Shown: in pieces, positions 1-64,000 of the stretch | Position numbering within the stretch: the stretch's first letter is position 1 | Layout of the letters: each line of letters begins with the position of its first letter | DNA from: Bifidobacterium vespertilionis | GTDB taxonomy: Bacteria; Actinomycetota; Actinomycetes; Actinomycetales; Bifidobacteriaceae | Assembly (NCBI RefSeq): GCF_008698145.1 | Contig: NZ_RZNZ01000012.1 | Location: 1 to 64,000, forward strand | Reading direction: 5' to 3' | Length of the DNA stretch: 64,000 bases | Translations under genes and position numbers: made by a program | Notes under the pieces: model-generated | Databases searched by the model: none | Told to the model about the DNA's origin: nothing | Seen by the model: only the letters and a program-made list of their open reading frames with translations

Positions 1-1505
1 GCATGGCGGTTTCGGGAGGCGTCGCGACGGCCAACGCCGACGATTACCCGAACTACAATTACGACGTCAAGGCGACGGCGAGCAACGCGCGGGTGTCCGA
101 GGTCGGCGCCCACACGGCCAACGTGACATTCGATTGGAAGATCGACCTGCCGGCCGACCAGATCAAGAGCGTCTGCGCCGTTGCGTCAATCACCCGCGTC
201 ACGGACATCACGCCGATCGAGAACCGTTACGCACCTTATGAGCCTGAACTTGGTCCGCTCTACGACAATGACTGCACGAGCGGTACCATCGATACTGAGC
301 TGACCCCGGATCTCTACGATCAGATCCTTGGTCTGCACGAGCGGAATCTGGATCTGCCGGCAGATGAAGATGGTAATGAATACTATACGGCTGCGAAATA
401 CACTGCGCAGAATTTCTTCGATTACGACAACCATCTGTGGGATGGCAAGTCCAACGGCGGCACGTTCTCCCTGCTGCTCGACGGTCTGACGCCGGACACC
501 GCGTACGGCAACACCGGTAACACTTTTAACGACTTTGGGACCCTTACCCCCTGGTGGTGGCGGCTGGACGACACGTTCGAGACGCTGTGGCGTCAGGGTG
601 TTCGCACCAAGACCCCGTTCGACCTGCGCGAGGCATCCATCGGCCTGCATGTCGAGCTCAAGGACGGCAGCATGATCCCCCTTGCCCTTGCGGCCACGAA
701 GATCCCCGATTTCAAGACGACGTCCGAGCCGGCTGGCACTCCCGAGTCCGCGCTGACCGACGCTACCAAGGACAAGGTGTCGGTCGAGGGCGGCAAGGTC
801 GAGGCCGGCAAGTCTGCCCGCGTGTACATCAACAGCCTCAAGGACGCGTGCAAGGGCGACAAGTCCTGCTTCTGGTACGGCTACGTCTACTCCGAGCCGA
901 CCAAGCTCACCGGCCCGGACGGCAGCCCGTTCCTGACCGTCCAGAAGGACGACGCCGGCAAGTACTACGTGGACGTGCTGGTGCCCGACGGGCTGACCGG
1001 CGAGCACAGGATCGCGCTGACGGACGAGACCGGTGCGCTGCAGGGTTGGACCACGGTGAAGGCCGAGGCCCCGGCGAGCGTGGCGGTGTACCGCCTGTTC
1101 AACCCGTACATGACCAGCGGCACGACGCATCTGTTCACCACCAGCAAGGCGGAGTACGACAAGCTGGTCGCGGCCGGCTGGCAGGGCGAGGACGTCAAGT
1201 TCCATGCCGCCGGCAGCGCGGCGAACGGCGCCAAGCCGGTGTACCGCCTGTACAACCGGTATGACGGCTCGCACCACTTCACCGTGGACGCGGCCGAGAA
1301 GGATAACCTGGTGAAGATCGGCTGGACCCTGGAGCCGACGACCTGGTGGGCGCCGGCTGACGGCGACGCGAAGGTGTACCGCCTGTACAACCGGTGGAAC
1401 GGCGAGCACCTGTTCACCACGGACAAGGCGGAGTCGGACAGGCTGGCCGGCCTGGGCTGGACGGTCGAGGAGTCCGGATTCAGCGTGTACACCCAGGCGA
1501 AGTGA
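1..1505 (+). CDS. Secreted protein with three C-terminal DUF5648-like repeats (5' partial)
   Basis: The gene runs off the left edge. The visible frame begins inside what looks like the end of a signal peptide (…GGVATANA, then DDYPNY). The paralogue at 6275-7846 on the other strand has the full signal peptide and matches it along the length (AHTANVT, WKID, PADQIKSVC, KSCFWYGY). The N-terminal ~350 residues match no family I recognise. Residues ~359-500 hold three repeats of the pattern VYRLxNxxxxxHxFTxxxxExxxLxxxGW, typical of DUF5648-like tails on secreted bifidobacterial proteins. Role unknown; surface or glycan binding is a guess. The last ~70 codons are nearly identical to the paralogue. 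Confidence 0.85.
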   Translation, partial: MAVSGGVATANADDYPNYNYDVKATASNARVSEVGAHTANVTFDWKIDLPADQIKSVCAVASITRVTDITPIENRYAPYEPELGPLYDNDCTSGTIDTELTPDLYDQILGLHERNLDLPADEDGNEYYTAAKYTAQNFFDYDNHLWDGKSNGGTFSLLLDGLTPDTAYGNTGNTFNDFGTLTPWWWRLDDTFETLWRQGVRTKTPFDLREASIGLHVELKDGSMIPLALAATKIPDFKTTSEPAGTPESALTDATKDKVSVEGGKVEAGKSARVYINSLKDACKGDKSCFWYGYVYSEPTKLTGPDGSPFLTVQKDDAGKYYVDVLVPDGLTGEHRIALTDETGALQGWTTVKAEAPASVAVYRLFNPYMTSGTTHLFTTSKAEYDKLVAAGWQGEDVKFHAAGSAANGAKPVYRLYNRYDGSHHFTVDAAEKDNLVKIGWTLEPTTWWAPADGDAKVYRLYNRWNGEHLFTTDKAESDRLAGLGWTVEESGFSVYTQAK

Positions 1506-1519
1506 TTCCGCTTAGGCGG

Positions 1520-1915
1520 GAGTGTTAAGGATCCTTCGGCTACGCTCAGGATGACGTTGCTGCTTCTGTCATCCTGAGCGCAAGCGAAGGATCCTTCGTC
1601 ATATCGCACTAAGCCACAGTGCAGGAGGTTAAGGATCCTTCGGCTACGCCCTGACGGGCTTCGCTCAGGATGACAGGAGGGGAGACTCCGCACCGCTCAG
1701 GATGACGGAATGCGACTCTTGTCATCCTGAGCGGAGCGTAGCGGAGTCGAAGGATCCTTCGTCATTGCACACTAAGTCATGGTGCAGGAGGTGAAGGATC
1801 CTTCGGCTGCGCGCTTCGCGCTTCGCTCAGGATGACAGGGGACGGCCTCTGTGGCACTTCGCTCAGGATGACAGGGGGCGCTGTCGGGGCGCCGCTCAGG
1901 ATGACGGAGGCGAAT
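1520..1915. repeat. Cluster of family A palindromic repeats (GTCATCCTGAGC/GGATCC type)
   Basis: Several copies of GTCATCCTGAGCG, AAGGATCCTT and the reverse complement CGCTCAGGATGAC fill this gap. The unit is a long imperfect palindrome with GTCATCCTGAGC in one arm, GCTCAGGATGAC in the other, and the inner palindrome AAGGATCCTT on both sides of a short core. Translated, it gives the HPERS/LRMT-type spurious reading frames often seen in databases. No gene is seen here. Confidence 0.85.
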
Positions 1916-1964
1916 GTCGGCGGTAAACTGGGGGCATATCAACGCCCAACGGAGAGGGGACATC

Positions 1965-3212
1965 ATGATCGTGCGCAATCGCAGTTGGAAGAAGGCCGCG
2001 GCGACGCTGGCCGCGCTCACGCTGTCGATCGGTCTGACGGCGGCCCCCGCGATCGCCGCCACGGCCGTGGATTCCACGCCCACCCCGGCTCCCACGGTCA
2101 CGATCGCCAATCCGGCCGCGCTCGGACTGAATGTGGGCAAGCTGGACGCCGACCCGGTGATCCGCAACAGCACGATCGGCTACTACGAGTACATCGGCGC
2201 CAAGGGTGCGGTCGCGTGGTTCGACGCGGTGCGATCGGACCCCCAGAAGGCCCAGTACCTCAAGCTCGGCGACACCGACTCCGCCACCTCGCTGGACAAC
2301 GCCCTCAAGGCCGCCCTGTCGATCAAGCGCGGCAACCTCCTGCGCGTCGCCGACAACAACTTCCCCGGCCGCTCGGCGCTGAAGGTCGATCACACGGTCA
2401 ACGCCATGGCCCAGACCGCGGCCGATTGGATGAACGCGAACGGCAAGATGCAGCACCAGAACGGTGATGCGACCGAAGCGGGCGATTACTATGCTGCAGG
2501 CCAGAACATCGCGTGGGGCTACGCCAACCCCTTCCTCGGCTGGTACACCAAGGAAAAGGCTCTGTACGATCTGGGCGTGCGCGACTTCAGCAAGGTCGGC
2601 CACTACACCAACCTGACCAGTTCCGACTTCACTCTCACCGGCTTCGGCTGGTCGGGCAGCTACAGCGCGCAGAACTTCGCCGCCCCGGCCGATCCCAGCT
2701 CGAACCCGGGCGTTGACGTGGACGCCTACATCGCCTCCCTGACCCGCTACAAGTTCCTCGCCGAGCACTACACCGGCGAGCAGCCCTCCGAGCCCGACGA
2801 CGGCGACCGCGTGCCCGTGTACCGCCTGTACAACAAGTACACCGGCATGCACCACTACACGGTGGACGCCTCCGAGCGCGACGGTCTGGTCGAGCTCGGC
2901 TGGAAGGACGAGGGCACGTCGTTCACGGTCTCCTCCAACGGTTATCCGGTCTATCGCCTCTACAACCCGTACGATCCCAAGGGCCTGCACCACTACACCA
3001 TGAGCCGCGAGGAGGCGGACAAGATGGTCCGCGACGGTTGGAGGGACGAGGGCATCGGCTGGTACGTGCCCAAGGACGGCAGCCTGCCCGTGTACCGCCT
3101 GTATAACCAGTACTCCGGCGAGCATCTGTTCACCACCAACTTCGGTGAGTATGAGAGCGCCGCCGAGGCAGGCTGGATTCAGGAAAGCGTCGCCTGGATC
3201 GCCTTCAAGTGA
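1965..3212 (+). CDS. Secreted CAP-domain protein with three DUF5648-like repeats
   Basis: 415 residues. The start at 1965 is chosen because GGAGAGGGG lies just upstream and the next residues (MIVRNRSWKK, then a hydrophobic stretch ending APAIAA) form a signal peptide; the frame could extend to 1914 but that adds nonsense sequence. Residues ~100-250 resemble a CAP/SCP domain (DHTVNAMAQTAADWMN, GQNIAWGY, VGHYTNLT). Residues ~283-415 are three DUF5648-like repeats (VYRLYNKYTGMHHYT, VYRLYNPYDPKGLHHYT, VYRLYNQYSGEHLFT). CAP domains occur in many secreted bacterial proteins without one known reaction. It is probably extracellular. Confidence 0.88.
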   Translation: MIVRNRSWKKAAATLAALTLSIGLTAAPAIAATAVDSTPTPAPTVTIANPAALGLNVGKLDADPVIRNSTIGYYEYIGAKGAVAWFDAVRSDPQKAQYLKLGDTDSATSLDNALKAALSIKRGNLLRVADNNFPGRSALKVDHTVNAMAQTAADWMNANGKMQHQNGDATEAGDYYAAGQNIAWGYANPFLGWYTKEKALYDLGVRDFSKVGHYTNLTSSDFTLTGFGWSGSYSAQNFAAPADPSSNPGVDVDAYIASLTRYKFLAEHYTGEQPSEPDDGDRVPVYRLYNKYTGMHHYTVDASERDGLVELGWKDEGTSFTVSSNGYPVYRLYNPYDPKGLHHYTMSREEADKMVRDGWRDEGIGWYVPKDGSLPVYRLYNQYSGEHLFTTNFGEYESAAEAGWIQESVAWIAFK

Positions 3213-3218
3213 CCTTGG

Positions 3219-5804
3219 GTGATCGCGACGACCCTGACAACGTCCCAACGTAGTGTCGCCCGCGCCACGCACACGGTGTTCGCCGTATGCGTGGCGCTTC
3301 TATGCGCGCTGTACGTGGAATGCTTCCTTCAGGCCGTGGCCGCAGCCCGTTCCGGCGCCGATCGCACGGCTGTATGGTTCGTCGATTTCTCGCGACCATC
3401 CTCCCTGTGGCGCATTGCGATCATATGGATGGCGTTCGCGGCGGCGCTGTGCCTGCTGACGTCCGATCATGCCCCAATCCGCGCGTTCCGTCGCTCGCTG
3501 CATCGATGGCGTTGGCCGATGGGCGGGCTCATGATCGCGATCCTGACCGCGGCGGGCATCAGCGGCTTCTCCGTGGCCGAATGGTCGTCGCTGGCGGGCG
3601 GCGAACCGTTCCAAGGCGTGCTGTGGGGTGTGCCGCGCGGCATCCGCAGCGATGAATGGGTGGTGTTCACCCCGTTCGCGTTCTCGCAATCGCACACCGG
3701 CTACGATCCGGTCTCCAGCGTGATCCGCGCGTGGCCCACGGATGTGACCATGCTCTACGCGCAGCCCGCATGGGCGCTGGCTACGTTGTTTCGTCTGTTT
3801 CTGTGGGGGTTCATGCTGCTCGGATCCGCGCACGGACTGGCGTTCTTCTGGTCGGCCAGACTGATCGTCCTGCTGCTGGTCTCCTACGAATTCGGCCGGC
3901 TGATCACACGCGACGATCGATGGCTGGCCGCCGGCTACGCGATGATGGTGGGATTCGCGCCGATCGTGCAATGGTGGTTCGCGGTCAACGGGATCGCGGA
4001 GTTGTTCATCTTCGGGCAGGCGCTGGTGGTGTTGTTCGATCGCTACCTTGCTGCCACGGGCGCGGCGTGCGTATCTTCGTCCACAGGCGCACGATGGCGC
4101 TGGGTGCTCGCGGCGGGGCTGGCGTACTGCGCGGGCGGGTATGCGCTGATCCTGTACCCGGCGTGGCAGATCCCGATGTGCTACGTGTTCGCGGCCTGCG
4201 GTGCGGCTGTACTGATTGGGCGGCTGCGTGGGTTCGATCGGCACGGCCTTCGCGCGCGATTCCGTGTGCGTGATTTTGCGCCCATGATCGTCGCTGCCGT
4301 TGCGCTGATTGGGGTGCTGGCGTTCGTGTTCCTGCGCGCGTGGGACACGGTGTCCGCGGTGATGCACACGGCCTATCCGGGTGCGCGCAGCGAAACCGGC
4401 GGCGGATTGCTCAACACGTTGTTTAATTACGTTGCCAGCCCGTTCTCCGCGCTGGACGATGCAATCCCGATGCCGAATGCTTCGGAGCAGTCGACGTTTT
4501 ACGGCCTGTTTCCGCTGGGGATTGTGCTTGGCGTGCTGGGGCTGAGGCGCAGGCGGGACCCGTGGATTATCGCGCTGCTGGCCGTGGATGCGCTGCTGCT
4601 GGCGTTCGGACTGGTGGGGTTCCCGTCCTGGCTGGCCAAAATCACGATGTTCTCCTCGCTGACCGTGGACCGCATCAAACTCGCCACCACCTTCATCGAC
4701 CTGCTCCTGCTGACCCGGCTCGCCTCCCGTCATCCTGAGCGGAGCGCGCAAGCCGACTCCCCCTGTCGTCCGGATGAGCGCAGCCCGCAAGCCGGCTCCC
4801 CCCGTCATCCTGAGCGGAGCGCGCAGCGCGTAGTCGAAGGATCCTTAACTGTCCTCCCTATGACTCAATACGAAATGACGAAGGATCCTTCGACTCCGCT
4901 CCGCTTCGCTCAGGATGACAAAAAGCGGTCACCCCGTCATCCTGAGCGGAGCCCGAAGGGCGCAGCCGAAGGATCCTTAATCCCCCGCACTATGACCTTG
5001 CGCGAAATGACGAAGGGTCCTTCGACTCCGCTCCGCTGCGCTCAGGATGACAGGGGGAGTCGACCCGTCGCCCAGGATGACGGAGGGGACCGCCGCTCCG
5101 CCCAGGATGCCGCCAAAGGCTTCATCCTCGCGGCTCTCTTCGCCGGCGCAGCACTGTCCTGCAACATCGCCCTGTCCGGGCAGCGGCGCGACGGCACGCA
5201 GCTGGCGCTGATGGCCGGATTCGCACTGTTAACGGCGTTCGCATTCATTGTGGCGATCGTATGGCCCAAACGGCTTGGATCGCGCATGATCGCATTGGCC
5301 GCCGTTCTGATGATGCTTTCCGGCCTGTGCGTCAATCCGGTGCAGCAGGGCGCCCGGGCGCTCACGGACAATCCTGCGGCAAATTTGGTCGCGTCGTCGT
5401 TGCGATCGGCCGGTGAAAACACTGCGGACGTTCGATTGGTGACGGACAACCCATTCCTCGGTCAGGCGATGATCGCCAACGGCATCCCGACCATCACGTC
5501 GGTCAATCCGGTGCCCGCCCTTGAGCGCTGGGCCACCGTGGATCCGGACGGGAAATACCGGGACGTGTACAACCGGTACGCCTACGTGCAGATCGATGTG
5601 GAGAATGATGGGCGCGGGGCATGGTTCGAATTGCATGATGGACAGCCCGACTACGTTGTCGCGCATCTTGCGCCCGCCGATCTCAAGGCGATCGGAGCCA
5701 CGCACGTCCTGACCACCCGCGATTTGGTCCCGCTGTCCGGTGCCGATGTGCAATTCGCTCCGATTGGTTCGTCGGACGGCCTGACACTCTACCGAGTTGA
5801 ATGA
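3219..5804 (+). CDS. Polytopic membrane protein with an in-frame repeat insertion
   Basis: 861 residues starting with GTG seven bases after the preceding stop; no strong ribosome site is seen. Many hydrophobic segments from residue ~15 to ~500, then two or three more from ~633 to ~700, and a soluble C-terminal domain to 861. The overall plan resembles YfhO/GT-C-like membrane proteins of cell-envelope glycan assembly, but I see no decisive motif. Residues ~505-632 (4730-5113) are not part of the family: they translate family A intergenic repeats (HPERS, AQDD motifs) in an open frame between two membrane segments. Whether the protein is still functional is unknown. Confidence 0.75.
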   Translation: MIATTLTTSQRSVARATHTVFAVCVALLCALYVECFLQAVAAARSGADRTAVWFVDFSRPSSLWRIAIIWMAFAAALCLLTSDHAPIRAFRRSLHRWRWPMGGLMIAILTAAGISGFSVAEWSSLAGGEPFQGVLWGVPRGIRSDEWVVFTPFAFSQSHTGYDPVSSVIRAWPTDVTMLYAQPAWALATLFRLFLWGFMLLGSAHGLAFFWSARLIVLLLVSYEFGRLITRDDRWLAAGYAMMVGFAPIVQWWFAVNGIAELFIFGQALVVLFDRYLAATGAACVSSSTGARWRWVLAAGLAYCAGGYALILYPAWQIPMCYVFAACGAAVLIGRLRGFDRHGLRARFRVRDFAPMIVAAVALIGVLAFVFLRAWDTVSAVMHTAYPGARSETGGGLLNTLFNYVASPFSALDDAIPMPNASEQSTFYGLFPLGIVLGVLGLRRRRDPWIIALLAVDALLLAFGLVGFPSWLAKITMFSSLTVDRIKLATTFIDLLLLTRLASRHPERSAQADSPCRPDERSPQAGSPRHPERSAQRVVEGSLTVLPMTQYEMTKDPSTPLRFAQDDKKRSPRHPERSPKGAAEGSLIPRTMTLREMTKGPSTPLRCAQDDRGSRPVAQDDGGDRRSAQDAAKGFILAALFAGAALSCNIALSGQRRDGTQLALMAGFALLTAFAFIVAIVWPKRLGSRMIALAAVLMMLSGLCVNPVQQGARALTDNPAANLVASSLRSAGENTADVRLVTDNPFLGQAMIANGIPTITSVNPVPALERWATVDPDGKYRDVYNRYAYVQIDVENDGRGAWFELHDGQPDYVVAHLAPADLKAIGATHVLTTRDLVPLSGADVQFAPIGSSDGLTLYRVE
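4730..5110. repeat. Family A repeats inserted in frame within a coding region
   Basis: About 380 bases of the same GTCATCCTGAGC/AAGGATCCTT/GCTCAGGATGAC palindromes found between genes elsewhere in the window lie inside the membrane-protein gene. They have no stop codon in the gene's frame and the hydrophobic sequence resumes directly after them (FILAALFAGAAL). Confidence 0.9.
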
Positions 5805-5808
5805 GTCA

Positions 5809-6264
5809 TAGTGCGGGAAGGTTAAGGATGACAGAAGCAGTTCCCCGTCATCCTGAGCGAAGCGCGCAGCGCGAAGTCGAAGGATCCTTAACCTCCTGCA
5901 CTGTGGCTTAGTGCAATATGACGAAGGATCCTTCGCTTGCGCTCAGGATGACAAGAGTCACTCTCCGTCATCCTGAGGCGAAGCCCGAAGGGCGAAGTCG
6001 AAGGATCCTTAACCTTCTGCACCATGACTTTGCGCGAAATGACGAAGGATCCTTCGCTTGCGCTCAGGATGACAAGAGTCACTCTCCGTCATCCTGAGCG
6101 AAGCCCGAAGGGCGAAGTCGAAGGATCCTTAACCTTCTGCACCATGACTTTGCGCGAAATGACGAAGGATCCTTCGCTTGCGCTCAGGATGACAAGAGTC
6201 ACTCTCCGTCATCCTGAGCGAAGCGCGCAGCGCGTAGTCGAAGGATCCTTAACCTTCCTCGCCT
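5809..6264. repeat. Cluster of family A palindromic repeats
   Basis: Three or more tandem units. Two of them, around 5935-6060 and 6048-6190, are almost identical, so recent duplication of a ~113-bp unit is likely. The cluster separates two convergent genes and may end transcription from both. Confidence 0.85.
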
Positions 6265-6274
6265 AATTCAGCCC

Positions 6275-7846
6275 CTATTCCCCTTGGGAATACACGCTGA
6301 ACCCGGACTCCTCGACCGTCCAACCCAGACCGGCCAGCTTGTCCGACTCGCCCTTGTCCGTGGTGAACAGATGCTCGCCGCTCCACTGGTTGTACAGGCG
6401 GTACACCTTCGCGTCGCCGTCCGCCGGCGCCCACCATGTCGTCGGCTCCAGGGTCCAGCCGATCTTCACCAGGTTATCCTTCTCGGCCGCGTCCACGGTG
6501 AAATGATGCGAGCCATCCCACTGGTTGTACAGACGATACACCGGCTTGGCGCCATCGGCATCGCTCGCGGCCGCGTAGAACTGGATGTCCTCGCCGGTCC
6601 AGCCCAGCTCGACCAGACCGTCGTATTCCTCCTTATCCGTGGTGAACAGGTGGTTCGTGCCGCTGGTCATGTACTGGTTATACAGACGATACACCGCCAT
6701 GCGCTTGGCGGCGGGCGCGGGCTCCTCTACGCTCACCGTGGTCCAGCCCTGCACCTCGCCGGTCTCGTCGGCCAGCGCGATCGTGTGGTCGCCGGTCAGG
6801 TCGGCGGGGATCAGCGCGTCCACGTACGCCTTGCCGGCATCGTCCTTCTGCACGGTCAGGAAGGGGGCGCCGTCCGGGCTGGTGAGCTTGGTGGGCTCGG
6901 AGTAGATGTAGCCGTACCAGAAGCAGGACTTGCTGCCCGCGCACGACTCCTTGAGATCGTTGATGTAGATGCGGGCCGTCTTGCCGGCGGTCACCGTGCC
7001 GGCGCCGTCCACCGTGATGTTGTCGCGCGCGTCCTCGGGCAGATCGGCCTCGGCCTTGCCCGCGGGCTCGGCGTTGGTGGTGAAGTCGGGCACGGGGGCG
7101 GAGCCGCGGTCGAACACGATCACCGATCCGTCGGTCAGCTCGGCGCGCAGGCCGGCGTAGATCTCGCCCAGATCCAGCGGGGTCTTCTCCTTGACGCCGT
7201 CCTTCCACAGCTGCTCGAGTTTGGCGGAAAGCTGCCATTCGAGGCCCGTGGAGACCGACGACTCGAAGGTGTTCTTGTACGTGGTTTCCGGTGCCAGGCC
7301 GATCACGGGCACGCTGATCGTGCCGCTGCTGGACGTGCCGTCCCACGAATCGCGCATCCAGCGGAAGAAGTTCTGGCCCGTGTACTCGGCGGCCAGATAC
7401 GCCGACCCGTCCTTGTCCACCAGGCTCAGATCGTGCGACTTGGAGCCGTAGATGCTCTGGTACTCGGTCTGCGTCAGCTCGGAATCGCCGGTGCCGCTGG
7501 CGCAGTTAGGCCAGTCGGCCAGGCCGGCCGCGCTGTAGTCGCCATCGTAGTTGAGGGGCGTGATGTCCGTGACCGTACGCACGTTCACGATGAAGCACAC
7601 GCTCTTGATCTGATCGGCCGGCACGTCGATCTTCCAGTTGTACGTCACGTTCGCCGTGTGCGCGCCGATGTCCTTCACCGATACGTCGCTCACGGAGTAC
7701 GGGATGTCCGACAGCGTGGGCTGCCCGGATCCGTCGGGCGCGCCGTCGCCGTCCGTGGGATCGGCCGCCTGCGCGACGCCGACTCCTCCGATCATCATGC
7801 CCACGACCGCCGCGAACGCGACGATCGCCCTGCCGAGACGCTTCAT
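6275..7846 (-). CDS. Secreted protein with three C-terminal DUF5648-like repeats
   Basis: 523 residues. The start at 7846 gives MKRLGRAIVAFAAVVG…GVAQAA, a clear signal peptide, with GGGAGCC upstream; the longer open frame is translated repeat. It is a full-length paralogue of the partial gene at the left edge, with the same unassigned N-terminal region (AHTANVTYNWKID, ADQIKSVC, KSCFWYGYIYSEPTKL) and three DUF5648-like repeats from residue ~382. It points toward the first gene, so the two form an inverted pair about 5 kb apart with nearly identical 3' ends. Expected to be exported; binding partner unknown. Confidence 0.88.
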   Translation of the reverse strand: MKRLGRAIVAFAAVVGMMIGGVGVAQAADPTDGDGAPDGSGQPTLSDIPYSVSDVSVKDIGAHTANVTYNWKIDVPADQIKSVCFIVNVRTVTDITPLNYDGDYSAAGLADWPNCASGTGDSELTQTEYQSIYGSKSHDLSLVDKDGSAYLAAEYTGQNFFRWMRDSWDGTSSSGTISVPVIGLAPETTYKNTFESSVSTGLEWQLSAKLEQLWKDGVKEKTPLDLGEIYAGLRAELTDGSVIVFDRGSAPVPDFTTNAEPAGKAEADLPEDARDNITVDGAGTVTAGKTARIYINDLKESCAGSKSCFWYGYIYSEPTKLTSPDGAPFLTVQKDDAGKAYVDALIPADLTGDHTIALADETGEVQGWTTVSVEEPAPAAKRMAVYRLYNQYMTSGTNHLFTTDKEEYDGLVELGWTGEDIQFYAAASDADGAKPVYRLYNQWDGSHHFTVDAAEKDNLVKIGWTLEPTTWWAPADGDAKVYRLYNQWSGEHLFTTDKGESDKLAGLGWTVEESGFSVYSQGE

Positions 7847-7914
7847 ATGTGGCTCCCTTCGTTGGGGTGCTGTGGTTGTACTTCCCATGGTAGCCGGTGG
7901 GCGGGGCGTGGGCG

Positions 7915-8345
7915 CAGCGTCATCCTGAGCGGAGCGCAGCGCGGTGCGCGCCCTCGGTATCCCAAGCGAGCACCGCGGCGACCCCCTCGTCATCCTGAGC
8001 GAAGCCCGGTCACTTCCCGTGTCATCCTGAGCGAAGCGCAGCGGAGTCGAAGGATCCTTAACCTTCTGCATTATGACCCCATGCGCAATGACAAAGGATC
8101 CTTCGACTGCGCGCTTCGCGCTCCGCTCAGGATGACAAGAGTCACATTCCGTCATCCTGAGCGAAGCCCGTCAGGGCGTAGTCGAAGGATCCTTAACCTT
8201 CTGTACTGTGACTGTGTGTGGAATGACGAAGGATCCTTCGCTGCGCTCAGGATGACGGGTAATCACTCTCATCCTGAGCGAAGCCCGATCACTTCCCGTG
8301 TCATCCTGAGCGAAGCGCAGCGGAGTCGAAGGATCCTTAACTCGC
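7915..8345. repeat. Cluster of family A palindromic repeats
   Basis: At least four copies of GTCATCCTGAGCG with AAGGATCCTT centres and inverted GCTCAGGATGAC arms. No coding potential beyond repeat-derived frames. Confidence 0.85.
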
Positions 8346-8395
8346 CCACTACAGTCTCCCCATCGCCCATTCCAGCGTGACGGCGACTTGTCTAA

Positions 8396-8836
8396 TCACC
8401 CGAGGACGCGCCAGACGCCCTTCCTGTCGGACCCCTCGCGCCGGACCAGCCCGCGTTCGCGCAGGGACAGGAACGCGCGCCGCGTGGTGGCGTACGACAC
8501 CCCGAGCAAGGTGGCCGCCCGCGCGTATGTGATCGAAGGATCCGCACGCAACGCGTCCAGCAGGGCCGCCTCGCGTCCCGACAAGCCGGTTACCTGCTCA
8601 TTTACCTGCTCATTTACCTGCTCATTTACCTGCTCATTTACCTGCTCATTTACCTGCTCACCGTGGCCGGCGTCGATCCAGCGCACGGGAACGAACGCCT
8701 CGAACACGTCACCGTCATCGAGCACGGGATCCTTGCCGGAGTAGGGCTTCGAGTACTTGTACAGGTTGCGCATGCCGCTGCCGAGCTCATCGGCCAGACC
8801 AATGTTGCGGAAGAACTTCGCGATGAACCCCGACGT
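8396..8836 (-). pseudogene. 3' remnant of an AlbA_2/AAA_4-type ATP-binding regulator
   Basis: The frame reads IAKFFRNIGLADELGSGMRN, then LYKYSKPYSGKDP and GDVFEAFVPV, which is the conserved C-terminal part of bacterial AlbA_2/AAA_4 (Schlafen-like) ATP-binding regulators, followed by a winged-helix segment (ITYARAATLLGVSYATTRRAF). A TGA at 8837-8839 lies in the same frame just upstream, and the N-terminal nucleotide-binding part is missing. A short product could start at the ATG at 8773, but it would lack the catalytic half. The linker contains an EQVN tandem repeat. Confidence 0.75.
8591..8660. repeat. 12-bp tandem repeat coding for EQVN units
   Basis: Nearly six exact copies of TACCTGCTCATT in a row. 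On the minus strand they code for (EQVN)n in the linker of the regulator remnant. The period is a multiple of three, so a copy-number change would keep the frame. Confidence 0.95.
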
Positions 8837-8926
8837 TCACCCGCGCGACACCGTAATATCGGATACCCCGGCCCTCGCCGCCCATGACTTCCCCGTCTCC
8901 TACCACTTCCGCCATTTTCTGCTACT

Positions 8927-8948
8927 TTTCTGCCACTTGTGGCAGAAA
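8927..8948. repeat. Perfect 10-bp inverted repeat
   Basis: TTTCTGCCAC, a TT spacer, then GTGGCAGAAA. No gene starts nearby. The rest of 8840-9066 shows no coding sequence that I can support. Confidence 0.6.
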
Positions 8949-9066
8949 GTGAGAGAGCGGGTGGAACTTCATGGGATGAGGCAAGTGGGCAAGGCGGAGC
9001 GGTCCGATATCCGGCCCTCGTCTCCCGTCGCGTTGCAGGAAAGACCTACGCCGAGCCCTTTGATTT

Positions 9067-9121
9067 CCCGTCCCTCGAAGAAGGGGCATGCGGAACTCGT
9101 TGCTCGAGGGACAGGAGACCA
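9067..9121. repeat. Island boundary element, copy 1
   Basis: Contains GTCCCTCGAAGAA and, 22 bases on, the inverted motif CTCGTTGCTCGAGGGACAGG followed by AGAC. The same ~50-bp arrangement recurs at 9810-9860, and the GGGACAGGAGAC core recurs near 10560 and, changed, near 12005. The copies fall between the gene units of this island. Confidence 0.6.
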
Positions 9122-9170
9122 ACTGAAAACGCGGTGATGCCCGCGGCGGGCGACGGGCCTCGCATGCAAA

Positions 9171-9204
9171 GGGCCCGCATGGGAACGGATTCCCACGCGG
9201 GCCC
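9171..9204 (-). terminator. Hairpin terminator after small peptide gene 1
   Basis: On the minus strand a GGGCCCGCGTGGGAA stem pairs with TTCCCATGCGGGCCC, then TTTGC. The inverted copy after the second peptide gene has the same stem with base changes. It lies 9 bases past the stop at 9213. Confidence 0.7.
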
Positions 9205-9212
9205 CTGCCGGC

Positions 9213-9377
9213 TTACCTGCGGCGGCTCTTCCAGTCCGTGACGAGGCCGTACAGGACGACCACGGCGAGCAGGAACGTGAACCACGACCTGTCGGCGTGG
9301 GAGACGAGCACGGCCAGTGCGACGACCGCGAACGCGGGGCCGGCGCCGGGACTGCCGGACTGCTGCGATGAAGCCAT
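9213..9377 (-). CDS. Small membrane protein, 54 residues (copy 1)
   Basis: ATG at 9377 with AAGGAG seven bases upstream and TAA at 9213. The product starts MASSQQSGSPGAGPA, then has two hydrophobic runs (FAVVALAVLVSH and FTFLLAVVVLYGLV) split by ADRSW, and ends in basic residues (KSRRR). A second, inverted copy at 10307-10471 keeps the reading frame, ribosome site and terminator, and most changes are conservative, so the gene is real. I know no family for it. A two-helix membrane hairpin or a type I toxin-like peptide is possible from size and shape alone. Confidence 0.75.
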   Translation of the reverse strand: MASSQQSGSPGAGPAFAVVALAVLVSHADRSWFTFLLAVVVLYGLVTDWKSRRR

Positions 9378-9523
9378 GATGGCTCCTTTTTACTTGTCCC
9401 GGCGGCCGGGCCGGCTGGCCCGGCCGGTCGCACATGCGTTTCGGCCCCCGCTGCATCGGGGGCCCGCCGCGCATGCGCGGCAACGGCCATGCCATCGGCA
9501 TGCCCGCGTCTTTGTCGGCAACG

Positions 9524-9529
9524 TATACT
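9524..9529 (+). promoter_or_regulatory. Conserved TATACT element upstream of possible RNA 1
   Basis: ACGTATACTG is kept in both inverted units although flanking bases differ. It fits a -10 box for the RNA candidate that follows, but no good -35 box is seen. Confidence 0.4.
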
Positions 9530-9534
9530 GAAAG

Positions 9535-9690
9535 CGCCGGTGAGGGGCCTCTGCAACTTCGGGGCTCTTTTGGGTGGCCACTTGAAGCTTCGGCCCCGTC
9601 GGACCCCGATTCGGCAGCCGGGGCGTGCTGCGCGTCCCCGCTTTGTCCCGGAGGGCCGCTGACCGTGCGAGGTCAACGGCCCTTCGCTTG
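9535..9690 (+). ncRNA. Candidate structured RNA, copy 1
   Basis: This stretch is conserved with 9993-10150 on the other strand but has no shared open frame. It ends in a hairpin at 9653-9682 (GGGCCGCTGACC, loop GTGCGA, GGTCAACGGCCC) followed by TTCGCTTGTT. In the other copy a T-A pair of this stem is C-G (CGACC/GGTCG) while the loop is unchanged, a compensatory change. Runs divergently from the peptide gene. The rest of 9691-9809 shows nothing I can assign. Confidence 0.45.
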
Positions 9691-9809
9691 TTCCTCGGGC
9701 TGTTGGAATCTTGGGCTATTAAAGCTTTTTTGCGGTGTCCGGGGGCGTTGCCTCCGCTTCCCGGCAAATCCCGGGACTTGGGTTGAGAAACCGGCTGGGT
9801 TGGTCTGCT

Positions 9810-9860
9810 GCTCTAGAGGAAGGGCATCACGGGACTCGCTCTTCCAGGGACAGGAGACAC
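9810..9860. repeat. Island boundary element, copy 2
   Basis: CTCTAGAGGAAGGGCATCAC, then GGGACTCGCTCTTCCAGGG and ACAGGAGAC. Aligns over ~50 bases with copy 1 in the same orientation. Confidence 0.6.
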
Positions 9861-9992
9861 AATCGCGGCAGGATCGGAGACGAATTGCATAGAGGCGTGA
9901 AGGACGATTCGACCGCGTGCGCATCCCGCCGCGGCACCAGACATCGCCCGATCATGGCGGGGAGCGGGCAATGAGCCTGCCGCAGCGACGCA

Positions 9993-10150
9993 AAGCGAAG
10001 GGCCGCCGACCTCGCACGGTCGACGGCCCTCCGGAACATCAACGGGGACGCACAGCGAACGCCCCTGGCCGGACCGGGACCCATCGAGGCCGAAGCTTCA
10101 AGCGGCCGCCCAAAAAGAGCCCCGAAGTTGCAATGGTCCCCGCGCCGGCC
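9993..10150 (-). ncRNA. Candidate structured RNA, copy 2
   Basis: Inverted counterpart of 9535-9690. The 3' hairpin is at 10000-10029 with the same GTGCGA loop and a compensated stem; the TATACT element is at 10156-10161 on the minus strand. AACTTCGGGGCTCTTTTTGG is shared almost exactly with copy 1. No shared reading frame is seen. Confidence 0.45.
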
Positions 10151-10306
10151 ATTCCAGTATACGTCGCCGGAGGGAACAGTGGCCCGCGCAGTAGGATGTT
10201 CATTGCCGCACGCGCGCGGCAGGCCCGTTTGCAATGGGGCCGAAACGCGCGGGCGACCGGCCGGGCCATCCGGTCCGGCCGCCGGAACAATCAACAAGGA
10301 GCTGAA

Positions 10307-10471
10307 ATGGCTTCGCAACAGCAATCCGGCGCTCCCGGCGCCGGTCCCGCCTTTGCGGTCGTCGCACTGGCCGTGCTCGTCTCCCACGCCGACAGGTCGT
10401 GGGTGACGGTCCTGCTCGCCGTGGTCGTCCTGTACGGCCTGGCCATGGACTGGAGGGGCCGCCGCAGGTAA
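10307..10471 (+). CDS. Small membrane protein, 54 residues (copy 2)
   Basis: ATG at 10307 with AAGGAG six bases before it. Product: MASQQQSGAPGAGPA, hydrophobic FAVVALAVLVSH, ADRSW, hydrophobic VTVLLAVVVLYGLA, basic end (RGRRR). It is the inverted partner of 9213-9377; the central 20 residues are the same and the ends differ by conservative changes. A longer upstream open frame exists but is not conserved with the other unit. Function unknown; see the first copy. Confidence 0.75.
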   Translation: MASQQQSGAPGAGPAFAVVALAVLVSHADRSWVTVLLAVVVLYGLAMDWRGRRR

Positions 10472-10479
10472 GCCGGAAG

Positions 10480-10513
10480 GGGCCCGCGTGGGAATCCGTT
10501 CCCGCACGGGCCT
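10480..10513 (+). terminator. Hairpin terminator after small peptide gene 2
   Basis: GGCCCGCGTGGGAA, loop TCCG, TTCCCGCACGGGCC, then TTTGCATT. Begins 9 bases after the stop codon. Confidence 0.7.
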
Positions 10514-10554
10514 TTGCATTCATGGGCCGCCGTCCCGTGGCGCATCCCATGCTT

Positions 10555-10584
10555 TGGTTGTCTCCTGTCCCTAGAAGAACGAGT
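10555..10584. repeat. Island boundary element, copy 3 (inverted)
   Basis: GTCTCCTGTCCCTAGAAGAA followed by CGAG. On the other strand this is CTCGTTCTTCTAGGGACAGG and AGAC, matching copies 1 and 2. The 17-base TCCTGTCCCTAGAAGAA part recurs in direct orientation near 12000, on the far side of the Abi-like gene. Confidence 0.6.
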
Positions 10585-10650
10585 CTTCTGCCGGCTCGCG
10601 TCCCGGGCCCGAGACCATCCAAGCGCACCGGATTCCATGGTCCGGCGAGC

Positions 10651-11880
10651 TCACCGCAGGTACGCGAAATTCGCGCGCGTGGACTCGAACGCCTCACGCA
10701 GGCTTTTGTCCTTGCCCAGCAGCCGGAAGGACTCCGCGGGCTCGGCCGACATGCGCAGGTTGTTCACGGCGTACCATCTGGAGCCCGGCCGGTAGCCCCC
10801 GGCGACCCACTGCGCGGGCAGACGGTAGCCCCGGATCCCCCGGAGGGGATCGGCATCAGCGTACAGCACGATCCTTCTGAGCCGGCCGAAATACTGGTTG
10901 CGCACTCGCACGGAATTGCAGAACAGCACCCTGCCCGAATTCTCGAGCGACTGACGGGCCAGCGCGTCCAGCAACTGCCGGGCGCTATAGCGCCCGGCAG
11001 CCAGCCGCACGCCGGTGAGCTTGAACGCCGCCGTGCGGATGGGCTCGTTCCTGCGCGGATCGTCGTACGCGACCTGGCGGACCGGGTCGGGGTTGACCCA
11101 TCCCCGGCCGTACGCCGGATCGATGGCGGCCAGCAGCGACATCACCGCGTCGATGACGCCGTCCGCGTCCACGTACAGCAGGTTCTCGTGATGGGCCTCC
11201 CTGTTGCGGATCTCGCGCAGCTGCGCCAGCTTGCGCGCGATGCGGATGCGCCCCGACTCGTCCGCCGGCACGTGCGGGAACGCGTCGTGCAGGACGCTGG
11301 CCCACAGCCTCTGGGTGCGTTCGGTCTCGCGGGACGTGACGGGCCTGCCGACCAGCCTGCACCACGTGCCGAACATCAGCTGGGCCAGGACGTCCTCGTG
11401 CCCGTATCCCCGATCGGTCCGGGGGCTCTGACGCGCGGCGACCCTGTCCAGCGAGGCCTCGCGGGCGTGCTGGTGGGCCCTGAACACGTCCTGGCGGACC
11501 AGCGGGCTGATCGCGGAGGGGATGCGCATCGAGTCCGGTATCGCCCGCTCGCCGTTGTAATGGTAGGAATCCACGCCCGTCCAGTGGGCGGTGCCCATCT
11601 GCGCCGCGCCGAGGGCGGACAGCGCGCGGTCCATGGCGTTGCGCAGCGCGATCTCCGCGTAGCCGAGGATGACGTGCAGCGCCCCGGCGTACCGCTCGTT
11701 CCACGCGTGGAGGGCCAGGGCCCCGTCCAGGTCCGGCAACTCGCGCAGGTACCGCTCCAGCCTCGCGCGTCCGAGGAAGCGCTCGGCCAGCAGCTCGCGC
11801 CGCGCCTGTTCGCCGTTGGTCGATTTCGTGTCCACGATAGACAATGATATGCTGTATCGCGTTCGATGGGCATGACCCAT
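10651..11880 (-). CDS. Abi-like (AbiD/AbiF-type) HEPN protein
   Basis: 409 residues in the longest frame. The N-terminal half matches Abi-like family features (HVILGYAEIALRNAMDRAL, and AQLREIRNREAHHENLLY). RNREAH fits the R-N-x-x-x-H motif of HEPN ribonucleases, so an RNA-cleaving abortive-infection role is likely from family knowledge. The C-terminal ~130 residues are unassigned. The start is uncertain: ATG at 11880, or TTG/GTG codons near 11835-11850 just before the alignable part. It sits alone between two boundary elements, as a cargo gene would. CGATGGG-CATGA-CCCATCG forms a small hairpin over the first start. Confidence 0.75.
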   Translation of the reverse strand: MGHAHRTRYSISLSIVDTKSTNGEQARRELLAERFLGRARLERYLRELPDLDGALALHAWNERYAGALHVILGYAEIALRNAMDRALSALGAAQMGTAHWTGVDSYHYNGERAIPDSMRIPSAISPLVRQDVFRAHQHAREASLDRVAARQSPRTDRGYGHEDVLAQLMFGTWCRLVGRPVTSRETERTQRLWASVLHDAFPHVPADESGRIRIARKLAQLREIRNREAHHENLLYVDADGVIDAVMSLLAAIDPAYGRGWVNPDPVRQVAYDDPRRNEPIRTAAFKLTGVRLAAGRYSARQLLDALARQSLENSGRVLFCNSVRVRNQYFGRLRRIVLYADADPLRGIRGYRLPAQWVAGGYRPGSRWYAVNNLRMSAEPAESFRLLGKDKSLREAFESTRANFAYLR

Positions 11881-11895
11881 CGGTTGCTTTCACCG

Positions 11896-11951
11896 GCCCG
11901 CCCCGCTACCGAGGCGGGCCGAGTGCTTTCACGCGGTTCCCCCCTTTTTTT
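11896..11951 (+). promoter_or_regulatory. Leader hairpin and C6T7 tract before the InlB-repeat gene
   Basis: GGCCCGCC and GGCGGGCC form an 8-bp stem; CTTTCACCGG and CTTTCACGCGG flank it. A C6T7 run follows at 11939-11951, about 75 bases before the start at 12028. It is too far from the stem for a standard terminator. A role in the expression of the downstream gene is inference. Confidence 0.3.
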
Positions 11952-12005
11952 GTTTTCCTCTTTCGTCCGCCGTGTCCGTACCGGCGCGGTTGCCTGATTT
12001 CCTGT

Positions 12006-12104
12006 CCCTAGAAGAAAGGTTCCTGACATGACAGGAAACAACAAGTTCTGGCGCGCGTCGCTGGCCGGTCTCGCATCGGTCGCCATGCTCGCCACCATGG
12101 GCGT
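12006..12104. repeat. 99-bp perfect inverted repeat, left copy
   Basis: Covers CCCTAGAAGAAAGG, the ribosome site, the start codon and the first 25 codons of the secreted gene. It is identical to the reverse complement of 19363-19461. It includes TTCCTGACATGACAGGAA, a near-perfect palindrome over the start codon. Confidence 0.9.
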
Positions 12105-14139
12105 CACGGCGGCCAACGCCGCTGACGCAGCCAAGGCCGCGGAATATGATGTGACGATTGTCAAGGCCGACGGCACCAAGGTTTCGAATCCGAAGGGCAA
12201 GTCTTTTGCCGGCGAGACCCTCGCCGACTATTTCGGCGGCTACACGACCGGCGAAGCCCCGTCGAGCGTTGCCGGAACCGCTGAGAAGTTCGTGGGCTGG
12301 ACCGTCGACGGCCAGTATGTCGATTTCAACGCCACGATCTCCGGTGATCTGACGCTGACCGCTCGCGTGGTCAAGAACAGCGAAGCCGTCCGCGTGCAGT
12401 ACACGGAGGATACCGGCAAGAACGCCAACCTGCAGTTCCCCGACGGCACCACGACCGGCGACGCGACCTACGGCACCTACTGGTACGTTGAGCAGGGCCA
12501 GGCCCTGAACGCGCAGCGCGTCCCGCAGGACGTGGCCGGCGACGGCAAGCTGGTGACCTCCTGGAACGCCGACGGCGAGACCGTCGACGACCTGACCAAG
12601 GTCGTCAACGTGACCGATCCGGACGGCTTCTCCATCAAGCCCGCCACCATTGACGCCAAGGCCAAGTCCCTGATCGTCGCGTTCACCGGCTACGGCTACC
12701 CGGCCGGCGGCCTGTCCGACGGATACACGATCAGCGGCCTCGATGTCGCCTATGCCAAGGACACCGTCGCGGACAGCCTCACGGTCCCGGCGTTCGTCGT
12801 GACCAGCGGCGACAAGACCGTGCGCACTTGGGTCGATAAGGCCAACCCGGATAACGGCACCACCTATGCCGCCGGCGACGCCGTCGACCTGTCGAAGGGC
12901 ACCGTCACGCTCATCGCCCGCGACACCACCACGAAGCACGTGGTCGCCTTCGATTCCAACGGCGGCACCGCGGTCTCGTCCCAGACCGTCAACGACGGCG
13001 ACGCCGCGACCCTTCCCGAGACCCCGACCCGCGAGGGCTACGTGTTCAAGGGCTGGCAGTACAACGGCAAGGTCTACTCCACGCAGGTCGATCTGAACAG
13101 CCTGCCGATCAGGGGCGACGTGACCTTCAAGGCCCAGTGGGCCAAGACCACGGCCGTGCAGGTCACCTTCACCGACGCGGACTACGTCGGCAAGAACGCC
13201 GACGTGAAGGTCACCGTCAACGCGGGCGATGTGTTCACCGAGGACCAGGCGCCGACCTGGACCCGCGAGGGCTACAAGTTCGCCGGCTGGACCAAGGATG
13301 GCGTCAAGTACGTGTTCGGCTCCCTGATCGGGGACTCCCAGAAGAACTTCACCCTGACCGCCACGTGGGAGGCCGTCAAGTCCGCCGATGTTGAGACCGC
13401 GCTGAAGTATGTGCCGGCCGTGGCGTTCAAGGACGCCACCGGCAAGCAGGTCACGAGCGACCAGGACGTGAAGAACGTGAAGGGCGACTTCACCGACTCC
13501 TCCTGGAACGCGTACGAGGCCGAGTACGCCAAGGTCTATCAGGCCTACGTCAAGGCCCAGTACGCCTCCGAGAAGAACACCCTGTCCGACAAGGACGCCG
13601 CCGACCTGGTCAACCAGCTCGACGCCGCGCTCAAGGGCCTCGTGTTCGTCAGCGCCGCCGGCACCAACAACGACGGCACGACCAGCCGCTACCAGCGCCT
13701 GTACAACCAGTGGGCCGACGACCACATCTACACCGACGGCGTGACCGATGACGTGGCCAAGCTCCAGGAGCTCGGCTGGAAGCTCGAGCCGTCCGCCGGC
13801 TTCGTGGCCCTCGACCCGGCCAAGGCCGCCTGGTACGCCGACGAGGACAACGCCGGCCCGGTCGACACGATCGTGACCCGCGTGTACCGCTTCTTCAACC
13901 AGTACAACTCCCGCCACCTGTACACCGCCGATAGCGACGAGCGCGTGACCGTGCTCGAGGCCGGGTGGACCGAGGAGCCCAGCGCCGACATCTACGTGCC
14001 GGCCAACGGCTCCAAGAGCGTGTACCGCGTGTACAACCCGTACACGGGCGAGCACCTGTACACCCTGGACGCGAACGAGGCCAACGGCCTGGTGCCGCTG
14101 GGCTGGATCGACGAGGGCGTGGCCTTCAAGGCCCTGTGA
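12028..14139 (+). CDS. Secreted InlB-repeat protein with DUF5648-like C-terminus
   Basis: 703 residues with AGAAGAAAGG before the ATG. Signal peptide MTGNNKFWRASLAGLASVAM…AANA. Several Listeria-Bacteroides (Flg_new/InlB B) repeats follow, the clearest at residues ~305-370 (VVAFDSNGGT, PTREGYVFKGW, VTFKAQW) and ~375-450 (PTWTREGYKFAGW, LTATWE). Residues ~550-703 carry three DUF5648-like units (YQRLYNQWADDHIYT, VYRFFNQYNSRHLYT, VYRVYNPYTGEHLYT). No LPXTG or membrane anchor is seen. Such proteins are usually surface or secreted adhesin-like factors. It has an inverted, frameshifted paralogue at 16928-19439. Confidence 0.88.
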   Translation: MTGNNKFWRASLAGLASVAMLATMGVTAANAADAAKAAEYDVTIVKADGTKVSNPKGKSFAGETLADYFGGYTTGEAPSSVAGTAEKFVGWTVDGQYVDFNATISGDLTLTARVVKNSEAVRVQYTEDTGKNANLQFPDGTTTGDATYGTYWYVEQGQALNAQRVPQDVAGDGKLVTSWNADGETVDDLTKVVNVTDPDGFSIKPATIDAKAKSLIVAFTGYGYPAGGLSDGYTISGLDVAYAKDTVADSLTVPAFVVTSGDKTVRTWVDKANPDNGTTYAAGDAVDLSKGTVTLIARDTTTKHVVAFDSNGGTAVSSQTVNDGDAATLPETPTREGYVFKGWQYNGKVYSTQVDLNSLPIRGDVTFKAQWAKTTAVQVTFTDADYVGKNADVKVTVNAGDVFTEDQAPTWTREGYKFAGWTKDGVKYVFGSLIGDSQKNFTLTATWEAVKSADVETALKYVPAVAFKDATGKQVTSDQDVKNVKGDFTDSSWNAYEAEYAKVYQAYVKAQYASEKNTLSDKDAADLVNQLDAALKGLVFVSAAGTNNDGTTSRYQRLYNQWADDHIYTDGVTDDVAKLQELGWKLEPSAGFVALDPAKAAWYADEDNAGPVDTIVTRVYRFFNQYNSRHLYTADSDERVTVLEAGWTEEPSADIYVPANGSKSVYRVYNPYTGEHLYTLDANEANGLVPLGWIDEGVAFKAL

Positions 14140-16684
14140 TCCTTGGTGATCCCGACGGCCTTGGCCTGAGGGACTCCTGAAACACGAAAGGAGGGGGCGC
14201 GCATTCCCGCATGGGAGTGCGCGCCCCCTCCTTTTTCGCGTGTTGCTTGGGGCTTATTGCGTGAATTGTAGCCATGATTGGATGGTCCAATACAGGCTGG
14301 GGTTGGTGCCCTCGAGGTCGTGGTAGCGGCCCGGCGCCAGCAGGTTCCAGTACGACACCACGACCCCCGCCAGGACCAGCAGGACCAGGAGCGCGAGCAC
14401 GAGGCGCGGGGGGACGGCAAGGCCCGTCCCGCCGGCCGGCGATTGCCCGACCGGCCCGTCCGGGCGGGCGGTCGTGCCCCCCCCGCGACGCTGCCCGCTC
14501 CGGCTTCGCAAGCCCCGTCCCGTTCCCGTCCGCGCCGGGTGCGAGCGTGCAGGCCGTCAGGATCGCGGCCAGGAGGAGCGTCCACGCGAAGTCCGCGGTG
14601 TAGCGCATCGAGATCCCGCCCACGATCGAGTCCACCGCCAGGTTCGCCAACCCCAAACCCAACAGGCACAGAACCAGGGACAGGCGGCCCGTCGCATGCA
14701 GTCGGGCCCGCACGCGCCGGCTGGCCGGCAGGACGGCGAGCAGGCTGACGGGTGCGAGGGCGAACAGTCCCGCGTAGTAGGGTTCGAACGGCATCAGGCC
14801 CACGAACCCGTCCGGCTTGTCCAGCACGAGCGTGAACGGGTAGTCCGCGGCTATCTGGAACGGCTGGAGCAGGTAGTACCACAGGCCCCATATGACGCGC
14901 ACCGGGGAGTGGTCGGCGCGGGTCATGTCGAACCCGGTCAGCTGGTACAGGGCCCCGAAATCGAAGGGGGAGCCGAACCGCGTCCGATTCCACCACATCG
15001 ACGCGAGCCCGCACGCGGCAAGCGGCGCGAGCAGGCACAGCACGTCGCCCACCATCCGCCTGACCACCATCCGCCGGGGGCGCGCGTCCCGGGGGCGCGT
15101 CCCCGGCCCGGGCGCGAGGATCCGCGGGCCGAGGACGGGCGGGGCCAGCAGCACGGCGAGCACGAACTGGGGGCGGCACAGCAGGTTCAGGCCCACGCAC
15201 AGGGCGCCCCCGGCCAGCAGCACCCGCGACGGGCGCGACCGGGACGGGCCCGCGGGAGCGCGCGCCGGGAGGCCCTCCCCGACCCCGCCCGCGGCGGCCT
15301 TGAGCCACATGCCCAGGCCCAGCATGGTCAGGAGCATGGAGGCGAGCACGGGCACGGAGTACACCTTCGGCACGAAGACCTGGGTGATGGCCCCGCTTCC
15401 CGACACCAGCGCGAGCAGGGACAGGAGGTACAGGCCGAACGACGCGCGGGGCGCATACAGGCGCAGGAGCCAATACAGGCAGTACACGCATGAGGCGAGG
15501 AAGCCGAGCGCGAGGAGCGCGACCGCGACATCCGTGCGCAGGCCCCGTCCCGTGAGCAGTCTGTACGGCGCGTACAGGACGAGGGCGGGCAGGGGCCCGA
15601 AGTACGAGTAGTACCGGCCGTCCCAATACGCGTAATCCCACAGGGCGGGCTCCCCGCCCGCCAGGACCGCGCGGACGCGCTCGCCGGGATCGTACGGGTT
15701 GGCCACCTGGGCGAGCCAGTCGGGCGCGGGGATGTCCAGCCACGCGCGGCCCGCGATCAGGGCGTCGGCCAGGTGCGCGTACTGGTTCTCGTCGTTGAGG
15801 AACGCGCCCCCGTCCCCGGTCGCGTACGTCCCCTCGTACATGCGCGCCGGGCGGATCAATTGCGACACCAGGACCAAAGCCAGGCCCTGGACGATAAGGA
15901 ACCCGGCGAGGCCGATCCTCTGGCGCGGCTCGCCCAGGTCGAGCCGCCACGAGTACATGCGCCGGGAGGGCAGGAACAGCCACACCAGATACGCGGCGGC
16001 CAGCAGGCACGACAGCCTCAGGGGCGAGGCATGGAACGGGACCCGGGCGTTCAGGCGCGCGCCCCGCGCATCCAGCACCTGGCCGGCTTGGGCGTCCCGG
16101 AGCGTCAGGCGGATAAGGGAGACCCGTCCCGCCGCGTGCAAACGGACATAGTGCGACGCGCCGAGGCGTTCGGAGATGACGGCCTCGCCCATGTCGACCG
16201 GGTAGACCGCGTGCCCCCCGTCGAGCACGCTGACCGTGAACCGGAACGATTGCCCCACCGACAGGGGGGACGACGGGGCGTCCACGGGCGCCAGGTCCAG
16301 GGCGGTATTACGCGCGTCCGCGGGCGTGGCGGGCGCCAGGTCGAGCCACGCCTCCTCGGGGTCGGTGACCGTGTACCGGGTGCCGGACACCGTCAGGCCC
16401 GGGCCCGGCGAGACCGCGACGGCCTGCTCGCCGGGGAAGGCGAGCGAGGCCCAGTGGGGCAGGTTGAACACCAGCAGCTCCAACACGAGCGCGACCAGCA
16501 GGGGCGTGAGGGCGGACGGCACGCGGAAACCACGCCATCCGCGGGATCCGGGCGCGGGGTCCGGCGAGCCATGGGATCCCCCGGGCGCCCCTCCGGCGCG
16601 ACGGGCGCGAACGCCCCCGGGCGCGGTCGCGTTGCCCGGATTCGCGTGCTTGGCCGGTCCCGTGCCAACGCCGCGTGCACCCAT
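14126..16684 (-). CDS. GT-C-like polytopic membrane protein, shifted at a G8 tract
   Basis: Start at ATG 16684, behind a G6 run in the ribosome-site position. Residues ~60-80 are the first membrane segment, then a soluble extracytoplasmic part to ~215, then about ten hydrophobic segments. The plan and the acidic DGGAFLNDENQY loop suggest a lipid-linked-sugar GT-C transferase, but no specific family is certain. As read, the frame changes at the G tract 14477-14484 and runs through the terminator to 14126 (852 residues) with a charged, proline-rich end. With one G fewer it would end at 14254 (809 residues) with a last membrane helix (LVLALLVLLVLAGVVVSYW). The latter is surely the ancestral end. 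Confidence 0.75.
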   Translation of the reverse strand: MGARGVGTGPAKHANPGNATAPGGVRARRAGGAPGGSHGSPDPAPGSRGWRGFRVPSALTPLLVALVLELLVFNLPHWASLAFPGEQAVAVSPGPGLTVSGTRYTVTDPEEAWLDLAPATPADARNTALDLAPVDAPSSPLSVGQSFRFTVSVLDGGHAVYPVDMGEAVISERLGASHYVRLHAAGRVSLIRLTLRDAQAGQVLDARGARLNARVPFHASPLRLSCLLAAAYLVWLFLPSRRMYSWRLDLGEPRQRIGLAGFLIVQGLALVLVSQLIRPARMYEGTYATGDGGAFLNDENQYAHLADALIAGRAWLDIPAPDWLAQVANPYDPGERVRAVLAGGEPALWDYAYWDGRYYSYFGPLPALVLYAPYRLLTGRGLRTDVAVALLALGFLASCVYCLYWLLRLYAPRASFGLYLLSLLALVSGSGAITQVFVPKVYSVPVLASMLLTMLGLGMWLKAAAGGVGEGLPARAPAGPSRSRPSRVLLAGGALCVGLNLLCRPQFVLAVLLAPPVLGPRILAPGPGTRPRDARPRRMVVRRMVGDVLCLLAPLAACGLASMWWNRTRFGSPFDFGALYQLTGFDMTRADHSPVRVIWGLWYYLLQPFQIAADYPFTLVLDKPDGFVGLMPFEPYYAGLFALAPVSLLAVLPASRRVRARLHATGRLSLVLCLLGLGLANLAVDSIVGGISMRYTADFAWTLLLAAILTACTLAPGADGNGTGLAKPERAASRGGHDRPPGRAGRAIAGRRDGPCRPPAPRARAPGPAGPGGGRGVVLEPAGAGPLPRPRGHQPQPVLDHPIMATIHAISPKQHAKKEGARTPMRECAPPPFVFQESLRPRPSGSPRITGP
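14187..14236. terminator. Bidirectional hairpin terminator
   Basis: AAAGGAGGGGGCGCGCA pairs with TGCGCGCCCCCTCCTTT, followed by TT and CGCG. It has A and T runs on both sides and lies between the convergent InlB-repeat gene and the GT-C-like gene. Confidence 0.9.
14254..14511 (-). other. Alternative-frame C-terminus of the GT-C-like protein
   Basis: The -1 frame after the G tract codes for a proline-rich linker, a strong membrane helix and a soluble tail ending LYWTIQSWLQFTQ. The length from 16684 to 14254 minus one base is divisible by three, so a single-base change joins it to the main frame. Confidence 0.75.
14477..14484 (-). repeat. G8 homopolymer tract in a coding region
   Basis: Eight C on the plus strand, G on the coding strand. 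Seven G would restore the frame to the membrane-helix end. Confidence 0.95.
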
Positions 16685-16842
16685 CACAACCCCCCAACCG
16701 AAAACAACACGAACAAACAAACGATGACAACGCCGGCCCCGCGACCATGCGGGAGCCAGGCGGGCCGAAGCACCAGAACCACGCCACGCGAACGGGCGCG
16801 CGTCCGAAGGAACGCGAACGAAACAGGCAAACGAAAGCGGGC

Positions 16843-16877
16843 AAGAAGAAGGGGCCGGCGGCAACGCCGCCGGCCCC
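16843..16877 (-). terminator. Hairpin terminator after the second InlB-repeat gene
   Basis: GGGGCCGGCGGC, loop AAC, GCCGCCGGCCCC. On the minus strand it is followed by TTCTTCTT. Located ~50 bases past the stop at 16928. The remaining space to 16684 shows no gene. Confidence 0.85.
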
Positions 16878-16927
16878 CAAGGGGAAACCCAAGCCTCAGA
16901 CCCTCACCGGGCCATCAGGCCGGGAAC

Positions 16928-19439
16928 TCACTTGGCGTACGCCTTGAACGCCTCGTTCTCACCCGTCCAGCCGATCTTCACCAGCGAGTCGTACTCGGCC
17001 TTGTCGGTCGTGTAGAAGTGCTCGCTGTTGTACTGGTTGAACAGACGGTACACGGTCGCGTCGCCGTCAGCCGGCGCGTAGAACGCCACGAACTCGTACG
17101 TCCAGCCCAGCTTGACCAGGTCGTCGCGCTCCTGAACGCTCGTGGTGTAGTGGTGCGAGCCGTCCCACTTGTTGTACAGGCGGTACACCGGGGTGGCCTT
17201 CTCGTCGGTCGTGGCCTTGAAGACCTCGCCCTCGCCCTGCCAGCCCTTGGCCGTCAGCTCGTTGTACTCGTCCAGGCTCGTGGTGAACAGGTGGGTCGTG
17301 CCGACCTTCTCGTACGGGTTGAACAGACGGTACACGGACACCTTCTGCGCACCCGGAACAGACGGCACATTCGCCTTCACCAGCTTCGCCTGGGCAGCCT
17401 CAAGCTTCGGGGCCAGCGCGTCGGCGGCGTCGAACTTGGACTGGCCGGAAGCGTGCTGGTAGGCGGAGTACTCGTCCTGCAGGGTGTACAGCGTGTCTAC
17501 GTACGCCTTCCAGGAATCCTGGGTGAAGCCGTACTTGTCGGCCAGAGCGTAGTCGGCGCTCTTGTTCTGGAAGGACGGGATCGTCACGCCCAGCTCGTCA
17601 AGCTCGCCGATCAGCGGGTACGCGGTCAGGGCCGCGGCGACCTGCTGGGTGCCAGAATACTTCCACACGGCAACCAAGACATGGTTAGGGTTGTAAGACT
17701 CCGGGATACCAGCACCGTCGAAGAGGTTGACGCGAGCACCATCGACCCTGTCGAGGGCCCAGTACTGGAACTCGTAGCCGTCGCGGGTCGGGGTCTCGAC
17801 CACGTCCTGCCACTTCTGAGTGGAGCTCTTGGTGGCGTAGGCGTAGTTGGTGCCGTTCTTGAAGAAACCGCCGTTGGCGTTCAGACGAATCGCGAAGGAG
17901 GCGTCCCACTTGGCGTACACGGCGATGGCGGAGGTCACGGTCGTGACCGGGGCATCGTCCTTGACGGCGTTCCAGCTGACGACCTTGCGGGTGGTGAAGT
18001 CACCCACGGCCGGGTCCTTCTGGGCTGCGGTCTGGTAGTAGTCCTCAAGACCGGTCGGAGGAACAATAGCGGAATCCTTGACCTGGTAGTTGATGGCCTT
18101 GCCGGTCTTGGCAGCGACCTTACCATTGGCGCCGTTTGCGGAATCGTTGGCCTCCATAGCGTTAGGCAGGGACCAGTTGGCGTCGAAGTAGCCGTAGTAG
18201 AAGACAACAGGAACGATGTTGTCGCTCTGATCCCAGCCAGCCTTCACGGTCACGGTTCGGGTCGCGGCGTCGGCGCCGGGGATCTCGGAGATCTTGGTGC
18301 CGGCCTCGACCTTCTTGCCATCGGCGTACCAGCCAGTGAACTCAGCGCCTTCGGTAGCCGGATCCGCCGGCAGGGAAAGCGCGTCGTCAGCCTTCACGAG
18401 CTTTTCCACTTCATAGCCGTTAGTAGGCTCGGTTTCCTTCAGACCGTCGTTGGTGGGGTTGACCCACTTGCCCTTGACATTCTCGCCGAAATCGTAGGTG
18501 ATGTGCCACGGGTTGGCGTTAGCAGTGTTTACTCCGAGAAGCTTCAGATCGGGATCGTTGTAGTCGAAGTCGACGTTCGGGACGTTGGCGGTGAAGTCGT
18601 ACTTCTTCCCGTCAGTGGTCTGCCACTCATCCTGCTTCAGGGACGGGTCGGCGCGGAACTCCGGGAACGGACGATTCGCCAGCGTGTAGACCTTCACGGA
18701 GTGGGAGCCGGCCTGGTCAAGCTCAACGACGGACACATTCTGCTCATTATCAGCGCCGACGCTAGAGTACTTCTCATACAACGGATAGAGCGTGATGTTC
18801 TTCTCGATGGGCTGACCGGTGTAAAGGTCCTGCTTGGTCTGGCTGTCCGTGTAGGTCCAACCCACGAACACATAGTCGTTCTGCTGGCTTGCGTCAATGC
18901 CGCGAGGCGTCGCATAGGCAGCCCACTGGGCGGGAGTCAGAGCGCTGGCGGCGGGGGGCGTCGGCAATGTATTCGGTTACGCCGTCACCGGTCTTGACCT
19001 TGACGGTCTTGGTGGTGCCGTCAGGGTAGTTAAACGTCACCACGGAAGCGTTCGCATACTGGGCGAACAGCTTGGTGTCGCCCTTGACCGCGATGCCGTC
19101 GGAGGAGGCGACATTCTTGCCGGCCAGATCATAGGAGTAGCCGGTCAGAATCTTATCGGCGTCGCTCTTGTACGGGTCGTTCAGTTGACCCGGGATGAAC
19201 GTCTGGCCATACACATATTCCGGATTAGTAGGGTATCCAGAATACGGCGTATACGGCGTATCGGCGCGGTACACGGCGACGGTGAACTTGCCGCCGCCGA
19301 GAATCGTGCCGGTCACGTCCACTCCCGGATTGTTAACCGCGGCGTTGGCGGTGTTTGCCGCCACGCCCATGGTGGCGAGCATGGCGACCGATGCGAGACC
19401 GGCCAGCGACGCGCGCCAGAACTTGTTGTTTCCTGTCAT
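16928..19439 (-). pseudogene. Secreted InlB-repeat/DUF5648 protein split by a +1 shift at a G6 tract
   Basis: Two overlapping frames form one gene. The first (start 19439) has a signal peptide whose first 25 residues equal those of the 12028 gene, then an InlB-like region to …GVTEYIADAP. The second runs on from ASALTPAQWAAYATPRG to 16928 and contains InlB-type repeats (NDYVFVGWTY, EGAEFTGWYADGK, TRDGYEFQYWAL) and three DUF5648-like units (VYRLFNPYEKVGTTHLFT, VYRLYNKWDGSHHYT, VYRLFNQYNSEHFYT). Removing one base from the six-G run at 18953-18958 gives an intact 836-residue protein. Otherwise well preserved, so it may be variable rather than dead, or a sequencing error. Confidence 0.8.
18953..18958 (-). 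repeat. G6/C6 tract at the frameshift
   Basis: Six G on the plus strand (C on the coding strand). Five would give ADAPAASALTPAQ and restore one frame; the total length minus one base divides by three. Confidence 0.9.
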
Positions 19440-19461
19440 GTCAGGAACCTTTCTTCTAGGG
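19363..19461. repeat. 99-bp perfect inverted repeat, right copy
   Basis: Reverse complement of 12006-12104, base for base. Beyond CCCTAGAAGAA the upstream sequences of the two genes differ. Confidence 0.9.
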
Positions 19462-19499
19462 CTATAGGTTCATGGGCTACCGCGCGCCGGGAACGCCAG

Positions 19500-19529
19500 T
19501 ATTTCCAACACCTGCCGGGCCATCGTCAA
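19500..19529 (-). promoter_or_regulatory. Possible promoter of the second InlB-repeat gene
   Basis: TTGACG and GAAATA with an 18-base spacer between the recombinase stop and the secreted gene. The -10 box is weak. Confidence 0.3.
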
Positions 19530-19544
19530 ACCACGCACCCCGAT

Positions 19545-20822
19545 TTAGCCACGTTTGGACACGAGGGCGGCACTCCGCTCGGCGTCGACGGCGTCGGCGA
19601 CCTGGCCCAGGCGCTCGGGGAAGAGGAAACCGTAGACGTCGAGGGTGAGGCTGGCGGAGGTGTGGCCCATCTGGCGCTGGAGGATCTTGACGTCGGCGCC
19701 GGCCTTGATGGCGATGGCGGCGTAGGAGTGGCGCAGGCTGTGCGGCGTCAATCCTTCGACGTCCTGCAATCCGGAGAGTTCCACGGCCTTGCGCCAGATG
19801 CGTCGGCGCCAGTTGTGGTCGTTCACGTGGCCGCCCTTCGCCGCACGGAAGACGTAGGCGGTTTCGGGCTGGCCCTTGATCTGCTCGCGCAATGGTTTCA
19901 CGAGAAACTTCGGGATCGCCACGGTCCTGGGCTTGCCCGATTTCGGCGGCCCCAATCGTTGCGCCTTGGCGCTGTTCTTCCATGTCCGGCGGATGCGGAT
20001 CTGCCGGTTGGCGAGGTCCAGATCGCCCACCTGCAGGGCGAACGACTCGTTGATGCGTGTACCTACGTAGCTTTGGAATCGTATGATCAACCCGTCCACG
20101 GGCCGCCCGACCACTTCGGCCGATTTCGCCAGATGCTCGATCTCGGGGATGTTCAGGAAGACCAGATCCTTGTATTCGGGCTTGGGTACTTCCACCTCGC
20201 GCGCTGGATTTTCCATGAGATACCGCGCCTTCACGGCATATTCCAACACCCCGGCGAAGACCACGCGCACGATGCTCTTGATCGATCTGGGGGACAGGGG
20301 CTTGGCCTTGCGATCCCAGTGCAGCTCCACCGGGTACTCGCCGACGGCCAGATTGCCCACCCATTGCGCAATGTCGTCGCGCGTGATCGTGCCGATCGGC
20401 ACATCGCTCCATCGCGGATTTACGTAGACACGTAGTTCGCATTCATAACGTAGCCGCACGCCTTCGCTCACGTTGTTCTTCGACCGCAGCCACATCTCGG
20501 CCACGTCCTTGAACTTCCGCCGCCCATCGTACGGGTTCGCATAGCGGCCGCGGCGCACATCGTCCTCCATAGCCGCCTGGAACGCCTCCGCGTCCGTGAG
20601 CTTCGCGAACGACTTCGAATGCTGCCTGCGTGTGGTGCCCTCCACCGTGTACCACCGGCATCGCCATCGCCGCCCGTGCCCGTAGCGCGACGATCGCCAC
20701 CCGTCCGGCACCTTAGCGCGGAACGGGTCGCGCGACGCCGCCAAGGACCGCCGCGCCTCGGGGGACGGGGGAACGCCGTTGTCGTTTTTGAGCCACAGGT
20801 CATCGATCCACACTCGTGCCAT
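19545..20822 (-). CDS. Tyrosine recombinase / phage-type integrase
   Basis: 425 residues, ATG at 20822 after TAAGGC. N-terminal arm-binding region to ~100, a SAM-like core-binding domain at ~105-200 (FKDVAEMWLRSKNNVS), and a catalytic domain at ~215-410. Catalytic residues visible: R in YVGTRINESFAL, H-x-x-R in TPHSLRHSYAAI, H in RQMGHTSASLTLDVYGFL and the final tyrosine in that segment. Such enzymes integrate, excise or invert DNA between short sites. It appears complete. It lies 84 bases from the right copy of the 99-bp repeat and closes the island, so it is the natural candidate to act on it. Confidence 0.92.
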   Translation of the reverse strand: MARVWIDDLWLKNDNGVPPSPEARRSLAASRDPFRAKVPDGWRSSRYGHGRRWRCRWYTVEGTTRRQHSKSFAKLTDAEAFQAAMEDDVRRGRYANPYDGRRKFKDVAEMWLRSKNNVSEGVRLRYECELRVYVNPRWSDVPIGTITRDDIAQWVGNLAVGEYPVELHWDRKAKPLSPRSIKSIVRVVFAGVLEYAVKARYLMENPAREVEVPKPEYKDLVFLNIPEIEHLAKSAEVVGRPVDGLIIRFQSYVGTRINESFALQVGDLDLANRQIRIRRTWKNSAKAQRLGPPKSGKPRTVAIPKFLVKPLREQIKGQPETAYVFRAAKGGHVNDHNWRRRIWRKAVELSGLQDVEGLTPHSLRHSYAAIAIKAGADVKILQRQMGHTSASLTLDVYGFLFPERLGQVADAVDAERSAALVSKRG

Positions 20823-20973
20823 GCCTTACATTATCCGCTCGAAGCATGGCCGGCCGCGGATTGCTCGCCCCGGGAGAACGGCGGAAAACCGGGCGTCCGG
20901 GGACACGATCCAGACACGATGAAGGGGAAGTGCGGTGGGAGAGTGCGGTGCGGATGCGGGGCGATCGGCTCGT

Positions 20974-20979
20974 TATAAT
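20974..20979 (+). promoter_or_regulatory. -10 box for the DUF2142 gene
   Basis: A perfect TATAAT (CGTTATAATGGG) about 40 bases before the start codon. The -35 region (CGGATG) is poor. Confidence 0.5.
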
Positions 20980-21016
20980 GGGCAGCGTCTTTCCTGCGAG
21001 CCGCCACACGATCGGA

Positions 21017-22339
21017 ATGTTCATGAATCAGAACGGAAATCATGTTTCTCCAACATCCATGCGGGGCGCGGGGCTATGGCGTACTTCCAAGGCGAATGTC
21101 GTTGCCGCCGTCGTGTTCGCGATCATTGCACTGGCTGAAGGACTGTTCATGATCGGCGATATCGATGCGAAATCACTGCCTGATCCGACCATGCATATTC
21201 CGCAGACCTACGCGCTCGCTACTGGGCAGGTATTCAATCCCACCGAATTTCAAACGGATGAATGGGGAAATCATTTTCGTCGGCAGAATCTCAAAGGTGA
21301 TTCATACTATTTGGAGCCCGATGGTAATAATTCCTTGCTTATGAATGTGATATCGCAAATTGGTAAAAGCAACGCATATCATAGTGAGGATAATGGTTCA
21401 CAAACCGTAAGTGGATTGTATCGATCCACGCAGTATTTTCCTGCCTCGTACATACCTCAAGCTGTTGGAATGAAAATCGGCATGATGCTGCACATGTCTC
21501 ATTACAAGACTTTGCAAATGGCGCGCGGCGTCAACCTACTGACATTCATTGCCATGGTTGCATTTGCAATAATCCTGCTTCCGCGCGGCAAACTACTGAT
21601 GCTTGCTCTGGGCCTGCTCCCGATGACGGTGTATACGGCGAGCAGCATGATGCCGGATGGGCTGTATTTCGCCGCAAGCGCCTGCATGGTGGCCGTGGCG
21701 ATGTACGGCTTGCGATCGGAGCGCAGGATGTCCAATGGCCTGTATGTGTTTTTGATTGTCATTTCGCTATGGATATTGCTTGGCAAGAGTCTGTATCTTG
21801 TTGCCGCCCTGCCGGTGTTGCTGCTTCCGAAGGTTGTGCTGTCTTGGAAAAGGAAATTGGGATATGTGGGCGTGATGTGCATCGGATTGGTGTTGTATTT
21901 GCTTTGGAGCTCAGCGTATTCCGGTGGTTTCTTCGCTGCAAACGTTGCTGACAATAAAGGATATATTCTTCATGATCCGGTGCATTTTGTGATCGTAGTA
22001 TTGAAGAATGCTCTGCATGTCTATTCTGAATTGATTATCATGCCGCATGGATATTGGTGGGTAGCACTTGCGATCACTGTGATTACTGTGGGCTCTGCGG
22101 TTTATGGTTTCGTGACTGATTGGAAGAGGGAACGATCGAACTTCACTGTAGTGTATGTGGCGTCGGTTGTTGTGTCGTTCTTCCTTGGAATCTGCGCGAT
22201 TTATGCATTTACCGCACTGACTTGGAATGATCTTTCCAATATGAGTCAAGGCATTGATCTTGAAGGATTCCAAGGACGTTATATTTTGCCTTTGCTGCCA
22301 TCGGCTGCGTTTCTGTCTGTGTGGGGCAAACGCATTTGA
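21017..22339 (+). CDS. DUF2142-family polytopic membrane protein
   Basis: 440 residues from ATG 21017 (a second ATG lies at 21023; ribosome site weak). One hydrophobic segment near residue 30 (VVAAVVFAIIALAEGLFMI), a soluble part with PDPTMHIPQTYALATGQVF, then eight or more membrane segments and GRYILPLLPSAAF near the end. The DPxMHIPQAYALAxGxxF and QGRYxLP features fit DUF2142, found near surface-glycan genes; reaction unknown. GC content is clearly lower than in neighbouring genes (many A/T third positions), suggesting transfer. The stop comes right after the GRYILPLLP segment and abuts a family A repeat, so the C-terminus may have been cut. Confidence 0.78.
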   Translation: MFMNQNGNHVSPTSMRGAGLWRTSKANVVAAVVFAIIALAEGLFMIGDIDAKSLPDPTMHIPQTYALATGQVFNPTEFQTDEWGNHFRRQNLKGDSYYLEPDGNNSLLMNVISQIGKSNAYHSEDNGSQTVSGLYRSTQYFPASYIPQAVGMKIGMMLHMSHYKTLQMARGVNLLTFIAMVAFAIILLPRGKLLMLALGLLPMTVYTASSMMPDGLYFAASACMVAVAMYGLRSERRMSNGLYVFLIVISLWILLGKSLYLVAALPVLLLPKVVLSWKRKLGYVGVMCIGLVLYLLWSSAYSGGFFAANVADNKGYILHDPVHFVIVVLKNALHVYSELIIMPHGYWWVALAITVITVGSAVYGFVTDWKRERSNFTVVYVASVVVSFFLGICAIYAFTALTWNDLSNMSQGIDLEGFQGRYILPLLPSAAFLSVWGKRI

Positions 22340-22349
22340 TGACAAAGCA

Positions 22350-22605
22350 ACGTCATCCTGAGCGCAGCGGTAGTCCCTTTCAAGTCATCCTGAGCGGAGC
22401 GTAGCGGAGTCGAAGGATCCTTAATCTTCTGCACTGTGATCTGTGCGTAATGGCCAAGGATCCTTCGACTCCGCCCTATCGGGCTGCGCTCAGGATGACG
22501 AGGGGCCGCTTTCCGTCATCCTGAGCGCAGCGCGAGTTTCTTCCGTCATCCTGAGCGTAGCGTAGCGGAGCCGAAGGATTCTTCGACTCCTCCCTGCCGG
22601 GCTGA
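22350..22605. repeat. Cluster of family A palindromic repeats
   Basis: Copies of GTCATCCTGAGCG and GCTCAGGATGAC with AAGGATCCTT. Begins eleven bases after the DUF2142 stop codon. Confidence 0.85.
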
Positions 22606-22631
22606 CTACGTCGTCAAACGTTTTTGTCAGG

Positions 22632-22637
22632 TATACT
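22632..22637 (+). promoter_or_regulatory. -10 box for the secreted nuclease gene
   Basis: TATACT in AGGTATACTTTTGG, 33 bases before the ATG. TCGTCA at 22611-22616 is the best -35 candidate, with a short spacer. Confidence 0.45.
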
Positions 22638-22669
22638 TTTGGTGACCCTTGAGAAGAAAGAGGTGATCG

Positions 22670-23983
22670 ATGAAGATCAGTCAAAAGTTGGGTGCACTGC
22701 TCACATCGGCGGCGATGGTCGTCGGGCTCGGTGCCGCTGTAGGGGCGACCGCCACCGCCGCAAGCGCTGCGGGCGTCGGCTGGACCCCGGAGGGTGTGGC
22801 GTGGATGGCCCCGGCGTCCGGCGGCGAGAACGTGTATCGTCTGTACAATCCGTACAGCGGCGGGCATCACTACACCATGGATCTTGCCGAGATCGACGCG
22901 ATGGTCGTCGCGGGCTGGCAGAAGGAGCCTGTGGCCTTCGCTGCGGATTCTTCTGGTGCGGACGTCTATCGTTTGTATAACCCGTACTCCGGCGAACACC
23001 ATTACACGATGGACGCCGCCGAACGCGACAATCTCGAGCGTGTGGGCTGGAGGCCGGAGGGCGTGGCCTGGCATGTGAGCACCGCCGCCAGCGTGCCTGT
23101 CTATCGTGTCTACAACCAGTACACGGGCGAGCATCTGTGGACGCAGGACAAGACCGAGTACGAGTTCCTCACCGGCGTCGCCCCCACGCCCACCGCCAAG
23201 GACGCCCTCGCCCAGCTCACCGTTTCCGACTACCTCGCCCCCGGCTACGAGCGCGAGGAGTTCGGCAAGACGTGGGTCGATGTGGACGGCAACAACTGCG
23301 GCACGCGCGACGACATCCTGGCCCGCGATCTGACGAACATCACCAAGAAGGACGATTGCAGGGTCGCCACCGGCACGCTGAATGATCCGTACACCGGCAC
23401 TGTCATCGACTTCGTGCGCGGAACGGACGGCGGCAATGACGGCGGCGTGCAGATTGATCATGTGGTCGCCCTGTCCAACGCGTGGAAGTCGGGCGCGAAC
23501 GGCTGGACCCGCGACCAGCGCATCGCCTACGCGAACGATCCGTACGTGCTGCTCGCCGTGGACGATCAGGCCAATCAGGACAAGAGCGATTCCGCGGCCG
23601 ACAAGTGGCTGCCGTCCAACACGGCCTACCGTTGCGACTACGTTGCCCGCCAGATCGGCATCAAGAGCAAGTACAAGCTGACCGTGACCAACACCGAGCG
23701 CGACGCCATGAACCTCGTGCTCGCCACCTGCCCCGCGCAGACCGTCCCCGCCGGCGTGGGCGCGCCCAGCGTGCCCGCCCCGCCCGCACCCGCTCCGAAG
23801 CCCGCTCCCAAGCCGGATCCCGATCCTGCGCCCAACCCCGAGCCGAAGCCGGAGGTGCAGTACGGTATCCGTCCCGGTGCGTGGTGTTCTCCGGAAGGGG
23901 CGATCGGCTACAGCGCCAAGGGCGTTCAGTATGTTTGCCGCCCGAGTGACAGCGGTAAGTCATTGCATTGGCGAAGGCCGTAA
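22670..23983 (+). CDS. Secreted HNH/DUF1524 nuclease with N-terminal DUF5648-like repeats
   Basis: 437 residues; AAGAGG eight bases before the ATG. Signal peptide MKISQKLGALLTSAAMVVG…AASA. The mature chain begins in the middle of a DUF5648-like unit (VGWTPEGVAWMAP) and continues with three more to residue ~165. Residues ~175-360 are a DUF1524/HNH secreted nuclease domain: GTRDDILARDL, QIDHVVALSNAWKSGA, YANDPYVLLAVD, ANQDKSD, DKWLPSN. A proline/lysine linker and a small domain (RPGAWCSPEGAIGYS, QYVCRP) end it, as in other actinobacterial secreted nucleases. Likely cuts DNA outside the cell. The repeats are N-terminal here, unlike in the other five proteins. Confidence 0.88.
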   Translation: MKISQKLGALLTSAAMVVGLGAAVGATATAASAAGVGWTPEGVAWMAPASGGENVYRLYNPYSGGHHYTMDLAEIDAMVVAGWQKEPVAFAADSSGADVYRLYNPYSGEHHYTMDAAERDNLERVGWRPEGVAWHVSTAASVPVYRVYNQYTGEHLWTQDKTEYEFLTGVAPTPTAKDALAQLTVSDYLAPGYEREEFGKTWVDVDGNNCGTRDDILARDLTNITKKDDCRVATGTLNDPYTGTVIDFVRGTDGGNDGGVQIDHVVALSNAWKSGANGWTRDQRIAYANDPYVLLAVDDQANQDKSDSAADKWLPSNTAYRCDYVARQIGIKSKYKLTVTNTERDAMNLVLATCPAQTVPAGVGAPSVPAPPAPAPKPAPKPDPDPAPNPEPKPEVQYGIRPGAWCSPEGAIGYSAKGVQYVCRPSDSGKSLHWRRP

Positions 23984-24004
23984 GCCGGGTTGGTTTGGTG
24001 CGGA

Positions 24005-24330
24005 GTGTTAAGGATCCTTCGACTTCGCTACGCTTCGCTCAGGATGACAAGAAGCAACTCTCTGTCATCCTGAGCGCAGCGGAGTCTCTCTCTGTCATCC
24101 TGAGCGGAGCGCGCAGCGCGAAGTCGAAGGATCCTTAACCTTTTCGCGTTGTGACTTTTGCGTGAAATGGCCAAGGATCCTTCGGCTCCGCCCTCGATGT
24201 CCGGCTGCGCCGGACCGTCGCCGCCTTGGCGGCGGCTCCCTTCGCCTACGGACAGCCCACAGGGCTGTCCGCTTCACGGCTCAGTGCTCAGGATGACCGG
24301 GTCACCTTTCCCTCCGCTCGGAATGACCGG
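24005..24330. repeat. Family A repeats with a GC-rich inserted stem
   Basis: Besides the usual words, 24195-24285 holds GTCCGGCTGCGCCGGAC and an inner CGCCGCCTTGGCGGCG stem and GGACAGCCCACAGGGCTGTCC. The same extended form recurs at 25030-25100, 25370-25450 and 39110-39190. Confidence 0.8.
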
Positions 24331-24339
24331 GCCATCTAG

Positions 24340-24358
24340 GTATATACTTAGTGTATAC
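24340..24358. promoter_or_regulatory. Probable mazEF operator/promoter
   Basis: GTATA-TACTTAGTG-TATAC, an inverted repeat that overlaps a TATACT -10-like box 18 bases before the antitoxin ATG. Autoregulation by the antitoxin is usual for this family. Confidence 0.5.
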
Positions 24359-24375
24359 AGTGATGGGAGGGCGTT

Positions 24376-24627
24376 ATGGCCACTACGACATTGGTGCATT
24401 GGGGCAACGGGCAGGGTATTCGTCTGTCCAAGGAGCTGATCAGCCAGGCTGGGCTGAAAGTCGGCGATGAATTGGACGTGCAGGTCGAAAATGGGGGCAT
24501 TCGCATCACTCCCGCCCGGAATCGGTATATAGGCATTGTGGATTACGAGAAGCTGTTCGAGGGGTATCAGGGGCCGCAGCCGACCGAGGACGGATTCGCT
24601 TCGCCGGCCGGAAGGGAGCGGATGTGA
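24376..24627 (+). CDS. mazE: MazE-like antitoxin
   Basis: 83 residues, GGGAGG upstream of the ATG. The N-terminal ~50 residues have the SpoVT/AbrB-type swapped-hairpin pattern (VHWGNGQGIRLSKEL, LKVGDELDVQVENGGIRITP). The C-terminal tail would bind and block the toxin. Its stop overlaps the GTG start of the toxin gene by four bases, so they are translationally coupled. DNA binding to the palindrome at 24340-24358 is likely from family knowledge. Confidence 0.88.
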   Translation: MATTTLVHWGNGQGIRLSKELISQAGLKVGDELDVQVENGGIRITPARNRYIGIVDYEKLFEGYQGPQPTEDGFASPAGRERM

Positions 24628-24995
24628 GCGACTGGCGGTATGGGGATGTTGTGTGGGCCGATTTGGATCCATCCGCCGGACATGAGCAAAACAAACGCAG
24701 GCCGCTGATCGTGGTGAGCAACGATCTCTACAACCGCTTCAATAATCTGCCCATGACCGTGCCTGTGACGAGCAATCGCGAATATCCGCTGCATGTCAAC
24801 ATTGGGGTCATCCCAACCGAGGATGGCGGCGAAATCCATGGATGGGCCGAGATCGAACAGGCGAAATGCCTCGATCTTGATGCGCGTCATGCCGCTCGCG
24901 TGGGTGATCTCGATGAGCATGTGCTCGATGAGATCACCGAGTTGCTCTTGAGCGGTCTGATGCAGCCGACAATGCGCATTGAGCGATTTGCGTAA
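24624..24995 (+). CDS. mazF: MazF/PemK-family mRNA interferase toxin
   Basis: 123 residues from a GTG start that overlaps the antitoxin stop. MazF features: YGDVVWADLDPSAGHEQNKRRPLIVVSN near the start, PVTSN, and AEIEQAKCLDLD. The R in KRRPLIV and the T/S of the PVTSN strand are in the usual catalytic places. Expected to cut mRNA at short sites when free of the antitoxin. The module lies between two large family A repeat clusters. Confidence 0.9.
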   Translation: MSDWRYGDVVWADLDPSAGHEQNKRRPLIVVSNDLYNRFNNLPMTVPVTSNREYPLHVNIGVIPTEDGGEIHGWAEIEQAKCLDLDARHAARVGDLDEHVLDEITELLLSGLMQPTMRIERFA

Positions 24996-24999
24996 GGAT

Positions 25000-25578
25000 G
25001 ACGGAGGCGTTCATCCTGAGCACTGAGCCGTTAAGCGGACAGCCCGGTGGGCTGTCCGTAGGCGAAGGGAGCCGCCGCCAAGGCGGCGACGGTCCGGCGT
25101 AGCCGGACGCCGTAGCGGAGTCGAAGGATCCTTGGGATTCCGCATTGTGACTTTGTGCGGAGTGCCGAAGGATCCTTCGCTGCGCTCAGGATGACGGGGA
25201 ATGCCACTTGTCATCCTGAGCACAGCGCGCAGCGCGGAGTCGAAGGATCCTTAATCTTCTTTACGGGTTGGCTTGGTACGAAATGGCCAAGGATCCTTCG
25301 GCTTCGCCCTGTCGGGCTTCGCTCAGGATGACCGGGGGGCCGCTTTCTGTCATCCTGAGCACTGAGCCGTTAAGCGGACAGCCCAGTGGGCTGTCCGTAG
25401 GCGAGGGGAGCCGCCGCCAAGGCGGCGACGGTCCGGCGTAGCCGGACGCCGTAGCGGAGTCGAAGGATCCTTAATCTTCTCACGGGTCCGCTTGGTGCGA
25501 AATGGCCAAGGATCCTTCGCTTCGCTCAGGATGACGAAAGCGGCTCAGGATGAGAAGCGGCTCAGGATGACGGCGAGC
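25000..25578. repeat. Large cluster of family A palindromic repeats
   Basis: About 580 bases with two copies of the extended form (GGACAGCCC…GGGCTGTCC and GGCGGCGACGG stems) and four or more ordinary units. No gene seen. Confidence 0.85.
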
Positions 25579-25586
25579 AGGGCTGC

Positions 25587-26903
25587 CTACCGCCCCAATA
25601 GCCGCGCGATCAGGGCGCGCAGTCCGCTGGGCTGCGGAGGTTGCGTGGCCTGATCGGGCTCGGTGGCCTGATCCCCGGCCGGCTCCCCAATCATCCCCGT
25701 GTCCTTGAGATGGCCCATGGCGACGGCGCGCAGATCGTGATAGTGGGCATTGGCGGGACGGCCCGCCGGATCGGACCGCTCGGCGAGCTCCGGATGCTTC
25801 GCCTCGATGCGCAGGGCCATGTCGCGGAACCGCTGGGCTTCGGTGCGATCATGCGCGGCGGCGGGGGAATCTCCCCGACCCTCGCGCTGGGCGACGAGTA
25901 GGGCGTAGGCGTGATCGCGCACGTAGCGCCAGAGTTCTGCGGCGATGGCGTCTGGATCGGGGGAGAAATGGGTGAGGATGCGCTGCAGACCGGCCTCCTG
26001 AAGGGGCGCGGGGAGATTGTCGTGCCACTCGTTCATCGTGTGCTCGGCGAGGCGGTCGCGCACGTCGGCCACGCGGGCCGGCCAATCGTCACGCGCGATC
26101 GCGAGGTCATTATGCCCGGCGGCGCAGGACTCCGCGAACCGCCGGATCAGCCGGAGAGCCTTGGCATCGCGGTCGGCCATCGTATCCATGGCCTCCACGG
26201 TGAGCTGGGCGCCGAATGTGTCGCCGCGGCCCAGATGGTACACATACCAGGATGATTCGGGGACGGCTACGTAGGAACTGGCGAGCGAATCGACGATGAA
26301 GCTCATGAACAGGTCGTCGGACAGCAGCAGGCGCGTGTCCGGGGCGAGGGCGTAGGCGCGGCGCAGCAGATCGCCGCGGAACATTTTGTGATGGATGTGC
26401 CAGTCGAAGCCGCCCGACTGCGCGAACTGCGTGCGCAGGATTTCCGCGCCCTCCAGCCTGCGCGGCGTGGGGTTGAGGAAGCCCGTCATGCCGGCCGCGG
26501 CCTGTTGCGCGGCTTCGTTCGCTGCGTCCACGCGCACGCCGTAATGGACGATGTCCGCCGGATGATCGCGTACGTAGTCGAGCAGTCGATCGATGGTACC
26601 GGGCTCAAGTTCGTCGTCCTGATCGACCAGCAGCACCCAGTCGCCGACCGACGCCAGCACGCCGGTCTTGCGCGCGGCCAGCGTGCCTTGGTTGCGATCG
26701 TGACGGATCGGGTGAACGCGCGGATTCTCGGCCGCGAGCGATTGCGCGACGGCGAAGGTGTTGTCCGTGCTGCAATCGTCCACGACGATGACCTCGTCGG
26801 CCTGCGCGGCCACGCTGCGGACGCACTGCGGCAGATAGCGGCTGTTGTTGTACGCGGGGATCACCACGGAGACGGAGGGACGGGGGCTGTTGCTGGAGCT
26901 CAT
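25587..26903 (-). CDS. Family 2 glycosyltransferase
   Basis: 438 residues from ATG 26903; the longer frame upstream is translated repeat. GT2 (GT-A fold) signs: VSVVIPAYNNSRYL at residues ~10-25, DEVIVVDDCSTDNT, and the DxD-type DQDDELEPGT at ~85-95. The C-terminal ~200 residues are helical, charged and unassigned. Transfers a sugar from a nucleotide donor to an unknown acceptor in the cytoplasm. It lies near a DUF4422-GT8 gene and a polysaccharide-type ABC permease, so cell-surface glycan synthesis is likely. Confidence 0.88.
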   Translation of the reverse strand: MSSSNSPRPSVSVVIPAYNNSRYLPQCVRSVAAQADEVIVVDDCSTDNTFAVAQSLAAENPRVHPIRHDRNQGTLAARKTGVLASVGDWVLLVDQDDELEPGTIDRLLDYVRDHPADIVHYGVRVDAANEAAQQAAAGMTGFLNPTPRRLEGAEILRTQFAQSGGFDWHIHHKMFRGDLLRRAYALAPDTRLLLSDDLFMSFIVDSLASSYVAVPESSWYVYHLGRGDTFGAQLTVEAMDTMADRDAKALRLIRRFAESCAAGHNDLAIARDDWPARVADVRDRLAEHTMNEWHDNLPAPLQEAGLQRILTHFSPDPDAIAAELWRYVRDHAYALLVAQREGRGDSPAAAHDRTEAQRFRDMALRIEAKHPELAERSDPAGRPANAHYHDLRAVAMGHLKDTGMIGEPAGDQATEPDQATQPPQPSGLRALIARLLGR

Positions 26904-26934
26904 GGGGCTTAGTGTAGCGCTGGTGGGGGCGAAG

Positions 26935-27360
26935 CGGGATGAAGCGGCACCCTGAGCGGAGCGAAGGATCCTTACCTTGTGTGCTGGTTGGTTTGGTGCG
27001 AAGTGACGAAGGATCCTTCGGCTTCGCTGCGCTGCGCTCAGGATGACGGAAAGCAACTACCCGTCATCCTGAGCGCAGCGCGAAGCGCGGAGCCGAAGGA
27101 TCCTTGGCCATTGCGCACTTAGTCGTGGTTCCAGCTGGTGCGGGGAAATTAAGGATCCTTCGGCTTCGCTCAGGATGACAGGGGTTGCACTTCGTCATCC
27201 TGAGTGGAGCGAAGCGGAGTCGAAGGATCCTTAATCTTGTGCATGGGTTGGCTTGGTGGGAAGTGACGAAGGATCCTTCGGCTTCGCGCTGCGCGCTTCG
27301 CTCAGGATGAAGAAGGGGCTGTCCGTTTAACGGCTCAGCGCTCAGGATGACGGTTGGCGG
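26935..27360. repeat. Cluster of family A palindromic repeats
   Basis: Four or more units of the same words. It separates two genes in the same direction. Confidence 0.85.
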
Positions 27361-27397
27361 TCGCTCGCCAACCGCCAACCGGCCGCCCCGCCAACCG

Positions 27398-29371
27398 TCA
27401 CTTCTTCCCCTGGATCTTCCTTGCAAACACCTTCATGAGCTCGCGCTGCTTGGAGCCGATCGGCGCGACCACGTCCACGTACTTGCGGATCGGGCTGTCC
27501 TCGCGGATCGCGCGCTCGTGGTGCAGCGGGGCCTCGGGCTTGTCCACATCGGCCAGGATCGCCATCATCTGCAGGGAGAACGGGGTGGAGTGGGCGTAGT
27601 GCCAGTAGAGCGGGCCGAAATCGCACCACGGGTTGCGCCAGGGCTTGTCGTAGCCGGCGTAGTGCACGATCTTCGCGGCCTCGCGCGACTTCATGTACGC
27701 CTTGTACACCGCCGCGGGGGCGAAGTTGAAGATGCCGGAGACGCGGCCGCCGCAGTCGTGCATCACGTTCCAAGCGTAGTCGAGGTACTTCACATCGCCC
27801 GCGCACTCCTGGTTGAGGATGTCCTGATCGTTGTAGATGTAGTCCGGATCGGACGCGATCCGCAGCCACTCGTCCACGCTGTGCAGCTCGCGCATGCGAT
27901 CGAGGTTCATCACCAGCACGCCGGCCTGGAAGTAGCCGTACGGGTCCTTGAGGCCCAGCTTGCGATCGGAGTAGCGGCGGCGCTCGCCATCGGGCATGTT
28001 GAGGTTGCCCAGAAAGTCGATGTCGCGCACGGCGGCCAGCGCGTGGCCCTCAAGGTCCGTGTCGTACAGGCCGGACACGTCCCCGTTGATGATCAGATCG
28101 GAATCGAGGTACAGGATCTTCGAATAGTACGGCAGCGCGTCCTGGATGATGAAGCGGTAGTAGGTCTCCACGCTGATGTGCGCGTTGCTGGTGGTCAGGT
28201 TGTAGCCGTCCACCACCGGCAGCACGTCGTAGAAGCGCACGGTGGCCTGCGGGAACTGCGCGAAGTACTCGCGGATCAGCTGCTGGTTGGCCCGCGTGAT
28301 GTCCTTGTGCAGCACGATCACGTCGTAGAAGCGCTTCGGGTCGGCGTTCTTCAGCATCGAGAAGATGGTGGTGGTGAGCATCGGGACGTAGTTGTCGTCC
28401 GCGGCGAACACCACCGGGACCGTCAGGCGCGGGTTCGTGCTCAGCGGCTCGAGCTGCATGCGCGGCTCGGGGTTGGTGAAGTGGACGCACTGCAGGGTCT
28501 TGACCTTCCAGTCGCGCCCGACGCCCGTGCGGCGCTGATGGGCCAGCCAGATGTTGAGCAGGCGCTCGGACAGGTGGCCCGGCGTGCGCAGGGTCTCCAC
28601 GTCCGCGTGCGTGAAGTCGGTGGTATCCACGAACTCCTTGAGGATCGGGAACAGCCACTCGCAGTAGGCGAAGAAGATCTCCTTGCGCATGATGAACATG
28701 TTGCAGAACGCGGCCGTGTGGCCGTTGAGGAACTGGTCGGCGTCCTCGCGGTACTCCGGGTGGCGGCTCACCAGAATGTCGTACGTGTGGCGCAGATCCT
28801 TCAGGCGCAGGTGCCTGTTGCCGGCCCAGTGCTCCTTCATGTTCACGCTGCCGTCGATCAGCTTCGTGTCGTTCACCGGCGAGGTGATCACGTCCCATCC
28901 CGTCACGGCGCGGGCGATCGTCGCATCGTCGAACCCGTACTCGCGCGCGGCACGCTCGTCGATGAACGTGTCGTCGATCTCTCCGTAGTCGTTCTGGTGG
29001 TGCGGCGTGTCCGTGAAGTCGAAGTAGCGGCGGTAGTGGCAGAAGCCGTAGTAGTCGGCGTTCGCGTTCTTCCACGCCCAGTACTGGGCGGTCAGCTCGC
29101 AGTACATGGGGTTGAGCTCGGAGATGTTCTCGCCCACGTTGTCGTACAGCGTGCCCTCCAGCGGCTGCTCGGCGATCTCCGCGCCCACCTGGATGGGCAT
29201 CAGCGAGGCGCAGTCGGGGAAGGCCGCGGGCTTGTGCGCGCTGATGAAGATGCGGATGTGCGCGGGCTGGGCCGGCTTGGCGGGCTGCGGCGCGGGCTTC
29301 GTTGCGGGCTCGATTGCCGGTTCGGAGGCCGCGGTCTCTCCGGCCGGCGTGGTGGCGTCTGTGTTGGTCAT
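27398..29371 (-). CDS. DUF4422-GT8 two-domain glycosyltransferase
   Basis: 657 residues. The start at 29371 is preferred because GGAGAG lies eight bases before it; an upstream in-frame ATG at 29392 has no good site. A proline/alanine-rich lead is followed by DUF4422 (residues ~40-290: IRIFISAHKP, ELTAQYWAWKN, YYGFCHYRRYF, NMFIMRKEIFFAYCEWLF). A GT8 domain follows (~320-600: VPVVFAADDNYVPML, ILYLDSDLIINGDVSGLY with a DxD motif, KIVHYAGYDKPW). Both parts are known separately in capsule and LPS synthesis. The fusion suggests two sugar additions in one chain. Confidence 0.87.
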   Translation of the reverse strand: MTNTDATTPAGETAASEPAIEPATKPAPQPAKPAQPAHIRIFISAHKPAAFPDCASLMPIQVGAEIAEQPLEGTLYDNVGENISELNPMYCELTAQYWAWKNANADYYGFCHYRRYFDFTDTPHHQNDYGEIDDTFIDERAAREYGFDDATIARAVTGWDVITSPVNDTKLIDGSVNMKEHWAGNRHLRLKDLRHTYDILVSRHPEYREDADQFLNGHTAAFCNMFIMRKEIFFAYCEWLFPILKEFVDTTDFTHADVETLRTPGHLSERLLNIWLAHQRRTGVGRDWKVKTLQCVHFTNPEPRMQLEPLSTNPRLTVPVVFAADDNYVPMLTTTIFSMLKNADPKRFYDVIVLHKDITRANQQLIREYFAQFPQATVRFYDVLPVVDGYNLTTSNAHISVETYYRFIIQDALPYYSKILYLDSDLIINGDVSGLYDTDLEGHALAAVRDIDFLGNLNMPDGERRRYSDRKLGLKDPYGYFQAGVLVMNLDRMRELHSVDEWLRIASDPDYIYNDQDILNQECAGDVKYLDYAWNVMHDCGGRVSGIFNFAPAAVYKAYMKSREAAKIVHYAGYDKPWRNPWCDFGPLYWHYAHSTPFSLQMMAILADVDKPEAPLHHERAIREDSPIRKYVDVVAPIGSKQRELMKVFARKIQGKK

Positions 29372-29494
29372 ATGGGTATTCTCTCCGCTCATTCGCGATT
29401 ATGACTGCTTCCCTCTAGAATAATGACAGTTTTCCCCCAATGGGGCCGGGCGCGGCAATCGCGTCCGCGGCGGCGCTAGTAGGATAGGACGATT

Positions 29495-30322
29495 GTGACT
29501 GACGTATTCAAGAAACTCGCCGAGAAGTACCGCTATTCGATCGTGGTCTTCAAGGAACTCGTGAAGACCGATTTCCAGCTGCGCTACCAGGGGTCCTTCC
29601 TCGGCATGGCGTGGTCGGTCCTCAAGCCGCTGATGCTGTTCGGCGTCATGTACATGATCTTCGTGCGCTTCCTGCACTTCACCGATGGCACGCCCACCTT
29701 CCCCATCTCCCTGCTGTGCGGCACCTGCCTGTGGAGCTTCTTCTCCGAGGCCACGTCGATGGGACTCATGTCGATTGTGAATCGCGGCGATCTGCTGCGC
29801 AAGGTCCACTTCCCGAACTACATCATCGTGGCCGCCACCACCATGGGCTCCATGATCTCCCTTGGTCTGGGCCTCGTCGTGGTGATCGTCTTCGGCTTCT
29901 TCGCGCACGCCGAATACACGTGGCGCGTGGTTCTGGTGCCCTTCAGCATCATCCAGCTCTACTGCCTGGCGCTGGGCGTGGCGCTGATTCTCGCCACCAT
30001 GTACGTGTACTTCCGCGACATCCAGCACATCTGGGAAGTCGTGCTGCAGGCCCTGTTCTATTCCGTCCCGATCATCTACCCGCTGTCGATGGTCTCCAAG
30101 AACTACCCGACGGTTGCGAAGATCATGCTGCTCAATCCCATCGCGCAGCCGATCATGGACATCCGCCACAACCTGCTGTCGCCCAAATACGTGCCGACCG
30201 TGTGGACGGAGATCAACTCCTGGTGGATCCCGCTGCTGCCGTACGGCTGCACCTTCGTGATCCTGGCGCTGGGCATCTACCTGTTCCGCCGCAACAGCGC
30301 GCGATTCGCCGAGGTGCTGTAG
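29495..30322 (+). CDS. ABC-2 type polysaccharide/teichoic acid export permease
   Basis: 275 residues from a GTG start with AGGATAGGA upstream. The N-terminus (ELVKTDFQLRYQGSFLGMAWSVLKPLMLF) is the hallmark of TagG/Wzm/KpsM-type permeases; six membrane segments follow, and NPIAQPIMDIRHNLL precedes the last two. It would form the channel of an exporter for a lipid-linked glycan. The usual ATPase partner (TagH/Wzt) is not next to it: the following gene is a CPBP protease. The partner may be elsewhere in the genome. Confidence 0.9.
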   Translation: MTDVFKKLAEKYRYSIVVFKELVKTDFQLRYQGSFLGMAWSVLKPLMLFGVMYMIFVRFLHFTDGTPTFPISLLCGTCLWSFFSEATSMGLMSIVNRGDLLRKVHFPNYIIVAATTMGSMISLGLGLVVVIVFGFFAHAEYTWRVVLVPFSIIQLYCLALGVALILATMYVYFRDIQHIWEVVLQALFYSVPIIYPLSMVSKNYPTVAKIMLLNPIAQPIMDIRHNLLSPKYVPTVWTEINSWWIPLLPYGCTFVILALGIYLFRRNSARFAEVL

Positions 30323-30447
30323 GCCCGGTCTGAGGCAGCGCGCTTGGCCCCTCGCCCGTGTGACATCCGGCGTCGCATCCGTTACCGCGTCCGGCGGCGC
30401 GTCCGGTGTCGCGCCCGTTACCGCGTCCAAACTGAAAGGCGGTTCCC

Positions 30448-31620
30448 ATGAATCCGCAGCAACCCGCGCCTCCGCAGTTCCCCGGGCAGCACTGGCAGCC
30501 CGGGCAGATTCCGGGCGCGCCTTCGTCGGGGCAGCCGGGGTATTCGGGGCAACCGGGGCAACCGCCGGTTCCGGGGTCTGTGCCGCCCGCGCCCCAGCCC
30601 ATTCCCCAGTCGCCGCAGCCGTATATGACGCCGCAGCAGGCGGCCCGTGCGATCATGCGGCGCGCGGTGAACCGGCCGGCGGGCGTGGTGCTCCTGTACG
30701 CGGTTGTGGCGCAGGCGCTCGGCGTGGTGTTCAGCGGCGTGGCGATGCTCATGTGGCTCGCCGCCCAGTCCGGCGACCCCGCGCGCGCCCGGCAGTACGT
30801 GATGCTCAAGCTGAATGACGCCTACAGCGCGGTCATGCAGTACATGGGCGTGATCAGCCTGGCGAGTTTCGGCGTGGCCGCGCTGATCCTGTTCCTGCTG
30901 CGGCGGCGCATGATCGCCCGGCGCGGCTTCTGGGTGGGTGACCATGGCGAGGCTCGGCGGATGCGCGCGGCCTGGGCCCTCGACTTCCTGATCCTCACCG
31001 TGAGCGCGCAGGCCGTGTTCGTGCTGCTGCAGACGCTGCTCTCCGCAGCGGGGGTCGATCTGGTGTCTCCCAGCATGGAGGCCCTGTCCGAGTCCGCCAT
31101 TTCGTGGGAGATGTGGCTGTACATCGGACTGGTGGGGCCGGTGATCGAGGAGCTCGTGTTCCGCGGGGTGCTCATGCAGTCGCTCGCTCCGTACGGGCGC
31201 AACTTCGCGATCGTCACCTCCGCGCTCATGTTCGCGCTGTATCACGGCGACTTGGTGCAGGGCTTGTTCGCGTTCGTGATGGGCCTGGTGCTGGGCTTCG
31301 TGGCCATGGAGTACTCGCTGGTGTGGTCGATCGCGCTGCACGTGTTCAACAACGCGATTCTGGGCGGGGTGCTCTCCGAGTACGCGGCTTCATTTGGCGA
31401 TGCGGGCAACAATGCGTACGCGCTGGCGCTGGTGGTGATTGGCGTGATCGGCGGCATCGCGGTGTTCGCGCGGCATGGTCGCGAGATGCGGGCCTACCGC
31501 GACGCCAATCGATCGCCGCGCGGGACGTACTGGGGGTGGACGGCCCCGTGGTTCCTGACCTATGTGATCCTGTCTGGCCTGCTGGTGGCGGTTTCCTTCG
31601 CCGGGGCGGTGCTGGGGTAG
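30448..31620 (+). CDS. CPBP-family intramembrane metalloprotease
   Basis: 390 residues, AAAGGCGG before the ATG. Residues 1-60 are a proline/glutamine/glycine-rich cytoplasmic tail. Six to eight membrane segments follow, with the CPBP (Abi/CAAX) motifs GPVIEELVFRGVLMQSL (EExxxR), ALYHGD and HVFNNAILGG. These glutamates and histidines bind the metal in the family. The substrate is unknown; in other bacteria members handle membrane proteins or bacteriocin immunity. It starts 125 bases after the ABC permease, in the same direction, and may be cotranscribed. Confidence 0.88.
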   Translation: MNPQQPAPPQFPGQHWQPGQIPGAPSSGQPGYSGQPGQPPVPGSVPPAPQPIPQSPQPYMTPQQAARAIMRRAVNRPAGVVLLYAVVAQALGVVFSGVAMLMWLAAQSGDPARARQYVMLKLNDAYSAVMQYMGVISLASFGVAALILFLLRRRMIARRGFWVGDHGEARRMRAAWALDFLILTVSAQAVFVLLQTLLSAAGVDLVSPSMEALSESAISWEMWLYIGLVGPVIEELVFRGVLMQSLAPYGRNFAIVTSALMFALYHGDLVQGLFAFVMGLVLGFVAMEYSLVWSIALHVFNNAILGGVLSEYAASFGDAGNNAYALALVVIGVIGGIAVFARHGREMRAYRDANRSPRGTYWGWTAPWFLTYVILSGLLVAVSFAGAVLG

Positions 31621-31817
31621 CGCCGGGGTGACTTGGGCGGCTTTGGGCGGCTTTGGGTGGCGGCCCGGCTCTGGGCGGCTCTGGCCTCCGGTTCCCCGAG
31701 CCGCCCAGAGTCCGGTGCCCGGCTCCCCTCGGAGTTCGACCGCCCGGCTCTCCGCGGCGACCGGCACCGCCCGGTGCCCAGCCTTGTCTCTGCCCATCCC
31801 ACCTCCGCAGACAAAGC

Positions 31818-31851
31818 AAAACCCCGGGGCCGACGAACGACTCCGGGGTTT
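31818..31851 (-). terminator. rpmB terminator
   Basis: AAACCCCGG … CCGGGGTTT stem. On the minus strand it ends GGGGTTTTGCTTT, 36 bases past the rpmB stop. Confidence 0.8.
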
Positions 31852-31886
31852 GAAGCACTAAAGCGCTAGGCTGCGGCGGGCGTGAT

Positions 31887-32081
31887 TCACGCGACGACGC
31901 GCTGCACCTTGCCGGCCTTCAGGCACTTGACGCACACGCGGATGCGCACGTTGGCGCCCTCCACGGTGGTGCGAACCGGCTGAAGGTTCGGGCGGAAAGT
32001 GCGCTTAGTGCGCCTGTGCGAATGCGAAACGCTGTAACCGGTCTGCGGTCCCTTGCCGCACACTGCGCAACGAGCTGCCAT
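31887..32081 (-). CDS. rpmB: 50S ribosomal protein L28
   Basis: 64 residues from ATG 32081 with AAGGAG seven bases before it; the longer open frame is spurious. The sequence [21 protein letters not shown] and the second pair ([11 protein letters not shown]) give four cysteines, so this is the zinc-binding (C+) form of L28. It is part of the large ribosomal subunit. Single-gene unit with its own promoter and terminator. Confidence 0.97.
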
Positions 32082-32165
32082 GATGGACTCCTTGATTTGG
32101 TTTGTTCCAAGTCTTTCGTGTCCGTCGCTCGCGTTTTGCCGCTCGGCCGAACACACAACTTCACA

Positions 32166-32194
32166 ATGATACAGCGGAATCGCGAAGAATGCAA
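32166..32194 (-). promoter_or_regulatory. rpmB promoter
   Basis: TTGCAT, 17-base spacer, TATCAT. Places the transcript start about 80 bases before the rpmB ATG. Confidence 0.65.
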
Positions 32195-32309
32195 ATCGGG
32201 GCGGTTTCGAGGTGTCTGAGCGGCGGCCATGGGGTGATCGGCGACCGCTGCGGCAGCCTCTGGCGGCCTCTGACGGTCGCCCGGGAGCCGTTTTCGTCAT
32301 TTTTGCCGG

Positions 32310-32475
32310 CGCTCCAGTTCACGATTTGAAGAGCCTCGCAAATCGTGAACTGGCTTCGCACAACATCGACCATAATCGAACATGAGAATTGGCGGAATTC
32401 CAAGGCTCCCATGTTCTCTTGAGAACGTTTCCCAGTTCACGATTTGGCGGTCCTTGAAAATCGTGAACTGGAAAT
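32310..32475. repeat. Family F inverted repeats (CAGTTCACGATTTG)
   Basis: Two hairpins: CCAGTTCACGATTTG … GCAAATCGTGAACTGG at 32312-32352, and CCCAGTTCACGATTTG … AAATCGTGAACTGG at 32430-32472. Arms of 13-15 bases. No gene. Confidence 0.8.
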
Positions 32476-32524
32476 CAGCTCCGACGCTCGTCGGCGGCCC
32501 ATCGGAGTTCTCGAGCACCAATTG

Positions 32525-32715
32525 TCCATCCCCTTGCGCGATCGTTCCAACCTGCCCGCTCATTTTGCCAAGTTGGAAAGAATCTGCAGGCTGGAAGCTT
32601 GATCGGGGCACTCACGCGCAGAATTGTTCCAACCTGCGATTTTGAGGGCGCAGGTTGGACAATTCTGCAGGGCGGGGCGATCATGCAGGTTGGAATGATC
32701 GATCGGCGGCCGTAG
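32525..32715. repeat. Family E inverted repeats (GTTCCAACCTGC)
   Basis: GTTCCAACCTGC and GCAGGTTGGA words alternate, the best hairpin being 32625-32670 (TTGTTCCAACCTGCGATTTT … GCGCAGGTTGGACAA). The same word builds perfect hairpins at 44449-44582. Confidence 0.75.
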
Positions 32716-32800
32716 AAGTTCACCCGCTGTTCATCCCCATCCGCCCGCCGCGCATCGCGGAACTTTAGGATGAAAGGTGGTTCGAACGTCAGGAGCTCCT

Positions 32801-34099
32801 ATGTCCACTAACACCGTCACCCCGGCCGCCGCGCCCGCGCCCGAGACCACGCCGGCCGCCAACGCCAAGCTCACCGCCCGCGAGAAGAAATGGATCGTGT
32901 ACGACGTGGGCAACTCCGCCTTCGTGCTGCTGAGCACCGCGGTCGTGCCCATCTATGCCAAGTCCCTCATGCCGGCCGACGGCAACATCGTGTCCGCGTG
33001 GGGCTACGCGCAGACCATCGCGTCGCTGGTCATCGCGCTGCTCATGCCGCTGCTCGGCTCGATCGCCGACGTGCAGGGCATGAAGATCAAGTTCTTCCTA
33101 GGCTTCTTCGGCACCGGCGTGGTCATGTGCCTGGCGATGTCCCTGCCGCTTATGTGGCTGCCGTTCCTGATCGTGTACGTGCTCGCGACGATCGGCCTCA
33201 ACGGCTCGCTCACGTTCTACGATTCGATGCTGATCGACACCACGTCGAACGATCGCATGGACAAGGTCTCCTCGCACGGCTACGGCTGGGGCTATGTGGG
33301 ATCAACCGTCCCGTTCCTCGTCTGCATCGGGCTGATCTTCGGCGGCCCGTCCCTGCTCGGCTGGACCACCGAGGCCTGCACGCGCGCCAGCTTCGTGATC
33401 ACCGCCATCTGGTGGGTGGCGTTCACCATCCCGCTGATCACCAGCTACCGTCAGGTCCACTTCCGCGCCACCAGCGACCACGCCTCCGAGGCCATCCGCG
33501 GCACCTTCCGCGAGCTCGGCTCCACGTTCGGGCGGATCGTGAACGACAAGCCGCTGTGGATGTTCATGATCGCGTTTTTCTTCTACATCGACGCCGTGAA
33601 CACGGTCATCTCCATGAGCACCTCCTACGGCACGCAGCTTGGCATCGACTCCACCCAACTCGTGGTCGCCCTGCTCGTCACGCAGTTCGTCGCCTTCCCG
33701 TGCGCGATCATCTACGGGCGTCTGGCCGGCCGATTCGGTTGCAAGCCCATGATCGTGGCCGCCGTGATCGCCTACATGTGCATCGTCTTCTTCGCCGCGT
33801 TCTTCCTGCGCTCGGCCGCCGAGTTCTGGATCCTCGCGATCCTGGTCGGCATGTTCCAGGGCGGCATTCAGGCCCTGTCTCGCTCCTACTACGGCAAGAT
33901 CATCCCCAAGGACCGCGCCAACGAGTACTACGGCTTCTACGATATCTTCGGCAAAACAGCCTCGATTCTGGGCACGTTCCTCGTGGCCACCACCACGACC
34001 CTGACCGGCAATGCGTCGATCGGCGTGCTGTCCATCGCCATTCTGCTCGTGGTGGCGCTGGTGTTCCTGACGCTGCAGAAGGATCCGACGCGGGGCTGA
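32801..34099 (+). CDS. UMF1/Atg22-like major facilitator transporter
   Basis: 432 residues from ATG 32801 with AGGAG six bases upstream. Twelve hydrophobic segments. WIVYDVGNSAFVLLSTAVVPIYAKSL at residues ~35-60 and the later GGIQALSRSYYGKIIPK and YYGFYDIFGKTASILG are characteristic of the UMF1 (vacuole effluxer Atg22-like) group of MFS carriers. Substrate not known; amino acid efflux is reported for the yeast namesake. Gene stands alone between repeat regions. Confidence 0.9.
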   Translation: MSTNTVTPAAAPAPETTPAANAKLTAREKKWIVYDVGNSAFVLLSTAVVPIYAKSLMPADGNIVSAWGYAQTIASLVIALLMPLLGSIADVQGMKIKFFLGFFGTGVVMCLAMSLPLMWLPFLIVYVLATIGLNGSLTFYDSMLIDTTSNDRMDKVSSHGYGWGYVGSTVPFLVCIGLIFGGPSLLGWTTEACTRASFVITAIWWVAFTIPLITSYRQVHFRATSDHASEAIRGTFRELGSTFGRIVNDKPLWMFMIAFFFYIDAVNTVISMSTSYGTQLGIDSTQLVVALLVTQFVAFPCAIIYGRLAGRFGCKPMIVAAVIAYMCIVFFAAFFLRSAAEFWILAILVGMFQGGIQALSRSYYGKIIPKDRANEYYGFYDIFGKTASILGTFLVATTTTLTGNASIGVLSIAILLVVALVFLTLQKDPTRG

Positions 34100-34339
34100 G
34101 CCTAGGCGACGTCTGGGCGGCGGCTGGGCGGCGGCGGCTGGGCGGCGGCGCTGAGGGCCCTTTGGAGTGGGCCTGAGTGCGGCGGGCTCGTGAGGGTGAC
34201 CTGAAGTCTGGGGCATCTGAGTGGCCGGTCTGGGGCTCCGACTGGTTGCAATGAATCGAAGGGCATGATTCTGCGCGGACTTGGATTGCTCCGGGATCCC
34301 TCTGATGCCCGTGGCGCGCGGCCCGCAGGTGCTTCGAGC

Positions 34340-34570
34340 GCATTAGGGGTGCCAACAACGTAGTATCCTGCGCTTCGCAGGCGTCAACTACGTCCCGCGA
34401 TGCTTCGCCGGCCAAACTACATCGGGTAATTCCGATTTGTGCATGCGTTTTTCCGGTTCCCCCGGATAGCATCCGCTGAAAACCGGCGGAATGGCGGCAT
34501 GTCTATATGCCCCACCCGGGAAAATCGACCGCACAAATCGGAATTACATGTTGGCCGGCCGTCGTTCGGC
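34340..34570. repeat. Family G nested inverted repeat
   Basis: CCGGCCAAACTACAT … GGTAATTCCGATTTGTGC on the left and GCACAAATCGGAATTACATG … TTGGCCGG on the right form arms of about 35 bases around a GC-rich middle. GTAGTATCCTGCG/CGCAGGCGTCAACTAC is a second stem beside it. From 34100 to 34340 I see only low-complexity GGCGGC sequence and no gene. Confidence 0.75.
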
Positions 34571-34754
34571 CCGGTCAAATGCCCCGCGGGCGCGTAGAAC
34601 ATGGGAAAGCAACGTTGCTGGTCCGTTGTCTAAGCTGTTTCGGGTACCTTGAGCAGTTCCGACGTGCCGGCAACATGCGGATCCGGCCCCTCCTGGTTTG
34701 CCCGGGTGATGCGCGATCGGACACTTGGAGGAGGAAGCATGAGCGTGGACGGGC

Positions 34755-34925
34755 GCAAACTGGGCATTCCGGGACGTTGGCTTCTCAAACTGGGCAGTCT
34801 AGGCCATCTAGACGCTCAAATCAGCTTCTAAACGTTCCGATGTGCCCAGTTTGTGGCGGCGATGTCCGGATTTGCCCAGTTTCCCTGACTTGCTGCGCAA
34901 ACTGGGCACATCGAGACTTTGGGAC
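34755..34925. repeat. Family C inverted repeats (AAACTGGGC)
   Basis: GCAAACTGGGCA and TGCCCAGTTTG words in both orientations, five or more copies. The same family is at 52330-52500. Confidence 0.75.
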
Positions 34926-34929
34926 TTGA

Positions 34930-35325
34930 CGGGAAGAACCAAGGGGCGTAACGCGACACAGGTCGTGACTCAGCGCGTGACATGGGGCGGGTTGCGGTCT
35001 GAAGCGTGACATGGCGTGTGACGGGGAGTGCGACTGTGACGTGGGGTGTGACATGGTGTGGGCGCACCCGGTCACAGGCTCTGGAAAACCGCCATTTTTC
35101 AACGGTTTTCGAAGGCTGTGACGCGGTGTGGGCACGCCGTGTCACACGCCCCCACCCCGTGTCACGCGCCGGGCCACAGTACAGCCCAGGTCCACGTCAT
35201 GTCACGCCCCGTGTCATACGCCAAGTCGCGCATACTGTGTCACGCACACTGTGTCACGCATACTGTGTCATTGCCATGTCACGCACACTGTGCCACGTCC
35301 CAAGTCACGCCACAGTTCCGCCCGT
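34930..35325. repeat. Family D giant palindrome (GTGTGAC/GTCACAC words)
   Basis: The left half is full of GTGAC(AT)GG words; the right half is full of CGTGTCAC words. Centre is GAAAACCGCC…GGTTTTC near 35090-35120. Nearly 400 bases form one imperfect palindrome. No gene. Confidence 0.8.
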
Positions 35326-35365
35326 ACCCCCTGATCATCTCAGATCTCTTTCAACAAACCGTTGA

Positions 35366-36034
35366 TCACCGTGACCTGGCGCCGCCCATACCCCTGACCA
35401 TCAGATAGTTCACAAACGCCACGCGGCCAATGTGCGGGTGTCGGATGGCGACGACTCGGAATCCGTGTCGCTCGAAGAACGGCCGGGCGGTGATGCTGGC
35501 GTGGACGCGAAGCTCCCCGATGCCCTCCCCGGTGCAGCCCTCAGCGCTGCGCCGGATGCCGCGCCCAGCGTCGTACCCAGTGCCGTCCTCGGCGCTGCCC
35601 TCAGTGCCTCGTGCGGCGGCGAATCGCTCAACGGCACCGAGCAGCGCGGTGGCCACGCCTTGCCGGGCGCAGTGCGGGGCGACGAACAGCATGTCGATAT
35701 AGCCGGAATCGTCCACGTCGATGAACCCGACGACGGCACCCGAGTCCGTGCAATCCCCGTCGCAATCCCAACGACGCAAATGCCCGTCCGCAGCGCCACG
35801 ATCGACGGCCACCCACGTGTGCACGGCGGTCCGTCGCGCGTTCCATTGTTCGATCGTCCCCGTGCGCCCGGCCCAGACCGCGATCTGCTCGGCGCTGTAG
35901 TCCGCCGCGGCCAGATGGATGACGGCATCGCGGAAGACAGCCATCGTCGCGGCGGCATCGGCGGGGCGATAGGGGCGGACTCGGCAGGAACCGCGCGAGG
36001 GCAGTGACACGGGGTTCAGCGCGTGCGATGCCAT
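35366..36034 (-). CDS. GNAT-family N-acetyltransferase
   Basis: 222 residues from ATG 36034. GNAT signs: RPYRPADAAATMAVFRDAV at the N-terminus, GYIDMLFVAPHCARQGVATALLGAVERFA (acetyl-CoA-binding Q/R-x-x-G-x-G/A loop) at ~115-145, and ARPFFERHGFRVV near the end. About 35 residues of low-complexity Gly/Glu/Ala sequence (EGSAEDGTGYDAGRG) interrupt the domain between these. Substrate unknown. Overlaps the end of the HIT gene upstream by 19 bases, so the two are likely cotranscribed. Confidence 0.87.
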   Translation of the reverse strand: MASHALNPVSLPSRGSCRVRPYRPADAAATMAVFRDAVIHLAAADYSAEQIAVWAGRTGTIEQWNARRTAVHTWVAVDRGAADGHLRRWDCDGDCTDSGAVVGFIDVDDSGYIDMLFVAPHCARQGVATALLGAVERFAAARGTEGSAEDGTGYDAGRGIRRSAEGCTGEGIGELRVHASITARPFFERHGFRVVAIRHPHIGRVAFVNYLMVRGMGGARSR

Positions 36035-36411
36035 GCTTCGTCCAGCGGGATTGTGCGCTCGGGCAGGGCGGGCCATGTGTCCAACCCGTCGCCATGCGCG
36101 CGGGGCAGCAGATGCACGTGGAAATGAGGCACGGATTGAGCTTCCGCGAACGAGGTGCTGAGCAGATCCACCCCGTCGAACCCGCAGTCCGCGACCAGAT
36201 GGCGTGCGACGCGCTGCGCCAGCTCGGTCACCGCTTGCAGGGATTGGGGGTCGCAGTCGAGGATGTTGACCACATGGCGTTTCGGCACGACCAGAAGGTG
36301 GTAGTCGGGCCGGTCGTCGATCGACACGAAGCACAATGCCAGATCGGATTCCTCGATCAATCGGCATGGCGCATCGCCGTGGACGATGTCGCAGAATACG
36401 CATTCGCTCAT
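36016..36411 (-). CDS. HIT-family protein
   Basis: 131 residues from ATG 36411 with GGAGGGAG upstream. CVFCDIVHGDAPCRLIEESD at the N-terminus, a zinc-type CxxC, and the histidine triad HFHVHLLP at residues ~108-115. HIT proteins hydrolyse or transfer nucleoside monophosphates from substrates such as dinucleoside polyphosphates. Overlaps the GNAT gene. The IS30 element lies 95 bases upstream and may have separated it from its native promoter. Confidence 0.92.
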   Translation of the reverse strand: MSECVFCDIVHGDAPCRLIEESDLALCFVSIDDRPDYHLLVVPKRHVVNILDCDPQSLQAVTELAQRVARHLVADCGFDGVDLLSTSFAEAQSVPHFHVHLLPRAHGDGLDTWPALPERTIPLDEAWHRTR

Positions 36412-36504
36412 CGTTGATCTCCCTCCGCTCCGTGGGTCCGTGCGCGGGACGGCGTTGCCGTTGCCGTCCTCTTCAGCCTTCCGACGATCATACTTCCGCC
36501 CGGG

Positions 36505-37690
36505 TTCTAAATAGAAGCGCAACACCCGTTCTATGGTTGGAAGTGTTCAAGTTCAACCCAGGAAGGTGCTGCGCCCATGAAGAAAGTGTATTCCCACCTG
36601 TCGGCCGAGGAACGCGTTCGGATCGACGAGCTGCGCAACAGGGACGGCCTCGGGGTCAACGAGATCGCCCGCAGGATCGGCCGCGACAAGTCCACCATCA
36701 GCCGCGAGCTGAGACGCGGCCTGTGGTTCGCGTCCAACGAGAACGACTCCTACCGTCCGTACCGGCCGAAACGCCTGAAGACCGGCGCATGGACCGCGCG
36801 CCCGTTCTACTCGGCCATGACCGCGCAGCGCAAGGCCGAGACACGCGCCCGCAGGTCGCGCAAGCCCCTGCGCATGGCGTACGACCCGCTGCTGTCGTGG
36901 GTGATGGACGCGCTGCGCAAGGGATGGACGCCGGAGCGGATCGAGGGACGGCTCAAGGTCCAGTTCCCGGACGACCCGCGCATGCGGGTAAGCCATGAGT
37001 GCCTCTACCGGTGGATCTACGCCAAACCGCAGCAGACGCTGGATCTCAGGCAGTACCTGCCGCGCGGCAAGCGGCGCCGCACGCGCGCCAAGGGCCGCGG
37101 ATCGAAGGGGCCGAGGATCCCCATGCGCGTGCCGATCGCCGACCGGCCCAAACGCGTCGACTCGCGGCATGAGTTCGGCCATTTCGAGTCCGACACCGTC
37201 ATCGGCACGGCCCCCTCGAAACGGTGCATCGACACGCAGGTCGAACGCAAGAGCCGCAAGCTGTTCGCCCGGTTCATCCCCGACAAGAGCGCGCTGGCGA
37301 CCGCGCGCGCCGAATACGACATCTACAGCCGCATCCCCGCGCCCGCGCGCATCGACCGCACCTGGGACAACGGCACGGAGTCCTCCTGCCACCTGCTCGT
37401 GGACGAGGCGCTCGGCATGCCCGCCTACTATGCGGACCCGTACTCCTCGTACCAGCGCGGCACGAACGAGAACCGCAACGGCAGGATCCGCCGCTACCTG
37501 CCCAAGGGGACCAGCTTCGACGACATGTCGGACGAGGACCTGCAGGCCATCGTCCAGGAGATCAACGACACCCCGTTGAAGGTCCTCGGGTGGGAAACGC
37601 CCAACGAGGTTTGGTACCGCGAGCTCGGCAAGGTAATGTCAAAGACAAGCCACCCAAAGACGAGTGTTGCACTTACAAATTGAATCCGGG
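36505..37690. mobile_element. IS30-family insertion sequence
   Basis: A transposase gene framed by imperfect inverted ends: GGGTTCTAAATAGAAGCGCA + ACACCCGTTCT on the left and, on the other strand, CGGATTCAATTTGTAAGTGC + AACACTCGTCT on the right. The AAGxGCAACACxCGT part matches. Total ~1.19 kb, typical for the family. A short target repeat (CGGG on both sides) is possible but not certain. Confidence 0.85.
36577..37683 (+). CDS. IS30-family transposase
   Basis: 368 residues, GGAAGG upstream of the ATG. N-terminal helix-turn-helix (YSHLSAEERVRIDEL, NEIARRIGRDKSTISRELRRG) and a DDE catalytic domain: FESDTVIG, WDNGTE (second D) and NENRNGRIRRYLPKGT (final E). Length and motifs are those of complete IS30 transposases, so the element may be active. 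Confidence 0.95.
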   Translation: MKKVYSHLSAEERVRIDELRNRDGLGVNEIARRIGRDKSTISRELRRGLWFASNENDSYRPYRPKRLKTGAWTARPFYSAMTAQRKAETRARRSRKPLRMAYDPLLSWVMDALRKGWTPERIEGRLKVQFPDDPRMRVSHECLYRWIYAKPQQTLDLRQYLPRGKRRRTRAKGRGSKGPRIPMRVPIADRPKRVDSRHEFGHFESDTVIGTAPSKRCIDTQVERKSRKLFARFIPDKSALATARAEYDIYSRIPAPARIDRTWDNGTESSCHLLVDEALGMPAYYADPYSSYQRGTNENRNGRIRRYLPKGTSFDDMSDEDLQAIVQEINDTPLKVLGWETPNEVWYRELGKVMSKTSHPKTSVALTN

Positions 37691-37778
37691 CCGAGCGGGA
37701 ATTCCGAGCGGGAACGGTATGATGGAGGGGACGGACGGCGATGCGGCTGCCGCGCGTATTTTCGGGGAAAGGGCGATT

Positions 37779-38504
37779 ATGGGACGGGCGCATAAAGATG
37801 GTTCGACGATCGCTCACGCCACGCTGTTCAAGGCAATCGCCGCCGCGCTGATCGGCGCACTCATGCTGTCCGGTTGCGGGGGATCATCAGGTGGTACCGC
37901 CGCGGGCACATCGTCACCAGCCGGTCCGCAGCCATCCATTGCTGCGTCTCAGAATACCCCGACCGCGGCCGTGCCCACGGACTGCTCCACGCTCAGCAAT
38001 GAATCGCAGGATGCCGTGGACAATGATTCCGGAACCGCCTCCCACACCGTCTCGCCCCGCGAGCAGTGCGAGGCAGCGCAATACTGGTCGTCCGGTCGCC
38101 TTGCCCCGTGGACGCCGCAGAAAACCGGTGCAGGGGAAGCGGGGGACACCGCAGCCGATGGCCGATTACCGCGCGTGGAGGATGCGTATGCCGCCGATCG
38201 CAAGGATGAAGCGCTGTCCAGTGCCCCGAATCTGGACAATGAGCGCGCGCAGCCGATCATCAGCTATGCGCCGGTTGCGGCCGATCGGCTGCGCATCTAC
38301 TTCACCGGCGGCGTGTGCGATGCATACCGGGTCGCGATCGAGGAGACCGGCGATCACGTGCGCCTAAATCTGTTCGCGGGTGCCGAGCCTCGCACGGGCA
38401 GCACGGGTGCGCAGGCTGGATCGTGCACCGAGCAGGCCGCCTACCAATCCGCGCTGGTCGCCCTGCAAACTCCGCTCGCAGACCGGCCGGTGATCTCGAA
38501 GTGA
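37779..38504 (+). CDS. Lipoprotein of unknown function
   Basis: 241 residues from ATG 37779 with AAAGGG upstream (a second choice is 37720). Signal peptide ending in the lipobox LSGC at residues ~30-33, then a Ser/Thr/Pro-rich spacer. The C-terminal ~100 residues (ISYAPVAADRLRIYFTGGVCDAYRVAIEETGDHVRLNLFAG) form a small β-rich domain with three conserved-looking cysteines. No family recognised. Begins ~95 bases after the transposase stop. Confidence 0.78.
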   Translation: MGRAHKDGSTIAHATLFKAIAAALIGALMLSGCGGSSGGTAAGTSSPAGPQPSIAASQNTPTAAVPTDCSTLSNESQDAVDNDSGTASHTVSPREQCEAAQYWSSGRLAPWTPQKTGAGEAGDTAADGRLPRVEDAYAADRKDEALSSAPNLDNERAQPIISYAPVAADRLRIYFTGGVCDAYRVAIEETGDHVRLNLFAGAEPRTGSTGAQAGSCTEQAAYQSALVALQTPLADRPVISK

Positions 38505-38508
38505 CCGT

Positions 38509-38886
38509 TCAGCGCCCGAGCAGGCCTGAAATCTGGCCGATCACGTCAGTTGGCAGCCCCACGCGCTCGGCGATGGCCCCCAGATCGAGGTTCTGGCCCT
38601 GCTCCTGGATCATGCCCGCCACGTTGCCGATCTGATCGGCCGAAATGTTCTCCTCGGCCAGCGCGGCCAGATCGCCCACCTGGTCTGCGTTGAGATGATC
38701 GCCGGCCACCTGCGCAATCTCGCCCAGCTGCTCGGCGTTGAAGTGCTCGCCGATCACCGCCGGCAGCTGCTCGCCGAGATTCCCAAGGTTGCCGAGCGCA
38801 CCCAGGTCGATGCCCTCGGTGACGTTGCCGATCGCATTGCCCAGCGCCCCGGATGCCAGATTCCTCAGCCCGTCGAACAGACCCAT
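38509..38886 (-). CDS. Small repeat-containing protein of unknown function
   Basis: 125 residues with AAGGGGG upstream of the ATG. Gly/Ala/Leu-rich start (MGLFDGLRNLASGALGNAIG), then three ~17-residue repeats (HFNAEQLGEIAQVAGD, HLNADQVGDLAALAEE, NISADQIGNVAGMIQE). No signal peptide or membrane helix. The stop is four bases from the stop of the convergent lipoprotein gene. I do not recognise a family. Confidence 0.75.
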   Translation of the reverse strand: MGLFDGLRNLASGALGNAIGNVTEGIDLGALGNLGNLGEQLPAVIGEHFNAEQLGEIAQVAGDHLNADQVGDLAALAEENISADQIGNVAGMIQEQGQNLDLGAIAERVGLPTDVIGQISGLLGR

Positions 38887-38943
38887 TGTGCCCCCTTTAT
38901 TGCGTGATTTTCGAAACCACTGTACGGCATCGAGGTAACGTGC

Positions 38944-39300
38944 AAGTCATCCTGAGCGGAGCCCGCTAGGGCGGAGCCGAAGGATCCTTGGCCATTGCGC
39001 GCCAATCGGTATATGCACTAGTGCGTAAAGTTAAGGATCCTTCGACTTCGCCCTAGCGGGCTTCGCTCAGGATGACAAAAGGCATTCCCCGTCATCCTGA
39101 GCACTGAGCCGTTTAGCGGGCAGCCCGGTGGGCTGTCCGTAGGCGAGGGGAGCCGCCGCCAAGGCGGCGACGGTCCGGCGCAGCCGGACACCGAAGGATC
39201 CTTCGTCATATCGCATAAAGTCACTATGCAGGAAGTTAAGGATCCTTCGACTGCGCGCTGCGCGCTTCGCTCAGGATGACGGTGGGAGGCCGCTTCACGG
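38944..39300. repeat. Family A palindromic repeats, including the extended form
   Basis: GTCATCCTGAGC, AAGGATCCTT and GCTCAGGATGAC words; GGGCAGCCCGGTGGGCTGTCC and GCGGCGACGG stems at 39115-39180 belong to the extended form. Confidence 0.85.
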
Positions 39301-39332
39301 CTCAGTGCTCGCCCCGCATCGCCCAGCGGACG

Positions 39333-40061
39333 CTACTTCTCGGCCACGATCGCTACGTAGTTGCCTTTGGTGTAGCCCTCGATCGGGTCCTCCACCTGAT
39401 CCTTCTGATAGAGCGGATTCGCGAGCACGGTCTGGTAGAAGCGCAGCTCGCCGAACCCGATGCGCGTGAGCAGGTCGGCGTACCAGGGGATCGGATGCCA
39501 GTTGGGCTTGTACGAATGGGTGTCGATGTTGAAGAACGACGTGCCGGAGAGCAGCTCGGCGAAGTCCTCGCGTGGCACATCGTAGCGCTGCAGGGTCTGC
39601 AGGATGATGCCCAACGCGCTTTCCGCGGGCACGTCGGTGAGCACCAGCCGCCCGCGTTCGGAGAGCGCGTCCCGGTTGCGGGTGAATACCCCCTCGATCT
39701 CGTCGTCCGGGATGAAGCCGAAGCTCGACCCGTTGTACACGATCGTGTCGTAGGGCGCCCCGGCGTAGTCGTAGTCCTGCGCGGTGCTCTGCGTGACCGC
39801 GAGCCCCTTTCTGCGCGCCTCCGCACCCAAGCTCTCCGACGGTTCCACGGCCTCGGCGACCGTGATGTCGTACCGCTTGTTGAGCAGCGTCTCGAAGATG
39901 CCCGAGCCGATGCCGATGGACAGGATCTTGCCCGGATTGCGGTCCACGAGCGCGCGGTGCAGCAGACGAAGCCGCGACTCGTAGATGTTCGGCCGGGCGC
40001 GCCAGGTGTCATCCAGAATGCGTCCGTTGCTGTGATAGTGGTCGATGAACGGCGTTGCCAT
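39333..40061 (-). CDS. Class I SAM-dependent methyltransferase (paralogue 2)
   Basis: 242 residues from ATG 40061 with AAGGGGAA upstream. Rossmann features: ILSIGIGSGIFETLL (motif I), VAEAVEPSESL (motif II), YDTIVYNGSSFGFIPD (motif IV) and GRLVLTDVPAESALG. It shares the same unusual motif set (YNGSxFGFI, DVPxxSALG, WYADxxxR near the end) with the product of 40591-41394, so they are paralogues. Acceptor unknown. Last gene of the run metK, methyltransferase, lipoprotein, methyltransferase. Confidence 0.85.
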   Translation of the reverse strand: MATPFIDHYHSNGRILDDTWRARPNIYESRLRLLHRALVDRNPGKILSIGIGSGIFETLLNKRYDITVAEAVEPSESLGAEARRKGLAVTQSTAQDYDYAGAPYDTIVYNGSSFGFIPDDEIEGVFTRNRDALSERGRLVLTDVPAESALGIILQTLQRYDVPREDFAELLSGTSFFNIDTHSYKPNWHPIPWYADLLTRIGFGELRFYQTVLANPLYQKDQVEDPIEGYTKGNYVAIVAEK

Positions 40062-40186
40062 GTAATGTTCCCCTTCCGATTGCCTATGCCATCCGATTGC
40101 CATTGTTGTGCCGTGCGTGCGATGTGACCGTGCCGCCGACCGTGGCGTGATGCTCGTCCGCATCGCACGCACGTTGGCGGTCCGCG

Positions 40187-40549
40187 CTATTCGTTGCAGC
40201 AGCCCGATCCGCCGCCGGTCGATGCCGCCGTGGTGGCCGGCGATGTGGTATCCGTCGCCGCGGAATCGCCCGCAGTCGCAGTATCGGCGGCCGCCTGATC
40301 GGCCTGCGTCGCGGTGGCGTCCGCATGTTCTGCATGCTCAGCGTGATCCGTATGATCCGCATGCCCGCCGTCCGCCGGCCCACTCGTCGCCTCCTGAATG
40401 ACGATCGAACTGTCCGGCTGAGCTCCCGGGTTGGCGGCTGACGCATCGGACCCGGCAGGAGCGGCCGTCCCACAGGCGGCCAGTCCCGCGAGCAGCGTGG
40501 CGCAGATCGCGGCCGCGGCCATCCTCGCGATTTCCGATTTCCTCATCAT
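40187..40549 (-). CDS. His-rich lipoprotein with a C-terminal Cys-Cys
   Basis: 120 residues. Signal peptide with lipobox LAAC at ~23-26. Middle region GHADHTDHAEHAEHADATA has seven histidines spaced by two or three residues, and the chain ends GGGSGCCNE. His-rich and vicinal Cys pairs usually bind metals or metalloids, so a role as an extracytoplasmic metal binder is inferred. No folded domain is seen between them. It is placed between two paralogous methyltransferase genes on the same strand, 41 bases below the first and 125 above the second. Confidence 0.8.
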   Translation of the reverse strand: MMRKSEIARMAAAAICATLLAGLAACGTAAPAGSDASAANPGAQPDSSIVIQEATSGPADGGHADHTDHAEHAEHADATATQADQAAADTATAGDSAATDTTSPATTAASTGGGSGCCNE

Positions 40550-40590
40550 GTACTCTCTCTTCTCTCTGCGTAATCTCCGCAGCCCAACCG

Positions 40591-41394
40591 CTATTTCCGC
40601 GCGACCAGCGCCACGTAGCTGCCTTCCTGATACCCATTCACCACCGGCTCGGGCGCATCATTCTGGTAGATCGGATGCCTGAGCAGCGTCTGCCAGGTGG
40701 CGAAGCGCGAGAACCCGCTCTCCTCCAGTAGATTCCGGTACCATTCCGTGGTTCGCCAGTACTCCTTGCGCGGCACGCGATCGGCGTACCAGCTGCTGCG
40801 CAGCACGCTGCCGATGTACGATTCGCCCTCGATCAGGAACGACGCCTGCACGGCCAGTCCCAGTGCGCTCGCCGGCGGCACGTCGAGCAGCGCGATCACG
40901 CCGCCGTGCTTGAGCTGCCGGTAGTGGGCGCGGAACACGGCACGCAGCGTGTCTTCGTCGATGAATCCGAACGCGCTGCCGTTATAGAACACCGTGTCGA
41001 TCGATTCGTCGTCGAAAGCCACGTCCTGCGCGTAGGCCTGGGTCACATTGAACCCGCGGCGGCGGGCCTGCGCGGCCAAGTCGGGGGAGGGCTCAACGAT
41101 CCGGTTCACGGTCACGCCCGCTTTCTCCAGCGCGGCTTCGTACGATCCGGTTCCCGCGCCCACGGAGACCGTGTAGCCGGCGTCGCGGATGCCGTCGAGC
41201 GTGATCGCGGTCTTCAGCAGAGCCAGTTTCGAGGCGAAGATGTTCGGATGGTCGCGCTCGAAGTCATCAAAGTACTCGTGCCGGAAGCCGTCGGAATTTG
41301 CCCCGCCGGGGTTCGTTCCACCGGAGCCGGCCGCGCCCGCGTCCCCGAACCCGGCCGCGCCCACGCCCGTGCCCACGTCTGCGGAATCGCTCAT
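40591..41394 (-). CDS. Class I SAM-dependent methyltransferase (paralogue 1)
   Basis: 267 residues. The ATG at 41394 overlaps the metK stop (ATGA), a sign of translational coupling. A Gly/Ala-rich lead of ~40 residues precedes the domain. Motifs: YTVSVGAGTGSYEAAL (I), NRIVEPSPDLAAQ (II), IDTVFYNGSAFGFIDED (IV), GGVIALLDVPPASALG. Same family as 39333-40061. The acceptor is unknown; a direct supply of SAM from the coupled MetK is suggested by the gene order. Confidence 0.87.
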   Translation of the reverse strand: MSDSADVGTGVGAAGFGDAGAAGSGGTNPGGANSDGFRHEYFDDFERDHPNIFASKLALLKTAITLDGIRDAGYTVSVGAGTGSYEAALEKAGVTVNRIVEPSPDLAAQARRRGFNVTQAYAQDVAFDDESIDTVFYNGSAFGFIDEDTLRAVFRAHYRQLKHGGVIALLDVPPASALGLAVQASFLIEGESYIGSVLRSSWYADRVPRKEYWRTTEWYRNLLEESGFSRFATWQTLLRHPIYQNDAPEPVVNGYQEGSYVALVARK

Positions 41395-42584
41395 TTCACG
41401 TTCCCCCTCAGCTCCTCGACCTTGTTCGTCCGCTCCCAGGTGAAGTCGGCGTCGTCGCGCCCGAAGTGGCCGTACGCCGCGGTTTTGCGGTAGATCGGCC
41501 GGCGCAGATCCAGTTCGTCGATGATCGCGAGCTGGCGGAAATCGAAGGTCTTGGCCACCGCGCGCTGGATCTTTTCGCGGTCCACGGTTTCGGTGCCGAA
41601 GGTCTCCACGTCGATCGTGATCGGGCTCGGCGTGCGGTTGAAGTAGCCCAGCTGCACCTGCGCGCGGCGGGCGAGCCCGGCGGCCACGATGTTCTTGGCG
41701 GCCCATCGCGCGGCGTACGCGGCCGAGCGATCGGGCTTGCGCGGATCCTTGCCGGAGAACGCGCCGCCGCCGTGGCCGGCGATGCCGCCGTAGGTGTCCA
41801 CGATGATCTTGCGTCCCGTCAGGCCCGCGTCCGCCTTGGGACCGCCATTGATGAACGGGGAGCGGTTGATCACCACCTCCGCCTCGGAGGCATCCACGTC
41901 CAACGTGGCGAGTACGGGCTCCAGCACCAGCCTGCGCACCTGATCGCGCACGTCTTCCAGCGACAGCTTGTCCGAATGCTGCGTGGAGATGAGGATGTGG
42001 CGGATCGCCTTCGGATCGGTCACGTTGTCGTTCGCGTACTCCACGGACACCAGGGTCTTGCCGTCCGGGCGCAGCAACGGGATGATGCCATTCTTGCGCA
42101 CGTAGGCGAGGCGCTCGGCGAGCCGGCTTGCGGCGTAGATGGGCAGCGGCAGCAGCGCCTTGGTGTCGTCGGCCGCATATCCCACCATGAGCCCCTGATC
42201 GCCGCCGAAGGTGTTGTACGCCTCCTCGCGGCTGAGCTTCGCGTTGTCGCCGTAGTTGCCGTACGCGCCGCCGTCGGTGCTGTCGAATGCGCGCGGGCGG
42301 ATGTTGTTGATCACGCCGGCGCCCTCGGCGTCCAATCCGCTGGCCGCGTCGGTGTAGCCGATGTCCGCGATCGCCTTGCGCACAATCGCCACGTGGTCCA
42401 GCGTCCTCGGCGCGGACACCTCCCCCTCCACCACGACCAGACCGTCCTTGGCGGAGGTCTCCACGGCCACGCGCGAATCCGGGTCGAGGGTGAGGTAGGC
42501 GTCGAGGATCGAATCGGAGATGATGTCGCACACCTTGTCCGGATGCCCTTCGGTCACGGATTCGGAAGTCAGCAGTCTGGTCAT
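41391..42584 (-). CDS. metK: S-adenosylmethionine synthetase
   Basis: 397 residues from ATG 42584 with AAGGGA upstream. Signature sequences: TSESVTEGHPDKVCD at the N-terminus, GDQGLMVGYA, RPDGKTLVS, GGPKADAGLTGRKIIVDTYGG, and GGGAFSGKDPRKPDRS (P-loop-like glycine-rich). Makes SAM from methionine and ATP in the cytoplasm. Whether this is the only metK of the genome or a special second copy cannot be seen here; coupling to a methyltransferase is unusual for the housekeeping gene. Confidence 0.96.
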   Translation of the reverse strand: MTRLLTSESVTEGHPDKVCDIISDSILDAYLTLDPDSRVAVETSAKDGLVVVEGEVSAPRTLDHVAIVRKAIADIGYTDAASGLDAEGAGVINNIRPRAFDSTDGGAYGNYGDNAKLSREEAYNTFGGDQGLMVGYAADDTKALLPLPIYAASRLAERLAYVRKNGIIPLLRPDGKTLVSVEYANDNVTDPKAIRHILISTQHSDKLSLEDVRDQVRRLVLEPVLATLDVDASEAEVVINRSPFINGGPKADAGLTGRKIIVDTYGGIAGHGGGAFSGKDPRKPDRSAAYAARWAAKNIVAAGLARRAQVQLGYFNRTPSPITIDVETFGTETVDREKIQRAVAKTFDFRQLAIIDELDLRRPIYRKTAAYGHFGRDDADFTWERTNKVEELRGNVK

Positions 42585-42605
42585 GGTAAGTTCCCTTCTC
42601 AATAT

Positions 42606-42631
42606 GGCGATGGTATGCGGCGATGGTATGC
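42606..42631. repeat. 13-bp tandem repeat in the metK leader
   Basis: Two exact copies of GGCGATGGTATGC, 22 bases before the metK start codon (on the opposite strand). Confidence 0.7.
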
Positions 42632-42750
42632 GGTTATGTCATTGCTGTTGGGTGATTCAAATAGAGGGGGCGATGTGCAATGCACCGGCCATCCCCGTCC
42701 AGTGCACTGCGCATCGCGTGATTGACATCATATGCGCGCTCTTGGTATGC

Positions 42751-42784
42751 GTCAACGCGCATCAACGCGTGCCAACGCTATAAA
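42751..42784 (+). promoter_or_regulatory. Three phased 10-bp repeats and TATAAA, metY/metK control region
   Basis: GTCAACGCGC, ATCAACGCGT and GCCAACGCTA stand side by side with an exact 10-base period (common core YCAACGC), and run into TATAAA at 42779-42784. Repeats of one helical turn at the -35 position suggest a regulator array. Transcription toward metY would give a leader of about 240 bases. Confidence 0.5.
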
Positions 42785-42885
42785 CTCAGGCATGAATGCG
42801 TGCTCATGGGCAATCCGGAGTAGGGGTTCCAAGCATGCAAAACAGTCGATATAAATCGAGGTGCGGCACGGCCATAACCAACGCA

Positions 42886-42891
42886 TATAAT
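42886..42891 (+). promoter_or_regulatory. -10 box of the metY-like gene
   Basis: Perfect TATAAT inside ACGCATATAATCG, 139 bases before the ATG. No good -35 box, which fits an activator-dependent promoter. GCATATAA also occurs in the palindrome at 47870-47895. Confidence 0.45.
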
Positions 42892-43029
42892 CGATCTCAT
42901 CATCGAGCATAGCCATAATATCCGCATGGGCTCTTCTATTAATTTTACCGATGACGATGCTGGAATGCCCAACGCCCAATCATGATACATTGTCAACCAT
43001 TCCGGCAACCACATGAGAAGGGGTGGCAT

Positions 43030-44445
43030 ATGCCAAACGGAACCAATCAGAATACTCAAAGCAACAAGAATACTCAGAACATCCAGAATGCCCACTACCA
43101 TCCGTCCACCGCCCAGGTGCACGCCGGCTTCGATCCCGGTTCGAATGCGGATTCGGTGACGCCGGTCGTCTACCCGAACGCCGCATTCTGGTTAGAGGAC
43201 GTCGATCACGGCCATCACGTGGCCAACGGCGACATACCGGGCTTCCTGTACTCGCGCGTGGCGAACCCCACGGTCGGCTTCCTGGAGCGACGGGTCGCCG
43301 CGCTGGACGGGGCCGCAGAAGCCGTGGCCGTCGCATCCGGCATGGCTGCGATCACCTATGCGCTGCTCAATGCGGCGGAGGGCGGCGGGCGGATCATCGC
43401 CCCCTACGACATCTACGGCGGCACGTTCGATTCGCTGCGCACGCTGCTGCCGCGCTTCGGGGTGACGACCACGTTCGTCGACGACATCAACGACACGAAG
43501 CGCATCGAAGCGCTGATCGCAGGCGACAGCCCGGACGCCCTGGATGCCGAAGGCCGGAACGCCCCGGTGAAGGCGATTTTCGCCGAAACGGTGTCCAATC
43601 CGCGCACGGTGATCACCGATGTGGAGGCGCTCTCCGCCGTGGCCCACCGCAACGGCATCCCGCTGATCGTGGACAACACGCTGCCCACGCCCCACCTGTT
43701 CCGGCCCATCGAGCACGGGGCCGACGTGGTCGTCTACTCGGCCACCAAGGCCCTTGGCGGGCACGGCAACGCGATCGGCGGCATCGTGACGTCCGGCGAC
43801 TCCTTCGACTGGGCGAACGGCCGCTATCCGCAGTTCACCGAGCCGGAATTCATCCTGGGCGAGGCGGCCGGTCGCGCGCCGCGCAGTTTCGTCGACGCCG
43901 CCGGACCGCTGGCGTATATCCGCCGGCTGCGACTCAAGTACCTGCGACTCACCGGCGCGGTGCTTGGGCCCTTCGAGGCGTACCAGCAGCTGCTGGGCCT
44001 TGAGACGCTGGGCGAGCGCGTGTCCAAGGAGACCGCGTCGGCCAAAACGGTGGCCGACTGGCTCTCCCGCCGCGATCATGTGACGGCCGTGCACTACACC
44101 GGCCTGCCCTATGGGCCGCAGCGCGCGCTGGCCGACCGGCTGTTCCCTCTCGGTGTGGGATCCGTGCTCTCCTTCGAGCTGGAGGGCGACGACGCGGCCG
44201 ATCAGACCGCGCGGGCCAAGGAGCTCATCGATCACGTGCGGCTGTTCAGCTACCTCGCGAACATCGGCGATGTGCGCTCGCTGATCGTGGACCCGGCGAA
44301 CATCACCCACCGCGAATTCACGCCTGCGGCCCGCGCGAAGGTGGGGATCACCCCCGGTCTGATCCGCCTGTCCATCGGCCTTGAGGATCCGCGCGATCTG
44401 ATCGCCGACCTCGACCAGGCGTTCGACGCCGCCTATCTGGCCTGA
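43030..44445 (+). CDS. metY: O-acetylhomoserine sulfhydrylase-like PLP enzyme
   Basis: 471 residues from ATG 43030 with GAAGGGG upstream. Cys/Met-metabolism PLP family: TAQVHAGFDP, TPVVYPNAAF, FLYSRVANPTV, the PLP-binding YSATKALGGHGNAIGG with its catalytic lysine at ~238, and ITPGLIRLSIGLEDPRDLIADL at the end. MetY-type length. Expected to form homocysteine from O-acetylhomoserine and sulfide; a cystathionine synthase or lyase role is less likely. Divergent from metK and convergent with a sulfonate-type importer, which supports a sulfur role. Confidence 0.88.
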   Translation: MPNGTNQNTQSNKNTQNIQNAHYHPSTAQVHAGFDPGSNADSVTPVVYPNAAFWLEDVDHGHHVANGDIPGFLYSRVANPTVGFLERRVAALDGAAEAVAVASGMAAITYALLNAAEGGGRIIAPYDIYGGTFDSLRTLLPRFGVTTTFVDDINDTKRIEALIAGDSPDALDAEGRNAPVKAIFAETVSNPRTVITDVEALSAVAHRNGIPLIVDNTLPTPHLFRPIEHGADVVVYSATKALGGHGNAIGGIVTSGDSFDWANGRYPQFTEPEFILGEAAGRAPRSFVDAAGPLAYIRRLRLKYLRLTGAVLGPFEAYQQLLGLETLGERVSKETASAKTVADWLSRRDHVTAVHYTGLPYGPQRALADRLFPLGVGSVLSFELEGDDAADQTARAKELIDHVRLFSYLANIGDVRSLIVDPANITHREFTPAARAKVGITPGLIRLSIGLEDPRDLIADLDQAFDAAYLA

Positions 44446-44448
44446 AAA

Positions 44449-44582
44449 CAGAATCGTTCCAACCTGCGCACCCGAAATCGCAGGTTGGAACGATTCTGTA
44501 TGTTGTGCTGTGATGTGAGCGCTCACAACCGCAGAATCGTTCCAATCCGCGCCGAAGTGGGCGCAGGTTGGAACGATTCTGC
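44449..44582. repeat. Two family E hairpins between convergent genes
   Basis: CAGAATCGTTCCAACCTGCG, a 10-base loop and its exact reverse complement at 44449-44498; a second, with one mismatch, at 44531-44582. Position suits bidirectional termination. Confidence 0.85.
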
Positions 44583-44620
44583 AGTTGGCGAAGGTTGTGG
44601 CGGAGGTGCCGCAACCTCAC

Positions 44621-45442
44621 TCAGTGCTCGTGCACGTCGAAGTGCAGCTTGGTGAGCAGCGTCTTGCGGTAGCCCAGGAAGGCGTCGGATACGCGATCGC
44701 GCTCGGGCAGATCGATCGGCACGATCTCCTTGATGTGCCCCGGCCTCGGGCTCATGATCACCACTCGGTTGCCCAGATAGATCGCCTCGTCCACATCGTG
44801 CGTGACCAGCACCATCGTCATGTGGTACTGCTCCCACAGGTCCAGCAGGCGATCCTGCAGATCGGCGCGCGTGAACGAATCCAAGGCGCCCATCGGCTCG
44901 TCGAGCAGCAGCACCTCGGGGTGGTCGATCAGCGCGCGTGCGATCGCCACGCGCTGGGCCATGCCGCCGGAGATCTGATGCGGATAGGCGTGCTCGAAGC
45001 CGGTCAGGCCCACCTTGGCAAGGTAATCGTCCACCTCTCCGGCATGCTCGCGGTACTTGCCCTGCGCCTTGAGCCCGAACGCCACATTCTCGCGCACGGT
45101 GAGCCACGGGAACAGGCTGCCCTGCTGGAACACGTAGCCGCGCTCGGGATTCGGCGCCTCGATCGGCCGGCCCTTGAACGTCACGGAGCCCTGCTGCGGC
45201 TTGTCCAATCCGGCGATCAGGCGCAGCAGCGTCGTCTTGCCGCAGCCCGACGGGCCGATGATCGACACCAGCTCGCCTGGCCGCACGTCTAGGCTCACAT
45301 CGCTCAACGCCTGCACGCGCTGGCCGTTCGGACTCGTGAAATCGCGCTCCACATGGCTGATGCTCAGCAGAGGTGCCTGCGCGCCCGGATCGTCCGTCAC
45401 CGTGCCCGCCTGTGCCTGTGCGCTCGTTGCGATCGTGCTCAT
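44621..45442 (-). CDS. ABC transporter ATP-binding protein, NitT/TauT (SsuB/TauB) type
   Basis: 273 residues. ATG at 45442 overlaps the permease stop by four bases. Walker A GPSGCGKTT, Q-loop FQQGSLFPWLTV, signature SGGMAQRVAIARAL, Walker B VLLLDEPMGALD, H-loop THDVDEAIYLG. FQQ..LFPW and the DEPMGALDSFTR end are typical of SsuB/TauB/NrtD importers of sulfonates, nitrate or related small anions. Forms an operon with the permease and the binding protein. Confidence 0.93.
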   Translation of the reverse strand: MSTIATSAQAQAGTVTDDPGAQAPLLSISHVERDFTSPNGQRVQALSDVSLDVRPGELVSIIGPSGCGKTTLLRLIAGLDKPQQGSVTFKGRPIEAPNPERGYVFQQGSLFPWLTVRENVAFGLKAQGKYREHAGEVDDYLAKVGLTGFEHAYPHQISGGMAQRVAIARALIDHPEVLLLDEPMGALDSFTRADLQDRLLDLWEQYHMTMVLVTHDVDEAIYLGNRVVIMSPRPGHIKEIVPIDLPERDRVSDAFLGYRKTLLTKLHFDVHEH

Positions 45443-46623
45443 TTGATCAGTCCCTTTTGCCAGCGCAGCACATGGCCGCGCACCAATTCGATGAGTTTCA
45501 TGATCAGCGAGAACAGCACGGCCATCACCACGATCGCCGTGAGGATCTCGTTGTAGGCCGACCACGATTTCGCCTGATCGATGTAGTAGCCCAGACCGCC
45601 CGGCTGGCCCATCATCTCGGAGATCACGAGCGTGAGGAACGACAGGCTGTTGGCCATGCCGATGCCGGTGAAGATGCTCGGCATGGCGTTCGGAATGGCC
45701 ACGTGGAACAGGATGTACGGGGTGTCCGCGCCCAGCGTGCGCGAGGCCTCGATCAGCATCTTCGGCGTGCTCTGGATGCCCTGGGCCGTCAGGAACGCCA
45801 CCGGGAACCAGGAGCAGATGACCAGCAGGAACATCGCCGCGATGAACGGGGTGGGCATGAGCGTGAGCGCGAACGGCATCCACGCCACGGCCGGGATCAC
45901 GCCGGTGATCTTGAGCACCGGGAACACCCAGTAGTAGGCGCGCGCGAACCAGCCGATGATCACGCCGGTCACCACGCCCAGGAACACGCCCACGATGAAT
46001 CCGGCCGCGAACAGGCGGACCGAATAGAACGTGTTGAGCGCGATGTAGTCGCCGTCCGTGAGGAACGGTTCGATCACCTTCGACGGTCCCGGAAAGAACG
46101 GCTGGGGGAGCGTCTGCAGCTTGGTGCCGGTCACGTCCCACACGGCCAGTGCGAGGCCCGCGGCGAACCGGAACTGGGCGCGCTCGCGGAACCGGGCCAC
46201 GTCCGCAGGCCCGCGGCGGGCGTCCACCACGCCGATGACCACGTACAGCAGCGCGAGGATGACCAGCAGCGCGCGGTACGCCTCCTCGCCGTTGAGCAGG
46301 AAGATCCACAGCTGGCCCTGCTCGAATTCGACGGGCTTGACCTGCGGGAAGAACACGTTGACGAGCGCGGCGATCAGGAATCCGGCCGCGGTGAAGGCCA
46401 CGGTCAGCGGGTAGGGGAGCGCGCGGCGGGCGGGGCGGTCGGCCTGTGCGTCGGTGGCCGGCAAGGTTGCGGCGGCGGTTGGCTGATCGGTGGCTGCGGC
46501 TGGTTCGGCGGGCCCTGTCTGCCCGGCCGCATTGGGCGTGGCCGCGGTCTTGGTTGCGGTTTTGGTTGCGGGCGTGGCTCGCCCGCGTGCCTGCGCGGCG
46601 AATTCGGTGATGGTGGTGGTCAT
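45439..46623 (-). CDS. ABC transporter permease, NitT/TauT (SsuC) type
   Basis: 394 residues from ATG 46623 with AAAGGAA upstream. The first ~75 residues are an Ala/Thr-rich cytoplasmic tail. Extra N-terminal helices (TVAFTAAGFLIAALVNV and a second) precede the core of six. The coupling region LIEASRTLGADTPYILFHVAIPNAMPSIFTG matches the EAA loop of SsuC-like permeases. Longer than the usual ~260 residues owing to the tail and extra helices. Confidence 0.92.
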   Translation of the reverse strand: MTTTITEFAAQARGRATPATKTATKTAATPNAAGQTGPAEPAAATDQPTAAATLPATDAQADRPARRALPYPLTVAFTAAGFLIAALVNVFFPQVKPVEFEQGQLWIFLLNGEEAYRALLVILALLYVVIGVVDARRGPADVARFRERAQFRFAAGLALAVWDVTGTKLQTLPQPFFPGPSKVIEPFLTDGDYIALNTFYSVRLFAAGFIVGVFLGVVTGVIIGWFARAYYWVFPVLKITGVIPAVAWMPFALTLMPTPFIAAMFLLVICSWFPVAFLTAQGIQSTPKMLIEASRTLGADTPYILFHVAIPNAMPSIFTGIGMANSLSFLTLVISEMMGQPGGLGYYIDQAKSWSAYNEILTAIVVMAVLFSLIMKLIELVRGHVLRWQKGLIK

Positions 46624-46728
46624 ATGCGTTCCTTTCAACGCGAAGGTTCCGGTTCCCGCGCGGGGAGCCGGAACCATCTGGCTATCGGGGCAGTCGGTGT
46701 GCGAATGCGCGATCGGGCGCGCCCGTCA

Positions 46729-47790
46729 TCAGTGCTCGACGTCCTTGTAGATCTGCTTGGCGAAGCCGGCGGTGTCTCCGGTCTCCAGGAAGCCGATCTT
46801 CTTCAGACCGTCCACGAAGTAGTTCACGTCGTCCTCGATGATCTTGTTCTCGTCCGTCTGGACCGAGTAGTCGTAGTCCTTGAGCAGCTTCGTGGCCAGC
46901 TCCTGATCGGTGATGGAGGAGTAGTTCTTCTCGGCGATGATCTTCGCGGCGTCCTCGGGGTTCTGCGCGATGTAGTCGCGGGCTTTGTCGAGGGCGCGCA
47001 GGATGGCGGCCATCTCATCGGGCTTCTCCTCGATGATCTTGTTGGAGCCGTAAAGGAAGCAGCAGAAGCGCTTGGCGAACTTCGGGTCGGAGCCCAGGTC
47101 GAAGACGATGTCCACGGTGCCCTTCTGCTCCTGGATGGTGGGCAGCGGGTCCCACAGGGCGGCGGCATCGATCTGGCCCTTCTGCAGGGCCTCGAACTCC
47201 AGGCTGGCGTCGTCGTACGGCAGGTACTTCACGTCGCCGTTCTTCGGATCGACGTTCAGGCCGGCGTCGCCCAGCCACAGGTTGGCGGCCATGTACGGGG
47301 TGCCGCCGATCTCGTCCACGCCGATCGTCTTGCCCTTGAGATCGGCCGCGGTCTTGATGTTGGAGCCCTTCTTGACGGCGATCTTGATGCATCCCTTGTG
47401 CAGGGCGCCCACGACGCTCGTCTTCACGCCCTTCTCGATGGACGGGAAGAACTGGAAGTCGCCGTTGGTGACCGGGAAACGGCCGGTGTCCAGACCCACC
47501 TTGCGGGTCTCCGCGTCGGCCGTGACCAGCTTCGCGTCGATGCCCTCCTCCTTGAAGAAGCCTTTCTCCAGGGCGATGGCGATGGGGGAACTGCACAGCG
47601 AGCTCGACTTCGGGAACTCGACGGTGCCATATTTATAGCCCTCGGTCGCCACGGAATTGGCACCCGCCTCGGCCTTGGCGTCGGCGGCGGAATTCGAGGT
47701 GGTTACGCCACAGGCATCGAAGGCCAATACGGCGATCAGCACGCCGAAAATGGCCGTTCCCTTTGCGATAATGCCATGTTTGGAAAGCAT
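46729..47790 (-). CDS. ABC transporter substrate-binding lipoprotein, SsuA/TauA type
   Basis: 353 residues with GGAGGAG upstream of the ATG. Lipobox AFDAC at ~24-28. NMT1/SsuA-like fold: PIAIALEKGFFKEEGIDAKLV, LKGKTIGVDEIGGTPYM, LQKGQIDAAALWDPLP. The family binds sulfonates, taurine, nitrate or pyrimidine precursors. A sulfur substrate is favoured by the neighbouring metY and metK. First gene of the three-gene operon. Confidence 0.92.
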   Translation of the reverse strand: MLSKHGIIAKGTAIFGVLIAVLAFDACGVTTSNSAADAKAEAGANSVATEGYKYGTVEFPKSSSLCSSPIAIALEKGFFKEEGIDAKLVTADAETRKVGLDTGRFPVTNGDFQFFPSIEKGVKTSVVGALHKGCIKIAVKKGSNIKTAADLKGKTIGVDEIGGTPYMAANLWLGDAGLNVDPKNGDVKYLPYDDASLEFEALQKGQIDAAALWDPLPTIQEQKGTVDIVFDLGSDPKFAKRFCCFLYGSNKIIEEKPDEMAAILRALDKARDYIAQNPEDAAKIIAEKNYSSITDQELATKLLKDYDYSVQTDENKIIEDDVNYFVDGLKKIGFLETGDTAGFAKQIYKDVEH

Positions 47791-47869
47791 TGTTTCTCCT
47801 CCCCATATCGTTCCATGACATGCGTTGAATACACGTATCCCATAGGGCGATTGTTTGTTTTGTGAATAG

Positions 47870-47895
47870 GCGTTATATGCACACGCATATAACGC
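47870..47895. promoter_or_regulatory. Perfect 11-bp palindrome, probable operator
   Basis: GCGTTATATGC, ACAC, GCATATAACGC. It lies 80 bases before the binding-protein start, in an AT-rich gap shared with the permease gene at 48212. GCATATAA also occurs before metY. A common regulator is inferred. The rest of 47791-48138 shows no gene. Confidence 0.6.
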
Positions 47896-48138
47896 ATGAG
47901 ATCCCTTCTGTGTATTCCACTGCGGTTCGCCGATTGTGGCCTACGATCCGTTCCCCTTGTGGAATTGATTTCAGCATACTCCTCGCTTGGAACGCGGAAG
48001 GTTGATTTTCATGAACTCGTATTCGTCATAATGGATACCCGCGTATCGAGCGCGGTTATACCTTTTCGTGAGGCGGCTGGTTTTCCGCTGCTTGGTTTTC
48101 CGTCCGTCTGCCCCCTTCCCCATCCGCCGTCGCTCGCG

Positions 48139-48144
48139 TATACT
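48139..48144 (+). promoter_or_regulatory. -10 box of the amino acid permease gene
   Basis: TATACT in CTCGCGTATACTATTCG, 68 bases before the start. -35 not evident. Confidence 0.4.
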
Positions 48145-48211
48145 ATTCGGGGCCCATGGCCGGGTTCAGGGCCCGTTGCGGGGCCGCCAGCACGCCAGTC
48201 GGAGGAAATGC

Positions 48212-49762
48212 ATGAATCACAGCCAGTCGGGGCATGAGCCGGGACGCGAACCGGAGGAACAATCGACGCGGGACGACCACGGCCACAGCCAGGACCACGA
48301 TCGCGCTCAGGGCCATGGCAGCGCTCAGGCCCACAATCCCAATCAGGCCCACGATCACAATCGGGCCCACGATCATGCCCTGCACACCAATCTGAAGCGC
48401 GGCATGGAATCGCGCCACCTGCAGATGATCTCCCTGGGCGGCGTGATCGGCACGGGCCTGTTCCTGAGCTCCGGCTACACGATCCAGCAGGCCGGGCCCA
48501 TCGGCACGATCCTCGCGTACGGCATCGGCGCGCTGATCGTGTACCTCGTCATGCTCACGCTGGGCGAACTGTCGGTCGCCATGCCCGTCACCGGATCGTT
48601 CCACGTCTACGCGGACAAGTTCATCGGGCCGGCCACCGGCTTCGTGGTCGCCATCCAGTACTGGCTCACCTGGACCGTGGCGCTCGGCTCCGAATTCACC
48701 GCCGCGGGCCTGCTCATGCAGCGATGGTTCCCCGAAACGCCCACATGGATATGGTCGGCCGCGTGCATCGTGCTGATCTTCACCGCGAACGCCCTGTCCG
48801 TGCGCTTCTTCGCCGAGGCCGAATTCCTGTTCGCGAGCATCAAGGTGTTCGCCATCTGCGCGTTCATCGCCATCGGCCTGCTCGCCATCTTCGGGATCAT
48901 CCCCATCGCCGGCTACACGCATGCGCCGCTGTTCGGAAACCTCGTCAAGGACGGCATCTTCCCCAACGGCTTCATGCCGGTGTTCGCCACCATCCTCACC
49001 GTCAACTTCGCGTTCTCCGGCACCGAGCTGATCGGCGTGACCGCCGGCGAGACGCGCGACCCGGAAACCGCCGTGCCCAAGGCCATCCACACCACGCTGT
49101 GGCGACTCGTCCTCTTCTTCATCGGCTCGATCACCGTGATGTGTGCGCTCATCCCGTGGCGCGAGGCGGGCGTGGGGGAGAGCCCGTTCGTGCTCGTGTT
49201 CAATTCGATCGGCATCCCGTACGCCGGCGACATCATGAACTTCGTGGTGCTCACGGCCGTGCTCTCCGCCTCCAACTCCGGCCTGTACGCCTCCACGCGC
49301 ATGGTGTGGTCGATGGGCAACGAGGGCATGATCCCGCGCTGGTTCGCCAAGACCAACCGCCGGGGCGTGCCGATGCTGGCCCTGTGCGCGGCCATGGCCG
49401 GCGGTCTGCTCGCGCTGCTGTCGTCGGTGATCGCCGCCTCCACCGTCTACCTGGTCCTGGTGGCCCTCTCCGGCCTGTCCGCGGTGGTGGTGTGGATCGC
49501 GATCGCCTACTGCCAGATCGTGTTCCGGCGTCGATGGCTTGCCTCGGGCCATACCGTGGAGGAGCTCAAATACCGCACGCCGGGCTACCCGTGGGTCTCC
49601 TGGGCGGCCTTCGCGCTGTGCACGGCCTCGTTCATTCTGGTGGTGTTCGACGAGTCGCAGCGGTTTGCGCTGGTGGCCGAGCTGGTGTTCATCGTGGCGT
49701 GCTACGCGGTGTACTTCCTCACGGCCAAGTTGCGCAAACCCCGTGCGGATTGGCAGCGCTGA
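48212..49762 (+). CDS. APC-superfamily amino acid permease with a His-rich N-terminus
   Basis: 516 residues from ATG 48212 with GGAGGAAA upstream. Residues 1-60 are hydrophilic and hold more than ten His residues ([32 protein letters not shown]). The transporter starts with [20 protein letters not shown], the AAT (GABA permease/AroP/LysP) signature, and has twelve membrane segments; [23 protein letters not shown] and [12 protein letters not shown] support this. Imports an amino acid with protons; which one is not visible. The His-rich tail is not part of the usual family. Confidence 0.9.
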
Positions 49763-49849
49763 GGCCGATTCTCCCTCGGGCCGGGGTACCGTGACCTTTA
49801 TGGGACGGCGTTGGTGACCGGGCTGTGAACCGGCGCGGAAGGCGGGACT

Positions 49850-50398
49850 ATGGATCAGGGAGCTTCAAGTCAGGGAACTTCAGGTCAAGGCCAGCGGGAT
49901 CGTTCGCGGCGGGCCGCATATGGGAAGGCTCTGGCCGTGTTGCTGGCGGCCGTGCTGGCGACGATCGCGGGCTTCGGGCTCTGGTCGCATTTCCGGCAGG
50001 CGGACACCAGCCATACGGTCATCGGGATCTCCGACAGCACCAAATTCACGCGCGCCCAGTTGGACGATGCCGGCGCCGTGCTGCTCAAGGACAAGCGATC
50101 GTACAAGGGGTGCACGATCGACCGCATTTCCTACGATGAGCAGTGGTCCGACGACCGATTGGGCGACGAGTGGCGCTCTGTGGAGGACAATCCGGGTTCC
50201 GGCTCCTCGTTCCATTCGGCGATCGCCCAATACGGCATGGACAAGGTGCTCATCTTCCGCTCCGACTTCACCTGCAACGACGCGTCCGACAAGGGGTTCA
50301 GCACCGGCACCACCGCCGGCTGGGAGGACTTGCTCGCATGGGCGCCGGCAGACGCGAAGGCCGATCGCGGCTGGGTGTGGATCGACGGCGGGTTCTAG
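49850..50398 (+). CDS. Single-span membrane protein of unknown function
   Basis: 182 residues, GGAAGGCGGG before the ATG. A short polar cytoplasmic start, one membrane helix at ~25-45 (ALAVLLAAVLATIAGFGLW), and an external domain with two cysteines (YKGCTID and FTCNDASD) that could form a disulfide. DSTKFTRAQLDDAGAVLL begins the domain. No family recognised. Follows the permease gene by 87 bases and may be in its transcript. Confidence 0.75.
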   Translation: MDQGASSQGTSGQGQRDRSRRAAYGKALAVLLAAVLATIAGFGLWSHFRQADTSHTVIGISDSTKFTRAQLDDAGAVLLKDKRSYKGCTIDRISYDEQWSDDRLGDEWRSVEDNPGSGSSFHSAIAQYGMDKVLIFRSDFTCNDASDKGFSTGTTAGWEDLLAWAPADAKADRGWVWIDGGF

Positions 50399-50534
50399 CG
50401 GGAATTCGGCGCGCGGCGCGTGGCTGTGCGGTGTGGCGGCTGGCTTCGCGGTGGCTCGCTTTCGCGGTGCGGCGGATGGCTGCACCGCGGAGGGCTCTGC
50501 GGACTTCGCGGCGGCGAGTTTAGCGTTCTGCTGT

Positions 50535-51230
50535 CTGCTGTCTGCTCCGCCAGACATCCGATCTGCTCATTCTGACCCCGCCCGCTCGCAGAATGAGCAA
50601 ATCCATTGCGGTGGGGCTCTGATTCATGCCGCAAGCCATCGGATCTGCTCATTCTGCGATTTCATGGGCATAAAGTGAGCAAATCTGATGTGGCAAGTGG
50701 CTTGTGCAGGCTTGTGCGGTCTGCTGGGCATCAGATTTGCTCACTTTGAGTCCGGTTATCCATAGAATGAGCGAATCCGATGCGGTAGGGCCTGTATTCG
50801 TGCCGTAGGGCATCCGATTTGCTCATTCTGCGTTTTCGCGGGCATAAAGTGAGCAAATCTGATGTGGCGGTGGGCTGGCGCGGGCCGTAGGGTATCGAAT
50901 TCGCTCACTTTGCGATGCGTCTGGTGCAGGATGAGCAGATTTGATGCGGTGGGTGGCTGATTCAGGGCGCAGGACATCCGATTTGCTCGTTCTGGTCCTG
51001 TCCGCTTGCATAATGAGCAAATCTGATGCGGCAAGTGGCTTGTGCAGGCTTGTGCAGGCTTGTGCGGTCTGCTGGGCATCAGATTTGCTCACTTTGAGTC
51101 CGGTTATCCATAGAATGAGCGAATCCGATGCGGTAGGGCCTGTATTCGTGCCGTAGGGCATCTGATCTGCTCATTCTGCGTTTTCGTGGGCGCAAAGTGA
51201 GCGGATCGGATGCGATGGCACGGGCGGCGG
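50535..51230. repeat. Family B hairpin array (GAGCAAATC/GATTTGCTC)
   Basis: Seven or more hairpins of ~50 bases, each made of CATCAGATTTGCTCACTTTG or GATCTGCTCATTCTG on one side and AGAATGAGCAAATCTGATG on the other. Two blocks (50690-50810 and 51040-51160) are almost identical, including TCCGGTTATCCATAGAATGA. No gene. Confidence 0.85.
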
Positions 51231-51246
51231 ACTGCGAAGCCGGGCG

Positions 51247-51852
51247 CTAGTTGTCCCGCTGGCTGATGAGCAGCAGGATGCCGGCGATCACGCTGCAGAA
51301 GATCAGATCGCACACGGCGAAACCGGTCGTATTGCGCCGCTCGCCCTGGTACAGCCGCCAGCTGTGCACGGTCATCGGGATCATCCACGCCAGCGGGATG
51401 ATGAGCCAGCAGGCGCCGATCGTACTCAGCACGTTGAGCACGAATGCCGCGAGTCGCAGATTGCGATCGGATTCCGACATGTAGTAGCCGGCGGGCGTTG
51501 GAATGCCGTATGCCGGGCCGGAGCCGTAGTTCGGGGCGTAGGGCTGCGGGTTGCCGTAGCCGCCAGCCGCAGGATTCGGCTGTGCGTAGGGCTGCTGCGC
51601 GTAGTTCGGCTGGCTGTAGTCCGCCTGCGCATAGTCGGACTGGGTGTTCGCGCTTTGGCCGGCGTCGAACGGGTTGGTCTGCCCGGTCTGGTCGGTCTGC
51701 GAGATGGGCTGTGCGGCTGACTGTGAAGCCGTTGCGGCGGGCGCCGGCGCATAGTTGTCGGTCCACTGGTTGCCGTCCCACCAGCGCAACTGCGTGGGAT
51801 GCACCGGGTCTCCGGCGGGATCCGGGTACCAACCGGGCTGTGCGTCGGCCAT
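51247..51852 (-). CDS. DUF2510-domain membrane protein
   Basis: 201 residues. The start (GWYPDPAGDPVHPTQLRWWDGNQWTD) is a DUF2510 domain, common at the ends of actinobacterial membrane proteins. A Gln/Pro/Tyr/Ala-rich low-complexity stretch (~35-125) follows, then two membrane helices (~130-150 and ~175-195). Function not known for the family. Confidence 0.85.
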   Translation of the reverse strand: MADAQPGWYPDPAGDPVHPTQLRWWDGNQWTDNYAPAPAATASQSAAQPISQTDQTGQTNPFDAGQSANTQSDYAQADYSQPNYAQQPYAQPNPAAGGYGNPQPYAPNYGSGPAYGIPTPAGYYMSESDRNLRLAAFVLNVLSTIGACWLIIPLAWMIPMTVHSWRLYQGERRNTTGFAVCDLIFCSVIAGILLLISQRDN

Positions 51853-51934
51853 ATGATCTCCTTGATCGTCGAAATCTTGTTCACTTTCAACAATACCGCC
51901 GGTGGAGGTGTTTTTCAGAGGTCAGAGGTGTTTT

Positions 51935-52030
51935 TCGTCATCCTGAGAGAAGCCCGCTAGGGCGAAGCCGAGGGATCCCTAACTTTCCGCCCTAAGGGTT
52001 CTTCGCTGCGCCCTTCGGCTTGCGTTCGGG
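51935..52030. repeat. Degenerate family A repeat
   Basis: GTCATCCTGAGAGAAGCCCG … GCGAAGCCGAGGGATCCCTAA; a worn copy of the usual unit. Confidence 0.7.
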
Positions 52031-52054
52031 CTCAAACTTCTTTCCGGAAGGTGG

Positions 52055-52280
52055 GCTGGCGTGTGACCGGGTGTGCGTGACCGGGCGTGTGGTGTGACTG
52101 GGCGTGTGACATGGCGTGTCCATTCCCGGTCACGGGGATTTCAAAATGGCTTTATTCCAACGATTCCGGTACCCCGTGACCGGGCGTGCCCACGCCGTGT
52201 CACGCTCCCGGTCACGCCGCACGCCGTGTCACGCCCCCGGTCACACGCCGTGTCACACGCCGGGTCACGTCGAATCCCGG
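52055..52280. repeat. Family D palindrome (GTGTGAC/GTCACAC words)
   Basis: GTGTGAC words on the left, CGTGTCACG words on the right, around a centre with CGGTCACGGGGATTTC and GTACCCCGTGACCG. Same design as 34930-35325. Confidence 0.8.
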
Positions 52281-52329
52281 AACCGGCCTGATCTGCCCGG
52301 TTCTTGCCCGGTTGGTGCCCGGTGTGCGC

Positions 52330-52500
52330 CTGATCTGCCCAGTTCGTGTCCGATCGCGCCGCAAACTGGGCAGATCGGGCCTCTCGCCGCGCAAACTGGG
52401 CGGATCCTGCCGTCTGGAGGCCGAAAACCGGTCGTAGAAGACCGGATCTGCCCAGTTTGCGAATCCAGTGTCCCGATTTGCCCAGTTTGTGGGTGGGCCA
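52330..52500. repeat. Family C inverted repeats (AAACTGGGC)
   Basis: TGATCTGCCCAGTT, GCAAACTGGGCAGATC, GATCTGCCCAGTTTGCG and GATTTGCCCAGTTTGTG in alternating orientation. Confidence 0.75.
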
Positions 52501-52529
52501 CCGCAGATGGCACTTCATCCTGGGTGTGG

Positions 52530-52650
52530 CTTCATCCTGGGCGCTGAGCCGTGAAGCGCAGTCGAAGGATCATTCATTGCACGTACAGTTAAGGATCCTT
52601 CGACTCCGCTGCGCTTCGCTCAGGATGACGAGGGACGGTTGCGCCCACGC
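52530..52650. repeat. Family A repeat
   Basis: One unit with AAGGATCCTTCGACTCCGCT and CGCTCAGGATGACGAGG; its left arm is worn. The remaining sequence to 52747 shows no gene. Confidence 0.75.
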
Positions 52651-52747
52651 TCGGGATGAGGAATGTAGCAACTGAGGATTCAGGGGTACTTTTCGGGCTT
52701 TGCGAACACCTATTCGCATAAATCAGGGTGCCCGGCGGTCTCCTCCG

Positions 52748-53515
52748 TCACTCCCCGAACCGCACGAGCTCTCTGGCCATCATGCAGGTCGTGTCGTCGG
52801 TGAGTACGTCATCCACCGCGCGATCGTCGAAGAGCGTGTCCACCCACGCCCTGTGCGCGGGATAGTCGGGGGAGCCGGGCAGCGGGCTGTGCGAGTGCGA
52901 ATCCATGTAGATCCGCCACGATTCGCGTGTGTAGTGGATCGGATTGGGGAACGATCGGACCACGGGGTCGCGGAAGAATGCGGCCTTTGTGTCGCCGAAG
53001 TGCCTGATGCTTCCGGCCAGCTGGGCGTTGTGCTCGGGACTGTCGTTCTTGAGCGCGGAGTCGAACGATGTGACGTTGTACAGCGAAATGAGCAGATACC
53101 GGCCGCCGCGCGCGATCCTGCGGCACTCCGCCGCGAACGTGTCCGGCTCGAACCAGTGCAGGGCTTGTGCGACGACGATCACGTCAACGCTGTGCGATGG
53201 CAGTGTGGTGTGGGCGGCCGTGCCGTCGATCACCGTCACGTTCGCCAGGGCACGGGTCTGATCAATCAGCACACCGCGCATGTCCGCGTCGGGCTCGACC
53301 GCGAACACCGGCAGCTCGAGCCCGGCCAGCGGCACCGTGAGTTTGCCCGTGCCGGCGCCGATCTCCGCGATCGTGATGGGGGATGCGGCACTTACCGCAC
53401 CGGCCGGAAACGTTGTGCCGATCATGTCCCGGATGCAAGCGATCGCCGCCGCCGGGTACCCGGGCCGTCCCGCCGCGTATGCCTGCGCCTTGCCGTGGAA
53501 TTTCGTCTGCTCCAT
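52748..53515 (-). CDS. Class I SAM-dependent methyltransferase (UbiE/type-11-like)
   Basis: 255 residues from ATG 53515; another ATG at 53542 is possible. KFHGKAQAYAAGRPGYP at the start, ITIAEIGAGTGKLTVPLA (motif I), VFAVEPDADM (II), VDVIVVAQALHWFEPD (IV; the AxxxHW pattern is usual for this group), and GGRYLLISLYN. The acceptor is unknown. Not related closely to the two paralogous methyltransferases at 39.3-41.4 kb. A perfect hairpin lies over the start region. Confidence 0.87.
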   Translation of the reverse strand: MEQTKFHGKAQAYAAGRPGYPAAAIACIRDMIGTTFPAGAVSAASPITIAEIGAGTGKLTVPLAGLELPVFAVEPDADMRGVLIDQTRALANVTVIDGTAAHTTLPSHSVDVIVVAQALHWFEPDTFAAECRRIARGGRYLLISLYNVTSFDSALKNDSPEHNAQLAGSIRHFGDTKAAFFRDPVVRSFPNPIHYTRESWRIYMDSHSHSPLPGSPDYPAHRAWVDTLFDDRAVDDVLTDDTTCMMARELVRFGE

Positions 53516-53517
53516 GC

Positions 53518-53550
53518 CGCCCAGTATGACAGGGTTTGTCATACTGGGCG
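53518..53550. promoter_or_regulatory. Perfect 13-bp inverted repeat at a translation start
   Basis: CGCCCAGTATGAC, loop AGGGTTT, GTCATACTGGGCG. It begins three bases from the methyltransferase ATG, so as RNA it would hide the start region, or as DNA act as an operator. Confidence 0.6.
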
Positions 53551-53599
53551 AGCGGGGCGAGTCGAAGGATTTATGGCTTCCTGCACTGGTCGGCGTGCC

Positions 53600-53725
53600 C
53601 AGCTGATGCGCAGTGGCCAAGGATCCTTCGCTGCGCTCAGGATGACAAAAACCTCCCGCTGTCATCCTGAGCACAGCGCGAAGCGCGGAGCCGAAGGATC
53701 CTCCGCTGCGCTCAGGATGACACAG
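53600..53725. repeat. Family A repeats
   Basis: AAGGATCCTTCGCTGCGCTC, GTCATCCTGAGC and CGCTCAGGATGAC words. Confidence 0.8.
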
Positions 53726-53739
53726 GAAGATATACGCGA

Positions 53740-53773
53740 AATCCCCGCGGAACGTTGCCATTCCGCGGGGATT
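53740..53773 (-). terminator. Terminator of the tRNA cluster
   Basis: AATCCCCGCGGAA and its exact reverse complement around an 8-base loop, eleven bases beyond the last tRNA; TTTCGCG follows on the minus strand. Confidence 0.8.
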
Positions 53774-53783
53774 CCAGTATCTG

Positions 53784-53856
53784 TGGAGCTAAGGGGATTC
53801 GAACCCCTGACCCTCTCCATGCCATGGAGATGCGCTACCAGCTGCGCCATAGCCCC
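53784..53856 (-). tRNA. tRNA-Ala (GGC)
   Basis: 73 bases. Acceptor GGGGCTA/TAGCTCC, anticodon stem TCTCC/GGAGA with loop ATGGCAT (anticodon GGC), T arm GGGGTTCGAATCCCC. The 3' CCA is not encoded. Last gene of a four-tRNA cluster. Confidence 0.95.
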
Positions 53857-53872
53857 GTAATTCGCCATTGGG

Positions 53873-53945
53873 TGGGCGATGTAGGAATCGAACCTACGAC
53901 CCCTTCGGTGTGAACGAAGTGCGCTAGCCGCTGCGCCAATCGCCC
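53873..53945 (-). tRNA. tRNA-Val (CAC)
   Basis: 73 bases. Acceptor GGGCGAT/ATCGCCC, anticodon loop TTCACAC (anticodon CAC), T loop GGTTCGATTCC. No encoded CCA. Confidence 0.95.
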
Positions 53946-53991
53946 GATCCCTTACGGTATTCAGTTGTAGGCCGGATTGCTCCGACTTGCG

Positions 53992-54063
53992 TGGGCGATA
54001 CAAGATTCGAACTTGTGACCCCTTCCGTGTCAGGGAAGTGCGCTACCACTGCGCCAACCGCCC
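53992..54063 (-). tRNA. tRNA-Val (GAC)
   Basis: 72 bases. Acceptor GGGCGGT/ATCGCCC, anticodon loop CTGACAC (anticodon GAC), T loop AGTTCGAATCT. The acceptor stem and D arm closely match the Val(CAC) gene beside it. Confidence 0.95.
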
Positions 54064-54074
54064 GGGTTGTTGCG

Positions 54075-54147
54075 AGCGGACAACGGGACTCGAACCCGCG
54101 GTCTCAACCTTGGCAAGGTTGCGCTTTACCAACTAAGCTATGTCCGC
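54075..54147 (-). tRNA. tRNA-Gly (GCC)
   Basis: 73 bases. Acceptor GCGGACA/TGTCCGC, anticodon loop TTGCCAA (anticodon GCC), T loop GGTTCGAGTCC. First gene of the cluster. Confidence 0.95.
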
Positions 54148-54176
54148 AGTGCTACCGTGAAAGGCAACAGGTAGAT

Positions 54177-54204
54177 AATTTACACGACTATGCCCCGAAT
54201 GCAA
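54177..54204 (-). promoter_or_regulatory. Promoter of the tRNA cluster
   Basis: TTGCAT, 16-base spacer, TAAATT, about 30 bases before tRNA-Gly. All four tRNAs are spaced by 11-46 bases on one strand and likely form one transcript. Confidence 0.5.
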
Positions 54205-54293
54205 AATCCCGGCGTGTCGCGGTGTCTGCCGCGTACGCCGGGATTATGCGAAAACCTAGAAAACCCTTGGAATTTGGCCGAAAAGCCGTAGCT

Positions 54294-54626
54294 TCAGCCG
54301 CGCTTCTCCACCAGTTCCTCGGAAGCCTTGTCCAGCGTGGCCATGATCGCGGTCTGCGCGTCCCTCACGTACGCGAAGCCGTTGGCCGCGGCGAACTTGC
54401 TCTTCGTGGAGGCTTCCTCGGAAGCCGCGCGGGTCACGCGGGCGATGGCCACCAGCACATTCGGCAGCTGGGAGTCGGGGACGTCGTTGCCAAGCTCGCC
54501 GTAAAAGCGGATGGTCTCAACGTCGTTCGGGTTGGCGTCGTTGCCGGGAGCAGCCTTGAGCGCCTCGACAATGCCACCGAGATATTGCTTCATCGGATAC
54601 TTCATTGGAATGCTCATGGCTCCCAT
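54294..54626 (-). CDS. Small conserved-looking cytoplasmic protein of unknown function
   Basis: 110 residues from ATG 54626; 54617 is also possible and neither has a convincing ribosome site. Helix-rich, no signal or membrane segment (MKQYLGGIVEALKAAPGND, TIRFYGELGNDVPDSQLPNVLVAIARVTRAA, AQTAIMATLDKASEELVEKRG). Codon use fits the neighbours. I recognise no family. Confidence 0.75.
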   Translation of the reverse strand: MGAMSIPMKYPMKQYLGGIVEALKAAPGNDANPNDVETIRFYGELGNDVPDSQLPNVLVAIARVTRAASEEASTKSKFAAANGFAYVRDAQTAIMATLDKASEELVEKRG

Positions 54627-54725
54627 GGTAGCGCTTTCACGCCGTCCCGCCGGAGGAGGGGAGCCCGATTTTACCGTGGGGCAAATCGGTCGTGATCGTC
54701 CATGGCCCGCGACGCGCGCACCCGA

Positions 54726-55967
54726 TCAGCGTCCGCTGCTGCGCTTGCGATCGTCGATCTTCAGCCACAGCACGCTTCCCGCGGCCAGCAGCGCAAAGAT
54801 CGCCCCGAACGGCCCGAGCCAGTGCATGCCCACGGTGTCCGTGACCAGGCCGCCCACCGCGGAACCCACCGCGATGCCGATGTTGAACGCCATCGAGTTG
54901 AACGACGAGGCAAGGTTCAGCGAGCCCGGATGCGTTTCGGCCGCCACGTCCATGTACAGGATCTGCGACGGCGTGTTCTGCAGGTACATGAAGAAGCCCA
55001 GCACCAGCAGCAGCGCGCATCCGGCGATGGGGTTCATGACCGCGAACGGCAGCAGCGCCAGCAGCACGGCCTGCACGAGGTAGATGGGCAGCACGCCGAT
55101 CAGGGGCTTGGTGCCGCGCCCGCGATCGCCCAGTTTGCCGCTGTACAGGTTGCTCGCCAGACACATCAGGCCGTAGGCGCTCAGCGCGATGCTCACCATG
55201 GACGCCGGCATGCCGATCTCATCCTGCAGAATCGGCGAAAGATAGGTGTAGAACACGTAGGTGGCCGCCGCGCCGCACACCACGGAGATGATGCCCGCCC
55301 AGATGCGCGGTTCGGTGAAGATGAAGAACTGCGCCAGGAACCGGCTGCGTGGGCCGTAGTGGTTCTTGGGCAGCACCCTGAACATCGCGGCGATCAGCAC
55401 CACGGTCATCGCCACGATCACGTAGAACGCCCATCGCCACCCCAGCGCGTTGGCCACTGCCGTGCCCACCGGCACGCCGAACACCGCGGCCACGGAGAAG
55501 CCGGAGAACACCCACGCCACGAATTTGGTGCGGTTTTTGGGACTGGCCACGTCGTCCACGAAGGTCATGGACGTGGTGACGGTGGTTCCGGAGATGAGCG
55601 CGATGATCACGCGCGCCACCAGCAGCACCGCGTAGTTCGGCGCGACGGCGCACAGGATGTTGCCCAACAGGAACACCGCCATGAGCGCGGCGATCACATG
55701 GAACCGCTCGAACCGGGAGGCCAGTGCGGCGCCGATCGGCGTGGCCGGCGCGTACACGAAGGCGAACAGGGAGACGAGCCCGCCCGCGGTGGTCAGGGGG
55801 ATGTTCAGGCCAGTGGCGATGTCCGGCAGGATGCCCACGATGATGAACTCGCTCATGCCCAGCGCGAAGCTGATCATGATGAGCGTGACCACGGCCGGCG
55901 TGAAGAAGCGGTCGTTACGGGTGGAATTGGCCGGAGCGGCCGGCGTGCTGACCTGTGCGTTGGACAT
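54726..55967 (-). CDS. MFS transporter, DHA1 (AraJ/efflux) type
   Basis: 413 residues from ATG 55967 with AGGAAC upstream; the longer frame is translated repeat. Twelve membrane segments. SFALGMSEFIIVGILPDIA in segment 1 and RVIIALISGTTVTTSMTFVDDV plus ASPKNRTKFVAWVFSGFSVAAVFGVPVGT (motif C-like) mark the drug/sugar efflux branch of the MFS. Substrate not visible. Confidence 0.9.
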   Translation of the reverse strand: MSNAQVSTPAAPANSTRNDRFFTPAVVTLIMISFALGMSEFIIVGILPDIATGLNIPLTTAGGLVSLFAFVYAPATPIGAALASRFERFHVIAALMAVFLLGNILCAVAPNYAVLLVARVIIALISGTTVTTSMTFVDDVASPKNRTKFVAWVFSGFSVAAVFGVPVGTAVANALGWRWAFYVIVAMTVVLIAAMFRVLPKNHYGPRSRFLAQFFIFTEPRIWAGIISVVCGAAATYVFYTYLSPILQDEIGMPASMVSIALSAYGLMCLASNLYSGKLGDRGRGTKPLIGVLPIYLVQAVLLALLPFAVMNPIAGCALLLVLGFFMYLQNTPSQILYMDVAAETHPGSLNLASSFNSMAFNIGIAVGSAVGGLVTDTVGMHWLGPFGAIFALLAAGSVLWLKIDDRKRSSGR

Positions 55968-56069
55968 AAGTGTTCCTGTTACGTCAAAGGTTTGATTGTG
56001 AACCAGAATCATCCTACCCACGCTGATGTGCCGACTGAAATCGGTTTTCGCAGCGTGTCGATGGGGTGT

Positions 56070-56343
56070 CGTCATCCTGAGCGAAGTCGAAGGATCCTTA
56101 ACTTCCCTCACTGGTTGGCGCGTTTGGTTGATGCGTAATGGCCAAGGATCCTTCGCTGCGCTCAGGATGACAAAAGCCGCCCGCTGTCATCCTGAGCGGA
56201 GCGAAGGATCCTTCGTCATTTCGCACAAAGTCACAGTGCAGGAGTGTTAAGGATCCTTCGACTCCGCCCTACGGGCTGTGCTCAGGATGACGAGAGCCGC
56301 CCGCTGTCATCCTGAGCGCAGCGAAGGATCCTTAACTTCCTGC
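56070..56343. repeat. Cluster of family A palindromic repeats
   Basis: Three units. The last one abuts the stop codon of the histidine kinase gene. Confidence 0.85.
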
Positions 56344-56344
56344 A

Positions 56345-57343
56345 TTATTCGTCCCCGCCCGCCAGCGGGATCGTGATGCGCATGGTCGTGCCCGGGCCAT
56401 TGGTGGGCGCCGCGTCGATCCAGCCGCCGTATCGCACGGCGATGTCGCGGGCCAGCGCGAGCCCGAGCCCGTAGCCCTGATGGTCTGAGCCGCCGCCGGC
56501 CCGTGAGAACCGGTGGAACAGCCGCTCCGGGTCGTCGCCCAGTCCCGGTCCGTGGTCGCGGATGATCACCACGGCCTGCCCGCGTTCGGCCTTCACGCGC
56601 ACCTCCACCCGCGAGCCGGCGGGGGAGTGGGCGATCGCGTTGTCCAGCACGGCCACCACGCAGCGCGTGATGCCGGTCGACCCTCCGGAGACGATCACCG
56701 GATCGTCCGCATTGGGCAGCGAGACGTCCAGCGCCACCTCGTGCCGATCGGCCAGCAGCCGGATCGAATCGGCCGCCGAGGACACGGCCGCGCCCACATC
56801 GGTCGGCACGTGCTCCAGCGCGCTGGTGGCGGCGAGCAGCAGATCGTTGATCACCTCGTTCATGCGCGTCACATCGTCCTTGAGATCGGCGATGGTCGGT
56901 TCGATCGGCCGCCCGGCCTTGAGCCGGTGCTCGAGCAACTCGGTGCGCGCGCCGATCACCGCGAGCGGCGTTTTGAGCTCGTGGCTGGCGTCGGCCACGA
57001 AGTTGCGCTGCAGCCGCATGGCCTCCTCCATCGGCGCGATCTCGCGCTTCGAGAAGAACCATCCCACCACGCCGGTGGCGATGATGATGCACACGCCGAA
57101 GATCACGATGAGCAGCAGCGCCTTGCGACTGTCGATCACCCACGCGCCCTGGACAATGCCGGCCGCGGGATTCATCGTGTCCGGATCGAGCCCGTGCTCG
57201 CTGAATTCGTGGCGCGATCCGATGATCACGCCGGCGATGAGGATCAGCAGGCCCACCGCCGTGATCGCGCTCATGGCGATCACCATGCTCCGGCTGATCG
57301 ACGTGGCCGCGCGGGCGGCCGATGGGGACGAGGGTTTCGCCAT
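56345..57343 (-). CDS. Sensor histidine kinase
   Basis: 332 residues. Two membrane helices (~20-42 and ~75-97) flank a short external part of ~30 residues. HisKA with ADASHELKTPLAVIGARTELLEHRL (phospho-acceptor His) at ~118-142. HATPase: DNAIAHSPAG (N box), RDHGPGLG (G1), HRFSRAGG (F box) and GYGLGLALARDIAVRYGG (G2). Autophosphorylates and passes the phosphate to the regulator encoded 18 bases upstream. The signal is unknown; the small sensor part suggests a membrane or envelope cue. Confidence 0.94.
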   Translation of the reverse strand: MAKPSSPSAARAATSISRSMVIAMSAITAVGLLILIAGVIIGSRHEFSEHGLDPDTMNPAAGIVQGAWVIDSRKALLLIVIFGVCIIIATGVVGWFFSKREIAPMEEAMRLQRNFVADASHELKTPLAVIGARTELLEHRLKAGRPIEPTIADLKDDVTRMNEVINDLLLAATSALEHVPTDVGAAVSSAADSIRLLADRHEVALDVSLPNADDPVIVSGGSTGITRCVVAVLDNAIAHSPAGSRVEVRVKAERGQAVVIIRDHGPGLGDDPERLFHRFSRAGGGSDHQGYGLGLALARDIAVRYGGWIDAAPTNGPGTTMRITIPLAGGDE

Positions 57344-57361
57344 GCGGGATCCTTTCCGGGT

Positions 57362-58054
57362 CTACTCCTCCGGCGCGCCGATCCGGTATCCGCGCCCGCG
57401 GACCGTGATGATCAGGCCCTTGGTGGTCTTCTGCCGAATATACGACACATACGTGTCGATCGTGCCCAGTACGTCGTCCGGGTGAAAGGCCGCGGCCAGT
57501 AGCTCCTGACGGCTGAAGACGTGCTCCGGGGAGGCGCACAGCACGCGCAGCAGCGCCGATTCGGCGGCCGTGAGCCGGATGCGGGTGCCGTCGAATCGTT
57601 CGACCTCCTCCGATTCGGCCAGGAACGTCCAGTCGCCGATCGCATACGACCGCTGGTTGGCCGTGGAGCCGCGCAGCAGCACGCGCAGACGGGCGTCCAG
57701 CTCGGCGAACTGAAACGGCTTGGTCACGTAGTCGTTCGCCCCGTCATCCAGCCCGGCCACGATGTCCTCCACGCTGGAGAGGGCGGTGAGCATGAGCACC
57801 GGCAGCGACACCCCGCGGGCGCGCAGCATGCGCACGAGTTCAAGCCCGTCCATATCCGGCAGCCGGCGGTCGATGATGGCCGCGTCGTACGATCCGGTGG
57901 CGAGCTCGCTGCGGCCGGCAGTCCCGTCGGTCACCCAGGTGACGCGGTAGTCGTCGTCCAGCAGTTCCTTGGTGATGGCCCCGAGCCGCTCATCGTCCTC
58001 GATCAGCAGGATTTTCGCCTTGAGCAGCCTCGTGGGGTCGTCGATCGTTTCCAT
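57362..58054 (-). CDS. OmpR/PhoB-family response regulator
   Basis: 230 residues from ATG 58054 with AAGGAG upstream; an upstream ATG at 58111 is less likely. Receiver domain: IEDDERLG (acidic pocket), AAIIDRRLPDMDGLEL (phospho-Asp), MLTALSS (switch Thr), and TKPFQFAELDARL (Lys). Winged-helix DNA-binding domain from ~135 (RLTAAESALLRVLCASPEHVF, TIDTYVSYIRQKT, ITVRGRGYRIG). Precedes the kinase gene; divergent from the FetAB-like transporter genes, which are likely targets by position. Confidence 0.94.
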   Translation of the reverse strand: METIDDPTRLLKAKILLIEDDERLGAITKELLDDDYRVTWVTDGTAGRSELATGSYDAAIIDRRLPDMDGLELVRMLRARGVSLPVLMLTALSSVEDIVAGLDDGANDYVTKPFQFAELDARLRVLLRGSTANQRSYAIGDWTFLAESEEVERFDGTRIRLTAAESALLRVLCASPEHVFSRQELLAAAFHPDDVLGTIDTYVSYIRQKTTKGLIITVRGRGYRIGAPEE

Positions 58055-58185
58055 CCGTATCGTCGCTCCTTGCCATTTCCGCGCCACTGTTTTCCAGCGT
58101 CCATCAGACATCCTCTTTTCTAAGACTATTCTGAGAAACGCGGGGAGGGCCGGTGAACGACCGGCGCCACCGTAGGATGACCGGC

Positions 58186-59109
58186 ATGACCACTACAACC
58201 ACACCATGTCTGCTTGAGGCCGAGCGCGTCACATGCGCGGTCCCCCAAGCCGCCTCCGCGGAGCATGCGGCGCCATCGACGTCGCGGCACGCCTCCTTCC
58301 GCTGGCCGTGGAAGCGCGGCGCGGCGCCGAAGTCCGCCGATCAATCCGGTCAATCCGACCAATCCGATCGAATGACCGGATCCGCCCAGTCTGCGTCCGG
58401 AACCAAAACCATCTTCCATGATCTGTCGTTCACCGTTCGTGGTGGCGATGTGGTCGATCTGATCGGCCCGTCCGGATCGGGCAAATCGACCCTGCTGACC
58501 ACCCTGGCCCAGCTCAACCCCCACGCCACCGCCACCATGCGCCTCGACGGCACCGACGCCGGGGGCATGACCCCCGAACGCTGGCGCCGGCTGGTCGCCT
58601 ACCTGCCCCAGCGGCCCACGCTGATCGGCGAGACCGTGCGCGACGCGATCCTGCTGCCCTTCACCCTCAAGGTCCACCAGAAGGACGATCAGGGCAACCC
58701 CGTCAACGAGCCCGCGCCCGGCGAGGACACGATCCGGCGCACCCTCGACCGCGTTGGCTGCGGGGACATCGAGCTCGACCGCAGCCCGCAGGATCTCTCG
58801 GTGGGCCAGCAGGCCCGCGTGTGCATGCTCAGGACCCTGCTGACCCGCCCGCGCGTGATGCTGGCCGACGAGGTCGACGCCGGCCTGGACGACGAGAACG
58901 CGGACAAGGTGGGCGAGATCCTGGCCTACGCGGCCGGGGAGGGCATGGCGATCATCCGCGTGCGCCACCGGCCGGCCGACGGGCGCGCCACCCGCACGTG
59001 GCGGCTCGCGGACGGCGCACTCACCGAACTGGAGGCGCACGAGGCGCATCGGCACGAGCAGGCCGACCGGGCCGCCATGGACGCCGAAGGGAAAGGAGAC
59101 CAGCTATGA
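58186..59109 (+). CDS. ABC transporter ATP-binding protein, FetA/YbbL-like
   Basis: 307 residues from ATG 58186 with AGGATGA upstream. A low-complexity insert of ~55 residues (PKSADQSGQSDQSDRM) separates the first strand from Walker A, GPSGSGKSTLL. Further motifs: signature LSVGQQARVCMLR, Walker B VMLADEVDAGLD, and RVRHRP in the H-loop position with the histidine kept. YLPQRPTLIGETVRDAI is like FetA. Pairs with the permease that follows, ATGA overlap. FetAB of E. coli exports iron; metal export here is inferred. Confidence 0.88.
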   Translation: MTTTTTPCLLEAERVTCAVPQAASAEHAAPSTSRHASFRWPWKRGAAPKSADQSGQSDQSDRMTGSAQSASGTKTIFHDLSFTVRGGDVVDLIGPSGSGKSTLLTTLAQLNPHATATMRLDGTDAGGMTPERWRRLVAYLPQRPTLIGETVRDAILLPFTLKVHQKDDQGNPVNEPAPGEDTIRRTLDRVGCGDIELDRSPQDLSVGQQARVCMLRTLLTRPRVMLADEVDAGLDDENADKVGEILAYAAGEGMAIIRVRHRPADGRATRTWRLADGALTELEAHEAHRHEQADRAAMDAEGKGDQL

Positions 59110-59906
59110 GCGATCTGACCGCCAACACCGGCGTCTATCCCATCGACCTGTGGGGCCTTGCGATCACCGTGGCCCTCGTGGCCGTGTCCGCCGGCCTGTC
59201 CTGGATCATGCGGCTCGGCGTGGAGCGCCGCATGCTGTGGGCCACCATGCGCTCGCTGGCCCAGCTGCTCGCCATGGGCTACGTCATCAAGTACGTCATC
59301 CTGTGGAACAACCCGTGGATCTGCTTCGCGCTGATCGCCGTGATGATCCTCGCGGCCATCCAGATCACCCTCACCCGCGCCTCCAACATCCCCAAAGGTC
59401 TGGCCCCGCAGGTCCTACTGACCCTTGCGGTGTGCGTGGTCCTGCAGATCAGCGTGGTCATTGAGCTGATCGTGCGCCCGCACCCGTGGTATGCGCCCGC
59501 CGTGCTCGTGACGATGACCGGCATGCTGCTGGGCAACGTGGTGGCCGCCACCGCCGTGGCCATGAGCCGGTTCTTCAGCGACATGAAGGCCCGCCGCTAT
59601 GAGGTGGAGATGATGCTCGCGCTGGGCGCCACGCCGTTCGAGGCGGCCAAGCCGTCGATCTCCGCGAGCGTGAAGATGGGCATGATCCCCACCATCTCCC
59701 AGCTCGCTTCCAGCGGCATCGTACTGATCCCGGGCATGATGGCCGGCCAGGTCATCGCCGGCGCCGACCCGATCATGGCCGGCAAGTACCAGTTCGTGGT
59801 GCTCGCGGTGATCAGCGCCCTGACCCTGATCGCCGACTCCCTGATCATGATCCTGGTCTACCGGACCAGCTTCACCGATCGCGACCAGTACCGCGCCGAT
59901 CTGTAA
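59106..59906 (+). CDS. ABC transporter permease, FetB (UPF0014) family
   Basis: 266 residues; start overlaps the ATPase stop (ATGA). Seven hydrophobic segments with the FetB motifs MRSLAQLLAMGYVIKYV, TGMLLGNVVAATAVAMSR, EVEMMLALGATPFEAAKPSISASVKMGMIPTI and GIVLIPGMMAGQVIAGADP. Complete in length. Forms a two-gene unit with FetA-like ATPase. Confidence 0.93.
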   Translation: MSDLTANTGVYPIDLWGLAITVALVAVSAGLSWIMRLGVERRMLWATMRSLAQLLAMGYVIKYVILWNNPWICFALIAVMILAAIQITLTRASNIPKGLAPQVLLTLAVCVVLQISVVIELIVRPHPWYAPAVLVTMTGMLLGNVVAATAVAMSRFFSDMKARRYEVEMMLALGATPFEAAKPSISASVKMGMIPTISQLASSGIVLIPGMMAGQVIAGADPIMAGKYQFVVLAVISALTLIADSLIMILVYRTSFTDRDQYRADL

Positions 59907-59917
59907 GCGCCCGCCGT

Positions 59918-60110
59918 CGTCCTGAGCGAGCGGAGCCGGGCCGCCCCGTCATCCTGAGCAAAGCGAAGGATCCTTAACTTTCCGCACTAATCGGCGTGTC
60001 TGGTCGGTGCGTAATGGCCAAGGATCCTTCGGCTGCGCTGCGCTCCGCTCAGGATGACGAAAAGCCTTCCTGAGCGCAGCGAAGGATCCTTCGTCATTCC
60101 CCGCAAATCT
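59918..60110. repeat. Family A repeats
   Basis: GTCATCCTGAGCAAAGCGAA, AAGGATCCTTCGGCTGCGCT and CGCTCAGGATGAC words; two units. Confidence 0.8.
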
Positions 60111-60137
60111 TAGAACCCTCTGAGACATCCCCGGATA

Positions 60138-60166
60138 CCGTTGCCGTGCAACATACACGGCAACGG
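60138..60166. promoter_or_regulatory. Perfect 11-bp hairpin before the P-type ATPase gene
   Basis: CCGTTGCCGTG, loop CAACATA, CACGGCAACGG. The 3' arm ends at the ribosome site GGAGGA, which starts at the last base pair, seven bases before the ATG. Confidence 0.7.
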
Positions 60167-60173
60167 AGGATCA

Positions 60174-62630
60174 ATGGCTGAATCAATCACGGGCCTGACC
60201 ACGCGCGAGGTCGAAGAGCGACGCGCGCGCGGCGAGGGCGAGACGGGCGCGCAGGGCGTCACCAAGTCCACGGGCGCGATCCTGCGCGAGAACATCTGCA
60301 CGCTGTTCAACGCGCTGAACTTTGCGATCGCTATCCTGCTGTTCCTGGTGGGCGCGTACTCGAACATGCTGTTCATCGCGATCATCATCCTCAACATCGT
60401 GATCGGCATCGTTCAGGAGCTCAAGGCCAAGAAGCTCGTGGACGAACTGACGATCCTCAACCAACCCCACGCCACCGTCCTGCGCGACGGCCGCGAGATC
60501 GACGTCGAGACCCGCGAGATCGTCAAGGACGATGTGATCGTGCTCGAATCGGGCCGCCAGATCTGCAACGACGCCGTGGTGCTGTCCGGCGAACTCGAGG
60601 TCAACGAATCGCTGCTCACCGGCGAAAGCGATTCGGTGGATAAGAAGCCCGGCGATCAGCTGCTGTCCGGCAGCTCGGTGATCTCCGGACGCTGCCATGC
60701 GCGCGTGGTCCACGTGGGCGACGCGAACTACGCCAACTCGCTGATCAACGAGGTCCGCCAGTCCAAGCGCATCCATTCCGAACTGCTGGATTCGATGCGC
60801 AAGGTCACCCGCTTCACCAGCTTCCTGATCATCCCGCTGGGCGTGCTGCTGTTCGCCGAGGCGTTCTTCGGCCGTCACGCCGTCACGTACGATGCCGTGG
60901 TCTCTTCGGCGGCCGCCCTGCTGGGCATGCTGCCCAAGGGCCTGGTGCTGCTGATCTCCGTCTCGCTGGCCACCGGCGTGATCCGTCTCGCCAAGCGCAA
61001 GATCCTGGTGCAGAACATCTACTCGCTGGAGACGCTCGCGCATGTGGACGTGCTCTGCCTGGACAAGACCGGCACGCTGACCGATGGCAACATGAGCGTG
61101 GAGCGGGTCGAATCGCTGCTGGGTGACGGCGTTGTGGATGTTCCGGGGGTCGTTCTGCCCGGTTCGCCTGTTGCGACTGGACTGTACGTGCCGTCCGCCG
61201 ATCGGGCCGCGTTGCTCATGCGCTCCTATCTGGCCGCCAGCGAGGACAACAACGCCACGATCTCCGCCCTGCGCGCCTATGAGGGCTTCGCCGCCGGGTC
61301 GTCCGGTGTTGCGGCTCCGGGCGTGCTTTCCGCCGATCGCGTGATCCCGTTCTCGTCCAAGCGCAAGTGGGGTGCGATCACGTTCGCCGCCCCGGCCGGC
61401 CTGTCCGGTGCCACCCCGGCCGGCTCCGTCACCGTCTTCCTGGGCGCGCCCGAGCGCATCCTGGGCGGCACGAGCGCCCGGGCCGCCGAGCTGATGAAGC
61501 AGGGCCTGCGGCTGATCGCCGTGGGATATTATCCCGGATCGTGGGACGACGATATGAACCTGCCGCAGGACCTCGTGCCCATGTACCTGATCGCCCTGCG
61601 CGACACGATCCGCCCGCGCACCCGCGAAACCCTGCAGTACTTCCGCGAGCAGGGCGTGGACGTCAAGGTCATCTCCGGCGACCATCCGGACACCGTGTCC
61701 GCCGTGGCCCGTCAGGCCGGGCTGGAGCGCTGGGCCGATGTGATCGACATGACCACCGTGCCCGCAGACGCCCCCGACTCCGCGTTCGAGACCCTGGGGG
61801 ATCGCTACGCCGTCTTCTCCCGCGTCACGCCCAAGCAGAAGCGACAGCTCGTCCAGGCCCTGCAGCGCAAGGGGCATCAGGTGGCCATGACCGGCGACGG
61901 CGTGAACGATCTGCTCGCCCTGCGCGAGGCCGACTGCTCCATCGCGATCGCATCCGGCTCCGACGCCGCCCGCCAGATCGCGCAGATCGTGCTGCTCGAC
62001 TCCGACTTCACCTACCTGCCGGACGTGGTGCTGGAGGGCCGCAAGGTGGTCAACAACGTGACGCGCACGGCCGCCGTGTTCTTCATCAAGACCATCTACT
62101 CCACGCTGGTTTCGTTCTTCTGCCTCGCGCTCAACATCCCGTTCCCGTTCATCCCCATCCAGATCACGCTGGTGGACGCGTGCATCGAGGCGTGGCCGTC
62201 GTTCCTCACCATCTTCGAGTCGGACACCCGTCGCATCCGCGGCCGGTTCCTGCCCACCGCCCTTTCCAAGGCCGCCCCGTTCGCGGTGGTCGTGACCGCG
62301 GAGATCGTGGTCACGAGCCTGATGGTTCCGTTCGCGCCGGCCCAGAACACGACCGTGATGTACCTGATGCTGATCGTGGTGTCCATGATCGCGGTGATCA
62401 AGAGCTGCATCCCGTTCACGTGGATCCGCGCGTTCGTCTCGGTGACGATGGCGATCGGCACCCCGCTCGCGCTGGTGATCCTGCCGCGCCTGTTCGAGGT
62501 GGCGGCCGTGACCAAGCCGATGACGAGTTATCTGGTGATGGCGATGATCTGCGCGCTGATCGCGCTCGCCGGCTACTTCGCGCTGGTCCGCGGTCTGCGT
62601 GGCGGTGATGAGGAGCCGGGCGCGCAGTGA
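60174..62630 (+). CDS. P-type ATPase, CtpE-like cation transporter
   Basis: 818 residues from ATG 60174 with GGAGGA upstream. LLTGESDS (actuator), CLDKTGTLTDG with the phosphorylated Asp at ~300, KVISGDHPDTV, and MTGDGVNDLLALREADCSIAIASGSDAA (hinge) are all present. Eight to ten membrane segments; the ion-site helix reads GMLPKGLVLLISVSLATGV. The overall pattern is like mycobacterial CtpE (calcium) and related HAD-IC ATPases. PKGL in place of the usual PEGL is notable, since the Glu normally lines the ion path. Ion not certain. Confidence 0.92.
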   Translation: MAESITGLTTREVEERRARGEGETGAQGVTKSTGAILRENICTLFNALNFAIAILLFLVGAYSNMLFIAIIILNIVIGIVQELKAKKLVDELTILNQPHATVLRDGREIDVETREIVKDDVIVLESGRQICNDAVVLSGELEVNESLLTGESDSVDKKPGDQLLSGSSVISGRCHARVVHVGDANYANSLINEVRQSKRIHSELLDSMRKVTRFTSFLIIPLGVLLFAEAFFGRHAVTYDAVVSSAAALLGMLPKGLVLLISVSLATGVIRLAKRKILVQNIYSLETLAHVDVLCLDKTGTLTDGNMSVERVESLLGDGVVDVPGVVLPGSPVATGLYVPSADRAALLMRSYLAASEDNNATISALRAYEGFAAGSSGVAAPGVLSADRVIPFSSKRKWGAITFAAPAGLSGATPAGSVTVFLGAPERILGGTSARAAELMKQGLRLIAVGYYPGSWDDDMNLPQDLVPMYLIALRDTIRPRTRETLQYFREQGVDVKVISGDHPDTVSAVARQAGLERWADVIDMTTVPADAPDSAFETLGDRYAVFSRVTPKQKRQLVQALQRKGHQVAMTGDGVNDLLALREADCSIAIASGSDAARQIAQIVLLDSDFTYLPDVVLEGRKVVNNVTRTAAVFFIKTIYSTLVSFFCLALNIPFPFIPIQITLVDACIEAWPSFLTIFESDTRRIRGRFLPTALSKAAPFAVVVTAEIVVTSLMVPFAPAQNTTVMYLMLIVVSMIAVIKSCIPFTWIRAFVSVTMAIGTPLALVILPRLFEVAAVTKPMTSYLVMAMICALIALAGYFALVRGLRGGDEEPGAQ

Positions 62631-62649
62631 GCGGCTGAAATCGGCCCGT

Positions 62650-62885
62650 AAGACATCGGATCAGCCCTGAATCAGCCACCCACCGCATCAAATCTGCTCA
62701 TCCTGCACCAGACGCATCGCAAAATGAGCGAATTCGATACCCTACGGCCCGTACCAGCCCACCGCCACATCAGATTTGCTCACTTTATGCCCACGAAAAC
62801 GCAGAATGAGCAAATCGGATGCCCTACGGCACGAATACAGCACGAATACAGGTCCTACCGCATCGGATTTGCTCATTCTATGTGC
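62650..62885. repeat. Family B hairpin array
   Basis: GATCAGCCCTGAATCAGCC and CATCAAATCTGCTCATCCTG, then AAAATGAGCGAATTCGATAC, GATTTGCTCACTTTATGCCC and AGAATGAGCAAATCGGATGC. Inverted with respect to much of 50535-51230 and nearly the same in parts. Confidence 0.8.
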
Positions 62886-62958
62886 GCGAGCTTGCGTGGG
62901 TGAGTCCGTTGCTGCCGTTGAGTGGCGGATTCCGACTCCGTGTGCCGACGTACGGGTG

Positions 62959-63077
62959 AAATACGGGCTGAGCGGTCCGAAATCCGCGATTCGCAGCACA
63001 ATCGGGCCGTTTTCCGGCTGATTTTCGACCCGATTGCGCTGCGAATCGGCGATTTCGGACCGCACAGCCCGTAATTT
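62959..63077. repeat. Family H long inverted repeat
   Basis: Arms of about 47 bases (AATACGGGCTGAGCGGTCCG … CAGCACAATCGGG, and CCCGATTGCGCTGCGAATCG … CAGCCCGTAATT) with four or five differences, around a 23-base loop. No transposase or gene inside. Confidence 0.85.
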
Positions 63078-63154
63078 GGCTACTCAACCGTCCACGCATT
63101 GGCTGTTCAGCGGTTACCCAGCGGCTGCCCGATTGCCCGACTTGGCTGCCACTG

Positions 63155-63295
63155 GATTTGCTCACTTTGTGCATCCGCACTCGCAGAATGAGCAAATCGG
63201 ATGCGTGAGCGGCTGAAATCGGCTGTCAGCCATCGAATCTGCTCATTCTGGGCTCTGTGGGTTACAGAGTGAGCAAATCCGATGGCTGCCGGGCG
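63155..63295. repeat. Family B hairpins
   Basis: GGATTTGCTCACTTTGTGCA … GCAGAATGAGCAAATCGGATG and CATCGAATCTGCTCATTCTG … AGAGTGAGCAAATCCGATGG. Confidence 0.8.
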
Positions 63296-63348
63296 GATGA
63301 CGAGCACTGGGGGATACTGGGCGGTACCAGCCTGTCGTGCGCGGCGGC

Positions 63349-64000
63349 TTATGCGCCGAGCTTGCGCGGGTGCGGTCCGGAGACCTCCCAGCCGAGGGCC
63401 ATCAGCGTCTTGCGGTCCTGCTTGTTCAGCGCGGTGCAGTCAAGCGCGGCGATCAGATCGGGTCGGATCTGCGCGGTGCGCTCCAGAGCCTCATCGCGGC
63501 GGAACCGGTCGACCTTGCCGTGATCGCCGGACAGCAGCACATCGGGCACGCGGATGCCACGCCACTCGGCCGGCTTGGTGTACTGGCGATGCTCAAGCAG
63601 CGCGCCCTCGCCGGTGTACGATTCCTCGACGATCGAATCGGGATTGCCCATGAAGCCCGGCAGCAGGCGCGTGATCGCCTCGAGCATTACGGATACGGCC
63701 ACTTCGCCGCCATTGAGTACGTAATCGCCAATCGAATACTCGCGCACGTCGATGCCCTGCGCGCGGTAGTACTCGGGGATGCGCGCGTCGTAGCCCTCGT
63801 AGCGGCCGCAGCCGAACAGCAGATGATCGGCACGGCTCAGCTCGGTGGCGTCGCGCTGGGTGAACAGCGGGGCCGAGGGATTGGGAAAGATCAGGATCGG
63901 ACGATTGGGGGAGTATGTGGTGGCTGGTGCGTATTCAGTGGCCGATGCATACTCGGCCTCGCGATCGGCCTGATCATCAGCCCCCATGGTGCGCTCGACC
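63349..64000 (-). CDS. trmD: tRNA (guanine-N1-)-methyltransferase, 5' part beyond the window
   Basis: The visible 217 codons are the middle and C-terminal part; the frame stays open to base 64000. LLFGCGRYEGYDARIPEYY and IGDYVLNGGEVAVSVMLEAITRLLPG are the trefoil-knot SAM-binding motifs of TrmD; LLEHRQYTKPAEWRGIRVPDVLLSGDHGKVDRFRRDEAL is its tRNA-binding C-terminal domain. Methylates G37 of tRNAs. A low-complexity insert of ~20 residues (ADREAEYASATEYAPATTY) precedes PNRPILIFPNPSAPLF and is longer than in most homologues. Confidence 0.95.
   Translation of the reverse strand, partial: VERTMGADDQADREAEYASATEYAPATTYSPNRPILIFPNPSAPLFTQRDATELSRADHLLFGCGRYEGYDARIPEYYRAQGIDVREYSIGDYVLNGGEVAVSVMLEAITRLLPGFMGNPDSIVEESYTGEGALLEHRQYTKPAEWRGIRVPDVLLSGDHGKVDRFRRDEALERTAQIRPDLIAALDCTALNKQDRKTLMALGWEVSGPHPRKLGA

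Follow-up and report, generated by a model that had tools for sequence, protein, structure and literature searches.

Described operons and the layout of the locus

Two operons are known in which a SAM methyltransferase accompanies genes for the conversion of methionine to cysteine, ubiG-mccBA-luxS and yrrT-mtnN-mccAB (PMC2940859, PMC3519770). As far as the relevant passages of PMC2940859 go, the Clostridium ubiG-mccBA(-luxS) operon (C. acetobutylicum, C. perfringens) combines a SAM methyltransferase with reverse-transsulfuration genes under T-box/S-box control, and no dedicated metK, MetY or importer is named with it; the Bacillus yrrT-mtnN-mccAB operon, as outlined in PMC3519770, combines an AdoMet-dependent methyltransferase with SAH-to-cysteine genes and carries mtnN itself, with no metK or transporter genes listed. 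Judged by these descriptions, the gene cluster analysed here would, in the reading favored below, resemble both operons, with a SAM synthetase of its own added and with a 19-bp motif where the clostridial operon has T-box/S-box control. A limited search of the open-access literature yielded no paper describing such a module. Another point of comparison is provided by the Sao ABC transport/selenoprotein systems, reportedly treated by Haft and Gwadz in 2023. According to excerpts of a review (PMC13188914), Sao systems pair an ABC importer, whose binding protein contains Cys or Sec, with a small protein ending in Cys-Cys-COOH; our cluster likewise encodes a cysteine-bearing importer binding protein as well as a small protein with two adjacent cysteines close to its end, but its importer scores far under the Sao cut-offs (SaoX 53.3 of 300, SaoA 245.4 of 360, and SaoP 84.6 of 295 bits).

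In the window, i.e. the whole 64-kb stretch of DNA that was analysed, metK2 is followed by MT1, a His/Cys-rich lipoprotein gene and MT2 (Table 1). The overlap of the metK TGA and the MT1 ATG as ATGA (41391-41394) is as given in the initial annotation, and the second methyltransferase does belong to the same group as the first, both being class I SAM-dependent enzymes 38% identical to each other. The row belongs to a larger sulfur module, of which the window shows one version and which comprises a MetY-like enzyme, encoded divergently from metK, and an ABC importer with a four-cysteine binding protein, and to which relatives add MetNIQ-like genes, an M20 amidohydrolase and a cystathionine gamma-lyase-like (CGL-like) enzyme.

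Table 1. Features of the module in the 64-kb window
Feature	Position	Strand	Evidence
MT2, class I SAM-dependent methyltransferase	39333..40061	-	
His/Cys-rich lipoprotein, 120 aa	40187..40549	-	HxxH run, C-terminal GCCNE
MT1, class I SAM-dependent methyltransferase	40591..41394	-	Pfam Methyltransf_11, 39.2 bits
metK2, module S-adenosylmethionine synthetase	41391..42584	-	TIGR01034, 440.8 bits (cut-off 309.4, passed)
19-bp sulfur-gene motif, putative operator	42872..42890	+	24.1 bits
MetY-like, O-acetylhomoserine sulfhydrylase-like	42982..44445	+	Cys_Met_Meta_PP, 344 bits
ABC transporter ATPase, Ssu/Tau/Sao-like	44621..45442	-	orthologues in relatives 76-79% identical
ABC transporter permease	45439..46677	-	BPD_transp_1 and orthologues in relatives
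Substrate-binding lipoprotein, NMT1/SsuA type	46729..47790	-	conserved C66, C134, C243, C244

An additional SAM synthetase and its methyltransferases

A search for a second metK, recommended in the initial annotation, revealed three metKs in the genome, and the module MetK is 58% identical to the housekeeping one. The two share enzyme family and catalytic motifs (GHPDK, DQG and GGGAFSGKD are present in 23/23 module copies), but in the tree all 23 module MetKs form a single clade apart from the housekeeping MetK, with a support of 100/100. The module occurs in 14 of 112 genomes of the genus (one per species) and in six Bifidobacteriaceae genomes outside it; genome records of B. reuteri and B. 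subtile match two of the module-bearing genomes, G068 and G099. Across these 20 Bifidobacteriaceae genomes a methyltransferase of the same family adjoins every one of the 25 resolved extra metKs at no more than 260 bp, the spacing between match ends ranging from -19 to 257 bp, which is more than chance association. The number 25 may actually be 24, because the two copies in G060 score identically, as if one stretch had been duplicated, and that assembly has 8% contamination. Two genomes (G514 and G563), each with a second metK match outside the resolved set and no methyltransferase match listed at 1e-25, could be exceptions to the pairing. Below the cut-off, metK fragments of 65 residues in four genomes (G078, G100, G110, G111) were left uncounted, and 6 of 189 genomes gave no metK match of any kind. 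The trees omit the second G060 copy (L053), which was also left out of the neighbourhood counts, and the G097 copy cut at a contig end (L106).

The two kinds of metK differ in their control as well. The housekeeping metK of this genome carries a SAM-VI riboswitch (RF02885; 73.6 bits against a gathering score of 57.5) and is one of 7 housekeeping metKs, among those of 20 genomes, that SAM-VI precedes. At the same gathering score SAM-VI was absent from 23 module loci, i.e. the window and 22 others; relaxing the threshold to E 1 for 18 short module loci, and to E 5 for positions 38500 to 49000 of the window, did not reveal it either. The RNA matches that the locus gave below threshold seem fortuitous. 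The dedicated SAM supply for the methyltransferases that had been suggested from the gene order is thus upheld by the three metKs, the 25/25 pairing, the matching clades of both proteins and the lack of SAM-VI on the module copies scanned.

The methyltransferase set comprised 18 of 19 genomes (G055 was omitted, its match having an E-value of 3.8e-4). In the methyltransferase tree, subgroups mirror those of MetK, MT1 forms a clade of its own, and the modules of subtype A contain two diverged methyltransferases. Their nearest solved relative in both sequence and fold is TM1293 of Thermotoga maritima (PDB 1vlm), likewise a SAM-dependent methyltransferase, but only 24% identical and uninformative as to substrate because its function is merely guessed in the structure title; 3hnr, which we take to be a possible YrrT, is a distant match at 33 bits. 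A sample of 395 further Actinomycetota genomes yielded neither the binding protein nor the methyltransferases; the cut-offs were 1e-60 and 1e-30, and scoring was limited to a handful of top candidates in each genome. Arsenite methyltransferases depend on conserved cysteines. Since 27 of the 31 module methyltransferases have none and the other four have one each, arsenic methylation and ArsM membership were discarded; an anti-phage assignment, with weak matches to part of mad2 only, was dropped as well.

Sulfur genes, a shared motif and an importer with conserved cysteines

We inspected 24 module loci over at most 20 kb (over 24 kb for the window) and found a MetY-like gene in 15, a MetQ-like gene in 12 and an M20 gene in 10 of them. 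The label MetY-like is given by likeness, from Pfam and the best PDB relatives (4kam being the closest), as the scores lie below the curated cut-offs (PRK07812, 425.8 of 703 bits; TIGR01326, 417.1 of 495.1 bits). For all seven MetQ-like proteins scanned MetQ models were the best match, yet the scores stayed under the curated cut-offs, and the CGL-like protein reaches 430 of the 594 bits of its own. The closest solved relative of the latter is a cystathionine gamma-lyase from L. plantarum (species according to PMC7483736). A CGL-like gene is found in 13 of the 14 module genomes of the genus versus 44 of the 98 others (p 6e-4, kinship ignored), and in 8 of the 14 it lies within 10 kb of metK2; it shares a contig with the importer in G097, and in G544, a genome of another genus, some 5 kb separate it from metK2. 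The CGL-like gene of the window's own genome is located on another contig than the module, and the stretch fetched around it gave no strong motif match. LuxS and MtnN are present in 20 of 20 genomes tested.

Several of the module sulfur genes are preceded by a common 19-bp motif. A palindromic form was dropped, as CTATA-N9-TATAG fits better. Above 18 bits there were 17 matches in 267,510 bases versus one in five shuffled sets, and at a looser 11-bit level 35 matches versus 17 in a reversed-sequence control. Six of seven matches outside the training set lie upstream of sulfur genes, one of them in the metK-metY interval of the window, where the score, from a profile trained without this genome, is the best of the 64 kb. 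In G099 the motif is carried by an importer gene, while G101 and G014 had no match above 16 bits. One of the 17 matches (window 21363-21381) is inside an open frame and is probably due to chance. The motif may serve as an operator, and together with the neighbouring genes it points to methionine/cysteine metabolism.

The importer is missing from 14 of the 24 module loci, and its ATPase has orthologues near metK2 in eight relatives. Among 120 homologues of the binding protein listed out of 722, C134 and C243 are present in all 120 and C66 and C244 in 119. The cysteines would lie in the cleft, a placement taken from alignment with SsuA-type proteins since a single-sequence AlphaFold model (pLDDT 32) was unusable; the SsuA family model TIGR01728 itself is not reached (111.5 vs. 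a cut-off of 163.5 bits). No relatives were found in viral contigs, and plasmid matches to a binding-protein homologue were all below 60% identity, not exceeding 30.4% among the 30 matches listed.

The small lipoprotein has the lipobox LAAC and an HxxH-rich stretch, HADHTDHAEHAEH, and ends in GGGSGCCNE, so that the two cysteines are third and fourth from the end; the HxxH stretch noted earlier therefore stands, but the GCC described with it is not terminal. The same HxxH run and CC end recur in lipoproteins of G003 (repeated in L130), G021, G024 and G032, and G101 and G014 have, within their importer operons, a gene for a Met-rich form ending in MDMDGDCCHH. Because of this second form, confinement of the lipoprotein to subtype A was ruled out, and it can be seen to track the importer rather than the methyltransferases: counterparts were found at 7 of 9 importer loci, the window counted (none was found in G068 and G099), versus none of the 14 importer-less module loci scanned. 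These counts exclude L106 of G097, where only part of the importer is visible, and two frames (L098, L099) that passed the lipoprotein filter and look chance-like, with no His run and little likeness to the others. The initial annotation would have been refuted by methyltransferases occurring mostly without metK or the lipoprotein, and on this point the outcome is divided: metK is a constant companion of the close methyltransferase clade and the lipoprotein is not. The four-cysteine binding protein and the CC lipoprotein may indicate a thiol or soft-metal ligand, but both accompany the importer rather than the methyltransferases.

A candidate methyl-sink and its alternatives

The explanation that we favor, at a probability of roughly one half, is that the cluster serves sulfur amino-acid metabolism as a methyl-sink, stripping methionine of its methyl group. 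The dedicated SAM synthetase, free of the SAM riboswitch, would adenylate methionine to SAM, from which the paired methyltransferases would move the methyl group onto a small acceptor, releasing SAH; the general enzymes MtnN and LuxS would convert SAH to homocysteine, which could then proceed to cysteine via the CGL-like enzyme or return to methionine. The MetY-like enzyme would feed sulfide sulfur into the same homocysteine pool, and the importer, presumably Cys-lined, would together with the CC-tailed lipoprotein bring in a thiol-type or soft-metal-bound sulfur source, which the M20 amidohydrolase of relatives may help to open. The sequences show the genes and their association, the common motif, the lack of the riboswitch and the presence of MtnN and LuxS; the direction of flux, the acceptor, the importer ligand and the operator role of the motif are inferred. 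Several observations count against the methyl-sink: a CGL-like gene is also found in 44 genomes lacking metK2 and lies off the module contig in the window's own genome, G101 and G014 gave no motif match above 16 bits, flux from methionine to cysteine does not need MetY, a pure methyl-sink offers no evident role for the four-cysteine binding protein and the lipoprotein, the importer is missing from 14 of 24 module loci, and SAM-VI precedes just 7 of the 20 housekeeping metKs.

Tight pairing of metK with a methyltransferase would also be expected if metK2 were a private SAM supply for a specific methylated compound (an exported metabolite, thiol or cofactor), with the sulfur genes merely feeding SAM synthesis. 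The two diverged methyltransferases of subtype A suggest two steps or two acceptors, many natural-product methyltransferases are among the near folds, and the published growth data, in the excerpts considered below, do not follow the distribution of the module; however, the recurrent partners among annotated neighbours are genes for uptake and interconversion of methionine and cysteine, including a lyase with cystathionine or homocysteine as its substrate, and we view this possibility as doubtful. It is unlikely that the methyltransferases produce methanethiol or another S-methyl compound, to be attached by the MetY-like enzyme to O-acetylhomoserine to yield methionine, with the importer supplying the thiol. 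MetY-type enzymes can use methanethiol, and both the MetY-like gene near the methyltransferases in 15/24 loci and the four-cysteine binding protein would agree with such a scheme; with SAM as the donor, however, there would be no methyl gain over plain sulfhydrylation to homocysteine, and among solved relatives no S-methyltransferase was prominent as the nearest.

The initial annotation had thought of methylation of a metal, metalloid or thiol handled by the lipoprotein, and the metal or metalloid version of this idea is not supported. Capture of a soft metal or metalloid by the lipoprotein and the binding protein, with methylation by the methyltransferases to follow, would be consistent with the four conserved cysteines, with lipoproteins bearing an HxxH run and CC or a Met-rich tail and CCHH, and with the likeness to Sao systems and their Cys-Cys-COOH protein, as the review excerpts portray them (PMC13188914). 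Most of the methyltransferases are nevertheless cysteine-free, the lipoprotein is absent from all 14 importer-less module loci, so that methyltransferases and metK2 occur without both lipoprotein and importer, in G099 the sulfur motif is found at the importer gene, and neighbours and motif indicate methionine/cysteine metabolism; we regard such metal handling as very improbable. Also improbable, though to a slightly lesser degree, is self-contained sulfur scavenging. Here the SAM synthetase, no longer subject to SAM feedback, and its partner methyltransferases would methylate the imported ligand itself, a thiol or a thiolate-bound metal that the Cys-lined binding protein would catch and the CC-tailed lipoprotein would hand on; uptake of this carrier, its methylation and its excretion in methylated form would drive flux from methionine to cysteine.

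Growth data bear on the methyl-sink in both directions. Bifidobacteria are called cysteine-dependent in passages of PMC11540073 and PMC4656816, and in the portion of the latter that reports a survey of 48 (sub)species only six are named as growing without cysteine. B. reuteri and B. subtile, both presumably tested, are absent from these six names, and to the extent that the excerpt reflects the survey, it argues against the simplest growth phenotype of a methyl-sink. On the other hand, excerpts of PMC8660834 report that two strains, of B. animalis and B. longum, use methionine as sole sulfur source, and that metabolic models had too few SAH-forming reactions, so that an artificial SAH supply was added. 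Those two strains are not known to hold the module. For the bifidobacterial route from methionine to cysteine the module would offer a candidate SAH-forming step with its own SAM synthetase escaping SAM-VI. The locus also draws attention to a family of importers with four conserved cysteines, found in bifidobacteria and in gut Clostridia and accompanied in bifidobacteria by a CC-tailed lipoprotein. In keeping with the methyl-sink, a methyltransferase without metK2 in one genome (G038) still adjoins a CGL-like gene.

Extra metK genes and their methyltransferases

The unit described in the initial annotation, in which metK, the methyltransferase gene MT1, a lipoprotein gene and a second methyltransferase gene, MT2, lie consecutively on the minus strand, with an ATGA overlap of metK and MT1 at 41391-41394, proved to be real and conserved. 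The proposed search for a second metK in the 3.08-Mb genome yielded three: besides the window copy, there is one 69% identical to it with its own adjoining methyltransferase, and another, 58% identical, located elsewhere. An extra metK (metK2) above the cut-off is present in 14 of 112 Bifidobacterium genomes (17 copies), all 14 of which contain methyltransferase matches, as do 4 of the 98 genomes without an extra metK (G055, with a weak match and no extra metK, is excluded from the four). Other Bifidobacteriaceae genera contribute eight more copies from six genomes, and the gap between metK and the methyltransferase match is -19 to 257 bp across all 25 copies, a set that leaves out G514 and G563, each with a second metK match. 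Linkage of the two genes, hereafter the module, is not due to chance. Among its named relatives, MT1 is closest to one in Bifidobacterium vespertilionis (96%).

Phylogenetic analysis separated 23 module MetKs from 21 housekeeping MetKs by one branch with 100/100 support. Subtypes A, B, C and D of the MetK tree are also recovered by the methyltransferase tree, suggesting that the pairing has been maintained for a long time. In subtype A, MT1 and MT2 form separate clades, and the methyltransferases without metK2 (G001, G016, G038 and G048) form a distant one. Together, the adjacency of the 25 copies, the separate MetK clade and the matching subtypes bear out the dedicated SAM supply envisaged in the initial annotation.

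Features of the window and of related module loci
Feature	Location	Strand or orientation	Remarks
metK	41391-42584	minus	above its NCBIfam cut-off
MT1	40591-41394	minus	class I SAM methyltransferase, no specific family
Lipoprotein	40187-40549	minus	between MT1 and MT2
MT2	39333-40061	minus	class I SAM methyltransferase, no specific family
MetY-like gene	42982-44445	divergent from metK	0.4-kb gap between
ABC importer, SsuA/NMT1 type	44621-47790		beyond MetY-like gene
Amino acid permease	48068-49762		adjoins importer
Transposase-like gene	36577-37683		HTH_38 domain
Dispersed repeat (examples)	1544-1906, 7919-8311, 24037-25571, 38946-39280		
Untrained motif site	42872-42890		metK/metY gap, 24.1 bits
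Untrained motif site	G097		metY/M20 gap
Untrained motif site	G003		CGL
Untrained motif sites	G032, G021		G032: cystine-type ABC operon; G021: the corresponding operon
Untrained motif site	G070		ABC ATPase-M20-MetI/MetQ-like operon
Second MetY-like enzyme	L130 (G003) 15242-16531		directly upstream of CGL beside importer
ABC operons	L042 2487-4188, L044 2176-3872		adjoin module
M20 and CC-tailed lipoprotein genes	L048 2257-4221, L049 1893-3829	importer's strand	directly behind importer genes

Sulfur-gene neighbours and a possible route to cysteine

Stretches of at most 20 kb (24 kb in the window) were read at 24 module loci: 15 carry MetY-like genes, 12 MetQ-like genes and 10 M20 amidohydrolases; all seven MetQ-like proteins scanned match MetQ models best, at scores under the curated cut-offs. 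The importer with a four-cysteine binding protein is found in 10 of 112 Bifidobacterium genomes, all with metK2 (Fisher p 2e-11), and a cystathionine gamma-lyase-like gene (CGL) in 57, including 13 of the 14 metK2 genomes (p 6e-4; both tests take genomes as independent). CGL, whose product has cystathionine gamma-lyases as nearest solved relatives, is no more than 10 kb from metK2 in eight genomes (G003, G014, G021, G024, G032, G068, G070 and G101) and about 5 kb away in G544, from another genus; in G097 it shares a contig with the importer, and in G038, which has the methyltransferase and lacks metK2, it adjoins the methyltransferase gene all the same. LuxS and MtnN are both present in all 20 genomes checked, of which 15 carry the module and 5 do not.

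With MetY-, MetQ- and CGL-like sulfur genes as neighbours, the methylation of a metal, suggested initially, is a weak reading, and sulfur amino-acid metabolism provides a better frame. We favour, at roughly even odds, a reading in which the module serves methionine-to-cysteine conversion via SAM and SAH, with a predicted methyl acceptor step. Methionine would be taken up and made into SAM by MetK2, the methyltransferase would turn SAM into SAH, MtnN/LuxS would yield homocysteine, and a CBS/CGL-type route would lead to cysteine, MetY supplying extra homocysteine from sulfide. Clostridium and Bacillus methionine-to-cysteine operons likewise include a SAM methyltransferase (PMC2940859, PMC3519770), and in models of two bifidobacterial strains SAH output was too low for growth on methionine and a supply reaction was added (PMC8660834). 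Counting against conversion to cysteine is a growth survey that lists six species growing without cysteine and does not name B. reuteri or B. subtile among them (PMC4656816), both module-bearing and presumably tested; further bifidobacterial growth reports are mutually at odds (PMC11540073, PMC8660834).

The second MetY-like enzyme of G003 is nearer to family models (TIGR01326, 463.9 of 495.1 bits). The L042 ABC binding protein matches a cystine model best (189.9 bits, cut-off 312), and both tabulated ABC operons have the sulfur motif upstream. P0231, a 427-residue methyltransferase homologue, contains a ThiW domain (PF09512), which may hint at a thiazole-like substrate that is transported.

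Upstream motif and riboswitch

A 19-bp motif, CTATAAGCAAYNNATATAG, reminiscent of LysR-type sites in its shape, is common to the upstream regions of module-associated genes. When each genome was scored by profiles trained without it (14 loci, 267,510 bases), 17 matches exceeded 18 bits, as opposed to one in five shuffled sets; at 11 bits the contrast was weaker (35 vs 17 in reversed sequence). Ten of the 17 had served as training sites; six of the seven that had not are upstream of sulfur genes, and the seventh, at window position 21363, is probably a chance match. The scanned loci of G101 and G014 gave no match above 16 bits, and the region of CGL in the B. vespertilionis genome showed no strong match either.

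The SAM-VI riboswitch represses metK in bifidobacteria (PMC6914780). Of 20 genomes, seven, including that of B. vespertilionis, have it ahead of their housekeeping metK. Module loci gave no match, either in 23 scanned at the gathering score or in 18 short ones scanned with an E limit of 1. Control of the module and housekeeping copies appears to differ in at least these seven genomes, and the module copy should stay active at high SAM, as a methyl sink requires.

Importer and CC-tailed lipoprotein

Among the best 120 of 722 homologues of the importer's binding protein, C134 and C243 are conserved in all, and C66 and C244 in 119; the few named non-Bifidobacterium homologues among the matches listed are Clostridia (Oscillospiraceae, Ruminococcus, Lachnospiraceae, Faecalispora). 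The CC-tailed lipoprotein occurs at seven of nine module loci showing this binding protein (the window, G003, G021, G024, G032, G101 and G014; it was not found at the importer loci of G068 and G099) and at none of the 14 module loci that lack the importer, from which we infer that it belongs with the importer. Its presence in the window unit stands; it tracks the importer rather than the methyltransferases, and is best taken as part of the former.

In G101 and G014 the lipoprotein, encoded behind M20 and on the importer's strand, ends in MDMDGDCCHH; in G003 CC is the exact C-terminal end; P0058, a binding-protein homologue from a Ruminococcus MAG, has CC close to its own C-terminus. The lipoprotein and importer probably meet one common soft ligand. 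The M20 and lipoprotein genes trailing the importer in L048 and L049 suggest uptake of a conjugate that is opened hydrolytically. A similar pairing of importer and CC protein is given in a review of Sao selenoprotein systems (PMC13188914), although the window importer scores far below Sao cut-offs.

The amino acid permease next to the importer (AA_permease, 419 bits) has a long His-rich N-terminal stretch with HDH repeats. The transposase-like gene is probably of IS30 type. A dispersed repeat with GCTCAGGATGAC has 69 copies in the 64-kb window (at most one mismatch) vs 0.4 expected, frequently as closely spaced inverted pairs, and is also present directly downstream of MT2.
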